43,369 nucleotides of DNA from an uncultured Clostridia bacterium (lineage in GTDB: Bacteria > Bacillota > Clostridia > Christensenellales > UBA1242): NCBI GenBank assembly GCA_944349765.1, contig CALVNN010000005.1:1-43369 (forward strand). Reading direction: 5' to 3'. A program made the position numbers and the translations under genes. This document shows positions 1 to 43,369 of the stretch, piece after piece. Under the pieces are notes generated by a model. It did no database searches and had not been told where the DNA came from. It saw nothing but the letters and a program-made list of their open reading frames with translations. Within the stretch, counting starts at the first letter, position 1; each line of letters starts with the position of its first letter.

Positions 1-1
1 C

Positions 2-2101
2 GATGTGGTTGTAGCGGATAATTATACATTCAATGATTTAGTTTACCCAGTCACTGAAATAGGTCAATTTTCATTTCGTGACAAAAATACACTTACTAGT
101 GTAAAAATTCCAAACACTATAACGAGTATAGGTAATAGTGCTTTCTATGATTGCAGTAGCTTAACAAGTATAACCATAGGAAATAGTGTAACGAGTATAG
201 GTTCTTCTGCTTTCTATGATTGCAGTGGCTTAACCAGTGTAACCATACCAGATAGTGTAACGAGTATAGGTTATAGTGCTTTCCGATATTGTAGTGGCTT
301 AACCAGTGTAACCATAGGAAGTGGAGTAACGAGTATAGGTTCTAATGCTTTCTCTTATTGTCATAAGTTGGTGCAAATAAAGAATTTGTCAGGGCAAACC
401 TTGAATGGACTACCTAGCAATGTAGGACAAGAAATTTTAACCGACGAAACGAGTGCGTTTACTAATACATTAACAAACGAAGGTAAATATCAAACTTTTG
501 TAGTAGGAGATAAAAAATACTTAATGGGCTTTACAGCTGAAGCCGATAGAACCACAGCGGATGATTTTCCTAGTGATATTACTGATATCTATCAATACGC
601 TTTCTATTATTGCAGTAGCTTAACCAGTGTGAGCCTTGGAGATAGTGTAACGAGTATAGGTAGTTCTGCTTTCTCTTATTGTACTGGCTTAACCAGTGTA
701 ACCATAGGGAATAGTGTAACGAGTATAGGTGATTATGCTTTCCGATATTGTAGAGGCTTAACCAGTGTAACCATAGGAAGTGGAGTAACGAGTATAGGTT
801 CTAATGCTTTCTATAATTGTGATAAGTTGGTGCAAATAAGAAATTTATCAGGGCAAACCTTGAATGGACTATTTTACAATGTAGGACAAGAAATTTTAAC
901 CGACGAAACGAGTGCGTTTACTAATACATTAACAAACGAAGGTAAATATCAAACTTTTGTAGTAGGAGATAAAAAATACTTAATGGGCTTTACAGCTGAA
1001 GCCGATAGAACCACAGCGGATGATATTCCTAATGATATTACTGATATCTATCAAGACGCTTTCCGTGATTGCAGTGGCTTAACCAGTGTAACCATACCAG
1101 ATAGTGTAACGAGTATAGGTTCTTCTGCTTTCTATTTATGCAGTGGCTTAACCAGTGTGAGTCTTGGGAATAGTGTAACGAGTATAGGTTCTCATGCTTT
1201 CTATAGTTGCAGTAGCTTAACCAGTGTGAGTCTTGGGAATAGTGTAACAAGTATAGGTGAGTATGCTTTCTCTTATTGTACTGGCTTAACCAGTGTAACC
1301 ATAGGGAATAGTGTAACGAGTATAGGTTCTCATGCTTTCTATAGTTGCAGTAGCTTAACCAGTATAACCATCCCAGATAGTGTAACGAGTATAGAAAATT
1401 ATGCTTTCCAAGAATGCAGTAGATTAACCAGTGTAACCATAGGAAGTGGAGTAACGAGTATAGGTTCTAATGCTTTCCAGTATTGCAGAGGCTTAACCAG
1501 TGTAACCATAGGGAATAGTGTAACGAGTATAGGTAGTTCTGCTTTCTCTTATTGTACTGGCTTAACCAGTGTAACCATACCAGATAGTGTAACGAGTATA
1601 GGTAGTTCTGCTTTCTCTAGTTGTTATAAGTTGGTGCAAATAAGGAATTTATCAGGGAAAACCTTGAATGGACTACCTAACAATGTAGGACAAGAAATTT
1701 TAACTGACGAAACGAGTGCGTTTACTAATACATTAACAAACGAAGGTAAATATCAAATTTTTGTAGTAGATAAGAAAAAATACTTAATGGGCTTTACAGC
1801 TGAAGCCGATAGAACCACAGCGAATGATATTCCTAGTGATATTACTGATATCTATGAATACGCTTTCCGTGATTGCAGAGGCTTAACCAGTGTAACCATA
1901 CCAGATAGTGTAACGAGTATAGGTTCTGGTGCTTTCCAGTATTGCTTCAATCTAACAAGTGTGACTTTTGAGACGACTACAGGTTGGTATGTGACTACAA
2001 CTGAAGGGGCTACTAGTGGTCCTCTTACTCTAACTAATACCACAAATAATGCTACTTATCTAAAGACTACACATGTGAGCAAATACTGGTATAGAAAATA
2101 G
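2..2101 (+). CDS. BspA-like leucine-rich repeat protein, 5' truncated by window edge
   Basis: The reading frame is open to the left edge, so the N-terminus and any signal peptide lie outside the window; the first GTG at 5 is probably not the start. About 698 residues are visible. They consist of 23-residue LRR_5 (BspA/TpLRR) units with the pattern LTSVTIGNSVTSIGSSAF followed by a short Cys-containing turn. Three copies of an island of about 78 residues, beginning KLVQI and ending DITDIY, interrupt the LRR blocks. The C-terminus (GWYVTTT to YWYRK) resembles the usual end of Bacillota BspA-like proteins. No LPXTG motif or TM anchor is seen at the visible end. Proteins of this family are usually surface-exposed or secreted and are linked to adhesion, but a role here is inference. 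The next gene is read from its own promoter after a terminator. Confidence 0.85.
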   Translation, partial: DVVVADNYTFNDLVYPVTEIGQFSFRDKNTLTSVKIPNTITSIGNSAFYDCSSLTSITIGNSVTSIGSSAFYDCSGLTSVTIPDSVTSIGYSAFRYCSGLTSVTIGSGVTSIGSNAFSYCHKLVQIKNLSGQTLNGLPSNVGQEILTDETSAFTNTLTNEGKYQTFVVGDKKYLMGFTAEADRTTADDFPSDITDIYQYAFYYCSSLTSVSLGDSVTSIGSSAFSYCTGLTSVTIGNSVTSIGDYAFRYCRGLTSVTIGSGVTSIGSNAFYNCDKLVQIRNLSGQTLNGLFYNVGQEILTDETSAFTNTLTNEGKYQTFVVGDKKYLMGFTAEADRTTADDIPNDITDIYQDAFRDCSGLTSVTIPDSVTSIGSSAFYLCSGLTSVSLGNSVTSIGSHAFYSCSSLTSVSLGNSVTSIGEYAFSYCTGLTSVTIGNSVTSIGSHAFYSCSSLTSITIPDSVTSIENYAFQECSRLTSVTIGSGVTSIGSNAFQYCRGLTSVTIGNSVTSIGSSAFSYCTGLTSVTIPDSVTSIGSSAFSSCYKLVQIRNLSGKTLNGLPNNVGQEILTDETSAFTNTLTNEGKYQIFVVDKKKYLMGFTAEADRTTANDIPSDITDIYEYAFRDCRGLTSVTIPDSVTSIGSGAFQYCFNLTSVTFETTTGWYVTTTEGATSGPLTLTNTTNNATYLKTTHVSKYWYRK
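110..1960 (+). repeat. Nested DNA repeats inside the LRR gene
   Basis: A 69-bp tandem unit encodes each LRR. A larger near-identical module of about 235 bp occurs three times, at roughly 363-598, 822-1056 and 1626-1859. Equivalent points in the modules are 459 and 804 bp apart, both multiples of three, so recombination between copies would keep the frame open. This is coding repetition, not a CRISPR array. Confidence 0.9.
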
Positions 2102-2113
2102 CTTAGTTTGATT

Positions 2114-2144
2114 AAGTCATTGCGGTAAACGCAGTGGCTTTTTT
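2114..2144 (+). terminator. Rho-independent terminator after the LRR gene
   Basis: An 11-bp stem (AAGTCATTGCG with CGCAGTGGCTT, including G-U pairs) closes a short loop and is followed by a T-tract. It starts 13 bp after the LRR stop codon. Confidence 0.85.
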
Positions 2145-2147
2145 GTA

Positions 2148-2176
2148 TTGACTTTTGGGGAGAATTGATTTAAAAT
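2148..2176 (+). promoter_or_regulatory. Promoter of the def operon
   Basis: TTGACT at 2148-2153 and TAAAAT at 2171-2176 are separated by exactly 17 bp. They lie just after the LRR terminator and would give a leader of about 58 nt before def. Confidence 0.6.
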
Positions 2177-2240
2177 AATATTAAATAATTAAAGCGTATG
2201 CTTTAAAAACTTTGTTATTTTAAAAGGAAGTGTTTTTTGT

Positions 2241-2690
2241 ATGATTAGAAAAATTGTTTTTGAAGGGGATTCCTTACTTCGCAAAGTATCAAAGCCGGTC
2301 AAGGCTTTTGATGAAAAGCTTAGTGATTTGCTAGATGATATGAGAGATACTATGCGAGCAAATAATGGTGCGGGTATAGCTGCTCCGCAGGTGGGGATAC
2401 TTAGAAGATGTTTTATTGTAGAAGTGAATGGTATGTACTTTGAGTGCGTAAATCCTGAAATTATTTACACTGAGGGCGAGTGTGTAGATGTAGAGGGGTG
2501 CTTGAGTGTACCAAACCGCAAAGGCTATGTGAAACGTCCGAGCGTAGTCACGGTAAGGGCGTATGACAGGTATGGTAATGAGTTTGAGCTTAAGGCAAGA
2601 GATTATACAGCGAGGGCTATATGTCACGAAAACGATCATTTAAATGGTGTGCTATATATAGATAAATTAGAAAAAGTGGGTAAAAAATAA
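2241..2690 (+). CDS. def: Peptide deformylase
   Basis: This 149-residue metalloenzyme removes the N-formyl group from nascent polypeptides. All three family motifs are present: GAGIAAPQ at 43-50, EGCLS at 85-89 with metal ligand Cys87, and HENDH at 129-133 with ligands His129 and His133 and catalytic Glu130. The length is normal for short type I/III forms. The ATG has AAGGAAG upstream with a slightly long spacer. It is the first gene of an operon and is followed after 2 nt by fmt, the enzyme that adds the formyl group, an arrangement conserved in many bacteria. Confidence 0.97.
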   Translation: MIRKIVFEGDSLLRKVSKPVKAFDEKLSDLLDDMRDTMRANNGAGIAAPQVGILRRCFIVEVNGMYFECVNPEIIYTEGECVDVEGCLSVPNRKGYVKRPSVVTVRAYDRYGNEFELKARDYTARAICHENDHLNGVLYIDKLEKVGKK

Positions 2691-2692
2691 AG

Positions 2693-3610
2693 ATGAATAT
2701 CATATTTATGGGAACGCCGATATTTGGCAAGATTGTTTTAGAAAAGTTAGCAAAAAAACATAATATTGTGGCAGTAGTTTGTCCACTAGATAAGCCAAAT
2801 AAGAGGGGCAATAAGGTGGAGCCTTGTGCTGTCAAAAAGTTTGCCTTAGAGACGGGACTACCTCTTTTGCAATTTGCCAAAGTCAATAAAGAGGTAGAGA
2901 CTCTTAAAGCTTTGAATGCTGATTTGATAGTTACTGCGAGTTTTGGTCAGATAATAAGTAAAGAATTGCTTGATATGTGTGCATATGGGACGCTCAATGT
3001 GCACGGTTCTTTATTGCCAGCACTTAGAGGTGCGTCTCCAGTACCTCAAGCTATTTTGCGTGGGCTTGAGACGACTGGTGTCACCATTATGAGGATGAGT
3101 GAGGGTATGGATGAGGGTGATATGATACTCAAAGGTTCACTGACCATTGGCGAGACTGAGACGACCTCTGAATTAATGATAAGGCTAGCTGATTTAGGCG
3201 GTGATTTACTTATAAAAGCTATTGAACAGATTCAAAATGGTACAGCTGTATATGAAAGACAAGATAACGAACTTGCCACTTATTGTACCAAGATAAAAAA
3301 AGAGGATGCAAGAATTGATTTTAGCAAGACAGCTAAAGAAGTTAAATGTCAGATAAATGGTTATAGCACAGAGCCTGGAGCTTTTTTTGAGTATAAAGGC
3401 AAAGAGTACAAAATCTTAAGAGCAAGAGTCAATGATTTAAAGGGTGAAGTGGGTGAGATATTAGAAGCTTCGCCTAAGAAAGGTTTGATTATTGGATGTG
3501 CGGATAATAGCGTAGAGGCGTTAGAGCTTCAGGCACCTGGCGGAAAAAGATTAAACGCAAAAGATTTTTTAAATGGTAAAAGTTTTGTCAAAGGTAGCAT
3601 ACTTAAATGA
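2693..3610 (+). CDS. fmt: Methionyl-tRNA formyltransferase
   Basis: The 305-residue protein transfers a formyl group from 10-formyltetrahydrofolate to Met-tRNA(fMet). The N-terminal formyl-transferase fold starts with the FMGTP motif. The NVHGSLLP block places the catalytic Asn102 and His104, and GMDEGD around residue 138-143 carries the catalytic Asp. The C-terminal OB-like tRNA-binding domain follows from about residue 205. The start lies 2 nt after the def stop, and the stop overlaps the rlmN start as ATGA, so translation is likely coupled. The usual downstream rsmB is absent. Confidence 0.97.
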   Translation: MNIIFMGTPIFGKIVLEKLAKKHNIVAVVCPLDKPNKRGNKVEPCAVKKFALETGLPLLQFAKVNKEVETLKALNADLIVTASFGQIISKELLDMCAYGTLNVHGSLLPALRGASPVPQAILRGLETTGVTIMRMSEGMDEGDMILKGSLTIGETETTSELMIRLADLGGDLLIKAIEQIQNGTAVYERQDNELATYCTKIKKEDARIDFSKTAKEVKCQINGYSTEPGAFFEYKGKEYKILRARVNDLKGEVGEILEASPKKGLIIGCADNSVEALELQAPGGKRLNAKDFLNGKSFVKGSILK

Positions 3611-4623
3611 TAAGTTTATTGAGTTTGTCTTTGGATGAAATAAAAGACGCGGTAAAAGATTTGGGGTTCAAACCTTTTAGAGGTGAGCAGTTGTACACTG
3701 CACTTATCAAAGGTATTGCAGTAGATAAAATTTCGACACTGAGTAAGGATTTTATAACGGTTATAAATCAAAAATACAATCTCACACCCTTAAGACTCAA
3801 GACCAAATTGGAGTCACAGGACGGTACTATCAAATTTGCTGGCGTTTTAAGCGATGGTAATATTATAGAAACTGTCATTATGAAATACAAATACGGTTAT
3901 ACTGTCTGCGTATCTACTCAAGTTGGTTGTCGAATGGGATGCAAATTTTGTGCTTCCACTAGAGGCGGTTTGGTAAGAGATTTGGATGCTGGCGAAATAC
4001 TAGCTCAAGTGATAATGGCAAATACAATAATAGGTGAAAGAGTCACTAATATAGTGCTTATGGGCTGTGGTGAACCACTAGATAATTACGCTAACGTAGT
4101 GAGATTTATTAAGCTTGCTAATTCATCAAAAGGGTTAAATATAAGTATTCGTCATATCAGTTTGTCTACTTGTGGCTTGGTGGACAAAATTAAGATGTTA
4201 GCAGATGAGGGATTAGGTATAAATCTCACTATAAGTCTGCATGCACCAAATGATGAAATACGAAAGACTTTTATGCCTATAGCAAATAGGTACACAATAA
4301 AAGAAATACTAGAAGCTTGTGATTATTATTTTGGCAAGACTGGTAGACGTATTTACTTTGAATATACGCTAAGTACATTGAATGATAGTTTGGATAATGC
4401 TAGAGAACTCGCAAGACTCCTTAAAGGTAGAGTTTGTCACGTAAATGTGATTAGATTAAACGAAGCGACTGGAGCGTTGACTGCATCTAGTACGGATAAA
4501 GCAAAAGCCTTTGTAAAGGAACTAAATAGATCAGGTATTAGTGCCACTCTTCGTCGTTCTTTAGGTGCGGATATAGAAGGGGCTTGCGGTCAACTTAAGA
4601 ATCGACTAGAGGATGAAGTATGA
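3607..4623 (+). CDS. rlmN: Dual-specificity 23S rRNA/tRNA adenine-C2 methyltransferase RlmN
   Basis: The 338-residue radical-SAM enzyme methylates C2 of A2503 in 23S rRNA and of A37 in some tRNAs. The CxxxCxxC iron-sulfur motif is at Cys108, Cys112 and Cys115 (GCRMGCKFC). A GEP motif follows, in the less common form MGCGEP. The C-terminal GACGQL motif supplies the methyl-carrying cysteine typical of RlmN. It overlaps fmt and rsgA by 4 bp each (ATGA), so the three are expected to be translated together. Length and architecture are standard. Confidence 0.96.
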   Translation: MISLLSLSLDEIKDAVKDLGFKPFRGEQLYTALIKGIAVDKISTLSKDFITVINQKYNLTPLRLKTKLESQDGTIKFAGVLSDGNIIETVIMKYKYGYTVCVSTQVGCRMGCKFCASTRGGLVRDLDAGEILAQVIMANTIIGERVTNIVLMGCGEPLDNYANVVRFIKLANSSKGLNISIRHISLSTCGLVDKIKMLADEGLGINLTISLHAPNDEIRKTFMPIANRYTIKEILEACDYYFGKTGRRIYFEYTLSTLNDSLDNARELARLLKGRVCHVNVIRLNEATGALTASSTDKAKAFVKELNRSGISATLRRSLGADIEGACGQLKNRLEDEV

Positions 4624-5477
4624 AGGGGCTAATAACAAAAAATATCAGTGATAGTTATGAGGTCTGGCTAAATGGAAGCGTAATAACTGCAAAGCCTCGT
4701 GGTAAACTAAAGAAGTCTGATAAACTATTGGTCGGTGATTATGTAGAGTGTAATTGTATAGGCAATGAGTATATTATTGAGGGTAGGATGCAAAGGAAAA
4801 ATCAATTTGTTAGACCTTCAATTGCAAATATTGATATTTTATGTATATTGGTTACCGAAATTCCTATTGCGGATAAATATTTGGTGGATAAATTAATCAT
4901 TAAGTGCTTTGAAAACAAAATAAAGCCTATTTTAGTTATAAGCAAAAAAGATATTGTAAGCGACAAGTTTGTTAAAGAAATAGAGTCTGAGTATTATTTT
5001 TTGGATATTTTTAAGGTGAGTGCATTAACAAATGAATCAATAGGTGAGCTAAAAACGGCTATAAAAGGAAAGCTGACAGCTTTAGCTGGACAATCCGCTG
5101 TGGGTAAGTCGAAGTTATCTAGTGCTTTAGGAGCTTTGGCTATTGAGGGCGAAATAAGTAAAAAGACCTTAAGAGGCAAACACACAACAAGACATACAGA
5201 AATCTATATATTAAAAGATGATATACTACTTGCTGATACTCCTGGTTTTAGTAGATTAGATATCAATGAGATAAGATATACTGATTTAAAATATTATTAT
5301 CCAGAATTTGAAAATGCGAAATGTAGGTATGCTAGTTGTGACCATATTGAGCAAAAAGTTTCAGATTGTTTTGTAAAAATGGCTTTAAATGATTGTAAAA
5401 TAAATCAAAATCGGTATAATAGATATGTAGAGCTATACAAAGACCTCAAACAATATTGGGAGACTAGATATGATTAA
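4620..5477 (+). CDS. rsgA: Ribosome small-subunit biogenesis GTPase RsgA
   Basis: This 285-residue protein is a circularly permuted GTPase that helps 30S subunit maturation. It has an N-terminal OB-fold, then G4 (SKKD at 108-111), then the P-loop GQSAVGKS at 157-164, then G3 (DTPG at 206-209). The order G4-G1-G3 identifies the YjeQ/RsgA family. A C-terminal zinc site is seen as Cys235, Cys240, His242 and Cys250; the last spacing (seven residues) is slightly longer than I recall for the family. In many Bacillota a Ser/Thr kinase and phosphatase pair (prkC, prpC) precedes this gene; here rlmN joins it directly. Confidence 0.95.
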   Translation: MKGLITKNISDSYEVWLNGSVITAKPRGKLKKSDKLLVGDYVECNCIGNEYIIEGRMQRKNQFVRPSIANIDILCILVTEIPIADKYLVDKLIIKCFENKIKPILVISKKDIVSDKFVKEIESEYYFLDIFKVSALTNESIGELKTAIKGKLTALAGQSAVGKSKLSSALGALAIEGEISKKTLRGKHTTRHTEIYILKDDILLADTPGFSRLDINEIRYTDLKYYYPEFENAKCRYASCDHIEQKVSDCFVKMALNDCKINQNRYNRYVELYKDLKQYWETRYD

Positions 5478-6165
5478 AAGAATAGTAGCGGTATCTACTG
5501 CATCGGTTGAGAACAACCAAGAGTTGTTGGATTATATCCAAGAGATAGAGTTTGCTGGGGCGGATAGATTGCATTGTGATGTAATGGATGGTATTATTGT
5601 TAGACAAGCGAGTTTTGATGAGTCAGGACTAGCTATTATTTTGTCTACTACAAAGCTCCCAGTAGATGTGCATCTTATGGTCTACCAACCTCATAAGCAA
5701 ATCAAAAAGTATATAAAACTAAAGCCAGATTCTATCACTCTTCAATACGAACACTTTAGCACTGAAAAGCAACTTCGTAAAAATTTGATAAAGATACAAA
5801 AGGCTGGTATCAAAACTGGTTTAGCACTTAGCCCAGACATACCTGTTAGCTATATTTTGCCTTTTGTGCCATATATAGATGAATTACTGATTATGGGTAC
5901 CTCGCCAAATGATAGAGAAAGTAAAATGTATGATGGTGCAATAGATAAAATAAAAAATGCGGTAGATTTAAAAAATAGATTTAAAAGAGAATTAATTATC
6001 AGCTTTAAAGGTGGCGTAACTTTTGAAAATGTTAATAAGTTATATGATAGTGGAGTTAACATTGTGATAGCTGATGATTTGGTTTACAAATGTTTTAGTC
6101 GAAAGTACGCAATTGAAAATATAAAAAATACAACTAGTCATCTTATAGATACAAAGAGTTTATGA
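5470..6165 (+). CDS. Ribulose-phosphate 3-epimerase-like protein, active site altered
   Basis: The 231-residue TIM-barrel protein sits where rpe is normally found, after rsgA with an 8-bp overlap. Family features kept are LHCDVMDG with His35, Asp37 and Asp40, and DVHLMV with His68. The late loop that normally reads VDGG with a metal-binding catalytic Asp reads FKGG here, so Lys180 replaces that Asp. The usual VAGSAIF phosphate-binding end is IADDLVY. Rpe interconverts D-ribulose 5-phosphate and D-xylulose 5-phosphate in the pentose phosphate pathway; with these changes normal epimerase activity is doubtful. It may act on another substrate, use another metal arrangement, or be inactive. Membership of the Rpe superfamily is firm; function is uncertain. 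Confidence 0.8.
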   Translation: MIKRIVAVSTASVENNQELLDYIQEIEFAGADRLHCDVMDGIIVRQASFDESGLAIILSTTKLPVDVHLMVYQPHKQIKKYIKLKPDSITLQYEHFSTEKQLRKNLIKIQKAGIKTGLALSPDIPVSYILPFVPYIDELLIMGTSPNDRESKMYDGAIDKIKNAVDLKNRFKRELIISFKGGVTFENVNKLYDSGVNIVIADDLVYKCFSRKYAIENIKNTTSHLIDTKSL

Positions 6166-6166
6166 T

Positions 6167-6188
6167 AAAAGCGTAAGACACGCTTTTT
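6167..6188 (+). terminator. Terminator of the def-rpe operon
   Basis: AAAAGCGT pairs with ACGCTTTT across a five-base loop and is followed by a T-run. It starts directly after the rpe-like stop codon. Confidence 0.85.
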
Positions 6189-6221
6189 TTGTTAAAAAAA
6201 TGAGATTTTATTTTTAATTTG

Positions 6222-6230
6222 TGGTAAAAT
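6222..6230 (+). promoter_or_regulatory. Extended -10 promoter candidate
   Basis: TGGTAAAAT at 6222-6230 fits an extended -10 box without a good -35. It would start transcription about 24 nt before the gene at 6261. A perfect TATAAT at 6238 is less likely because it lies too close to the AAAGGAG ribosome site at 6247-6253. Confidence 0.4.
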
Positions 6231-6260
6231 AATAACATATAATAAGAAAGGAGTTGTTTA

Positions 6261-7304
6261 ATGAGTGTAAATTTTGTTCAATATGGTGTAGGTAAGATGA
6301 GTAAATACACTATGCGTTATGCTATGGATAAAGGGTATAAGCTGGTAGGTGCTTTTGATGTAAATCCAGCTAAGGTCGGAAAAGACGTAAGCTCTGTTTT
6401 GGGTAGCACGGACTTAGGTGTAATTATTCAAAATAATGATAAATTTGAGGACTTTCTTCTATCTAATAAGCCTGACATAGTTATAGTTACGACTATGAGC
6501 CTTATAAAAGACGTGGAAGATGCATTGACTATTTGTGCTAAATGTGGAGTAAATGCGGTTACTATCTGTGAAGAAGCCTTTTATCCTCAAAATAGTCATC
6601 CTACTATTTTTGAAAAGATAGATACGCTTGCGAAAGCTAATAAATGTGTTATTACAGGTACTGGTTATCAAGATGTATTCTGGGGTAATTTGATTACAAC
6701 GCTAGCTGGTGCTACTCATAAAATAGACGTTATTAAAGGCCAAAGTTCGTATAACGTAGAAGATTACGGTATTGCTCTTGCAAAGGCTCACGGAGTGGGC
6801 TTGAGTCTTGAGGAATTTGATAGAGATGTTGCCAGTGCGGATAATATCAGTATTGAGGAAAGAAATAAACTAATAAATGATGGTGATTTTTTGCCTAGTT
6901 ATATGTGGAATGTCAATGGATGGCTGGCTAGTAAATTGGGACTTACTATTACGGAGCAGACACAAAAATGTGTACCTATATTCGCTGATGAAGATATGGT
7001 ATGTGAATCTTTGGGCCTTTCGATAAAGAAAGGTCAAGCACGTGGTATGAGTGCAGTGGTAACTTCTAAGACCAAAGAGGGTGTTACTTTAGAGACTCAA
7101 TGTATAGGTAAGCTATATACTCCTGATGAATGCGATATAAATGATTGGAGTATTATAGGTGAGCCGAATACACGAGTAGTCATCTGTCGTCCAAATACCG
7201 TTGAGTTGACTTGTGCTACTTGTGTAAATAGAATAAAGGACATCTTAGCTAGTAAAGAATATGGATATGTGACAACTGATAAATTTGAAGTAGTAAAATA
7301 TTAA
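6261..7304 (+). CDS. 2,4-diaminopentanoate dehydrogenase-like NAD(P)-dependent oxidoreductase
   Basis: The 347-residue protein has an N-terminal Rossmann domain of the dihydrodipicolinate-reductase type (QYGVGKM at 7-13, then GAFDVNPAKVGKD). Its C-terminal part is like that of 2,4-diaminopentanoate dehydrogenase, a step of anaerobic ornithine breakdown. The block ICEEAFYP and the following TGTGYQDVFWGN match the family layout. Proteins of this group are often labelled dihydrodipicolinate reductase, but they are not DapB. The start has AAAGGAG seven bases upstream. The gene stands alone between terminators, without other ornithine-fermentation genes in the window, so the natural substrate is open. 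Confidence 0.75.
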   Translation: MSVNFVQYGVGKMSKYTMRYAMDKGYKLVGAFDVNPAKVGKDVSSVLGSTDLGVIIQNNDKFEDFLLSNKPDIVIVTTMSLIKDVEDALTICAKCGVNAVTICEEAFYPQNSHPTIFEKIDTLAKANKCVITGTGYQDVFWGNLITTLAGATHKIDVIKGQSSYNVEDYGIALAKAHGVGLSLEEFDRDVASADNISIEERNKLINDGDFLPSYMWNVNGWLASKLGLTITEQTQKCVPIFADEDMVCESLGLSIKKGQARGMSAVVTSKTKEGVTLETQCIGKLYTPDECDINDWSIIGEPNTRVVICRPNTVELTCATCVNRIKDILASKEYGYVTTDKFEVVKY

Positions 7305-7308
7305 AAAT

Positions 7309-7376
7309 AAAAGCAAGACATATAATTATAGTCTAATAAGGTTACCCTTTTAGGCTAGTTAAAGTCTTGCTTTTTT
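7309..7376. terminator. Bidirectional long-hairpin terminator
   Basis: AAAAGCAAGAC at 7309-7319 pairs with GTCTTGCTTTT at 7364-7374, and an inner stem pairs 7329-7341 with 7345-7357. A-rich and T-rich flanks on both sides let it serve the two convergent genes around it. Confidence 0.85.
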
Positions 7377-7391
7377 ATGTGTATTTAATTT

Positions 7392-9389
7392 TTAAATGAG
7401 TGGACCTGTTATATCAGGTTCCGAACTGTCATTGTTTTCGGAGGAGTCGGACTCAGTAGAGTCATCTTCGGTAGCTAGATCTGGATCAAGCAAAACAGAA
7501 TAATCAACCGGTAGATGCTCTAAAATGGATAAAGCTCCATCTTTTTCTACAAAATAACTATTGTCTATACCGCAATGAATAGCATCGTAATCACCTTCAA
7601 TATAATATGAGTTTATTTTAGTTATTACAGCATTACCTTGATCTGTGGCTACTAAAAATTCGTCTCTAATCCACTGATTATTTCTAAAAATGTACGAGCG
7701 TATTATGACTCTATTTGTTATATTGGCGTTGTAATGATTTTTATGTATCATACCTAAAGACCATTTTGAACCTTGCCCTAAGTTATAATATGTAAATGGA
7801 CTTGAAGACGATGTGTGATTTTTGGCTAGCAAATAATTGTTTCCGTCATCATAGGTAGCACCTAATATTATCATACCAGTTTCTATAAGGTCATCAGCTA
7901 ATTCCTGAACTGAGTGTATTAGTATAACGTTGCCTTCAGGAATTCCTGTTGTTATTAATGTGGCTTGTGTCGTAATGGTGGATAATGTAATTTGTAATTT
8001 ATGATCTGTGGTTATAAGTCCGAATGTAAAAAGACTTGAATTGAAATTAACTTGGTAGCCTAGTGGCAATCCTGCTAAATATGACCCAGGTAGCTCATAC
8101 CCACTTGAATTTATATATAAAGTGGCTGTGTTTTCCCTATCTATACGCAAAGTGATCAAATTTTTCGGCAATTCATCTGGATCATTAGATTTTACATAAT
8201 AGGCACAAAGTGGATTATAGCCGAGCTTTGTGATGGTGGTGGAGGACAAGTTTGGTAATAGCTCTGGATTGTCTGTTGGTGTTTTGTATACGCTAAATGT
8301 AGTTCCATTGTTTTTGAATATATAATAATAACCAAAAAATCTTTCTATCATATACCTTTTGAAATCGTTTAGTATTACACCATTGAGTCCCATAAGATGT
8401 CCAGCGCCATTATCTAAAGTAGTGGTCGGTGTTTTTGATTCTAGAGTAACATTCACTCTGAAAGTGTTAATCGTAGCAGTGCTAACGAATAAATGTGATA
8501 GCTCTAAATGCGTAGATGCACATGTGACTGTTTTTACCAACGTATCATTTAAGTAGAGCCTCACTATTTTATCTACTGTGCTTTTTAAGTCGCACTCAAA
8601 AGATATAGCATACACTTGATTGACAACGGTTACAAAATATATGTCAGATGTGGTGATATAGAACGAAGAACTATTGGATACTCTTACTATGCCATGCAGA
8701 TCATTGGACCAGTTGTATACAGTTGTGGAACTAGGTATGGTAGAAGGTGTTATATCACTAGGTTCGTAATACTTGCGCTTGCTTACTATAAATTCAAGGC
8801 TATCTATCAAAGAATTAAGGTATTCTTCATCCACAGTTGCCCCACCACTAGAGCTACTGCCATTTTCAATCAGTGTACTTAGAGCATTAATGTTATTATT
8901 AACTGTAGTAAAATCACTAGATAATTGAGACTGCACAGCTGTTGCTATTTCGCTTGTGTCTACACTTAAGTCTAAATTGTTGATAAGTCCGCTAATTTCG
9001 TTAAATTTAGGTAATAAAGTATTGTAAATAGTACTACTTAATGTTGTATAGTCTATGCTAAAATCTAGTGCATTAATGTCTTCTATTACATCATCTATTT
9101 TGCTTATTAGTTGACTAGAAAGTGAGGTGGAAGTTTGTTGTATCTGTGTATATAGTGACTCGTGATACATTGCGTTTTGCTCTTCTATATTTGTTACTTT
9201 TAAGCTTAAATTAGTTATAAATTCATCTAAATAATAGTAAAAATAATTTTTTAGACCTAATACGGCTTCATCTAATTGTTCAGGTTTTATTTGCTCAAAG
9301 TTGACCTTGGATAAGCTATCTTTTAGTTCTTCTAATTTTATATACAATAATTTATTATAATCACTATCTAAGATGTTTTGTCTTGGCAT
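7392..9389 (-). CDS. Phage-fibre-like structural protein (function unknown)
   Basis: The 665-residue protein has no signal peptide and no membrane segment. Residues 1 to about 190 are helical and coiled-coil-like, rich in spaced Leu, Ile and Asn with many short repeats. A SSSSGG hinge follows, and the rest is rich in Ser, Thr, Asn and Tyr, as in beta-structured fibre tips. It ends with an acidic Ser/Asp/Glu tail. This helical stalk plus beta-rich head resembles phage tail fibres or receptor-binding proteins, but I cannot match it to a named family. The ATG at 9389 has AAGGAG eight bases upstream. It is monocistronic and 17 kb away from the capsid cassette, which shows no fibre gene. A non-phage cytoplasmic role cannot be excluded. 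Confidence 0.5.
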   Translation of the reverse strand: MPRQNILDSDYNKLLYIKLEELKDSLSKVNFEQIKPEQLDEAVLGLKNYFYYYLDEFITNLSLKVTNIEEQNAMYHESLYTQIQQTSTSLSSQLISKIDDVIEDINALDFSIDYTTLSSTIYNTLLPKFNEISGLINNLDLSVDTSEIATAVQSQLSSDFTTVNNNINALSTLIENGSSSSGGATVDEEYLNSLIDSLEFIVSKRKYYEPSDITPSTIPSSTTVYNWSNDLHGIVRVSNSSSFYITTSDIYFVTVVNQVYAISFECDLKSTVDKIVRLYLNDTLVKTVTCASTHLELSHLFVSTATINTFRVNVTLESKTPTTTLDNGAGHLMGLNGVILNDFKRYMIERFFGYYYIFKNNGTTFSVYKTPTDNPELLPNLSSTTITKLGYNPLCAYYVKSNDPDELPKNLITLRIDRENTATLYINSSGYELPGSYLAGLPLGYQVNFNSSLFTFGLITTDHKLQITLSTITTQATLITTGIPEGNVILIHSVQELADDLIETGMIILGATYDDGNNYLLAKNHTSSSSPFTYYNLGQGSKWSLGMIHKNHYNANITNRVIIRSYIFRNNQWIRDEFLVATDQGNAVITKINSYYIEGDYDAIHCGIDNSYFVEKDGALSILEHLPVDYSVLLDPDLATEDDSTESDSSENNDSSEPDITGPLI

Positions 9390-9417
9390 ATCAAATCTCC
9401 TTATATAAGTTTTGTTT

Positions 9418-9447
9418 ATTTTACAATTTTTTTATATTGAATGTAAA
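9418..9447 (-). promoter_or_regulatory. Promoter of the fibre-like gene
   Basis: On the minus strand TTTACA (9442-9447) and TAAAAT (9418-9423) are 18 bp apart, upstream of the AAGGAG site of the 7392-9389 gene. Confidence 0.45.
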
Positions 9448-9487
9448 TTTAGATAGTCATTTTTGATAAATAATTGTCTTTTTGTAC

Positions 9488-9516
9488 TTGTTTAATTTAA
9501 AGTTTAATGATATAAT
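9488..9516 (+). promoter_or_regulatory. Promoter of the WalJ-like gene
   Basis: TTGTTT at 9488-9493, a 17-bp spacer and a perfect TATAAT at 9511-9516 precede the gene whose ribosome site is at about 9539-9546. Confidence 0.6.
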
Positions 9517-9555
9517 CTAGATTATTACTAATACTAAAGAAAGGTGGAATGTACT

Positions 9556-10356
9556 TTGCGAGTTTGTTGTTTGGCGAGTGGCAGTAAAGGGAATTGTACT
9601 TATGTTGAGTCAGATAATTGTAAGATTTTGATAGATATAGGCATATCTACCAAGGAAGTGGAACGTAGATTACAGTCTATAGGCGTCAACGCTAGTGAGA
9701 TAGATGCGATCCTTTTAACTCACGAACATAGTGACCATATAGGTGGACTTAAAACTTTTATAAATAAATATCAAAGGCCTATTTATGCACATATCAGCGG
9801 AATGAAAGCTATTACTCAAAAACAAGATGTTCCACCGAAGCTTCAAATATCCTTTTTGGATAATAGTTTTACGGTAAAAGATATGACTGTTACTCCTTTT
9901 AGACTCAGTCACGACAGTGTGTGTTGTGTTGGATACAGTATTACAGCACAGGGTAAGAAGATGAGTATTATGACCGATACGGGTATGGTACCAAATGAAG
10001 CTATTGATGTTATGAGTGGTAGTGATATAATCATTATAGAAAGCAATCATAATAAAAAAATGCTTCTTGATAATCCTAATTATAGTATGTTTTTGAAAAA
10101 ACGTATTCTATCAGTTCGTGGACATCTATCAAATGAGGAATGTGCACTTACAATACTGAGAATTTTGCAAAAAGCGTATACTGCTCAATTTGTGTTAGCT
10201 CATTTAAGTGAAAACAATAACAATCCAGTGCTAGCTTTTAATGAGGTTACTAGCAAACTCAGAGAATATGGAGTACAGGAAGGAGAGGATATATACATAG
10301 ATATAGCTCTTCAGCATACCGTCGGCAATATTTTTACAATAGAAGACAGAATATAG
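9556..10356 (+). CDS. walJ: MBL-fold metallo-hydrolase, WalJ/YycJ-like
   Basis: The 266-residue protein has the metallo-beta-lactamase signature THEHSDHIGG, with His56, His58, Asp60 and His61. LASGSKGN at the N-terminus is typical of YycJ/WalJ. The start is taken as TTG at 9556, because AAAGGTGG at 9539-9546 lies at proper distance from it and because family members begin MRV-LASGS; the GTG at 9544 falls inside the ribosome site itself. In Bacilli the gene belongs to the walRK operon and has been linked to cell division and DNA repair. Here it stands apart from any two-component genes, so the symbol is by homology only. Confidence 0.8.
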   Translation: MRVCCLASGSKGNCTYVESDNCKILIDIGISTKEVERRLQSIGVNASEIDAILLTHEHSDHIGGLKTFINKYQRPIYAHISGMKAITQKQDVPPKLQISFLDNSFTVKDMTVTPFRLSHDSVCCVGYSITAQGKKMSIMTDTGMVPNEAIDVMSGSDIIIIESNHNKKMLLDNPNYSMFLKKRILSVRGHLSNEECALTILRILQKAYTAQFVLAHLSENNNNPVLAFNEVTSKLREYGVQEGEDIYIDIALQHTVGNIFTIEDRI

Positions 10357-10367
10357 ACTAATTTTAT

Positions 10368-10396
10368 TTGACATTTTTAATGAAACGTTATAAACT
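10368..10396 (+). promoter_or_regulatory. Promoter of the LPG-synthase-TM gene
   Basis: A perfect TTGACA at 10368-10373 is followed after 17 bp by TAAACT (10391-10396); an overlapping TATAAA at 10389 has a 15-bp spacer. Confidence 0.6.
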
Positions 10397-10421
10397 ATAA
10401 AAAAATTGATGGGTTAGTATT

Positions 10422-11726
10422 TTGAAAAAGAGGGTTTTTAAGCGAAAAAGAAAAACTGAAAATATTTTTCCTTCCTTGAAATTTGAGGACGATGATGTCG
10501 CTCCTAATCAAATAAGTTTCGAGGATCTTTTTGCTGAAGTCGATTTTTCAAAATCAGTTGATAATAGTCTTGAAAGTATAGTTCCTAGTGAAGATCAAGC
10601 TAAAAAAATGGCATCAGTGACCGATGTCGTCGTTGAGAATAAGAGTCCAAAGAAAAAAGTCTGGTCATTTATATTTTTGGTAATTAATATTGTCATTGTT
10701 TTATTTATTTTGCTTGGAATGCTAGAAGGAGATAATGTCGTTAGACTAGATGAACTAGAGCTTGATCCTTGGTGGCTTGTAGCTGCTTTTGCTTGCTTTG
10801 GTTTGATTATGTTTACCGAGCAAAGACGTTATTCTATGCTTATTAAAAAATCAACAAAACGTAGTCGACCTTTTTTAAGTTATAAAGTGGCGGCAATAGG
10901 TAAGTATTATGATGCTATTACACCACTAGCTAGTGGTGGGCAACCTTTTCAGGTGTATTACCTAACTAATAGAGGCATTAAAGCATCTTCAGCTATTTCA
11001 ATACCTTTAGCTAAGTATATAATGCAACAACTTGTGTTTACGCTTCTAAGTATTGTGCTTGTTATAGGTTCATTAACTTTTTGGAAAGCCGACTTGAATG
11101 GACTTGGGACTACTCTTGTTAGTGTTGCGTTCTGGATAGGTTTTGTATTAAATATTGCAGTATTTTTGGCAACAGTGCTTATTTCTACTAGTAAATTAGG
11201 TAACAAACTTGTTATAGGCATACTAAAGATTTTAAACAAGATCAGAATTGTAAAAGATTATGATAAATACTATGCAAAATTGATAAATATTGTTGAAGAA
11301 TATCAACGTACAATAAAATTTTTTGCTAAATCACCTAAATTGCTTATTCCAGTATTTTTGTATTCACTATTAGGTATATTGATTTTATATAGCGTACCTT
11401 TCTTTATATATTGTTCCTTTGGTGGAGATTTTGATGTAAATATGTGGATAGAAATGATTGTGGTAGCATTTATGATAGATTTGGCAGCATCTTTTGTGCC
11501 ATTGCCTGGTGGTTCTGGTGTGCAAGAGTTATCGTTTGCGGCTGTGTATATGGCTACCTTTGGCGCAGGGACCTTTTGGGCATTACTTATTTGGAGAGTT
11601 ATTACGTACTATTCGTTTGTAATTCAAGGTATCATTGTGACAATATACGATTATGCGTATGGAAACAAGAAAAACTCTCGCCTACTTGAAAAGTGGAAAA
11701 AAGAAGAAAAAGACAACTCAGAATAA
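10422..11726 (+). CDS. LPG-synthase-TM (UPF0104) family integral membrane protein
   Basis: The 434-residue protein has a very basic start (KKRVFKRKRK), about 80 acidic and polar residues, and then roughly eight membrane segments. The LVASGGQPF-like block (LASGGQPFQVYY) and the PLPGGSGVQE motif are typical of the family related to the flippase domain of MprF, which moves aminoacylated lipids across the membrane. No synthase domain is attached, so the lipid substrate is unknown. The start is TTG at 10422, the first start after an in-frame stop; its ribosome site is weak (GGG at 10411). Transcription ends in a bidirectional terminator shared with dusB. Confidence 0.75.
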   Translation: MKKRVFKRKRKTENIFPSLKFEDDDVAPNQISFEDLFAEVDFSKSVDNSLESIVPSEDQAKKMASVTDVVVENKSPKKKVWSFIFLVINIVIVLFILLGMLEGDNVVRLDELELDPWWLVAAFACFGLIMFTEQRRYSMLIKKSTKRSRPFLSYKVAAIGKYYDAITPLASGGQPFQVYYLTNRGIKASSAISIPLAKYIMQQLVFTLLSIVLVIGSLTFWKADLNGLGTTLVSVAFWIGFVLNIAVFLATVLISTSKLGNKLVIGILKILNKIRIVKDYDKYYAKLINIVEEYQRTIKFFAKSPKLLIPVFLYSLLGILILYSVPFFIYCSFGGDFDVNMWIEMIVVAFMIDLAASFVPLPGGSGVQELSFAAVYMATFGAGTFWALLIWRVITYYSFVIQGIIVTIYDYAYGNKKNSRLLEKWKKEEKDNSE

Positions 11727-11745
11727 GACACTGAGTTGTCTTTTT
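11708..11745. terminator. Bidirectional terminator between convergent genes
   Basis: A stem of about 13 bp (AAAGACAACTCAG with CTGAGTTGTCTTT) overlaps the end of the plus-strand membrane gene and is flanked by A and T runs on both sides. Confidence 0.85.
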
Positions 11746-11748
11746 ATT

Positions 11749-12681
11749 TTATAAACCTTTTAATGCATCTAAAGCTAGATTAAGAGCTTCAGTCAGTGTA
11801 GGTGCGGTAACAATTTTAGCTTTTATAGCTTTACAGTTTGGTAGAGAGTGGAGATACCAAAGAAAATGTTTTCGCATATATTTGTTTATATAATCATCAC
11901 TAAAATATTCTTTTAGCCTTGTTATATGAGAGCCTAAAGCTTGACTACGGGTGAGTGGTGGCGTGACACCTATCAGTTCGCTGAATATCTGTGGGTTGCC
12001 TAAAGCACCACGTCCTATCATCACGCCCGCGCATCCAGTAGCAAACATTCTTTGCATACTTTCTTTATCTGTAATATCTCCATTGCCTATAACAGGTATT
12101 GAGACGGCTTTTACTATCTCGCTTATAGCCTCAAGGTCTACTTTTCCGCTATAAAAATCTTGTCTTGTACGTCCATGGATGGTAATTGCAGAAGCCCCAG
12201 CACGCTCGCACATTTTTGCAAATTCTATATAATTTTTCGTATCTTGAGATACCCCGAGTCTAAATTTTACCGTAATAGGTACTTTACTTGCTTGCACACA
12301 TTTTCTGATTATGTCTTCCGCGAGTTCTGGCTCGCTCATTAGGTAACAACCTTCTTTATTGTTGAAAATTTTAGGTGCAGGGCATCCCATATTGATATCA
12401 ATAATGTCATATTTTGTACCAAAACTTGCAATAACTTTACTCATAATTTCACTATCATTGCCAAAAATTTGCACTGCCTTGTATTTTGTGTTAGGTGCAA
12501 AATTTATCAAATCTTCGGTCTTTTCGCTACCGTAGTATAGCCCCTTAGCACTTACCATTTCAGTGTAACACATTTCGGCACCACACATTTGGCAAACTTC
12601 TCGAAACCCAACATCAGTTACGCCAGCCATAGGGGCAAGCAATATTCCTTTTTCTAATACCACATTACCAATCTTTAACAT
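11749..12681 (-). CDS. dusB: tRNA-dihydrouridine synthase, DusB type
   Basis: The 310-residue FMN enzyme reduces uridines in the tRNA D-loop. Seen in order are LAPMAGVTD with MVSAKGL, the INMGCPAPK block, a Cys-containing loop (EGCYLM), FRLGV, IHGRTR and IGNGDI, and the flavin-phosphate site GVMIGRGALGNP. These are the standard Dus TIM-barrel motifs, and the length matches DusB. The ATG has AGAGGT upstream. It is the only gene of its transcription unit. Confidence 0.93.
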   Translation of the reverse strand: MLKIGNVVLEKGILLAPMAGVTDVGFREVCQMCGAEMCYTEMVSAKGLYYGSEKTEDLINFAPNTKYKAVQIFGNDSEIMSKVIASFGTKYDIIDINMGCPAPKIFNNKEGCYLMSEPELAEDIIRKCVQASKVPITVKFRLGVSQDTKNYIEFAKMCERAGASAITIHGRTRQDFYSGKVDLEAISEIVKAVSIPVIGNGDITDKESMQRMFATGCAGVMIGRGALGNPQIFSELIGVTPPLTRSQALGSHITRLKEYFSDDYINKYMRKHFLWYLHSLPNCKAIKAKIVTAPTLTEALNLALDALKGL

Positions 12682-12699
12682 AAATACCTCTTTAAATAG

Positions 12700-12728
12700 A
12701 GTTTAGCACAAAACTAACCTAAAATCAA
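12700..12728 (-). promoter_or_regulatory. Promoter of dusB
   Basis: On the minus strand TTGATT (12723-12728), a 17-bp spacer and TGCTAAACT, an extended -10 with its core at 12700-12705, precede dusB by about 20 bp. Confidence 0.55.
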
Positions 12729-12797
12729 TTCAACTTTAAAAATTACTTTTCATACAATATTTCTATAATAGGCTAAAAATCTTTTAAAGGGGTGCAT

Positions 12798-13274
12798 ATG
12801 GAGTGTCAGTTTATCAAAGATGTCGAAGAGATAAAAAGCGATACAAAATTAATTTTTTTTGCTTGCTATGAAGAGTTTAGTTACGAAAAAGAGATTAGTG
12901 GTGATAAGTCTTTTAGTAGTAAACTGTCGAAGCTAAGTGCGGAAAAAAACGCTGTGGTCTTTGTTAGACTTTCTACCGACCTTTTTGGTTTAAAAAGTAA
13001 AAGCCTTATGGTGTATGATAAAGGTATGCTTCTAGGTATATTTGATGAGATGAATTGTTTTAATAGCAAGGAAATAAATGTACTGGATACTAGTATAGGA
13101 AGATTTTGCCTACTTATTGAAACAGATATATATATTGAAGGCATCATACAGATTATTCAAAGTTTTGATCCTGACTATGTAGTTGTATCTATTAAGGATT
13201 ATCTATATCCTGAAGCAAAAAAATTAAATTTTAATGTCACAACCTACGGAATTACTGATTTGTTTTTATTTTAA
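12798..13274 (+). CDS. Degenerate nitrilase-superfamily-like small protein
   Basis: The 158-residue protein is not a strong family match, but its centre follows the carbon-nitrogen hydrolase pattern. KSLMVYDKGMLLGIFDE at 68-84 resembles the strand pair before the catalytic Lys, and LDTSIGRFCLLIETD at 96-110 resembles the strand carrying the catalytic Cys. In this alignment both catalytic residues are changed to Glu (84 and 108). At 158 residues it is well below the usual 260 or more. It is probably a non-catalytic remnant or pseudoenzyme. The ATG at 12798 is chosen because AAAGGGG lies just upstream; the GTG at 12792 overlaps that site. A TATAAT at 12764 may be its -10 box, without a clear -35. 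Confidence 0.5.
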   Translation: MECQFIKDVEEIKSDTKLIFFACYEEFSYEKEISGDKSFSSKLSKLSAEKNAVVFVRLSTDLFGLKSKSLMVYDKGMLLGIFDEMNCFNSKEINVLDTSIGRFCLLIETDIYIEGIIQIIQSFDPDYVVVSIKDYLYPEAKKLNFNVTTYGITDLFLF

Positions 13275-13290
13275 AAATGCCATAAAATAA

Positions 13291-13319
13291 TTGCTTTGTT
13301 TGTATAAAAATGATAAAAT
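13291..13319 (+). promoter_or_regulatory. Promoter of the Na/Pi and pgk-gpmI operon
   Basis: TTGCTT at 13291-13296 and TAAAAT at 13314-13319 are 17 bp apart, about 28 bp upstream of the cotransporter start. Confidence 0.6.
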
Positions 13320-13346
13320 GGGCTTAAACTTGCTAAGGATACGATT

Positions 13347-15002
13347 ATGGAAATTTTTTACAATATACTTACGTTTATTGCTGGATTAGGAACTTTTTTG
13401 CTCGCAGTTAGATTGATAAGCAAATCAATGCAAGCTTTGGCGGGTAATAGTTTGAAACAAAAATTGCAGAAGTTATCTAAAAATAGATTTAGTGGCTTGG
13501 GCGTGGGAGCGCTATCTACTATAATGCTACAAAGTGCTACAGCGGTTACAGTCTTGGTTGTTAGTTTGATACAGGCTGGAGTCATAACTTTTGCACAATC
13601 TTTTGCTATTATTTTGGGTATAAATATAGGATCGGGTATAGTCATTTCTACGCTTCTTTTTGGTAGTATAAAATTAGGCACAATATTTGCTTCTTTCGCT
13701 GGTGTAGGTGCTCTTATGATGACTTTAAGCCGAAAGGAAACACCTAGGCATATAGGTCAAGCTATATTAGGCTTTGGTGTGCTATTTTTATCCCTTGGCA
13801 TTATGACTGACTGTATGTCTTATTTTAATACATTAGCTGGCTTTGAACAGTTTATGTCTGCTATTGATACGCCTGTACTTCTTGTGCTTTTGGGTATTTT
13901 ATTTTGTACTTTGGTACAAAGTTCGTTGGCTTCAAATGCAGTTATATTATCTTTATGCGGGGGGCTTGGTGTAGCTGGTGTAATAGATATTCAATCAGCT
14001 TTGTGGCTGGCTATAGGTGTGAGGATAAGTCCGTCTATAAGTGTGTTTATGGCTAGTTTAGGTTCAAGCATTGACGCTAAAAAAGCATCTGTATTTTACT
14101 TGATAATCAATGCGGTAAGTGGATTTGTGTTTATATTGTTATACTTTACAGGATGGACGTACTGGTTAGAGAGTGTTATTCAAGACCCTGCCGTTATACT
14201 AGTTGTTTATAATATTTTAATGAATTTAGTGGGTTCATTAATTATGTTACCATTTAGTAATCAATGCGCAAAAATTATGTCTAAAATGTTTAAGACCAAA
14301 AATAAATCTAATATATTTGAAATGGATAATGCGACCTTGCATATGGTAGGAAGTGCTATTGTACAGTATGGTGTGCAATCTGAAAGACTTATAAATGACT
14401 GTGTAAATGTTATAAAAAATGTGTATGAATTCAACTTTAAAAAGAGCAAAATAAAATTAGTCGAGACTTTAAAAAAGAAGCTTGCGACTCTTGAGGATAA
14501 TTGTATTCAAATGGAGTCAAATATTATAAAGAGTATGGGTGATATGGCTGAGGCAGATAAAAGGCAATTGCTATATTATCACGTAATTGCTGACAGAATC
14601 AAATCATTAACACATAGAACTAGCAAAATGTTAGAAGTTGCACAACGGGCGAAGCCAAAAGAAAGTTTTAGCAAAGAGCAGTTAAATAAGCTTGATGAGC
14701 TTTATGATATAGCTATGCAAATAGCTTCAATTGCTAAAGCATCTATACAAAGCATCAATCAGCAACAACCTGTAAATGATAGTTTAATATTTGATATAGT
14801 AGACTTAGATGAAAAAATGGTAAAAGAAAAACTTAATATAAGGAAATCCTTAAATAACGAAAAGCGTCTTATAAATTTGGATGCTTATGCAAGAATTGTC
14901 AATGAATTAGAGCAGATTGGCGAACAATTTGCTTCTATATGCTTAGCTTATGGCGATGGGTTAAAAGAAGAAAAAGATGAGGAGACAGTTAATGAAGTTT
15001 AA
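13347..15002 (+). CDS. Na/Pi cotransporter family protein with PhoU-like C-terminus
   Basis: The 551-residue protein starts with eight or nine membrane segments that contain the inverted Na_Pi_cotrans repeat. The paired QS motifs are LQSATAVTV near residue 69 and VQSSLASNA near 191. Residues from about 330 to the end form a soluble helical region like PhoU, which is common in bacterial NptA/YjbB-type proteins. The predicted role is sodium-coupled phosphate uptake or export. The last 11 bp overlap the start of the phosphoglycerate kinase fusion, so the two are co-transcribed and probably translationally coupled. That links phosphate movement to an enzyme handling phosphorylated glycolytic intermediates, although the link may be only positional. 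Confidence 0.85.
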   Translation: MEIFYNILTFIAGLGTFLLAVRLISKSMQALAGNSLKQKLQKLSKNRFSGLGVGALSTIMLQSATAVTVLVVSLIQAGVITFAQSFAIILGINIGSGIVISTLLFGSIKLGTIFASFAGVGALMMTLSRKETPRHIGQAILGFGVLFLSLGIMTDCMSYFNTLAGFEQFMSAIDTPVLLVLLGILFCTLVQSSLASNAVILSLCGGLGVAGVIDIQSALWLAIGVRISPSISVFMASLGSSIDAKKASVFYLIINAVSGFVFILLYFTGWTYWLESVIQDPAVILVVYNILMNLVGSLIMLPFSNQCAKIMSKMFKTKNKSNIFEMDNATLHMVGSAIVQYGVQSERLINDCVNVIKNVYEFNFKKSKIKLVETLKKKLATLEDNCIQMESNIIKSMGDMAEADKRQLLYYHVIADRIKSLTHRTSKMLEVAQRAKPKESFSKEQLNKLDELYDIAMQIASIAKASIQSINQQQPVNDSLIFDIVDLDEKMVKEKLNIRKSLNNEKRLINLDAYARIVNELEQIGEQFASICLAYGDGLKEEKDEETVNEV

Positions 15003-17646
15003 CGAGAGTATAAAAGGTAAAAGGGTATTAGTTCGAGTGGATTTTAATGTCCCTATGGACAGAGGTGTCATACTTAGTGACAACCGTATCCGTCAGAGCA
15101 TGCCGACTATAGAGGAATTGTACAAACTAGGAGCCAAAGTAATCTTGTGTTCGCATTTGGGTAGACCAAAAGGAAAAGTAGATAAAAAATACTCTCTCAA
15201 ACCTATTTATGATTATATCCGTTGTAACATTGATGACCGTATACACTGGGCTGATGGAATAGTCGGGGATGACATAGTCAAGCAAACTTTGGATTTGGAT
15301 GACGGTACTAGTTTGCTACTAGAGAACCTACGTTTTGACCCTAGAGAAGAGGCAAATGACGAGGAATTTGCTAGAGAGCTTGCTTTGAATGCTGATTATT
15401 TTGTGGATGATGCTTTTGGCGTATCTCACAGAAAACACGCTTCAAATGATGGCGTGAAAAAATTTTTGCCTAGTCAAATAGGACTATTAATGGAAAAAGA
15501 ACGTAGAGAATTATCCCTTAAAGATACCCCTAGACCTTTTGTCGCCATAATGGGCGGTGCAAAAGTCAAAGATAAGATTCAAATAATAAAAGCCTTACTT
15601 AGAAGAGTAGATAAACTTATAATAGGGGGTGCTTTATCTATTCCTTTTATGGCGACTAAGGGTATGAAATGTTTGTCATACAATGAAGAAAGTGTTGATA
15701 TAGCAAAAGACCTTATGGATTATGCAAAAAAATTGAACAAGCAAATCATACTTCCGGTCGATTATGTGGTATCAAAAAGTTTAACTGGCGAGGCTAAAAG
15801 CAAGGAAGTGAACTTTTTAAATGTGCCTAGTGATAATTATGCTGTCGATATTGGTAAAAAATCTATCAGATTATTTGAAAGTCACTTAAAAAATGCAGGA
15901 ACCATTTTTTGGAATGGTCCTATGGGCATATGTGAAGTGCCTAAATTTGCCTTTGGGACAAAAAGGCTTATTGAAATATTAGCAAAGTCCAAAGCTAGGA
16001 CAATAGTAGGTGGCGGTGATAGTGCCGAGGCTATTGAAAAAATGGGATTAGTTAATAGTTTTGATTATGTATCTACAGGTGGTGGGGCGAGCCTTGACTA
16101 TATTGCACAAAATACTGACATTAGTGATGTAAAAAAACTATGTCTTGTCATAATGGATGGGTATGGAATTAACGAAAAAACTGCGCCTAAAGATGTTTCG
16201 TGTGAGGCTAGTAGCCTAATAACTAGCAAAAAAACCGAAAATATTAAATTTTTTAAAGACGAATATCCTTTTGATGCTGTACAAGAGGGGACTGTAGATG
16301 AATTAAAAGCTATTATGAATGATAATCCACATACATTACTACATGCAAGTTCTACTATGGTTGGATTGCCTAAAGGGCAGATGGGCAATAGTGAGGTGGG
16401 GCACCTTAATATTGGCGCAGGCGAAGTAGTATTGCAAGAACTTTTGATGATAAATAACTTAATAGACTCTGGTGAGTTTTTTAAGAACAAAGAATTAAAT
16501 GATTTTATAAAAAACACTAGTGGATGTTTGCATATAATAGGACTAGCTTCTGACGGTGGAATTCATAGCTACATTAAGCACCTTTATGCACTATTAGAGT
16601 TATGCAAACAAAATCATTTTACAAATGTTGCCTTGCATTTGATAACTGATGGTCGAGATACTGGGGTAAATAGTGGCGTGCAATTTGTAAGTGAATTGCA
16701 AGATTATATAGATAAAAATTTTGATACAGATAAACCTGTCATTGCTTCTATTAGTGGTAGATATTATGCTATGGATAGAGAAAAAAATTGGGATAGAACC
16801 GATAGATATTTTAAAGTCTTACAAGGTAAAGCTGAAAAGAAAGTAGATGCTATTTCGAGCATTAAGGAATCATATGCAAAAGGTATAACAGATGAATTTA
16901 TAGAGCCCTTATCTTTAGCGTCAAAGCACTTATCTAAAAATGACAGTGTATTGTTTTTTAATTTTAGAGCAGATAGAATGCGACAGATTGTTGAAAAAGT
17001 GCATGCTTTAGATGTTAAAATATTGACCTTTACTGAGTATAATAAAGATTTTGATTTTGCTGCTGTGGCATTTAAGCCGAAGTTAGTCAAAAATTGTTTG
17101 AGTGAGATAATTTCTAGTTTTAATTTGACTCAACTAAAAGTTGCTGAGACTACCAAATATGCACATGTAACCTACTTTTTGAATGGGGGCGTTGAAGAGC
17201 CAAAGCTCAAAGAAGATAGGGTTCTTGTAGATATGGTTGATGTACCTACTTTTGATTTAGCACCACATATGAGAGCTAAAGAAGTTTGTGATGAAGTAAT
17301 AAAAGGTTTTGATAAAGAATATGATTTTATAGCGGTTAATTTTGCCAATGCTGATATGGTAGGACATACGGGCAATTTCGAGGCAAGTGTGGAGGCGGTA
17401 CGGTTTATGAGTGAAAACGTGGTTCGTCTTATTAATTCCGCTAAAGTAAAAGGCTACATTGTGGTAATTGTTGCTGACCACGGTAATTCTGAAACTATGC
17501 GAAAGGGTGAGGATGTCTGTACCACGCATACTTCAAATAGAGTACCATTTGTTATATGCAACGCTGGTAATTTATCACTTAGAAGTAATGGTTGTCTCTG
17601 TGATATTACTCCTACTATTTTAGAGCTTATGAATTTAACACACTAA
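14992..17646 (+). CDS. pgk-gpmI: Bifunctional phosphoglycerate kinase / cofactor-independent phosphoglycerate mutase fusion
   Basis: One uninterrupted frame of 884 residues carries two glycolytic enzymes. Residues 1 to about 380 are phosphoglycerate kinase: VDFNVP, SHLGRPKG, ENLRF, GGAKVKDKI, FWNGPMG, and the nucleotide site GGGDSAEAI with STGGGASLD. The usual PGK end is trimmed. From residue 384 a full iPGM follows: MDGYG, the phosphorylated Ser467 in MGNSEVGH, SDGGIHS, TDGRDT, SGRYYAMDR, FRADRMRQI, a TTKYAHVTYF lysine, NADMVGHTG, ADHGN and THTSNRVP. All catalytic and manganese ligands I can place are present. Together they convert 1,3-bisphosphoglycerate to 3- and then 2-phosphoglycerate in the cytoplasm. 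ATG at 14992 is chosen because GAGGAG lies seven bases upstream; an ATG at 14977 lacks such a site. Confidence 0.95.
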   Translation: MKFNESIKGKRVLVRVDFNVPMDRGVILSDNRIRQSMPTIEELYKLGAKVILCSHLGRPKGKVDKKYSLKPIYDYIRCNIDDRIHWADGIVGDDIVKQTLDLDDGTSLLLENLRFDPREEANDEEFARELALNADYFVDDAFGVSHRKHASNDGVKKFLPSQIGLLMEKERRELSLKDTPRPFVAIMGGAKVKDKIQIIKALLRRVDKLIIGGALSIPFMATKGMKCLSYNEESVDIAKDLMDYAKKLNKQIILPVDYVVSKSLTGEAKSKEVNFLNVPSDNYAVDIGKKSIRLFESHLKNAGTIFWNGPMGICEVPKFAFGTKRLIEILAKSKARTIVGGGDSAEAIEKMGLVNSFDYVSTGGGASLDYIAQNTDISDVKKLCLVIMDGYGINEKTAPKDVSCEASSLITSKKTENIKFFKDEYPFDAVQEGTVDELKAIMNDNPHTLLHASSTMVGLPKGQMGNSEVGHLNIGAGEVVLQELLMINNLIDSGEFFKNKELNDFIKNTSGCLHIIGLASDGGIHSYIKHLYALLELCKQNHFTNVALHLITDGRDTGVNSGVQFVSELQDYIDKNFDTDKPVIASISGRYYAMDREKNWDRTDRYFKVLQGKAEKKVDAISSIKESYAKGITDEFIEPLSLASKHLSKNDSVLFFNFRADRMRQIVEKVHALDVKILTFTEYNKDFDFAAVAFKPKLVKNCLSEIISSFNLTQLKVAETTKYAHVTYFLNGGVEEPKLKEDRVLVDMVDVPTFDLAPHMRAKEVCDEVIKGFDKEYDFIAVNFANADMVGHTGNFEASVEAVRFMSENVVRLINSAKVKGYIVVIVADHGNSETMRKGEDVCTTHTSNRVPFVICNAGNLSLRSNGCLCDITPTILELMNLTH

Positions 17647-17731
17647 TGAATAAATTATAATAAGGTGTCAATAATCACCTTGCTTACATATTATAAATAT
17701 AAGGTAAAATATTTAAGCAAGGGAGGTTTAC

Positions 17732-18076
17732 TTGGATTGTATTAAACGTGGTGACATATATATGGCGGACCTAAGCCCTGTTGTGGGCTCAGAGCAAGGT
17801 GGAATGCGTCCAGTCTTAATAGTCCAAAATGATGTCGGTAATAAATATAGCCCAACGGTCATTGTTCTGGCTATAACAAGTAAACTACATAAAGCGAAAT
17901 TACCTACTCACTTCGAACTTGGCGTATTTGAGAGCGGATTGCCTCTAGAATCTGTTGTATTAGCTGAACAAATACGTACTATTGATAAGGCAAGATTAAA
18001 AGAAAAAGTTAGCCATTTAAACGATGCAAAAATGGTCAATATTGACAAAGCTATTGTAGTTGCTTTAGGTTTATAA
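17732..18076 (+). CDS. MazF/EndoA-family endoribonuclease toxin, no antitoxin beside it
   Basis: The 114-residue protein closely follows Bacillus EndoA/Maz[29 protein letters not shown], the ITSK strand, and the C-terminal [12 protein letters not shown] helix. The Arg of GGMRP and the polar residues of ITSK fit the RNA-cleaving site. MazF enzymes cut single-stranded mRNA at short sequences. The usual MazE antitoxin would lie directly upstream, but only 85 bp separate this gene from pgk-gpmI and no small ORF fits there; the following gene is a membrane protein. The start is TTG at 17732, with GGGAGG upstream. Confidence 0.9.
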
Positions 18077-18142
18077 TCTCTGATAATTTAGTGCTTTTTG
18101 TAGTATTTGGTATAGTTTTTTAAAAAAAATTTGTTACCCATA

Positions 18143-18171
18143 TTGACAAATATTATAAATAATGATAATAT
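18143..18171 (+). promoter_or_regulatory. Strong promoter before the basic membrane protein
   Basis: A consensus TTGACA at 18143-18148 and an extended -10 (TGATAATAT, core 18166-18171) are 17 bp apart. The leader would be about 25 nt. Confidence 0.75.
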
Positions 18172-18202
18172 TATGTATGAATTGAAGGACAAGGAGGGGA
18201 AA

Positions 18203-18883
18203 ATGACACTTTTGATGTGGATTTATCCGCTATTGCTTTTAGGCCTTGCAATAGGCGTAGTCGGTGTCGGCATCGGGCTTTTGGTTCGTAAGAGGTCACG
18301 TAGAGGTAAAAAGGGCAAAGAGTCTAAGGGTACAGCTATGTTCCAGGAAAAAGATGCTAAGACAAGAAGCAAAGAGCGTAGACAAGAAAGACAAGCAACT
18401 AAAGAATTGAATAAGATGAATAGGAAACAAAAGTCCAAAGAGAAAAAGGGCAAAGAAGGTGTTTCTAATTCAAAAAATAGCGGGGTGATCAAAGTAGCTA
18501 ATTCGGGAAGCTCAGCTGGCTATAATGTTTGTAGTGAGACTTTAAAACAAAAATTTATACAAACTATGAATGAATATAATAGCGACCCCAAAAATACAGA
18601 GCCAGAGCGTAGCGCTTCGGTAGTATTAACGTATGGTGGCGAAAATCAAACTAAAAAGGATAGTTTAATTGGTCCTGATAGTGTCATAATGAATGAAATG
18701 TTACCACATATATTGTCAGAAGAAGTAAAAAATGTTCAATATCCAGTTACTCTTGAAGTTCATAGAAATGGTAAAGATACGATATTGACATTTGAGACTA
18801 AAGAGGATGCATTTGCGATATATAATGATTTATATCCATTACCAAGTCGTAATGCTGAAACTACAAAGGAACAAGTAAGATAA
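18203..18883 (+). CDS. Single-pass membrane protein with basic coiled-coil region, unknown function
   Basis: The 226-residue protein begins with one membrane segment (about residues 3-28, rich in Gly, Val and Leu). It continues with a very basic stretch of Lys, Arg, Glu and Gln up to about residue 95 that looks helical. A folded C-terminal domain follows from about 105. The positive-inside rule places the basic part in the cytoplasm. Lys-rich segments of this kind often bind RNA, DNA or anionic lipid, but that is only a possibility. ATG at 18203 is chosen because AAGGAGGGG lies directly upstream; an earlier in-frame start at 18131 would sit before the promoter. I recognise no family. Confidence 0.65.
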   Translation: MTLLMWIYPLLLLGLAIGVVGVGIGLLVRKRSRRGKKGKESKGTAMFQEKDAKTRSKERRQERQATKELNKMNRKQKSKEKKGKEGVSNSKNSGVIKVANSGSSAGYNVCSETLKQKFIQTMNEYNSDPKNTEPERSASVVLTYGGENQTKKDSLIGPDSVIMNEMLPHILSEEVKNVQYPVTLEVHRNGKDTILTFETKEDAFAIYNDLYPLPSRNAETTKEQVR

Positions 18884-18912
18884 AAAATTGCGTCAGGTAG
18901 ACGCAATTTTTT
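18882..18912. terminator. Bidirectional terminator
   Basis: AAAAAATTGCGTC pairs perfectly with GACGCAATTTTTT around a five-base loop. It overlaps the plus-strand stop codon on one side and the stop of the minus-strand PAP2 gene on the other. Confidence 0.9.
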
Positions 18913-19729
18913 CTTTCTTTTCAAAGTGTTTAAAATATAAATATTGTACCACAAAGTATACGGTAAAGCTTATTGCAAAACCCATAGTAACATCTGTCAG
19001 ATAATGTGCTCCATATACCATTCTAGATAAGCAAACAGCCACTACGAAAAGACTTACAAGTATAGTAATGAGTACTTTTACCCATTGTTTAGATTTGAAT
19101 ATACTACATAAGGTAACTAAAAGGAATAGATTGGTAGCACTGCTTGCGTGTCCGCTCGGGAACGATTTATTTCCGTTTATACCTAAAGGTAGATACCAAG
19201 GAGTAAATCTTTCTAAGTTGTTGGCTACATACAAATTATGGAAGCGGTAGCGACCCCATAGGTATTTAATTGCTTGATTGAGTAGTAGTGCTATTATCAA
19301 TACGGTTATAGCAATAAGGGCAAACTTGTATAATTTTTCTAAAGTGTCTCTTTTAAAGAAATGAAAAGTATACATAAGCACAAAGGACAGCACTAATGTT
19401 ATTCCTAGGTTAACGCTTGCTGGTAAGAAAGTGAAGAACCTTTGCATAAAAAGGTAGATAGACAGTACACAAAATACAACACTTAAAAAACTAAGCACTA
19501 TATATTTTGTACTTGTATATTGTCTATAGTAAACAAAACATATTGCTAAACAAAAAGGGAATAATCCATAAAGAGGCATTTCACCTACGTAATCAAAAAT
19601 AATTGCAAATAAGCTCTCTCTATTATAAATATCTATAGCTATTTGCAGATCATATAACGTTCCTACGACCATCAGTGCTATCACGATAACTAATGGGATA
19701 AGGAGTAAAAAATAAGAATATTTGCTCAT
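18893..19729 (-). CDS. PAP2-family membrane phosphatase
   Basis: The 278-residue protein has about six membrane segments and the three PAP2 motifs: a K-GRYR block, FPSGHAS with the catalytic His region, and SRMVYGAHYLTD with the nucleophilic His and the Asp. These proteins remove phosphate from lipid substrates such as undecaprenyl pyrophosphate or phosphatidic acid on the outer membrane face. A role in undecaprenyl-pyrophosphate recycling is plausible in view of other envelope genes nearby, but the motifs alone do not decide the substrate. The ATG has AAAAGG about 13 bases upstream. Confidence 0.88.
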   Translation of the reverse strand: MSKYSYFLLLIPLVIVIALMVVGTLYDLQIAIDIYNRESLFAIIFDYVGEMPLYGLFPFCLAICFVYYRQYTSTKYIVLSFLSVVFCVLSIYLFMQRFFTFLPASVNLGITLVLSFVLMYTFHFFKRDTLEKLYKFALIAITVLIIALLLNQAIKYLWGRYRFHNLYVANNLERFTPWYLPLGINGNKSFPSGHASSATNLFLLVTLCSIFKSKQWVKVLITILVSLFVVAVCLSRMVYGAHYLTDVTMGFAISFTVYFVVQYLYFKHFEKKEKIAST

Positions 19730-19761
19730 TTATTTTAAAACCTTTTAAATATTTATATTCA

Positions 19762-19790
19762 AGTATAACAAAACCAAGCTTTTTTTGCAA
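19762..19790 (-). promoter_or_regulatory. Promoter of the PAP2 gene
   Basis: On the minus strand TTGCAA (19785-19790), a 17-bp spacer and an extended -10 TGTTATACT (core 19762-19767) precede the PAP2 gene. It stands back to back with the plus-strand promoter at 19798. Confidence 0.65.
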
Positions 19791-19797
19791 ATGTAAT

Positions 19798-19826
19798 TTG
19801 ATTTTTTTAATAAAGTATTATATAAT
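19798..19826 (+). promoter_or_regulatory. Promoter that ends at a start codon
   Basis: TTGATT at 19798-19803, a 17-bp spacer and TATAAT at 19821-19826. The expected transcription start, seven bases after the last T, is the A of the ATG at 19833. Confidence 0.65.
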
Positions 19827-19832
19827 ACTGCT

Positions 19833-20087
19833 ATGAATAAGATTTGGGCAAAAATAATGTTGGATAATAAAATCATAAAAGATTGCGTATATAATTTGGA
19901 AGAACCTTTTAATATTCACCATCTTCCGATATATCTCATAGATATATGCGATACTCTGGATATAAGTGTTCCAATACTATTAAAAAAGCATGTAAAAAAT
20001 TATTATTTGTTTAATACTACCAAGTTTGATATAACTGACTTTGTTGGAGAAAGTGGGTTTGATAGTTTAGTGCTAGAAAACGCTTAA
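19833..20087 (+). CDS. Small hypothetical protein, probably leaderless
   Basis: The 84-residue protein has no membrane segment and no family I recognise. It contains an NLEEPFNIHHLPIYLID stretch and a hydrophobic helix-like middle (SVPILLKKHV), then an acidic C-terminus. No Shine-Dalgarno sequence precedes the ATG: only ACTGCT separates the TATAAT box from it, so the mRNA likely begins at the start codon. The same spacing argument supports this ATG. The following membrane-protein gene lies 59 bp downstream in the same direction, with no terminator seen, and may be co-transcribed. Confidence 0.6.
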   Translation: MNKIWAKIMLDNKIIKDCVYNLEEPFNIHHLPIYLIDICDTLDISVPILLKKHVKNYYLFNTTKFDITDFVGESGFDSLVLENA

Positions 20088-20146
20088 TTAATAGTATAAG
20101 AATAAGACATTTACACATACTAATAAAAACTTTTGAGGTGATTAGT

Positions 20147-20827
20147 GTGAGTAAAAAGAAGATAGACAAAGTCATAGATAAAGTAGTACAAGATGAGCCT
20201 AAAGAAGTCGTAGTCAATGAATATAGCAATCAAGATGTCGCGGTTGTTGTAGAGAATAATGACGATTCCGTAACAGTTAATGTCGCTAAGAAGGATGATG
20301 TTATACTTGACCCTGTGGCTGGTGAGATGACCAAGGCTGAAAAGACTGCCAGTATAATCTGGACGATAATAAATATAGTTACAAATATTGCATTTTTATT
20401 TTTCTTAAGTGATGTCTTGAATGGTTTTAATTTTGTAAATGGTATAAGCTATACTTTTAATACCTTTCGTACTATAGGTATAATTTTGTTTGTGTTGGCA
20501 CAGGTGAGTGGAATTGTTTTGTTTGTTAAATTTTTTAGCAGACAACAAATACGTACAAAATTAGTCCTTGCTACTATGCCTTTGACGCTAGTAATGCTTG
20601 TAGGTGGATGGGTGATACTTAATTTGGACAATTTTCAAGGAGAAAATGAAGTTGCTCTAAAAGAAAGTTTGAATTTACAAAACTTTGATCCAAGTTCTAT
20701 AGATTTAAAATATGTTATTATTGCAGCAGTTATATATCTAGCATTGCTTTACATTATATATGGTTGGATAGTCAAGAGTTCAAAGCGAAAAATGGCGAAA
20801 CAAACTAGCGATAATACCAAAAAATAG
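20147..20827 (+). CDS. Four-TM membrane protein with charged N-terminal domain, unknown function
   Basis: The 226-residue protein has a soluble N-terminal stretch of about 65 residues, rich in Asp, Glu, Val and Lys. It is followed by four membrane segments at roughly 68-90, 105-130, 143-163 and 188-210, and a short basic tail. GTG at 20147 is chosen because GAGGTG at 20135-20140 lies at the right distance; the upstream GTG at 20138 is part of that site. It lies between the small leaderless ORF and the repeat protein gene, which has its own promoter. I do not recognise the family. Confidence 0.65.
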   Translation: MSKKKIDKVIDKVVQDEPKEVVVNEYSNQDVAVVVENNDDSVTVNVAKKDDVILDPVAGEMTKAEKTASIIWTIINIVTNIAFLFFLSDVLNGFNFVNGISYTFNTFRTIGIILFVLAQVSGIVLFVKFFSRQQIRTKLVLATMPLTLVMLVGGWVILNLDNFQGENEVALKESLNLQNFDPSSIDLKYVIIAAVIYLALLYIIYGWIVKSSKRKMAKQTSDNTKK

Positions 20828-20856
20828 TTGAGTTTGGCATATACTTTTGTTATAAT
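20828..20856 (+). promoter_or_regulatory. Promoter of the repeat-protein gene
   Basis: TTGAGT at 20828-20833 starts right after the preceding stop codon. A 17-bp spacer leads to a perfect TATAAT at 20851-20856. Confidence 0.65.
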
Positions 20857-20888
20857 ACTTTTGTATTTGTATAAAAGGAAGGTTCTAA

Positions 20889-22595
20889 ATGAGAAAAAGC
20901 GGTTCAGGCTGTGGGAAAACATTATCATTTTTTATTGGTATGTTTGTCGGAGTTCTTGTTGTAGTAATTGGTGTAGTTGGTGTTGGATTGTGGACTTATA
21001 ATAATTTAAGCCTTGCTAGACTTGAAAAGACTTTTAATGTAGAGATTAATATAGGTGATGAAGAGTTTAAGAATAAAGCTATCAAAGACCTTATCCCAGA
21101 AGTGACTAATCTAATGAATTCTTCAGTAGGTGAGATAGCTTCTACGTTGGGCTATACTATCCCTACAAATATTGAGGTCGTGCCTGCAAATGGTAGTGAG
21201 CCTGCTAAGTATGCAGACCTTTCAGAAGCTATGAATATAGTACTTAATGGTAAGATAACTGGTATAACTTCTAACCTTCAAAAGATGATAGATTTTGTGA
21301 CTTTTGGGTACGTTTATAATGTTCTCCATGAACCTATGGACATACCAAATATAAAATTGTTTACAAGGTATAAAGATGTTAAGGTTGTAAATGTTGGTAA
21401 TATTATTAATCAAATAACAGTAGCTGATATTATGGAACCAAACCTAAACGAGGCTGGTCAGGAAATACCATATGAGGGTGTATTAGGTGCTATATCTGAT
21501 AAAACTTTGGTTTATTTGATGCAAGAGGGCAATATGGAAGCCACCATAAATGGCCTTAAATTGGAAGATGTTATAGAAATAAGCGAAACTGATACTGGCA
21601 TTTTGGGTTCATTAAAGTCGCTGACTATTGGTAGCCTTAATAATGATACTATTATAAATGCTATAAATGATAAAAAACTAGGTGATATCCTTAAAATAAC
21701 AGCAACTAACGGTGTTATGTCTAAGCTGAAAGATGTAACAATAGGTGAGATTAGCGCAGGAAATATAGATGATGAGATAAAGTCTTTAAAACTAAGTGAA
21801 ATTATTGAAATAACTGATACGCAAGGTATAATGTTTGCCTTAAAAGATAAGACAATAAGCGAACTAAATGCTTCAACAATAATGGAATTAAAGGTGTCTG
21901 ATATTTACAATATTACTGACACAGAAGGCGTAATGTATGCTATAAAAGATTGGAAATTGAATGAATTGACAGATGTTAAGTTTAAGACTTTACAAATTAA
22001 TCAGTTGATACCTATAAGTGATACCGAGACAGGCATTTTAGGCGCTATAGGTAGTTGGCAATTAAATGCATTGACCGAGAATAATTTACAATCCCTGACT
22101 TTAGCTAGTATATTAAATATCAAAACAGATACAGGCATTTTAGGTGCCTTGAAAGATTTAAGTTTGAAGGAATTGACAGACGATAATATTAAGACAAGTA
22201 TTGAAACGCTTAAATTAGAAGACATTATAACTATTGAAGCTACAGATAATAATGTTTGGAATGCTATAAAAAATAGTACAATAGGGGAGCTTGATAATAC
22301 TTTAAATAGCTTAACACTAAGTCAATTCATAGAGCCAAATGGTACAGGCGATGAAGAGGGGCAGTATGTAGGGTTGTTAGGTTATTTAATCACCGAGACT
22401 AATGATCCGCTTATTAGCGAAATGGATACTGCTTTAGATGATGCTGTAAATGCTTATATAAAAGATGTTACGATAGGTGAGCTTATAGATAACGGTGTTA
22501 TTAATGAACCTACAGGTTATAGTGAAGAAGAGATGGCGATTTTAAGAGGTACAAAACTCGTTGACTTTATCAATAATAATTTGAATAAACAATAA
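20889..22595 (+). CDS. Single-pass membrane protein with degenerate extracellular repeats
   Basis: The 568-residue protein has one N-terminal membrane segment (about 11-35, very rich in Val and Gly) after a short basic start, so the bulk probably faces outside. From about residue 180 to the end it carries seven to nine degenerate repeats of about 30-37 residues. Their core is I-DT-GILGALKD-TIGEL, each followed by a segment like LKLSDIIEI. The alternation of short hydrophobic strands suggests a repetitive beta or solenoid-like stalk. I recognise no domain family. AAGGAAGG precedes the ATG, and the gene has its own promoter and terminator. Confidence 0.7.
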   Translation: MRKSGSGCGKTLSFFIGMFVGVLVVVIGVVGVGLWTYNNLSLARLEKTFNVEINIGDEEFKNKAIKDLIPEVTNLMNSSVGEIASTLGYTIPTNIEVVPANGSEPAKYADLSEAMNIVLNGKITGITSNLQKMIDFVTFGYVYNVLHEPMDIPNIKLFTRYKDVKVVNVGNIINQITVADIMEPNLNEAGQEIPYEGVLGAISDKTLVYLMQEGNMEATINGLKLEDVIEISETDTGILGSLKSLTIGSLNNDTIINAINDKKLGDILKITATNGVMSKLKDVTIGEISAGNIDDEIKSLKLSEIIEITDTQGIMFALKDKTISELNASTIMELKVSDIYNITDTEGVMYAIKDWKLNELTDVKFKTLQINQLIPISDTETGILGAIGSWQLNALTENNLQSLTLASILNIKTDTGILGALKDLSLKELTDDNIKTSIETLKLEDIITIEATDNNVWNAIKNSTIGELDNTLNSLTLSQFIEPNGTGDEEGQYVGLLGYLITETNDPLISEMDTALDDAVNAYIKDVTIGELIDNGVINEPTGYSEEEMAILRGTKLVDFINNNLNKQ

Positions 22596-22597
22596 AT

Positions 22598-22629
22598 AAA
22601 AACGCATTGATTTAACCAATGCGTTTTTT
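22598..22629 (+). terminator. Terminator of the repeat-protein gene
   Basis: AAAACGCATTG pairs with CAATGCGTTTT and is followed by a T-run, directly after the stop codon. Confidence 0.88.
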
Positions 22630-22646
22630 ATAAAACTTACACATAC

Positions 22647-22676
22647 AAAAAACGCCTTTAATGTAAGGCGTTTTTT
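22647..22676 (-). terminator. Terminator of the pilin-like gene
   Basis: AACGCCTT and AAGGCGTT form a stem with a six-base loop, with A6 and T6 flanks. It lies 3 bp from the end of the minus-strand pilin gene; it could also act on plus-strand readthrough. Confidence 0.85.
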
Positions 22677-22678
22677 AA

Positions 22679-23041
22679 TTATTCTGTAACAGCAACTTCG
22701 GTTAAGCCTAAAACAGCTTCGATGTTTGCAGCTAATGCATAAATCACTACGAGTAGAACAATGATAATTGCGAAACCAACGATTACGTTAATCAAACGTT
22801 TCTTAGCCGCATCTCTAGCTTCACTTGAGTCAGCTCTTGCCATATTCACACCCAAAATAACCGCATAAATGGTACCAGCAGCTAAAATGACTATAATAAG
22901 TGGAAGCATAAAACTATCAACCAGTCTAAGAATAGGTGCTAAGAAGGCATAACCTTCATAACCTTCATAACGCCCTGCCTCTAAGTTATCAGCCACTTCA
23001 GACAAAGCAGACATCAGAGTTGTTAAACCAAATAGATTCAT
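22679..23041 (-). CDS. Type IV secretion pilin-like (VirB2/TrbC-type) small membrane protein
   Basis: The 120-residue protein has two membrane segments, about 46-69 and 88-108, joined by a short charged cytoplasmic loop (ARADSSEARDAAKKRL). This is the layout of VirB2/TrbC-type and Gram-positive T4SS_pilin proteins, in which the loop after the first helix ends in AKKRLINVIVG. The N-terminus (about 40 residues) contains a short EGYEGY repeat and no clear cleavable signal. It is divergent from the VirD4-like gene, which strengthens the assignment, yet no VirB4, VirB6, relaxase or lytic transglycosylase is near. GGAGG lies seven bases before the ATG, and its leader can form alternative hairpins. 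Confidence 0.65.
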   Translation of the reverse strand: MNLFGLTTLMSALSEVADNLEAGRYEGYEGYAFLAPILRLVDSFMLPLIIVILAAGTIYAVILGVNMARADSSEARDAAKKRLINVIVGFAIIIVLLVVIYALAANIEAVLGLTEVAVTE

Positions 23042-23117
23042 ACAAGTTCCTCCATAAAAAGATAATTAAAGATTTTTTCGTCTCAATTCCTGATAGAGGA
23101 ACTTCAACTAATTATCA
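23042..23117 (-). promoter_or_regulatory. Pilin mRNA leader with mutually exclusive hairpins
   Basis: The predicted leader is 76 nt. A 9-base segment, AAGTTCCTC in the mRNA (plus-strand 23096-23104), is perfectly complementary to GAGGAACTT (23044-23052), which contains the Shine-Dalgarno site. Part of the same first segment can instead pair locally as TTCCT-CTATC-AGGAA (23087-23101). The two structures exclude each other: one hides the ribosome site and the other frees it. Confidence 0.5.
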
Positions 23118-23123
23118 GTTACA

Positions 23124-23152
23124 ATGATAACACATAATAAAATAGTGTGCAA
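23124..23152 (-). promoter_or_regulatory. Promoter of the pilin-like gene
   Basis: On the minus strand TTGCAC (23147-23152), a 17-bp spacer and an extended -10 TGTTATCAT (core 23124-23129). The predicted start of transcription is near 23117. Confidence 0.6.
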
Positions 23153-23276
23153 CTAAAATTTTACATTTTTTTTAAAAAAATTTATTTTTTTTCATATCCT
23201 TTTCACAATCATAGTTTGTCTATATTATATTTATATTATTCTATTTTTTAAAAAATTATTTATCATATCAATTTGC
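23153..23276. other. AT-rich intergenic core between divergent pilin and coupling-protein genes
   Basis: The divergent gap of 297 bp (23042-23338) holds the two promoters at its ends. The middle is almost pure A and T, with several runs of 6-9 T or A at near-helical spacing, which suggests curved DNA. I see no ORF, RNA gene or clear operator in it. Confidence 0.4.
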
Positions 23277-23305
23277 TTTACAAAAAAAATGATATTTGAT
23301 ATAAT
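23277..23305 (+). promoter_or_regulatory. Promoter of the VirD4-like gene
   Basis: TTTACA at 23277-23282 and an extended -10 TGATATAAT (core 23300-23305) are 17 bp apart; the leader is about 27 nt with AGAGG before the ATG. Confidence 0.75.
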
Positions 23306-23338
23306 CATATTACTAGATTATTTGGTGTAGAGGTAAAT

Positions 23339-25309
23339 ATGGATGCTTTGTTAAAAATGATAGGTAAAGCTGTAGGTGTATTTGTCCTAGCGTTAGTTAT
23401 AGTAGTACTAGTTAGGGTGTTTGCTTTGAGTGAGACTTTTGATTTTTCATTAGTTTATGATACTACGACATTAACTATTGCAGGTTTATTATTATTATGC
23501 TACGTAATGTATGCTTTATTAAATTATGACAAGAAAAAGCCAAAGGAGACTTTTAAAAACCCTGGTAAGGTCAAGACGGTTGATGGAAAAGAAGTAGATC
23601 AATATTCTAATATGCGTTGGGTGACTGATAATGAGTTGATGCATGAAAAGAAATTTGGATTTAATTATTTTTCTGATTTGGCTAGATGTAAAAATGATGG
23701 TGTGCTAATTAGAAGTGAGCTTAGAGGTAATAGACTTTTGACTAATATGTACAAGCCTATTCATACCCTAATATTAGGTACGACTGGTAGTGGTAAGACC
23801 GAAGGTTTTGTAATACCTAGTATCAATGTCTTGTCAAGTTGTGCTAGTAAGCCTAGCTTGGTTATTACCGACCCAAAAGGTGAATTGTATAAGAAGACTG
23901 GGCGAAAACTATTGGATTCTGGCTATGAAATCAAGATGCTAGATCTTAGAGAGCCTCAAAAGTCAACTTGTTGGAATCCTATGGATGACGCGTATACACT
24001 ATTTCATAGAGCGCACAATTTGGAAAGTGAAGTGAAGCTATTTAAAGGCGTAAATCCTGCCGATACAGAATATAAGCATATAGCCAGTGAATATAATAAT
24101 GAATGGTTTGGATTTAATGGCATAGCTTACCCTGATAAAGAAATGTTAAATAATGACCTTCAAGGGGAGCAGAAGATATTAATATCAAGAGCTGACGATA
24201 TACTACATGATATAGCAATGGCTCTCTGCCCTGTAGTTAACGAAAAAGATCCTACTTGGGAGCGTGGTGCCCAGGATTTGATTTGGGGTGTTATGACGGC
24301 AATGCTAGAAGATAGCTTGGATCCTAACTCTGGTATGACTCGTGAAAAGTTTAATCTTTACAACGTAAATCAAATATGTTCATATGTTGACGTTGGGGAA
24401 GACCCTTATTATACATTAAGAAATTATTTGATGATGCGTGATAAGAGTAGCCCTGTTATCAGTCGTACGACGACCTCTGTAAATAACGCTACAGGCACTA
24501 CCAAATCTTATATGGGTATTGTGCTTACATCTCTATCTTTATTTAGTGATAGCGGTATAGCGTTTGCTACGTCAAAAAATGAGATGAATTTTGATACATT
24601 TACAGATAAGCCTACAGCTCTTATAATTAGAGTGCCAGATGATGTTGTTACTAGACACCCTATAGCTACTATGATGATAAGTAGAGTTTATAAGACTTTG
24701 GTCGAAAGAGCCGAAAAGAATCCTGATAGCAAGCTAGAGAGAAATGTTTATTTTATATTGGATGAGTTTGCTAATTTACCTAAGATAAACGACTTTGCAA
24801 ATATTATTACAGTATCTCGTGGCCGTGGTATTTTCTTTGAAATGGTAGTTCAATCTTATAGTCAGCTAAATACTAAATATGGAGATACAGTAGCTAAAAC
24901 TATTAGAGAGAACTGTAACATTCAGATATATATTGGTTCTGACGATATGACGACAAAAGAAGAATTTAGTAAGCTTTGTGGTAATATGTCAGCTTTGAAG
25001 ACTAACAAGAGTAAGACTAAGGATAAAGATGGCAAGGGCGGTGGTGAAAATGAATCACAAGAAGCTATCCAACGTCCATTGATATATCCAGACGAACTCA
25101 GCGTTCTTCCTAGCGAGACTGCAATAGTTAAGATATTTAAAGAATATCCTATGAAAGTCAAGTTTAATCACTCTTATAAATATCCAATGTTTACAAGAGT
25201 ACCACCTGATGAAAAATATGCTCCATTAAGGAGATTAAATGAAGCTGAAGTGCGTTATGATATAAGTCAAGTTATTAATAAACGTAAAAAACCTAGCATT
25301 TTTAATTGA
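23339..25309 (+). CDS. VirD4/TraG-family type IV coupling protein (ATPase)
   Basis: The 656-residue protein has two N-terminal membrane segments (about 10-30 and 45-63). Then come a Walker A motif GTTGSGKT at 147-154, an ITDPKGELY block, a Walker B motif FILDEF at 472-477 followed by ANLPKI, and the SRGRGIFFEMVVQS-Q segment typical of TraG/VirD4. These hexameric ATPases bring DNA or protein substrates to a type IV secretion channel. An insertion of about 100 residues between the DPKGE region and ERGAQDLIWG is normal in the Gram-positive branch. No relaxase or channel gene is nearby. It is divergent from the pilin-like gene, and the pair may be a remnant of an integrative element or part of a split system. 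Confidence 0.92.
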   Translation: MDALLKMIGKAVGVFVLALVIVVLVRVFALSETFDFSLVYDTTTLTIAGLLLLCYVMYALLNYDKKKPKETFKNPGKVKTVDGKEVDQYSNMRWVTDNELMHEKKFGFNYFSDLARCKNDGVLIRSELRGNRLLTNMYKPIHTLILGTTGSGKTEGFVIPSINVLSSCASKPSLVITDPKGELYKKTGRKLLDSGYEIKMLDLREPQKSTCWNPMDDAYTLFHRAHNLESEVKLFKGVNPADTEYKHIASEYNNEWFGFNGIAYPDKEMLNNDLQGEQKILISRADDILHDIAMALCPVVNEKDPTWERGAQDLIWGVMTAMLEDSLDPNSGMTREKFNLYNVNQICSYVDVGEDPYYTLRNYLMMRDKSSPVISRTTTSVNNATGTTKSYMGIVLTSLSLFSDSGIAFATSKNEMNFDTFTDKPTALIIRVPDDVVTRHPIATMMISRVYKTLVERAEKNPDSKLERNVYFILDEFANLPKINDFANIITVSRGRGIFFEMVVQSYSQLNTKYGDTVAKTIRENCNIQIYIGSDDMTTKEEFSKLCGNMSALKTNKSKTKDKDGKGGGENESQEAIQRPLIYPDELSVLPSETAIVKIFKEYPMKVKFNHSYKYPMFTRVPPDEKYAPLRRLNEAEVRYDISQVINKRKKPSIFN

Positions 25310-25310
25310 T

Positions 25311-25339
25311 AAAAAGCTGTGAAACATCACAGCTTTTTT
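25311..25339 (+). terminator. Terminator of the VirD4-like gene
   Basis: AAAAAGCTGTGA pairs with TCACAGCTTTTT around a four-base loop. It directly follows the stop codon and can also serve the convergent gene. Confidence 0.9.
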
Positions 25340-25360
25340 GTTGTAAAAATGTATATAAGC

Positions 25361-26203
25361 TCAATCTATTTCATAGTAATCTTTACCTCGTTTCTTTTTT
25401 CTTGGTATTGAGGTGGGGGTGTTTGGTGGCTGCATTTTAATTATTTCACTATTTTGAGGCAAAACTTTTGATTTTTTACCACCTGTCTTTAGCATAATTA
25501 AGAGTAATAAGATTGTGGGTATTATAATGGCAAGAATAATAGCAAGCTCCGAAGTGCTCGGTGGCTCAAAACTTGGTACAGTTTCATTGTTGTCTGTAAC
25601 GACTTGCCAGTTGTGCTTTGCGATTGGGTATAAACTAATAGAATTCGGCGTGAAATTTGTAAACATATCTGTTAGTCCACTATAGACGTAACCATATTGT
25701 GTTACGCTATTTTTTGTATAACTTACGTAGTACCAATCATTGCCTTTGGCTGGCACGACTTCATCTCCCTCAATTTTACCATAGTATACAAAGTTTGTTT
25801 CATATAGGGGTAGTTCTGTGATTAAAGAATTTAGGCCTTTAGAGCGAGATGGCTCCGATCTAAGTTCGGCACTTTGTTCTGCTAGTATACGAAAGTTTAC
25901 ATAATCTAAATACGGTACAGCTGGGTATTCGTCAACGCATTGTATTTCATTAGCTCTTACATATCCTACAACATTCATATAACGTGCCTTATAGTATCCC
26001 TCACTTTCGTCCTCTAATAAGTTGACATAAAAAGTATTAGGTATTTCAAATAACGGCTTAGTACCCTTATCTTCAAATAAAAATACATTTTCTGTCTGTA
26101 TTTGAGCAAAAAAATTTTGTTCTTCAGCATACACATTGATATAAGTATTTATGTTGACCATTAAAATTGCTACCAATAAAATTAATTTGATATATTTATT
26201 CAT
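25361..26203 (-). CDS. Secreted-side membrane-anchored protein with SH3b-like domains
   Basis: The 280-residue protein starts with a signal peptide (about 1-26, ending near NVYAEE). It continues with two SH3b-like beta modules at roughly 30-90 and 95-185; the second has an LRSEPS motif and NDWYYVSY. One membrane segment lies at about 217-240, with a basic cytoplasmic tail ending PRKKKRGKDYYEID. SH3b domains often bind peptidoglycan, so a wall-facing anchor is likely. ATG at 26203 is chosen for AAAGGAG upstream and for the signal peptide; an earlier start at 26233 would add residues before it. The gene lies between the coupling protein and the capsid cassette. Confidence 0.75.
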   Translation of the reverse strand: MNKYIKLILLVAILMVNINTYINVYAEEQNFFAQIQTENVFLFEDKGTKPLFEIPNTFYVNLLEDESEGYYKARYMNVVGYVRANEIQCVDEYPAVPYLDYVNFRILAEQSAELRSEPSRSKGLNSLITELPLYETNFVYYGKIEGDEVVPAKGNDWYYVSYTKNSVTQYGYVYSGLTDMFTNFTPNSISLYPIAKHNWQVVTDNNETVPSFEPPSTSELAIILAIIIPTILLLLIMLKTGGKKSKVLPQNSEIIKMQPPNTPTSIPRKKKRGKDYYEID

Positions 26204-26260
26204 AACAAACTCCTTTATTTTAAGGATAAACAAAAAATTTATTATTGTTAATTATTTTAT

Positions 26261-26289
26261 TTGACTAAAAATAAATAAATAACAAGAAT
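26261..26289 (+). promoter_or_regulatory. Weak promoter candidate before the terminase gene
   Basis: TTGACT at 26261-26266 and AAGAAT at 26284-26289 are 17 bp apart. The -10 box is poor; a TATAAA at 26295 has no -35 partner. Confidence 0.3.
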
Positions 26290-26311
26290 TATTGTATAAA
26301 GTGAGAATTTG

Positions 26312-27814
26312 ATGAAAAAAACTACTAAAAAAAGTAAAACGGTGTATGTTGATAATGATTATAAGGACGTAAGTTTGCGTGGCATAATATCTAAGATACA
26401 CAAACTAGATGATGAGCTTTCTAAGAGACAGCCTACTAAGGCTTTGGCAGAGTACAATACGGGAGAAGTTATCCACAAAAAGCAAGTTGAATTTCATAAA
26501 TGTCAAAAGCGTAATAGATGGGTCTTTGGTGGTAATAGAAGTGGTAAAAGTGAATGTGGTGCAGTAGAGGCTGTTTGGCTCGCAAGGGGAATACATCCTT
26601 ATAAGGAGAATAAAGATAATATTTTTGGTTGGGTTGTATCATTGTCGTCACAGGTACAAAGAGATGTCGCTCAAGCAAAAATATTAAAATACCTAAATCC
26701 TTATTGGATCAAAGATATTGTGATGCTAAGCGGTAAAAAAGAAAGTCCATCTACAGGTATCATAGACTACATTATCATTAGAAATGTATTTGGCGGAGAG
26801 AGTAGAATTGGTTTTAAAAGTTGCGACCAAGGCAGAGAGAAATTTCAAGGAACTTCGCTTGATTTTGTGTGGTTTGACGAAGAACCTCCATTTGATATTT
26901 ATATGGAATGCAAAATGAGAGTTTTGGATAGATGTGGGGACATATTTGGGACCATGACGCCTCTAAAGGGCTTGACGTGGGTGTACGATACAATTTACCT
27001 TAATACTTATAATGATAGTGAAGTATGGTGTATTTTTATGGAATGGGCAGACAATCCATACCTTAGTTCAAAAGAAATAAAATCTATCAGTGCAAGTATG
27101 AGTGCTGAAGAGTTGGAAAGTCGTCGCTATGGCAAGTTTACTAGTGGCGGAGGCTTGGTATATAAAGATTTTGATGTGAATGAAAATATAATTGATCCCT
27201 TTGAAGTCCCTATTGAATGGTACGACAACATTAGCATTGACCCGGGGCTCCATAATCCTCTATCTTGTCATTGGTATGCTGTAGATTATGATGGTAATGT
27301 ATATGTCATAGCTGAGCATTATGCTTCTTCACTAGATATACAAGAGCATAGTAAACGAATAAAGGAAATAAGCAAATCTTTAAATTGGCCAGTAAATAGC
27401 AATGGGATGTATTCCGCTCTTATAGATAGTGCGGCCACGCAAAAGACTCTTGCCAGTAGCAAAAGTGTAGCGGAATTATTTTACGACTTAGGTATACTTG
27501 TGAATACAAAGGTAAATAAAGACCTTTTTTCTGGTATAAGCCGTGTAAGATCTTATATAAAAGATGCTAATGGAAAACGCCATCTATTTATTTTTCGTAA
27601 TTGTGTAAATATGATTAGAGAGATAAAAGGATATTTTTGGGGTAATGACGATGCTCCAGTTAAAAGAGATGACCACGCAATGGACGAATTAAGGTATTAC
27701 ATAATGAATAGACCAACTATACCTGTAAAAGAAACGGCAGAACCCACTTTAATCTCTAAAGACAAACGTAAATTAATGCACAGACTGGAAAAAAGGGCGA
27801 ATTATAGATTTTGA
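26312..27814 (+). CDS. Phage terminase large subunit
   Basis: The 500-residue DNA-packaging motor has an N-terminal ATPase with Walker A GGNRSGKS at 73-80 and a hydrophobic strand ending in DEE (VWFDEEPP, about residue 187-194) as Walker B. A C-terminal RNase-H-like nuclease follows: SIDPGLHNP carries the first Asp and KRDDHAMDELRYYI a late Asp pair. The motor pumps DNA into the prohead and the nuclease cuts it. All visible motifs are intact, so the enzyme could be active. ATG at 26312 is preferred over the TTG at 26309; the ribosome site (GTGAGA) is weak. Confidence 0.93.
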   Translation: MKKTTKKSKTVYVDNDYKDVSLRGIISKIHKLDDELSKRQPTKALAEYNTGEVIHKKQVEFHKCQKRNRWVFGGNRSGKSECGAVEAVWLARGIHPYKENKDNIFGWVVSLSSQVQRDVAQAKILKYLNPYWIKDIVMLSGKKESPSTGIIDYIIIRNVFGGESRIGFKSCDQGREKFQGTSLDFVWFDEEPPFDIYMECKMRVLDRCGDIFGTMTPLKGLTWVYDTIYLNTYNDSEVWCIFMEWADNPYLSSKEIKSISASMSAEELESRRYGKFTSGGGLVYKDFDVNENIIDPFEVPIEWYDNISIDPGLHNPLSCHWYAVDYDGNVYVIAEHYASSLDIQEHSKRIKEISKSLNWPVNSNGMYSALIDSAATQKTLASSKSVAELFYDLGILVNTKVNKDLFSGISRVRSYIKDANGKRHLFIFRNCVNMIREIKGYFWGNDDAPVKRDDHAMDELRYYIMNRPTIPVKETAEPTLISKDKRKLMHRLEKRANYRF

Positions 27815-27835
27815 AGATTATGTGACCATCAAATA

Positions 27836-27863
27836 TTGACTTTTACGCTTTTGGGTGTAGAAT
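27836..27863 (+). promoter_or_regulatory. Internal promoter of the capsid cassette
   Basis: TTGACT at 27836-27841 and TAGAAT at 27858-27863 are 16 bp apart, in the 174-bp gap after the terminase gene. The leader to the next gene would be about 119 nt. Confidence 0.5.
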
Positions 27864-27988
27864 ACAAGCAAAACTAATGAAAATCTAACTTATAAGTCAA
27901 AATTTATGTTACTTAAGATTATTAAACTTAGTACAAATGATTTACAATATATTATTTTACTTTAACCAAAAATTACAGAGGTGGATTA

Positions 27989-28255
27989 GTGATAGATGAG
28001 TCGAAATTACATAGTTCACTTTTGAAGAAAGCTTTAGGATACGAAGTGAATGAGGTTACGGAAGAGTACAATATGGAAGACGATGCCCTAAAACTCACCA
28101 AACGTCGTGTAGTCAAAAAGCATATACCGCCTGATTATTCTGCGGTAAAGGTATTATGCGAATACTTTAATGGTACGGGATTAGAGGATTACACAGAGGA
28201 AGAGTTGATACAGGAAAAACAAAAACTATTAAACCAACTTAAGGATTTCAATTAA
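27989..28255 (+). CDS. Small-terminase-subunit-like protein
   Basis: The 88-residue protein contains KALGYEVNEVTEEY followed by a basic strand pair (LTKRRVVKKHIPPDYSAVKVL). This is close to the C-terminal region of many Bacillota small terminase subunits, whose typical form is KKHVPPDTTAIIFWLKN. The DNA-binding helix-turn-helix that usually comes first is absent, so this is either a shortened TerS or a related adaptor. TerS recognises the packaging start site and loads the large subunit. The order large-then-small is reversed relative to most phages. GTG is the start, with AGAGGTGG upstream. Confidence 0.5.
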   Translation: MIDESKLHSSLLKKALGYEVNEVTEEYNMEDDALKLTKRRVVKKHIPPDYSAVKVLCEYFNGTGLEDYTEEELIQEKQKLLNQLKDFN

Positions 28256-28265
28256 AGGAGCTAAA

Positions 28266-30143
28266 ATGGCTAAGAAAATAGATGTAATGGAAGAAAAACT
28301 TAAAAATGAGATTGTGACCGAAGTATTAGAAGACTTTAAAAAGCGTCAGCAAGAGCGAAAAAACTTTGAAGGTCAATGGCGACTAAATATGAATTTTGTG
28401 CTTGGTAATCAATACTGTTCTCTAAATTCAAATAATGAAGTTGAAGATTATGACAAGCGTTATTTTTGGCAAGAAAGAGAAGTATATAATCACATTGCTA
28501 GTATTATAGAGATTAGACTTAGTAGACTTAATTCGGTTAGGCCCAAAATGAGCGTAATACCATCTAGTGCAGATATAAAAGATATTTCGGCGTCAAAAAT
28601 GAGTAAAGCGGTGTTAGATTCACTTGCACACAAGATAAATCTAAGTAGTATCTTATCTGAAGGGGCGTCTTGGTCGGAAATGTGTGGTACGTGTTTTTAT
28701 AAGGTGGTATGGGACAGTAATGCGGGCAAAGTGGTTACGTTAGACCCTTATATGATTAAGGAGGGTGATGTCGGCGTAAGCGTTATACCACCTTTTGAAA
28801 TCTTCCCATACAATAACAATATTTCTAGACTTGAAGACAATCCAAGCATTATACATGCAAGGGCATATCCTGTAGAAACAATTAAAAGCATATGGGGTAT
28901 TGATGTCGCTGGCGAAACGTTAGACGTATTTAGTTTATCGTCGACAAATACAATAAGTGGCTTTGGATATACTCAAAATATTACGAGTTGTGGTAGTGAA
29001 GCAAAAGACAATCACGCTTTGGTCATTGAAAGATATGAAAAGCCTACAACTGAACATCCTAATGGTAGATTGGTAATAGTTATTAAAGATCAACTAGTAT
29101 ATGATGGTGAATTGCCTTACATAAATGGGGTAGATGGACAAAGGACATATCCATTCATAAAGCAAATGTCTGTAGCGGTGCCTGGGTGTTTTTGGGGGAT
29201 TAGTGTTATTGAGCGTGCTATACCAGTACAAAGAGCGTATAATGCACTCAAAAACCGTAAACTAGAATTTTTAAATCGTTTAAGTATGGGCGTAATGATG
29301 GTTGAAGATGGCTCTATAGACATAGACGATCTTGAGGATGAAGGGTTGTCTCCAGGAAAAGTGATTGTCTATAGACAAGGAGCGACCCCACCAGCAATGA
29401 TGTCGTCAAATCGTTTGCCTGTAGATTTTGCTAGTGAAGAAAATAGATTAATGAATGAGTTTTCGTTGATTAGTGGTATCAGTGACCTTATGCGCCAATC
29501 TCAGTCTACTTATGCAAATCTTAGCGGAACCGCCTTGCAACTGCTTATTGAACAAGATACTTCAAGGCTATCATGCTCAATAGACAATATTAAATTTGCC
29601 GTCATTGAGATAGCTAAACAAGTGTTAAGACTGTATAAACAGTTTGCTGTCGTTCCTAGACTTGCAAAAATAATGGGCGAAAAAAATAGTGTCGAAGTAT
29701 TTTATTTCACAAATTCGGATTTGGGTGGCGACGATATAGTTTGTGATAGTGAAACCGAGCTTTCTTCATCAAAAGCGAACCAAAGAAGTATGATTTTTGA
29801 ATTATTAAATTCTGGATTACTACAAGATGAAACTGGAAGAATTTCCAATGATGTCAGATATAAGTTGCTTGAGATGTTGGGGGTAGGAATATACGATAGC
29901 AAGCAGGATTTAGCGCAAATGCATATTAAAGCAGCTCAAAAAGAAAACCTAAACTTTTCTAGGCTTGATTTTAGTGACGAAGTACAATCTTACGATGAAC
30001 ATGAACTACATATTAATGAACATATAGCGTTCTTATTATCTAAAGAAGCGGAAGAAATCAATAAGGATAAAAACTTAAAGAAAAAAGTGCTGGATCATAT
30101 AAACATGCACAGAAATTGTATTAAATTGATGCAAGGAGAATAA
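28266..30143 (+). CDS. Phage portal protein, P22-like
   Basis: The 625-residue protein is of the long portal class found in P22-like podoviruses. It has an N-terminal helical part with GQWRLNMNFVLGNQY, the YNHIASIIE and RPKMSVIPSS strands, a CFYKVVWD wing segment, and a helical C-terminal barrel. A dodecamer of this type forms the DNA entry vertex where the terminase docks. AAGGAG precedes the ATG, and the next gene begins 1 bp after the stop. Assignment rests on architecture, size and position between terminase and scaffold. Confidence 0.85.
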   Translation: MAKKIDVMEEKLKNEIVTEVLEDFKKRQQERKNFEGQWRLNMNFVLGNQYCSLNSNNEVEDYDKRYFWQEREVYNHIASIIEIRLSRLNSVRPKMSVIPSSADIKDISASKMSKAVLDSLAHKINLSSILSEGASWSEMCGTCFYKVVWDSNAGKVVTLDPYMIKEGDVGVSVIPPFEIFPYNNNISRLEDNPSIIHARAYPVETIKSIWGIDVAGETLDVFSLSSTNTISGFGYTQNITSCGSEAKDNHALVIERYEKPTTEHPNGRLVIVIKDQLVYDGELPYINGVDGQRTYPFIKQMSVAVPGCFWGISVIERAIPVQRAYNALKNRKLEFLNRLSMGVMMVEDGSIDIDDLEDEGLSPGKVIVYRQGATPPAMMSSNRLPVDFASEENRLMNEFSLISGISDLMRQSQSTYANLSGTALQLLIEQDTSRLSCSIDNIKFAVIEIAKQVLRLYKQFAVVPRLAKIMGEKNSVEVFYFTNSDLGGDDIVCDSETELSSSKANQRSMIFELLNSGLLQDETGRISNDVRYKLLEMLGVGIYDSKQDLAQMHIKAAQKENLNFSRLDFSDEVQSYDEHELHINEHIAFLLSKEAEEINKDKNLKKKVLDHINMHRNCIKLMQGE

Positions 30144-30144
30144 T

Positions 30145-30792
30145 ATGGACGAGATAAAAGGAGAACAACCATTACCAAGCGACGATAGTGCAGTAATAGA
30201 GTTAGAGATAGATAACGAGAATAATTCTCAAAATAAAGAGGCTGAAGTAGTTGACACCGATGGCTCTCCGATTGGAAAATTTAAAAGTGTTGAAGCGTTA
30301 TATTCTGCTTATAACAATTTGCAAGCGGAATTTACGAAGAAATGCCAAAAATTAAGTGAATTGCAAAAAGAAGTTGAAAGTAAGGTATATATACCATTAG
30401 AGACTCAACCTGATTATATGAGGGATGATTGGGAGATTGAGGTCAGCAACTTTTTGAAGTCACACCCTGAAGCCAAAAAATATGCGACTCAAATAAGTGA
30501 AGAGAAGCTAAAGGAACCGAGTTTGTCTTTGGAGCAGTCTTTGGATAGAGTATTGGCTAGGGAGTATAAAGAACCTAAAAAATTGATAGAAGACGAAGAT
30601 TTTTTAAATAATTATGTCTTTAACAGCCAAAAAATAAAAAACAAGGTATTACAAGATTACTTTTCTTCTTTAAAGAGTAATCCAATACCTACTCTTATGA
30701 GTAAAGGATCAGGTGCTATCAGTGCAGGTCAGTCTGAAAAGGTGGATAGTTTGGTAGAGGCTGGCAAACTGGCGATTAATTTATTTAGGTAA
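30145..30792 (+). CDS. Scaffold-like protein
   Basis: The 215-residue protein lies between portal and major capsid genes, the normal place of a scaffold. It is highly acidic at the start (DDSAVIELEIDNENN), then has a coiled-coil segment (about 45-80, YSAYNNLQAEFTKKCQKLSELQKEV) and a Lys-rich C-terminal part. Scaffolds of tailed phages guide prohead assembly and leave before packaging. No protease gene is visible. The assignment is by position and composition, not by sequence family. Confidence 0.65.
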   Translation: MDEIKGEQPLPSDDSAVIELEIDNENNSQNKEAEVVDTDGSPIGKFKSVEALYSAYNNLQAEFTKKCQKLSELQKEVESKVYIPLETQPDYMRDDWEIEVSNFLKSHPEAKKYATQISEEKLKEPSLSLEQSLDRVLAREYKEPKKLIEDEDFLNNYVFNSQKIKNKVLQDYFSSLKSNPIPTLMSKGSGAISAGQSEKVDSLVEAGKLAINLFR

Positions 30793-30851
30793 TGATTAAT
30801 AAAATTATTAATTTTAATAATATGAAAATTATAAAATAAGGAAGTGCATGG

Positions 30852-32078
30852 ATGGTAACATTAGAAAGTGCGGATAATGCGTTAAAAACTATCTACCTTG
30901 GCGTAGTTAGTAACCAACTAAATGTTAACGCTAACCCGCTTTTAGGTAAGATATTACAGACAACTAGCGATGTTTGGGGAAATGAAATTCGTAAACTTGC
31001 ACCTTATGGACTCAATGGTGGTATTGGCGCAGGTGAAGAAGCTGGAGATTTGCCAAGCAGTGCTCAAAATAATTATGTAAAGTTTGTATCAGAACTTAAA
31101 AACTTATATGGTACAATAAATATTAGTGATAAGGCAATTCGTGCCTCTAGCAATAGTGCAGGTGCCTTTGTAAACCTTTTGAATGCAGAAATGGAAGGAC
31201 TTATCAAAGCTTCATCATTCAACTTTGGTAGAATGCTATACGGTGACGGGTCAGGACTTTTGGCTACAGTTACAGCGTACTCAAGTGGTGTAGCTACATT
31301 AGATAGTGTAAGAAACCTTATTGAGGGTATTGTTGTAGATATCTATAATTCTACTACTAAAGTGTACTCAGCAATTAGAGTAAAATATGTCGACAGAGTA
31401 AATAAAAAGGTTACTTTTGAGGGTACTATGTCTACAGATTTGGCTAATGGGTATACAATTTATGTGCAAGGCTCTAAAGGAAATGAAATAACTGGTCTTG
31501 GTGCAATATTTAGTGCTAGCTCGACACTTTATGGCGTAAGTAAGACTGAGTATCCTTGGATGAATGCATATACTAGCACAAATGCAGGCGAAATAAGTGA
31601 CACGATTATTCAAAGTGCTATAGATTTCCTTGATGAAGTAAGTGGTAGTGAAGTAGACTACATCTCTTGTTCTGCTGATGTTAAGAGAGCATATCAAGCT
31701 TATCTTGGAAGTTATAGACGTAATATAGACATTATGGAGCTAAATGGCGGTTATAAAGCCATTACTTACAATGGTATACCAGTAGTAAGCGATAGATTTG
31801 TTGAAGATGGTACCATGTATTTACTCAACACCAAGGAATTTGCTTTGCATCAACTTTGCGATTGGAAGTGGTTGGAAGGTGAAAATGGCAGAATTATTAA
31901 GCAAGATGCTGGTAAGCCAACTTATACAGCTACACTAGTTAAATATGCAGATTTAATTTGTGACAAACCTAATGGTCAGGCTAAAATTAGCGGTATTACT
32001 GGGTCAACTTCTAATCCTTTTGCTCCAGTAATCAATATTGTTAATGGCGAAGTCCAAGAAGACGGTAGTGAAGGTTAA
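30852..32078 (+). CDS. Major capsid protein (HK97-like fold)
   Basis: The 408-residue protein has the features of a major capsid protein: a short N-arm, an APYGLNGG loop, an LKNLYGTINISDKAI strand region, a large beta-rich middle, and a late ITYNGIPVVSDRFV segment followed by the MYLLNTKEFALHQLCDW block seen in many capsid proteins. The size and lack of a long helical delta domain suggest assembly on the separate scaffold gene upstream. AGGAAG lies eight bases before the ATG. A terminator after it may keep its expression above that of the following minor proteins. Confidence 0.85.
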   Translation: MVTLESADNALKTIYLGVVSNQLNVNANPLLGKILQTTSDVWGNEIRKLAPYGLNGGIGAGEEAGDLPSSAQNNYVKFVSELKNLYGTINISDKAIRASSNSAGAFVNLLNAEMEGLIKASSFNFGRMLYGDGSGLLATVTAYSSGVATLDSVRNLIEGIVVDIYNSTTKVYSAIRVKYVDRVNKKVTFEGTMSTDLANGYTIYVQGSKGNEITGLGAIFSASSTLYGVSKTEYPWMNAYTSTNAGEISDTIIQSAIDFLDEVSGSEVDYISCSADVKRAYQAYLGSYRRNIDIMELNGGYKAITYNGIPVVSDRFVEDGTMYLLNTKEFALHQLCDWKWLEGENGRIIKQDAGKPTYTATLVKYADLICDKPNGQAKISGITGSTSNPFAPVINIVNGEVQEDGSEG

Positions 32079-32131
32079 TTATAGCAAGTTTTAAGCAACA
32101 AGTAAGTTTTAAGTTGTGAGGAATATATTAG

Positions 32132-32166
32132 CAAAAGACAGGTTTTCCAATCTGTCTTTTCTTTTA
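32132..32166 (+). terminator. Intra-cassette terminator after the capsid gene
   Basis: AAAAGACAG pairs with CTGTCTTTT around a ten-base loop and is followed by CTTTT. It lies between the major capsid gene and the next small gene. Confidence 0.75.
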
Positions 32167-32181
32167 AAAGTAGAGGTAATA

Positions 32182-32496
32182 ATGATAATAAATAGTGATG
32201 TTTTTGATATTACAAAAAGAGTTAAGGCCATAGATAAAAGCTATCTAATTAATTGGAACGAAAAGAAGCAGCGTTACGAAGTGGTTAGGATGATAAATAA
32301 TAGGTTGGTTGTAGAACTTATTATACCTTACAGTGCTCTTGACGCTAGAACCATTATTTTATTGCATAAAAGCTCTATTAAAAATATTCATTCCATTATT
32401 CGTGCATATGAGCATAACAATTATAAGCTTAGTGCGGATAGTATGGAGGAGCAAAAATATAGACTTGCTTATGATTTAAAAATACTATTTCAATAA
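32182..32496 (+). CDS. Small cassette protein of unknown function
   Basis: The 104-residue protein lies between the capsid and adaptor genes. It has a beta-rich start (INSDVFDITKRVKAID, then YEVVRMINNRLVVELIIP) and a helical C-terminus with several Tyr. Its place suggests a head decoration or completion protein, but I know no family match. The start is the ATG at 32182 with AGAGG upstream. A GTG start at 32116 is rejected because the extension would run through the terminator hairpin. Confidence 0.6.
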   Translation: MIINSDVFDITKRVKAIDKSYLINWNEKKQRYEVVRMINNRLVVELIIPYSALDARTIILLHKSSIKNIHSIIRAYEHNNYKLSADSMEEQKYRLAYDLKILFQ

Positions 32497-32508
32497 AGAG
32501 GAGATTGT

Positions 32509-33111
32509 ATGGAACAATATTTATCCGTATATGAGTTGCTGGGTTTGTCAGCTAGAATGCTTAGAAAAGAAGATTTAGCCTATGACTTTTTGGAAGGTTC
32601 TTTGCCCCCGCCTACCGATTCTGGGATGTCGGGTCAAGTAACTTTGGATACAAATTCGTATGAATATAAGTTATTTATAACAGCGGTAAATAATGTTTGT
32701 GAAGACTTAGCTGCTCAATATTCATTGTTATGTTATGAAGAGACCTTTTCTGGTAACAAAATAAAGTATTCCGATCTTGAGTACAATATAGCTAAAGTGA
32801 TAGAAGTTAAAGACCCTAAAGGTAATAAAACAAAATTTTATAGGAGCAGTGATGGCTTGCTTTTTTCAAAAACTGACACTTACACCATTCTTTACACCTA
32901 TAAGCCAAATAAAATAACTGGAAATACACAAATTATGCTTTATCCTATTGTGCCTAAAGCCACTTTAGCTTATGGCGTGTGTGCACAATATTGCATAATG
33001 GATGGTCTATTTGATGAGGCTGAAATGTGGGAGTCGAGATATAAAGAAGCATTGCTTGGACAATTTAGACAAACAAAAAATATAAAGATGAGAGCGAAAA
33101 TATGGCAATAA
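32509..33111 (+). CDS. Head-tail adaptor / head completion protein
   Basis: The 200-residue protein occupies the adaptor position, after the capsid and before the neck protein. An N-terminal helical region is followed by beta strands with YKPNKITGN and a C-terminal helical pair with many aromatic residues (ECQYCIMDG-like block, EMWESRYKEALLG). This is the general layout of gp4/gp6-like adaptors that bind below the portal. GAGGAG precedes the ATG, and the stop overlaps the next gene by 10 bp. Assignment is by position and layout. Confidence 0.6.
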   Translation: MEQYLSVYELLGLSARMLRKEDLAYDFLEGSLPPPTDSGMSGQVTLDTNSYEYKLFITAVNNVCEDLAAQYSLLCYEETFSGNKIKYSDLEYNIAKVIEVKDPKGNKTKFYRSSDGLLFSKTDTYTILYTYKPNKITGNTQIMLYPIVPKATLAYGVCAQYCIMDGLFDEAEMWESRYKEALLGQFRQTKNIKMRAKIWQ

Positions 33112-34586
33112 TTAATCAAAGCAATAATAGATTACCTAGTGTGCAATATGCTATGGTGGATTTTAGTGATTTTTTGAATGGTATTAATACGCAATATGAT
33201 GATAGTATTATGCCAATAAGATATGCACTAGAATGTTCAAATTTTAGTACCGACAAAGGCGTATTAAAGACTGGACTAGGACTAAAGAAGTTGGTTTTGC
33301 CTATTTCTATAGATGACCCAGAGGGTGGCGTGGAAATGGTAGAGGATTTTGAAGACGCCGAGCCACTAAAAGTTATGCATTTTAGGTTCTGGGAGCCAAA
33401 TGCAAATGAACAGCAAAATAGGATACTTATATACCTAAGTGATGGTAGAATTATTTGGCGTCGTATGTATGATAATTTTAATCTATATATAGTACTACCT
33501 AATCTTACTTTTACAAGTGTTCCTAATTTGCTAAATTATCGTCTCAATGATGACAAAGATATTGGTATATTTATGTCAAAAACCGACCATTTAAAAGTAT
33601 GGGGTCCTAAATTTTCAATAATGGAGATAGAGGATGCACCTTTAATGACTAGTATGTGCTTGCATTTTGAAAGACTGTTTGCGACAGTAGAAGGTAAAAA
33701 TACTTCAATTTGGTTTTCGGACAGTATGGACCCGACCAACTGGAATGTAAGCAGTACTGAAGCAGGATATTTTCATCTATATGACACTTTAGGTGGTGCA
33801 AATAAAATAATATCTTTTAATAATTATTTATATATATTTAGAGACTTCGGCATTACAAAAGTCACAGCTTATGCAGAGCAATCAAGTTTTACAGTAAGCA
33901 ATATTTACACTAGTAGTAACGTTATTTTTGCGGATACGGCATGTATATGTGGTGATAATGTATTTTTTCTAGCAAGCGACGGACTGTATGGCTTTGATGG
34001 TGCGGGTGTAAAGAAACTAAATCTAAATTTTGAAGGCATATTTGATGGAGTAGATAATAGTAAAGCTCAGTCTGAATTTCATAAAAATTGCTATTATTTA
34101 CTTTGTAATACTAAATATTCCTCAGATGAAGATTATTTAGGTACTTTACTTGAGCTTAATGTTGAGACGGGGGCATTATCATTGCTCACAGGGTATAAAT
34201 TTGTAAGTATGACGGCTATAAGAAATGACCTTGTAGAAAAGTTGATTGTCATAATCAGAAATAATCAAGAAAATATCCTAACACAATTGACTCATGATGG
34301 GTTAGTTTTGGGTGAGGCAACCACAAAAAAATGGAAAAGCGCAATGACTGATTTGGGCGAACCAAATAAGATTAAGACCATAAAAAGTATTAGTTTAATC
34401 AGTGAGTATGATTGCACGGTAGAACTTGAGACAGAAAATAAAAAGATTTCACTTAATATAAAAGGCAATCCTTTACCTCAACGAAGAGCATTAAATCTGA
34501 CAGGTAGTCTAATAAGTGTTGGTTTTATTACAAAAGGTCAAAATGCTAAAATAAGTCATCCAGAAATGGAAATATGTTACAAATAG
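33102..34586 (+). CDS. Neck / DNA-stabilisation protein, P22 gp10-like
   Basis: The 494-residue protein begins with VDFSDFLNGINTQYDDS, followed by the ECSNFSTDKGVLKTGLGLKK pattern seen at the start of many podovirus neck and tail-tube proteins. Its middle carries a characteristic FERLFATVEGKNTSIWFSDSMDPTNW segment, also common in gp10/gp12-type proteins. A beta-propeller-like repetitive organisation is likely. Such proteins close the portal channel and form the short tail tube. It overlaps the upstream gene, and its last bases overlap a possible start of the next. Confidence 0.72.
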   Translation: MAIINQSNNRLPSVQYAMVDFSDFLNGINTQYDDSIMPIRYALECSNFSTDKGVLKTGLGLKKLVLPISIDDPEGGVEMVEDFEDAEPLKVMHFRFWEPNANEQQNRILIYLSDGRIIWRRMYDNFNLYIVLPNLTFTSVPNLLNYRLNDDKDIGIFMSKTDHLKVWGPKFSIMEIEDAPLMTSMCLHFERLFATVEGKNTSIWFSDSMDPTNWNVSSTEAGYFHLYDTLGGANKIISFNNYLYIFRDFGITKVTAYAEQSSFTVSNIYTSSNVIFADTACICGDNVFFLASDGLYGFDGAGVKKLNLNFEGIFDGVDNSKAQSEFHKNCYYLLCNTKYSSDEDYLGTLLELNVETGALSLLTGYKFVSMTAIRNDLVEKLIVIIRNNQENILTQLTHDGLVLGEATTKKWKSAMTDLGEPNKIKTIKSISLISEYDCTVELETENKKISLNIKGNPLPQRRALNLTGSLISVGFITKGQNAKISHPEMEICYK

Positions 34587-34654
34587 AATATGATTTAAAA
34601 GAATTAGCGAAGCAAATTAATCAAGAAATGTTTAATTTAAGTGGAGGACAAAAA

Positions 34655-35593
34655 ATGTTTGAATATAAGTTTAAAGATTTGAATCAAGACAAAGAAAAAC
34701 AAGACGGTAGGAAAGATTTGATAGAAAAGATAAAAGGCGTCGAGCAAACGTTTCAATTAAGCGAAATGCCGGCTAAAGCTGAAGATATTAAGTTGGATCG
34801 TAAGGAATACAAGGATGTTGACAATGAGGCTATAAAAGCTGAAGCTACTAACAGCTTAAAATCTTACTTAACCGAAGGATTAAACGAAATTAACCAAGAT
34901 TATGAAGATTCAAAGCTTAAGATAGATAATGAGATAAATGAAGCGAACTCAAACTCAAAAAATAAGTTAAATACAATAGATAATAGTTATAACGACAAAA
35001 AGCAAAGCACAGTAAATTCATCAATAAAAAAGGGTACCAATAGAGGCTCTATCTTGAATGAACAGATACAAGATCTGGATGAACAAAAAGAAGAGGACAT
35101 AAGTGCGGTAAAAAGTGATTTGGATACAAAAATCAGTTCTCTTAATTCGCAAAAGGAATTACTTGAGACTAAAAAATTGAATGCACTTAATGCTTTTGAT
35201 ATTGCTTATGCTGTAAAGCTTGATGAAAAAATTAGTAAAATCAATGAAGATTTAGCTACTTATAATCAAAAAGTCCAAGAATATAATAACACTATAGAAC
35301 AAAAAGAAAAAGAGTACGCCTTAAAAAATGAGGCTGAGTACCAAGAGAATGTAGACCGTATTATGGATAGAAATCAGCAGTTAATAGATTTTATAGCGGA
35401 GCAAGGGCGTGATGGGCTAGAATCTAGAATAGCACTCAAAAAGACTGAGATGGCTCTAGAATTTTTTGAGTCTATGAAGCCAGCAGATGCTTTGACTATG
35501 CTTATTGAAGATGCTGAACTCGCAAACGCTTTGGGAGATACTGCGTTTCAGGCGGTGTTAGAGGCTTTGCGTCAAAAATTGGTAGGCGAATAA
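34655..35593 (+). CDS. Long coiled-coil virion-associated protein
   Basis: The 312-residue protein is almost entirely helical and charged, with long heptad-like stretches from about residue 60 to 240 (repeated INEAN, LDEQKEED, SSLNSQKEL and similar). The end is a more compact, hydrophobic helical domain. It may be a tail needle, an internal virion protein, or a length-determining rod. The start chosen is ATG 34655, because GGAGG lies seven bases upstream. A longer frame from ATG 34574 adds 27 helix-like residues but has no ribosome site; both products are possible. Confidence 0.6.
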   Translation: MFEYKFKDLNQDKEKQDGRKDLIEKIKGVEQTFQLSEMPAKAEDIKLDRKEYKDVDNEAIKAEATNSLKSYLTEGLNEINQDYEDSKLKIDNEINEANSNSKNKLNTIDNSYNDKKQSTVNSSIKKGTNRGSILNEQIQDLDEQKEEDISAVKSDLDTKISSLNSQKELLETKKLNALNAFDIAYAVKLDEKISKINEDLATYNQKVQEYNNTIEQKEKEYALKNEAEYQENVDRIMDRNQQLIDFIAEQGRDGLESRIALKKTEMALEFFESMKPADALTMLIEDAELANALGDTAFQAVLEALRQKLVGE

Positions 35594-35853
35594 TGTGGGA
35601 ACAAGTCTTAGACTTGGCATTGAATAATGGATTATGGGCAGTTTTATTTTTGGGGCTATTGATTTTTCAATTGAGAGATAGTAAAGCAAGAGAGGGAAAA
35701 TATCAGAGTATTATTTCCAGTCTTACAAATAAGCTTGACTTAATTCAAAAAGTAAGTGAAGATGTTTGTGATATTAAAGAAACAATAAAAGATTTAAAAG
35801 TGAAAGCTAAAACTTTAAAGAAGGAGAGTAAAGATTATGCTAAAGAGCTTTAA
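35593..35853 (+). CDS. BhlA/UviB-type holin-like protein
   Basis: The 86-residue protein has one N-terminal membrane helix (about 12-27, GLWAVLFLGLLIFQL) followed by REGKYQSIISSLTNKLDLIQKVSEDV and a basic helical tail. This is the layout of BhlA/UviB holin-like proteins, in which a single TM is followed by a coiled-coil with KYQ and LT motifs. They permeabilise the membrane, allowing release. The ATG overlaps the stop of the preceding gene (TAATG), and its C-terminal end overlaps the next holin gene by 17 bp. Confidence 0.72.
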   Translation: MWEQVLDLALNNGLWAVLFLGLLIFQLRDSKAREGKYQSIISSLTNKLDLIQKVSEDVCDIKETIKDLKVKAKTLKKESKDYAKEL

Positions 35854-36106
35854 GTTTTGGTTCTGCATAGCTTTGTGTATATTACTTGTGGGGATAGTAG
35901 TAGCTGAGATTTTTGGCATTCACTTACAAGTAGATTATTTGACTGGTATACTTAGTGTGGTGTTATCTATTATGATAACTTTAGGTCTTATAGATAAAGA
36001 CTTGCCATCTAAAACCGATGCTGAATCAATCAAAATGGAATTAACCGAAGCACAAGAAAAAATTGAAGAAACAATAAATGATAAAGATAAAGCAGAAAAA
36101 AATTAA
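35837..36106 (+). CDS. phi-LC3-type holin
   Basis: The 89-residue protein has two membrane segments (about 5-25 and 33-50), a short link, GLIDKDLPSKTDAES, and a charged helical tail. This is the classic phi LC3 family layout. It is the last gene of the cassette, followed by a strong terminator. GGAG lies about ten bases before the ATG. Together with the BhlA-like gene just upstream it forms a holin pair; no endolysin gene is found in the cassette or in the rest of the window. Confidence 0.82.
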   Translation: MLKSFKFWFCIALCILLVGIVVAEIFGIHLQVDYLTGILSVVLSIMITLGLIDKDLPSKTDAESIKMELTEAQEKIEETINDKDKAEKN

Positions 36107-36110
36107 TTTT

Positions 36111-36138
36111 AAAAGCCGAAATAATTTCGGCTTTTTTT
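36111..36138 (+). terminator. Terminator of the capsid cassette
   Basis: AAAAGCCGAAA pairs with TTTCGGCTTTT around a short loop and is followed by further T residues. Confidence 0.9.
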
Positions 36139-36162
36139 GATACTTATAAGTCTTAAGGTCGC

Positions 36163-36191
36163 TTTACTTTTGAGTTTATTTATGCTATAAT
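36163..36191 (+). promoter_or_regulatory. Promoter of gltX
   Basis: TTTACT at 36163-36168 and an extended -10 TGCTATAAT (core 36186-36191) are 17 bp apart, about 24 bp before the ribosome site. Confidence 0.75.
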
Positions 36192-36221
36192 TTCTTATCA
36201 TATTTATACTGAGGTTTTAAA

Positions 36222-37862
36222 ATGGATTTTAAAAAATTGGCAGATTTACTGTATCCAAATCTTACATATACGGCTAAGTATTATGAAGAGCTTTATCCGA
36301 AGCGAGATTTGCCTTTAGGAGCGGAAGTTACTCGTTTTGCACCTAGTCCTACAGGTTATTTGCATATGGGTGGATTTTATCAAGCACTTGTTGATAGTAG
36401 AATAGCGAGTAATACGGGTGGAGTATTTTATTTTAGGCTAGAAGACACCGATAAAAAACGTGAAATTCAAGGCGCTGGCGATATAGCCTTAAATATCCTA
36501 AAAGAGTATGGGCTACTTCCTATGGAGGGGTTGATGCCAGATGGTAATCAAGTGGGACAATATGGTCCTTATGTACAAAGTGAAAGATTGGATATATATA
36601 AGGCTTTTGCGTATGAACTAGTCGCTAAAGGGCGTGCTTTCCCTTGTTTTTGTGATAAAAGCGAAGGCAAGGAAGACATAGAGGAACGTAGAGAAAAGAT
36701 GCTTAAAGAACAAGACACTATTTTAGAGCACGACCCTTGTCGGGATTTGACTTATGAGCAAATAGAGGCGAATATAAAAGCAAAAAAGCCTTGGGCACTT
36801 AGACTAAGGTCTTTAAATAATGAGGATGATAAGATAATAGTTAATGATGCTGTCTTAGGCGATAGAGAGATACCTGCAAATACAAAAGATTTGGTGCTTA
36901 TTAAGAGCAATGGTATACCACCTTATGCATTTGCACATGCTGTAGATGATCACTTGATGCGTACTACACTAGTGGTACGTGGGGGTGAGTGGTTTCCTAG
37001 TGTGGCTGGCCATATTGAGATATTTGAGGCTCTTGGTTTTGATAGAGTGAGATATGCTCATACGGGGCTTATAAGTAAGCTTGATGGCGACAACAAGCGA
37101 AAGCTTAGCAAACGCAAAGACCCAGAAGCTGATATGAGATATTTCATACAAAATGGTTATCCAGCTGAGGCGGTGATAGATTACATACTAAACTTAGCTA
37201 ATAGCAATTATGAGATGTGGCGAAAAGAAAACCCTGCTGCAAGCTATACAGAATTTAAGTTTAACATAGAAAAATTAAATCTTTCTGACCCTATTTTTGA
37301 TATTGTAAAGTTAGAAGATATTTCTAAAAATATCATTTCTCGTTTGACCACCGAAGAGGTGTTTGGTATGCTTTCAAAATGGGCAAGTGAATATGACAAA
37401 GAGTTTTATGATATAATAGTTAAGCGTCCGGATTATATCAAAGGTATGCTTGCTATAGACAGAGGCGGGGAAAAACCTCGTAAGGATATAGCTAAGATGA
37501 ATGAGGTATACGACTATTTCAAATATATGTTTGACTCAGATTTTGAATGCGTATTTGATGAGAAATTTACTAAAGATGATATAAACATTGCATTGACTAA
37601 GTATATTGAATATTACAATCCAGAAGATACCAAAGATGAGTGGTTCCCTAGACTCAAAGAAGCATGTGTTAGTGCTGGCTTTTGTGCTGATATGAAAGAA
37701 TACAAGAAAAATCCAAGTGCGTATTTAGGAAGTGTTGCTGACTATAGTACAATAATTCGTATAGCTGTTACCGGAAAGAGGAATACTCCAGACTTATGTC
37801 CTATAATGAAACTTTTAGGATATGACAAAGTAATAGCTAGACTTAAAAGAAATATTAAATAA
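36222..37862 (+). CDS. gltX: Glutamyl-tRNA synthetase, long form
   Basis: The 546-residue class I synthetase charges tRNA(Glu). The HIGH-type motif is PSPTGYLHMGG at about 42-52 and the KMSKS-type motif is KRKLSKRKDP near residue 289-298. The protein is some 55-60 residues longer than the usual GluRS, because of added material in the C-terminal anticodon-binding part; a form of this length may be typical of some Clostridia. GluRS that also charges tRNA(Gln) is common in Bacillota, but this cannot be read from the sequence. The gene has its own promoter and a bidirectional terminator. Confidence 0.92.
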   Translation: MDFKKLADLLYPNLTYTAKYYEELYPKRDLPLGAEVTRFAPSPTGYLHMGGFYQALVDSRIASNTGGVFYFRLEDTDKKREIQGAGDIALNILKEYGLLPMEGLMPDGNQVGQYGPYVQSERLDIYKAFAYELVAKGRAFPCFCDKSEGKEDIEERREKMLKEQDTILEHDPCRDLTYEQIEANIKAKKPWALRLRSLNNEDDKIIVNDAVLGDREIPANTKDLVLIKSNGIPPYAFAHAVDDHLMRTTLVVRGGEWFPSVAGHIEIFEALGFDRVRYAHTGLISKLDGDNKRKLSKRKDPEADMRYFIQNGYPAEAVIDYILNLANSNYEMWRKENPAASYTEFKFNIEKLNLSDPIFDIVKLEDISKNIISRLTTEEVFGMLSKWASEYDKEFYDIIVKRPDYIKGMLAIDRGGEKPRKDIAKMNEVYDYFKYMFDSDFECVFDEKFTKDDINIALTKYIEYYNPEDTKDEWFPRLKEACVSAGFCADMKEYKKNPSAYLGSVADYSTIIRIAVTGKRNTPDLCPIMKLLGYDKVIARLKRNIK

Positions 37863-37900
37863 AAAATCCAACGAGAATTAATATCTCATTGGATTTTTTT
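37861..37900. terminator. Bidirectional terminator between gltX and the flavoprotein gene
   Basis: AAAAAATCCAACGAGA pairs with TCTCATTGGATTTTTT (one mismatch) around a seven-base loop, touching both stop codons. Confidence 0.9.
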
Positions 37901-39455
37901 ATTTTAGTTCTGCTTCAATGGATAATGCACATTTAAGTCCATCGACAGCACTTGTTATTATCCCTCCAGCGTACCCTGCACCTTCTCCTATAGGGTATAT
38001 ATTTTTAAAGTTTACACTTTGGTAAGTAATATTATCACGCACAATAGTTACAGGCGAACTACTGCGACTTTCTATAGCTACAAGTATGGCGTCGTCAGTA
38101 AAACCTTTTAATCTTTTGTTAAACCTAGGTAATGCCAATTTAAGACTTTCAGTCACAAAGTCTGGTAAGCATTTTGATATATCACAAATGCTGATTTTTG
38201 GTCTATAGCTACAGGCTAAATCCTGCCTTTCACTGCCCAAAAATTCTTGTACACTTTGTGCTGGTGCGGAGTAGTCGCTACCCGCCACCTCAAAAGCTTT
38301 TTTTTCGTAGATTCGTTGATAATAAAATCCGTCTAAAGGGTCATTTTCAAAGTAATCTTCGGGCAGTACATTTACAAGAAGTGCCGAATTAGCGAAGGGC
38401 GAATTTCTCGCAAAGTTGCTCATTCCGTTTGTGACAATTCCATTTTCTTCACTACTTGAGGCTACGATTTGACCGCCAGGGCACATACAAAAGGTAAATA
38501 CACTGCGTCCATTTTCCAAATGCTCAACTAGTTTATAGTCGGCGTTTGGCAGTCGGTCATCAATCATACCATATTGTGCAAGGTTAATATTCATTTGAGG
38601 ATGCTCTATTCTCACACCCATAGCAAATGGCTTTGGAGTTAGTTTAAATCCTTTTTCCTTAAGTAGTGAAAATGTTTCAATAGGACTATGACCAATTGCA
38701 AGTATTAATCTATCTGTTGTGATAGTACTAATTGTATTATTCAGGGTATTAATATAAGTTAGTATTTTTATCTCATCTAAGGTAAAATCAATTAGTTTTG
38801 CATTGAAAATTACTTGTCCACCTAGTCTTTTTATTTCTTCCCGAATAGATTTCACTATTTGCTGAAGATTGTCAGTACCTATATGTGGTTTGGACTTGTA
38901 AAATATTTCTTTTGGAGCTCCGTGCAGTATAAATTCATTTATAACTTTTTTATAATATTTATTATTTATGTTAGAATTTAATTTTCCGTCACTAAAAGTC
39001 CCAGCACCGCCTTCACCATAGTGTACGTTGCTGTATTTGTTGAGTTTGCCCTCCTCCCAGAAAAGTTGAACATCTTTTGCTCTTTCGTTGGCAGGCTTTC
39101 CTTGTTCTAAGACTATTGGTCTTAGTCCCATCTTAGCAAGAGCTAAGGCACAGAACATTCCACTAGGACCAAACCCCACTATTACAGGAGAGTAGGTGGT
39201 GGAGTAGTTATTAGTTTCTATACCTTTAAAGTCTAGCTCATAGTCATTTAATTTTTTTGTGTATTTATTGAGTTTACTAAATTCTACAGCGACATTTAAC
39301 ACATATTTGACTTCTTTTCTTGCATCAATTGATTCTTTCACAATGTGATATTCTTTAATGTCTGATTTATCGCATTTAAGTTTACTACAAATATTATTTA
39401 TAATATCATCAGGCGAATATCCTATGTTTAGCTTTAATTCCGTTATTAATTTCAT
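37899..39455 (-). CDS. FAD-dependent dehydrogenase-like protein (COG2509 type)
   Basis: The 518-residue protein has an N-terminal domain of about 90 residues with an RKEV motif (BFD-like ferredoxin fold in the family), then the dinucleotide-binding VGFGPSGMFCALALA, and a conserved EGGAGTFSDGKLN block. The late FYPIGEGAGYAGGI-like segment (YPIGEGAGYAGG) closes the FAD site. These COG2509 proteins are widespread but their substrate is unknown. The ATG is preceded by AAAGGACT. It starts 1 nt after the stop of the other flavoprotein, so the pair are coupled. Confidence 0.85.
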   Translation of the reverse strand: MKLITELKLNIGYSPDDIINNICSKLKCDKSDIKEYHIVKESIDARKEVKYVLNVAVEFSKLNKYTKKLNDYELDFKGIETNNYSTTYSPVIVGFGPSGMFCALALAKMGLRPIVLEQGKPANERAKDVQLFWEEGKLNKYSNVHYGEGGAGTFSDGKLNSNINNKYYKKVINEFILHGAPKEIFYKSKPHIGTDNLQQIVKSIREEIKRLGGQVIFNAKLIDFTLDEIKILTYINTLNNTISTITTDRLILAIGHSPIETFSLLKEKGFKLTPKPFAMGVRIEHPQMNINLAQYGMIDDRLPNADYKLVEHLENGRSVFTFCMCPGGQIVASSSEENGIVTNGMSNFARNSPFANSALLVNVLPEDYFENDPLDGFYYQRIYEKKAFEVAGSDYSAPAQSVQEFLGSERQDLACSYRPKISICDISKCLPDFVTESLKLALPRFNKRLKGFTDDAILVAIESRSSSPVTIVRDNITYQSVNFKNIYPIGEGAGYAGGIITSAVDGLKCALSIEAELK

Positions 39456-39456
39456 A

Positions 39457-40617
39457 TCAGTCCTTTTTATTATTAATTGCTTTGCCCGCTATACTTCCAC
39501 TGGTAAACGCCCATTGTAAGTTATAGCCTCCACAGTGGCCAATTACTTCTGTAAATTCACCAACAAAATAAAGGTTTGGGTAATTTTTATGTTCTAAGTT
39601 TTCGTTTAAATCTTCTAAAGGTACGCCACCCATATAGATTTGGTTATTATTTAAACGACCAGTTATATCTAAAGTGTAGTTTTTTATAATGTTAACTATT
39701 TGATTAATCTTGGTATCTGTTAGTGTAGTAGCTTTGTCATTAAATTTTACTTTTGCCTTGCTTAAGATTTTGCTAGCTAGTGCTTTGTGTATTAGTCCAT
39801 TTAAAAATTGACTGACTAGTAAATGTTTATTGTTTTGTATGATTTGCTTTAGTATACTTTTAAGGTCGTTATGAGGATAGTTTGGTAATAAATCTATACT
39901 CAATTTAGCATTTTGGAATTGACTAGGTAAGTGATTTGATATATTCATTATGACGATACCACTTATGCCGTTATCTTTAAATAATATTTCGCCGATTTCT
40001 GAGTATTCCATAATGTCATCTACTAGTAGTGATACATGAGCTGGGTTTACTCTTATGCCATTAAGTCCATTATTTTCTGTAGTCTGAAGTGAACAAAGAG
40101 CAGGTGTAAATTCGTTAATTCTGACATTGTTTGGTAGTTGTAATTTTCCATTACCGCCACATGCAACAATGCATACTTTACACTCAATAACGTCGTCTTC
40201 TAGCTCTATTTTGTAGCCGTATTCACATAATGAGACGCTTTTTGCTATTTTACGTATATGCTCTACATTATCTAAAGATTCTAGCTTATAATTTAGCATT
40301 TCATAAACGCTACTAGCGGTATTTGTGATAGGATATATTCGTCCTTCTTCGTCTGCATAGGTCACAATTCCTAAATCTTTGAAGGTCTTAATAGTATCTT
40401 GTGTGTTAAATCTATCAAAAAAGTTACTTAGGTCTCTATTGTAAAAACGTGTGTTTAAATCTTTGTTAGTAAGATTGGCTCTGCCATTTCCTGTCACTAA
40501 CAATTTCTTACCCAAAGGGACATTATCTAAGATACACACTGATTTGTCACTTGAAATACTTAATGCCGAAAATATTCCGCTAGCTCCGCCACCTATGATT
40601 ACTACATCTTTTTTCAT
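39457..40617 (-). CDS. NAD(P)/FAD-dependent oxidoreductase, HI0933/YhiN type
   Basis: The 386-residue protein opens with VVIIGGGASGIFSALS, then GKKLLVTGNGRANLTN, and ends with the GGVPLEDL and FVGEFTEVIGHCGGYNLQWAF segments typical of the HI0933/BaiN-like flavoprotein family. Proteins of this family bind FAD; most are uncharacterised, and one branch (BaiN) reduces bile-acid intermediates, but nothing here singles that out. It is first in a two-gene operon with the COG2509 protein, under a very good promoter. AAGGT precedes the ATG. Confidence 0.87.
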   Translation of the reverse strand: MKKDVVIIGGGASGIFSALSISSDKSVCILDNVPLGKKLLVTGNGRANLTNKDLNTRFYNRDLSNFFDRFNTQDTIKTFKDLGIVTYADEEGRIYPITNTASSVYEMLNYKLESLDNVEHIRKIAKSVSLCEYGYKIELEDDVIECKVCIVACGGNGKLQLPNNVRINEFTPALCSLQTTENNGLNGIRVNPAHVSLLVDDIMEYSEIGEILFKDNGISGIVIMNISNHLPSQFQNAKLSIDLLPNYPHNDLKSILKQIIQNNKHLLVSQFLNGLIHKALASKILSKAKVKFNDKATTLTDTKINQIVNIIKNYTLDITGRLNNNQIYMGGVPLEDLNENLEHKNYPNLYFVGEFTEVIGHCGGYNLQWAFTSGSIAGKAINNKKD

Positions 40618-40645
40618 AAATTTATTACCTTATTATTTTTTTAAT

Positions 40646-40674
40646 ATTTTACCATTTAGATATTCTAATGTCAA
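40646..40674 (-). promoter_or_regulatory. Promoter of the flavoprotein operon
   Basis: On the minus strand a perfect TTGACA (40669-40674), a 17-bp spacer and an extended -10 TGGTAAAAT (core 40646-40651). Confidence 0.75.
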
Positions 40675-40765
40675 TGAAAAGTAAAATAAGCTGACTAAAA
40701 ACAAAGCAAACACAGATATTTGCTTGAAAAATGAGGGAAAATTTACTATTATTTTGTGATTTTGT

Positions 40766-40794
40766 TTGCAAATTACTTTATAATATGGTATAAT
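40766..40794 (+). promoter_or_regulatory. Promoter of the HU gene
   Basis: TTGCAA at 40766-40771 and an extended -10 TGGTATAAT (core 40789-40794) are 17 bp apart, giving a leader of about 66 nt. A second TATAAT at 40779 has no matching -35. Confidence 0.75.
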
Positions 40795-40866
40795 TACTAG
40801 CGAAAGTTAATCGGTTAAAACGGTTGCTTTTTAAAAATCCAAAAGATAAAGGAAGGATTACATTTT

Positions 40867-41142
40867 ATGAATAAAACTGAATTTATTAAAGCATTAGCAA
40901 ATAATGCTGGCTACACTATTAAGGAGGCTACTGTAGCTTACGACGCTTTTGTAGCTAGTGTAGTTGAAGGACTATCACAAGGAGAAAAGATCGCTTTGAC
41001 CGGTTTTGGTACTTTTGAGCTAAAAGAACGTCCAGAACGTGACGCTTTTAACCCACTAACTAAGGAAAAAGTTACTATTAAGGCTTGCAAAGTGCCAGCA
41101 TTTAAGTTTGGTTCAAGTTTTAAAGACCAATTTAATAATTAA
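40867..41142 (+). CDS. hup: HU-family DNA-binding protein
   Basis: The 91-residue protein is a standard HU/IHF-type dimer subunit: the NKTEFIKALA start helix, GEKIALTGFGTFELKERPERDAFNP with the DNA-binding arm, and the end VPAFKFGSSFKDQFNN. HU bends and compacts DNA and is an abundant nucleoid protein. The strong extended -10 promoter fits high expression. AAGGAAGG lies upstream. The arm has Arg-Pro-Glu in place of the common Ala-Arg-x-Gly-Arg-Asn pattern, which is a mild variation. Confidence 0.96.
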   Translation: MNKTEFIKALANNAGYTIKEATVAYDAFVASVVEGLSQGEKIALTGFGTFELKERPERDAFNPLTKEKVTIKACKVPAFKFGSSFKDQFNN

Positions 41143-41148
41143 TTTTTT

Positions 41149-41178
41149 AAATAGCTTGTAGTCAAGCTATTTTTTTTT
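41149..41178 (+). terminator. Terminator of the HU gene
   Basis: AAATAGCTTG pairs with CAAGCTATTT around a four-base loop and is followed by a long T-run. Confidence 0.9.
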
Positions 41179-41190
41179 AGAATTATACAA

Positions 41191-41212
41191 GTTCCCCATG
41201 GGGAATTTTTTT
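41191..41212 (+). terminator. Perfect palindrome with T-run before the SpoVT-like gene
   Basis: TTCCCCATGGGGAA at 41192-41205 is a 14-bp perfect palindrome followed by seven T. It may be a second, back-up terminator or an operator; the palindrome is too short for a stable large loop. Confidence 0.5.
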
Positions 41213-41287
41213 GTTTTGTGTCGATTTATCTGTATAAATAAAGCTTTTCTGTACAACCTATAAATAAATAAAATTATGAGGTATGTT

Positions 41288-41782
41288 ATGAAATCAGGCA
41301 TTATTAGAAGAGTAGACCAGTTAGGTAGGATAGTCTTACCCATGGATCTTAGAAAAAGTATGAAACTAAGGGAGGGGACTCAACTGGAATTATCTGTAGA
41401 AGACAATAAAATTATATTGACTAAATATGACGTAGGTAGTGGTATCAAAGAAGTGGCTAGTCCTATACTCGAAAGCCTTCCTGAAAAATATATGAATTTT
41501 ATTATTTGCGATAATGATAGTGTGATTTTAACCAGCAAAAATTTACGTATCTACTTAGGTACAAAACTTGATGACTCAAGTGAAGGCGTGCCTTTCAAGT
41601 CTTTTATGGCAACTAATAATGAATTTGCTTTTGACCGAAAATATCCAAATAGATATATTTGTTCTATTTTAAAAGATGGTGATAGATTGGGTTTTGTTGT
41701 ATACCTTTCGTCTAGCCCTATTGACGTGGCAGAACAAGAAATATCAAATTTTGTTTGTGGTCTTATAAGTCGTCAGGTGTAA
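41288..41782 (+). CDS. SpoVT-like AbrB-family transcriptional regulator
   Basis: The 164-residue protein has an N-terminal AbrB swapped-hairpin DNA-binding domain (MKSGIIRRVDQLGRIVLP, then MKLREGTQLEL, to about residue 50) and a GAF-like C-terminal domain, as in SpoVT. SpoVT tunes late forespore genes in Bacillus; whether this organism sporulates is not shown here. ATG at 41288 is chosen because GAGGT lies just upstream and because SpoVT starts MK; an ATG at 41276 is part of that leader. It is followed 1 nt after its stop by the flippase gene, as spoVT is next to yabM in Bacillus. Confidence 0.82.
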   Translation: MKSGIIRRVDQLGRIVLPMDLRKSMKLREGTQLELSVEDNKIILTKYDVGSGIKEVASPILESLPEKYMNFIICDNDSVILTSKNLRIYLGTKLDDSSEGVPFKSFMATNNEFAFDRKYPNRYICSILKDGDRLGFVVYLSSSPIDVAEQEISNFVCGLISRQV

Positions 41783-41783
41783 A

Positions 41784-43340
41784 ATGAGCTTTGCAAAGTT
41801 AAAATCCAAGATTTTCAAATCAAACTTTGTCAAAGGGGCGATCATACTTTCTGTAGGAGCTATAATTTGCAAGTTAATTGGGGCGGTGTATAGAGTTCCG
41901 TTAACTAACATTTTAGGCAGTGAAGGAATGGGGCTATATCAAATGATATACCCGATTTTTACTTTGCTTTTGGTGATATCTTCTTCTGGTATACCTAATG
42001 GTATTAGCAGGTTAATTTCTGAAAAAATTGCACTCGGGCAAAAAGAATACGTAAAAAAGATTATCAAACTTAGCCTTATTTTAATGCTTGTGATAGGACT
42101 AATATTTTCGCTTGTTATGTTCTTTTTCTCTGATGAATTAGCTCATATGCAAGGTAATCCTCTGGCAAGTAATGGTTACAAGGCTATTGCTCCTAGTATT
42201 TTGCTCGTGGCACTTATTAGTGTGTTTAGAGGTATTTTTCAAGGACAAAACAATATGACGCCGACAGCTATATCCCAAATTATTGAACAAGTTATCAAGC
42301 TTGTTTTGGGGCTAGGTATTGGTTACATTGGACTTGGTTTTGGCTTGGAATATGGTGTTGCGGGAGCGTTACTCGGTATATCTATAGGAGAGCTTATTAG
42401 CCTTATTTATCTAATTATACAATATAATATTAATAAAAAACATTTAGATAATTTAATAGCAAAGGATGACTATGTCCCTAAAAATATGACTATTATAAAA
42501 GAAATACTTCATATAGTCATCCCTATCACATTAGCTAGTACATTTATGCCTATCATCCTTGTCGTTGATAGTGTGCTTTTAGTGAATTTGCTCTCAAACG
42601 CTGGTTTGACTATAGCAGAGGCAACTAGTGCGTATGGACTATATAGTGGCGTGGCGAATACAGTCATTAATATGCCTGTGGTAGTAGCTTCGGCTTTGGC
42701 TACAGTACTTGTGCCTACCATTTGTGCTTATTTGACTAATAAGGAAGTCTCAAAGGCGACAGACAAGATAAATTCAGCTTTTGAAAGTATTATGTTTATT
42801 GCTGTACCTGCGTTTTTAGGATTTTTATTCTTTGGTGGGGATATAATAAGATTTTTATTTCCTTCCGTTATCACAGATAGCAATTATGACGTGGGTAATA
42901 TGCTGATGATTATTGGGTCTATAAATGTATTGCTTATCAGCATAGTGCAAGTCACTTCTTCCATTTTGCAATGTATTAATAAGCTATGGGTGCCAGCGAT
43001 AGGTATGTTTGTTGGGTGTTTGGTAAAAGTGGGGATTAGTATACTACTTATTTCTACTATGGGTATACTTGCTGGTATGATTGCTAGCGTGGTGTGTTAT
43101 TTAATAGTTGCTGTAATAAACTTAAAATTTGTAAATGATTTAGTTGAAGTAAATTTATCTTATGTGCCGATTTGCTTATGTGCAAGCATTATATTTATTG
43201 GTATCAGTTATATAATCAGATTTTTCTTATATGACTTAATAGGCGTTTGGGGGAGTATATTAGCACTTGCACTGGGTGCTATTGTCTATGTATTTATACT
43301 TTGGGTGCTTTTTACCAAAAAGAAAATATTTACAAGTTAA
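41784..43340 (+). CDS. SpoVB/YabM-like polysaccharide flippase
   Basis: The 518-residue integral membrane protein has about 14 membrane segments and belongs to the MVF/MATE-like polysaccharide transporter family. The start KGAIILSVGAIICKLIGAVYRVPL and the LGSEGMGLYQMIYPI block are typical of SpoVB/YabM. Such proteins move lipid-linked sugar units across the membrane for peptidoglycan or other envelope polymers. AGGTG of the previous gene's end serves as its ribosome site, so the pair is translationally coupled. It is complete; only 29 bases follow before the window ends. Confidence 0.88.
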   Translation: MSFAKLKSKIFKSNFVKGAIILSVGAIICKLIGAVYRVPLTNILGSEGMGLYQMIYPIFTLLLVISSSGIPNGISRLISEKIALGQKEYVKKIIKLSLILMLVIGLIFSLVMFFFSDELAHMQGNPLASNGYKAIAPSILLVALISVFRGIFQGQNNMTPTAISQIIEQVIKLVLGLGIGYIGLGFGLEYGVAGALLGISIGELISLIYLIIQYNINKKHLDNLIAKDDYVPKNMTIIKEILHIVIPITLASTFMPIILVVDSVLLVNLLSNAGLTIAEATSAYGLYSGVANTVINMPVVVASALATVLVPTICAYLTNKEVSKATDKINSAFESIMFIAVPAFLGFLFFGGDIIRFLFPSVITDSNYDVGNMLMIIGSINVLLISIVQVTSSILQCINKLWVPAIGMFVGCLVKVGISILLISTMGILAGMIASVVCYLIVAVINLKFVNDLVEVNLSYVPICLCASIIFIGISYIIRFFLYDLIGVWGSILALALGAIVYVFILWVLFTKKKIFTS

Positions 43341-43369
43341 TAAAACGGTAAGATGTGTACCTAAATAAA

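What the first reader, a model, noticed from the sequence alone, without database searches (positions are those of the whole stretch)
22679..25309. Pilin-like protein and VirD4-like coupling ATPase without the rest of a secretion system
A VirB2/T4SS-pilin-like gene and a VirD4/TraG gene with intact Walker motifs are divergently transcribed from one AT-rich intergenic region. No relaxase, VirB4, VirB6 or transglycosylase is nearby. Both frames are open and have good promoters, which argues against decay. They may serve a split or minimal DNA-transfer or secretion machine. The capsid cassette follows directly, so a functional link between the coupling ATPase and packaging is worth testing.
Basis: partly seen in the sequence, partly recalled or inferred. 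Interest (0 to 1): 0.6.

Follow-up and report, generated by a model that had tools for sequence, protein, structure and literature searches.

The report
Family-wide relaxase-less type IV secretion machine
The two genes are the coupling motor and pilin of a conjugation-derived secretion machine that a whole family of small-genome gut bacteria has kept in its chromosomes, apparently without a DNA-nicking relaxase, so it probably does something other than spread itself; its position beside a phage-like capsid cluster here is a coincidence of this lineage.

Summary
The divergent pair is real: a VirB2-like pilin (22679-23041, -) and a VirD4 coupling ATPase (23339-25309, +). It is neither orphan nor remnant. 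The same genome encodes VirB4 (cut by an assembly gap, so its intactness here is not shown) and a VirB6-like protein on other contigs. Of 118 family genomes (42 genera, Christensenellales), VirD4 occurs in 115, VirB6 in 115, pilin in 113, VirB4 in 112, often clustered. VirD4 and VirB4 follow the rpoB tree (12-13 of 17 splits; chance 0.2); VirD4 is under purifying selection. A relaxase above the PF03432 cut-off occurs in 1 of 118 genomes; MobL was not searched genome-wide. All 23 core VirD4s examined lack the 80-110-residue tail of mobile relatives. Best reading: a domesticated, dispersed, mycoplasma-ICE-type T4SS acting in cell contact on proteins (more likely) or non-relaxase DNA. Precedents: Patescibacteria T4SS, Rickettsia rvh, archaeal Ced/Ted. 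The capsid cassette is a separate conserved, GTA-like machine found in many families of the order; VirD4 lies within 20 kb of it in 1 of 103 genomes, so a coupling-packaging link is not supported.

The parts
22679..23041 (-). VirB2-like (T4SS) pilin, 120 aa, two long hydrophobic helices
   Evidence: PF18895 E 9.9e-6, NF045849 E 3.7e-8; relatives beside VirD4; AlphaFold helices 35-69 and 73-105, mean pLDDT 80
23042..23338 (.). AT-rich divergent promoter region between pilin and VirD4
   Evidence: 19.9% G+C; promoter-like matches on both strands
23277..23305 (+). promoter-like site for VirD4 (TTTACA-17-TATAAT, TG extension)
   Evidence: consensus match only
23224..23252 (-). promoter-like site for the pilin gene (TTTAAA-17-TATAAT)
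   Evidence: consensus match only
23339..25309 (+). VirD4/TraG-type coupling ATPase, CD1115 family, 656 aa, short C-terminal tail
23777..23800 (+). Walker A motif GTTGSGKT of VirD4
24755..24781 (+). Walker B region ILDEFANLP of VirD4
22598..22628 (-). terminator-like hairpin downstream of the pilin gene, on its strand
   Evidence: consensus match only
25361..26233 (-). NEIGHBOUR, not part of the T4SS: SH3b-like secreted protein that travels with the capsid cassette
   Evidence: cluster c10 in 13 of 21 capsid loci
26309..35593 (+). NEIGHBOUR, not part of the T4SS: GTA-like podovirus-type capsid cassette (TerL, portal, probable scaffold, major capsid and further structural genes)

Best explanation
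The pair is the coupling ATPase and pilin of a chromosomal T4SS derived from a monoderm (mycoplasma-ICE/CD1115 type) conjugation apparatus, captured at or before the base of this Christensenellales family and inherited vertically. Shown by sequence: the core set VirD4, VirB4 (with an N-terminal membrane segment), a VirB6-like channel protein and one or more VirB2-like pilins is kept across the family; in many relatives it forms a cluster (long secreted protein, VirD4, divergent pilin, often a lipoprotein, VirB6, VirB4, long cytosolic protein), which is dispersed in this genome. Inferred: VirB6 and VirB4 build an envelope channel, the pilins form a contact structure, and VirD4 feeds it a substrate that is not relaxase-bound DNA. 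More likely (about 55%) the substrates are proteins delivered to neighbouring cells; less likely (about 30%) it moves chromosomal DNA; adhesion or other uses take the rest.
For: Presence in 118 family genomes / 42 genera: VirD4 115, all genera; VirB4 112, all genera; VirB6 115, all genera; pilin 113, 41 genera. Own VirB4 pieces on two contig ends match residues 1-565 and 715-904 of a relative's 905-aa VirB4. Own VirB6: NF045848 133 bits, cut-off 90, and NF045889 81 bits, cut-off 70. Relaxase PF03432 above cut-off in 1 of 118, no match in this genome. Vertical descent: Mantel r with rpoB 0.82 (VirD4), 0.84 (VirB4); 12 and 13 of 17 tree splits shared against 0.2 expected. The 13 mobile or outgroup VirD4s sit on one side of a branch, SH-aLRT 97. 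dN/dS about 0.02-0.14 in five VirD4 pairs of near relatives. C-terminal tail 14-35 aa in 23 of 23 core VirD4s, 79-111 aa in 7 of 7 mobile ones. A mobile copy in the same family does carry a relaxase: MobL, 82 bits, cut-off 28.5. Protein-substrate lead: the long membrane-free proteins near VirB4 do not match one another at E 1.
Against: No substrate, secretion or DNA transfer was observed. MobL and other relaxase families were not searched genome-wide, so an undetected relaxase elsewhere is possible. The pilin is just under both curated cut-offs and its fold has no significant PDB match. No VirB1 or VirB8 was recognised. VirB4 of this genome lacks about 150 residues at an assembly gap. The C-tail comparison uses 7 mobile proteins of few types. 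Divergence of the long proteins near VirB4 would also fit structural or regulatory proteins.
Confidence: 0.72

Rival explanations
1. Relaxase-independent chromosomal DNA exchange: the machine moves cellular DNA between siblings, like archaeal Ced/Ted or the chromosome transfer seen in ICE-positive mycoplasmas.
For: Components match mycoplasma-ICE families; ICE-positive Mycoplasma agalactiae shows oriT-independent, distributive chromosome transfer (PMC6819513, PMC6030558); Ced/Ted are domesticated T4SSs of VirB4, VirB6 and pilin without relaxase (PMC9905601); VirD4, a DNA-type motor, is kept in 115 of 118 genomes.
Against: ComEC is present in 117 of 118 genomes, so a DNA-uptake channel already exists; no DNA-processing partner was recognised in the clusters; core VirD4s have only a short C-terminal tail.
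Confidence: 0.28
2. Remnant or partly decayed conjugative element (ICE).
For: ICE-like copies with related VirD4/VirB4/VirB6, one tested with a MobL relaxase, occur in some family members.
Against: Near-universal presence, purifying selection, rpoB-congruent trees, intact Walker motifs, and core proteins on the other side of a branch from the mobile ones.
Confidence: 0.05
3. The coupling ATPase works with the neighbouring capsid cassette in packaging or transfer.
For: The two lie 1 kb apart here; both are conserved family-wide; the sister genome G016 has its pilin 12 kb from the capsid gene; VirB6 lies 12-19 kb from the capsid gene in some g27 genomes.
Against: VirD4 is within 20 kb of the capsid gene in 1 of 103 genomes; an opposite-strand gene separates them; the cassette has its own large terminase; many families of the order carry the capsid gene with VirD4 absent or sporadic.
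Confidence: 0.05

Closest known systems
Patescibacteria (CPR) T4SS, monoderm MPF-FATA type (PMC12102498)
   Same: Chromosomal and lineage-wide; VirB4, coupling protein, VirB6, VirB2-like pilins (PF18895 was among the profiles used) sometimes in arrays; relaxase mostly missing; small genomes; related to Firmicutes conjugation systems.
   Different: Different phylum; here a Bacillota family with its own accessory genes (long secreted protein, lipoprotein, long cytosolic protein), some very long VirB6 forms and dispersed genes. Whether the two share one capture event was not tested.
Mycoplasma ICE conjugation module (ICEA/ICEB; Mbov_0395-0397, CDS5/CDS17; PMC6030558)
   Same: VirB6 over two family cut-offs, VirB4 at 586 of 590 bits, pilin close to cut-off; order pilin-VirB6-VirB4 as the model names suggest; a lipoprotein gene in the cluster.
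   Different: Mobile element there, vertically inherited here. The lipoprotein is not shown to be related to CDS14.
Archaeal Ced/Ted DNA-import systems (PMC9905601)
   Same: Domesticated chromosomal T4SS of VirB4-like ATPase, VirB6-like channel and pilin without relaxase.
   Different: A VirD4 coupling protein is kept here; DNA import is unproven; components belong to bacterial ICE families.
Rickettsia rvh T4SS (PMC2653234)
   Same: Conserved across the genus, genes scattered over the chromosome, multiple extended VirB6 proteins.
   Different: Diderm system with VirB8-VirB11; gene set and type differ.
Faecalibacterium FpGTA (PMC12946183), for the neighbouring cassette only
   Same: About 10-kb operon of TerL, portal, scaffold and major capsid, podovirus-like, in gut Bacillota.
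   Different: Homology to FpGTA was not tested; packaging of host DNA in this family is not shown.

Membership tests
VirD4/TraG coupling ATPase (CD1115 family, NF045973) | Score over curated cut-off; Walker A and B; TraG-D C-terminal domain | tested here: met
   302.9 bits, cut-off 250; TraG-D_C 114.8, cut-off 22; motifs
VirB2-like T4SS pilin (PF18895, NF045849) | Score over curated cut-off; pilin fold | tested here: inconclusive
   26.0 of 26.6 and 32.9 of 40 bits; an ICE relative of it scores 49; two-helix model, no significant PDB match
Self-transmissible conjugative element (ICE) | Relaxase with the T4SS | tested here: not met
   PF03432: none in this genome, 1 of 118 over cut-off; none among the proteins scanned from the clusters. 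MobL not searched genome-wide
Self-transmissible conjugative element (ICE) | VirB4, VirB6 and coupling protein in the genome | tested here: met
Self-transmissible conjugative element (ICE) | Integration and excision module, attachment sites | not tested
   No integrase search was made
Mycoplasma-ICE-type T4SS | VirB4 (NF045975) and VirB6 (NF045848, NF045889) over cut-off | tested here: inconclusive
   VirB6 over both; VirB4 of a relative 586.2 of 590
Co-opted lineage-wide T4SS (Patescibacteria type) | Near-universal, vertically inherited, chromosomal, without relaxase | tested here: met
   relaxase tested with PF03432 only
Co-opted lineage-wide T4SS (Patescibacteria type) | VirB4 falls in the Patescibacteria clade | not tested
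   No Patescibacteria sequences were in hand
Ced/Ted-like DNA importer | Imports DNA | not testable with these tools
   Needs an experiment
Gene transfer agent (neighbouring cassette) | Capsid genes conserved and vertically inherited | tested here: inconclusive
   Capsid gene 111 of 118, 42 genera; portal vs rpoB Mantel 0.78 and 10 of 17 splits, but the major capsid gene alone gives r 0.16, p 0.099
Gene transfer agent (neighbouring cassette) | Packages random host DNA | not testable with these tools
   Needs particle sequencing

The most novel reading that the evidence does not exclude
A bacterial counterpart of Ced/Ted: a whole gut-bacterial family has domesticated a conjugation machine to exchange chromosomal DNA without a relaxase, alongside an order-level capsid system and ComEC, so that two DNA-mobilising machines are fixed in about 1-Mb genomes.
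Probability: 0.2. Interest if true: 0.88.

Novelty: new variant of a known kind. Interest (0 to 1): 0.62.

Why it matters
Conjugation machines are normally the property of mobile elements. Here one appears fixed as core equipment of a bacterial family with small genomes, a further bacterial case beside Patescibacteria and Rickettsia, and within the gut Clostridia. If it injects proteins, it would be a contact-dependent interaction system of largely uncultured gut bacteria; if it moves DNA, it would be a bacterial analogue of Ced. Mobile relatives in the same family give a built-in comparison for how a conjugation machine is domesticated. No paper on a T4SS of this family was found in the library searched, which lacks most subscription journals.

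Tried and rejected
1) Orphan pair: rejected, VirB4 and VirB6 found on other contigs. 2) ICE remnant: rejected on distribution, trees and selection. 3) T4SS-capsid unit: adjacency unique to this genome. 4) Naming the long proteins near VirB4 and the long secreted protein: no Pfam match for those scanned, no mutual similarity among the former at E 1. 5) Lipoprotein next to VirB6 as a VirB8 substitute: three-sequence alignment, AlphaFold mean pLDDT 32, uninformative. 6) Pilin fold search: no significant PDB match; an archaeal conjugative pilin ranks 22nd at E 6.8. 7) Capsid protein distances: MCP alone does not follow rpoB significantly (r 0.16, p 0.099), perhaps because some genomes carry two tandem copies; the portal does. 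9) IMG/VR: the 15 capsid relatives lie on contigs of 6-19 kb, none longer; VirD4 has only two distant relatives there.

Full report
WHAT IS IN THE WINDOW. The two genes are as described. The pilin-like gene (22679-23041, -) and the VirD4 gene (23339-25309, +) are open and divergent from a 297-bp region of 19.9% G+C. VirD4 scores 184 bits to T4SS-DNA_transf and 303 bits to the CD1115 coupling-protein family, above its cut-off of 250, with intact Walker motifs. The pilin matches T4SS_pilin (26.0 of 26.6 bits) and the mycoplasma-ICE pilin family (32.9 of 40) just under cut-off; its status as a pilin rests mainly on its conserved place beside VirD4. Promoter-like sites face both genes; the stretch scanned (22560-26400) holds 31 such matches against 18.9 expected.

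THE REST OF THE MACHINE IS IN THE GENOME. The window is contig C5 of a 977-kb, 30-contig assembly, 93% complete. A VirB4 search found two pieces at contig ends: 563 residues at the start of C22 and 193 at the end of C8. They match residues 1-565 and 715-904 of a relative's 905-residue VirB4, so one VirB4 gene is most likely cut by an assembly gap; the pieces were not joined. A VirB6-like protein of 751 aa lies on C1 behind a 572-aa lipoprotein and exceeds the cut-offs of two conjugation families.

IT IS CORE TO THE FAMILY. In 118 genomes of the same family (42 genera), VirD4 occurs in 115, VirB4 in 112, VirB6 in 115 and the pilin in 113. VirD4 and pilin lie within 20 kb in 81 of 98 genomes, VirD4 and VirB4 in 35 of 103 (positions entered by hand from the search tables). 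In the clustered loci read, the usual order is long secreted protein and VirD4 on one strand, and pilin(s), often a lipoprotein or another long gene, VirB6, VirB4 and a long cytosolic protein on the other. The window's genome is a dispersed version.

IT IS INHERITED VERTICALLY AND SELECTED. Distances in VirD4 and VirB4 follow rpoB (Mantel r 0.82 and 0.84). Trees of 20 genomes share 12 (VirD4) and 13 (VirB4) of 17 splits with rpoB against 0.2 expected from shuffled labels. Five VirD4 pairs of near relatives have dN/dS about 0.02-0.14. The organisms are Christensenellales: VirD4 of Candidatus Onthoplasma faecipullorum falls inside the core clade. The family's exact name was not established.

IT APPEARS TO LACK A RELAXASE, UNLIKE MOBILE COPIES IN THE SAME FAMILY. 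PF03432 gives one genome of 118 above cut-off and no match at E 0.001 in this genome. Some relatives carry a second, ICE-like T4SS with VirD4, pilin, VirB6 and VirB4 on one strand; the one tested has a MobL relaxase upstream (82.2 bits, cut-off 28.5). MobL was not searched genome-wide; the PF03432 search did pick up that MobL gene weakly (G012), so it is not blind to the type. The mobile and outgroup VirD4s lie on one side of a branch with SH-aLRT 97. After the conserved Y-D-I motif, all 23 core VirD4s have 14-35 residues and all 7 mobile ones 79-111. C-terminal tails of coupling proteins are known in other systems to contact the relaxosome (general knowledge), so this fits a change of substrate; that step is inference, and so is the direction (tail lost rather than gained).

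HOW IT PROBABLY WORKS. From known T4SS biology, VirB6 and VirB4 make the channel, the pilin a contact structure, and VirD4 recruits substrate. Retention of VirD4 argues for a translocated substrate rather than adhesion alone. The long membrane-free proteins near VirB4 (12 examined for membrane segments; 15 candidates compared) keep position and size, yet no two match at E 1, although two of them had been joined by the looser clustering; the four scanned have no Pfam match. Fast-evolving substrates would look like this, but so would other fast-evolving proteins. DNA exchange remains open: the nearest families are those of mycoplasma ICEs, and ICE-positive mycoplasmas show oriT-independent chromosome transfer (PMC6819513, PMC6030558). 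ComEC is present in 117 of 118 genomes, so uptake of DNA does not need the T4SS. I put protein delivery at about 55%, DNA exchange about 30%; these are judgements, not computed.

THE CAPSID NEIGHBOUR IS A SEPARATE MACHINE. The major capsid gene occurs in 111 of 118 family genomes, and in the 20 relatives read the cassette keeps its gene order in most, with the SH3b gene in 13 of 21 loci. Across 200 genomes of the order it occurs in 110, including many families, while VirD4 outside the family is sporadic and more distant, best 386 bits. Portal distances follow rpoB (r 0.78), those of the capsid protein itself do not significantly (r 0.16, p 0.099). It is GTA-like by these signs; DNA packaging is unproven. 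VirD4 is within 20 kb of it in this genome only (1 of 103).

COMPARISON. The best match in kind is the T4SS of Patescibacteria, which is chromosomal, widespread, mostly without relaxase, and has VirB2-like pilin arrays (PMC12102498). Dispersal and extended VirB6 recall Rickettsia rvh (PMC2653234). Ced/Ted show that such machines can be turned to DNA import (PMC9905601). I file this as a new variant of a known kind: a domesticated T4SS, here as core equipment of a Bacillota family.

LIMITS. Everything is sequence inference from mostly draft genomes; absence in single genomes may be assembly loss; the 118 genomes are an even draw from a larger family; the pair counts use one position per genome, read from the printed part of the tables; no substrate or activity was observed.

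Noticed in passing
window 25361-35593; L198-L217: Podovirus-type capsid cassette, syntenic across the family and present in many families of the order; looks like a gene transfer agent (packaging not shown). In IMG/VR its relatives are on contigs of 6-19 kb only.
   Followed up: partly
L229, L230, L231, L235 (G026:C2, G012:C7, G084:C2, G072:C7): Second, ICE-like T4SS copies in some family members, with a 1,440-1,510-aa protein between VirD4 and pilin; in L230 a MobL relaxase lies upstream of VirD4.
   Followed up: partly
L083, L084, L087; G056:C3, G097:C1: Very long VirB6-like open frames (1,840-2,787 aa in the loci read; open frames up to 6,797 aa listed) and about six VirB6 matches per genome in one branch.
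   Followed up: no
G003, G043, G098: Seven or eight pilin matches per genome, like pilin arrays of Patescibacteria.
   Followed up: no
L216 and genera g2, g16, g29, g41: Two major capsid genes in tandem.
   Followed up: no
window 14977-17646: One 889-aa frame that reads by eye as phosphoglycerate kinase fused to cofactor-independent phosphoglycerate mutase; no search was run.
   Followed up: no
window 20889-22595: 568-aa membrane-anchored protein with many degenerate repeats of unknown function; weak SporV_AA match at cut-off (25.1 of 25 bits).
   Followed up: no
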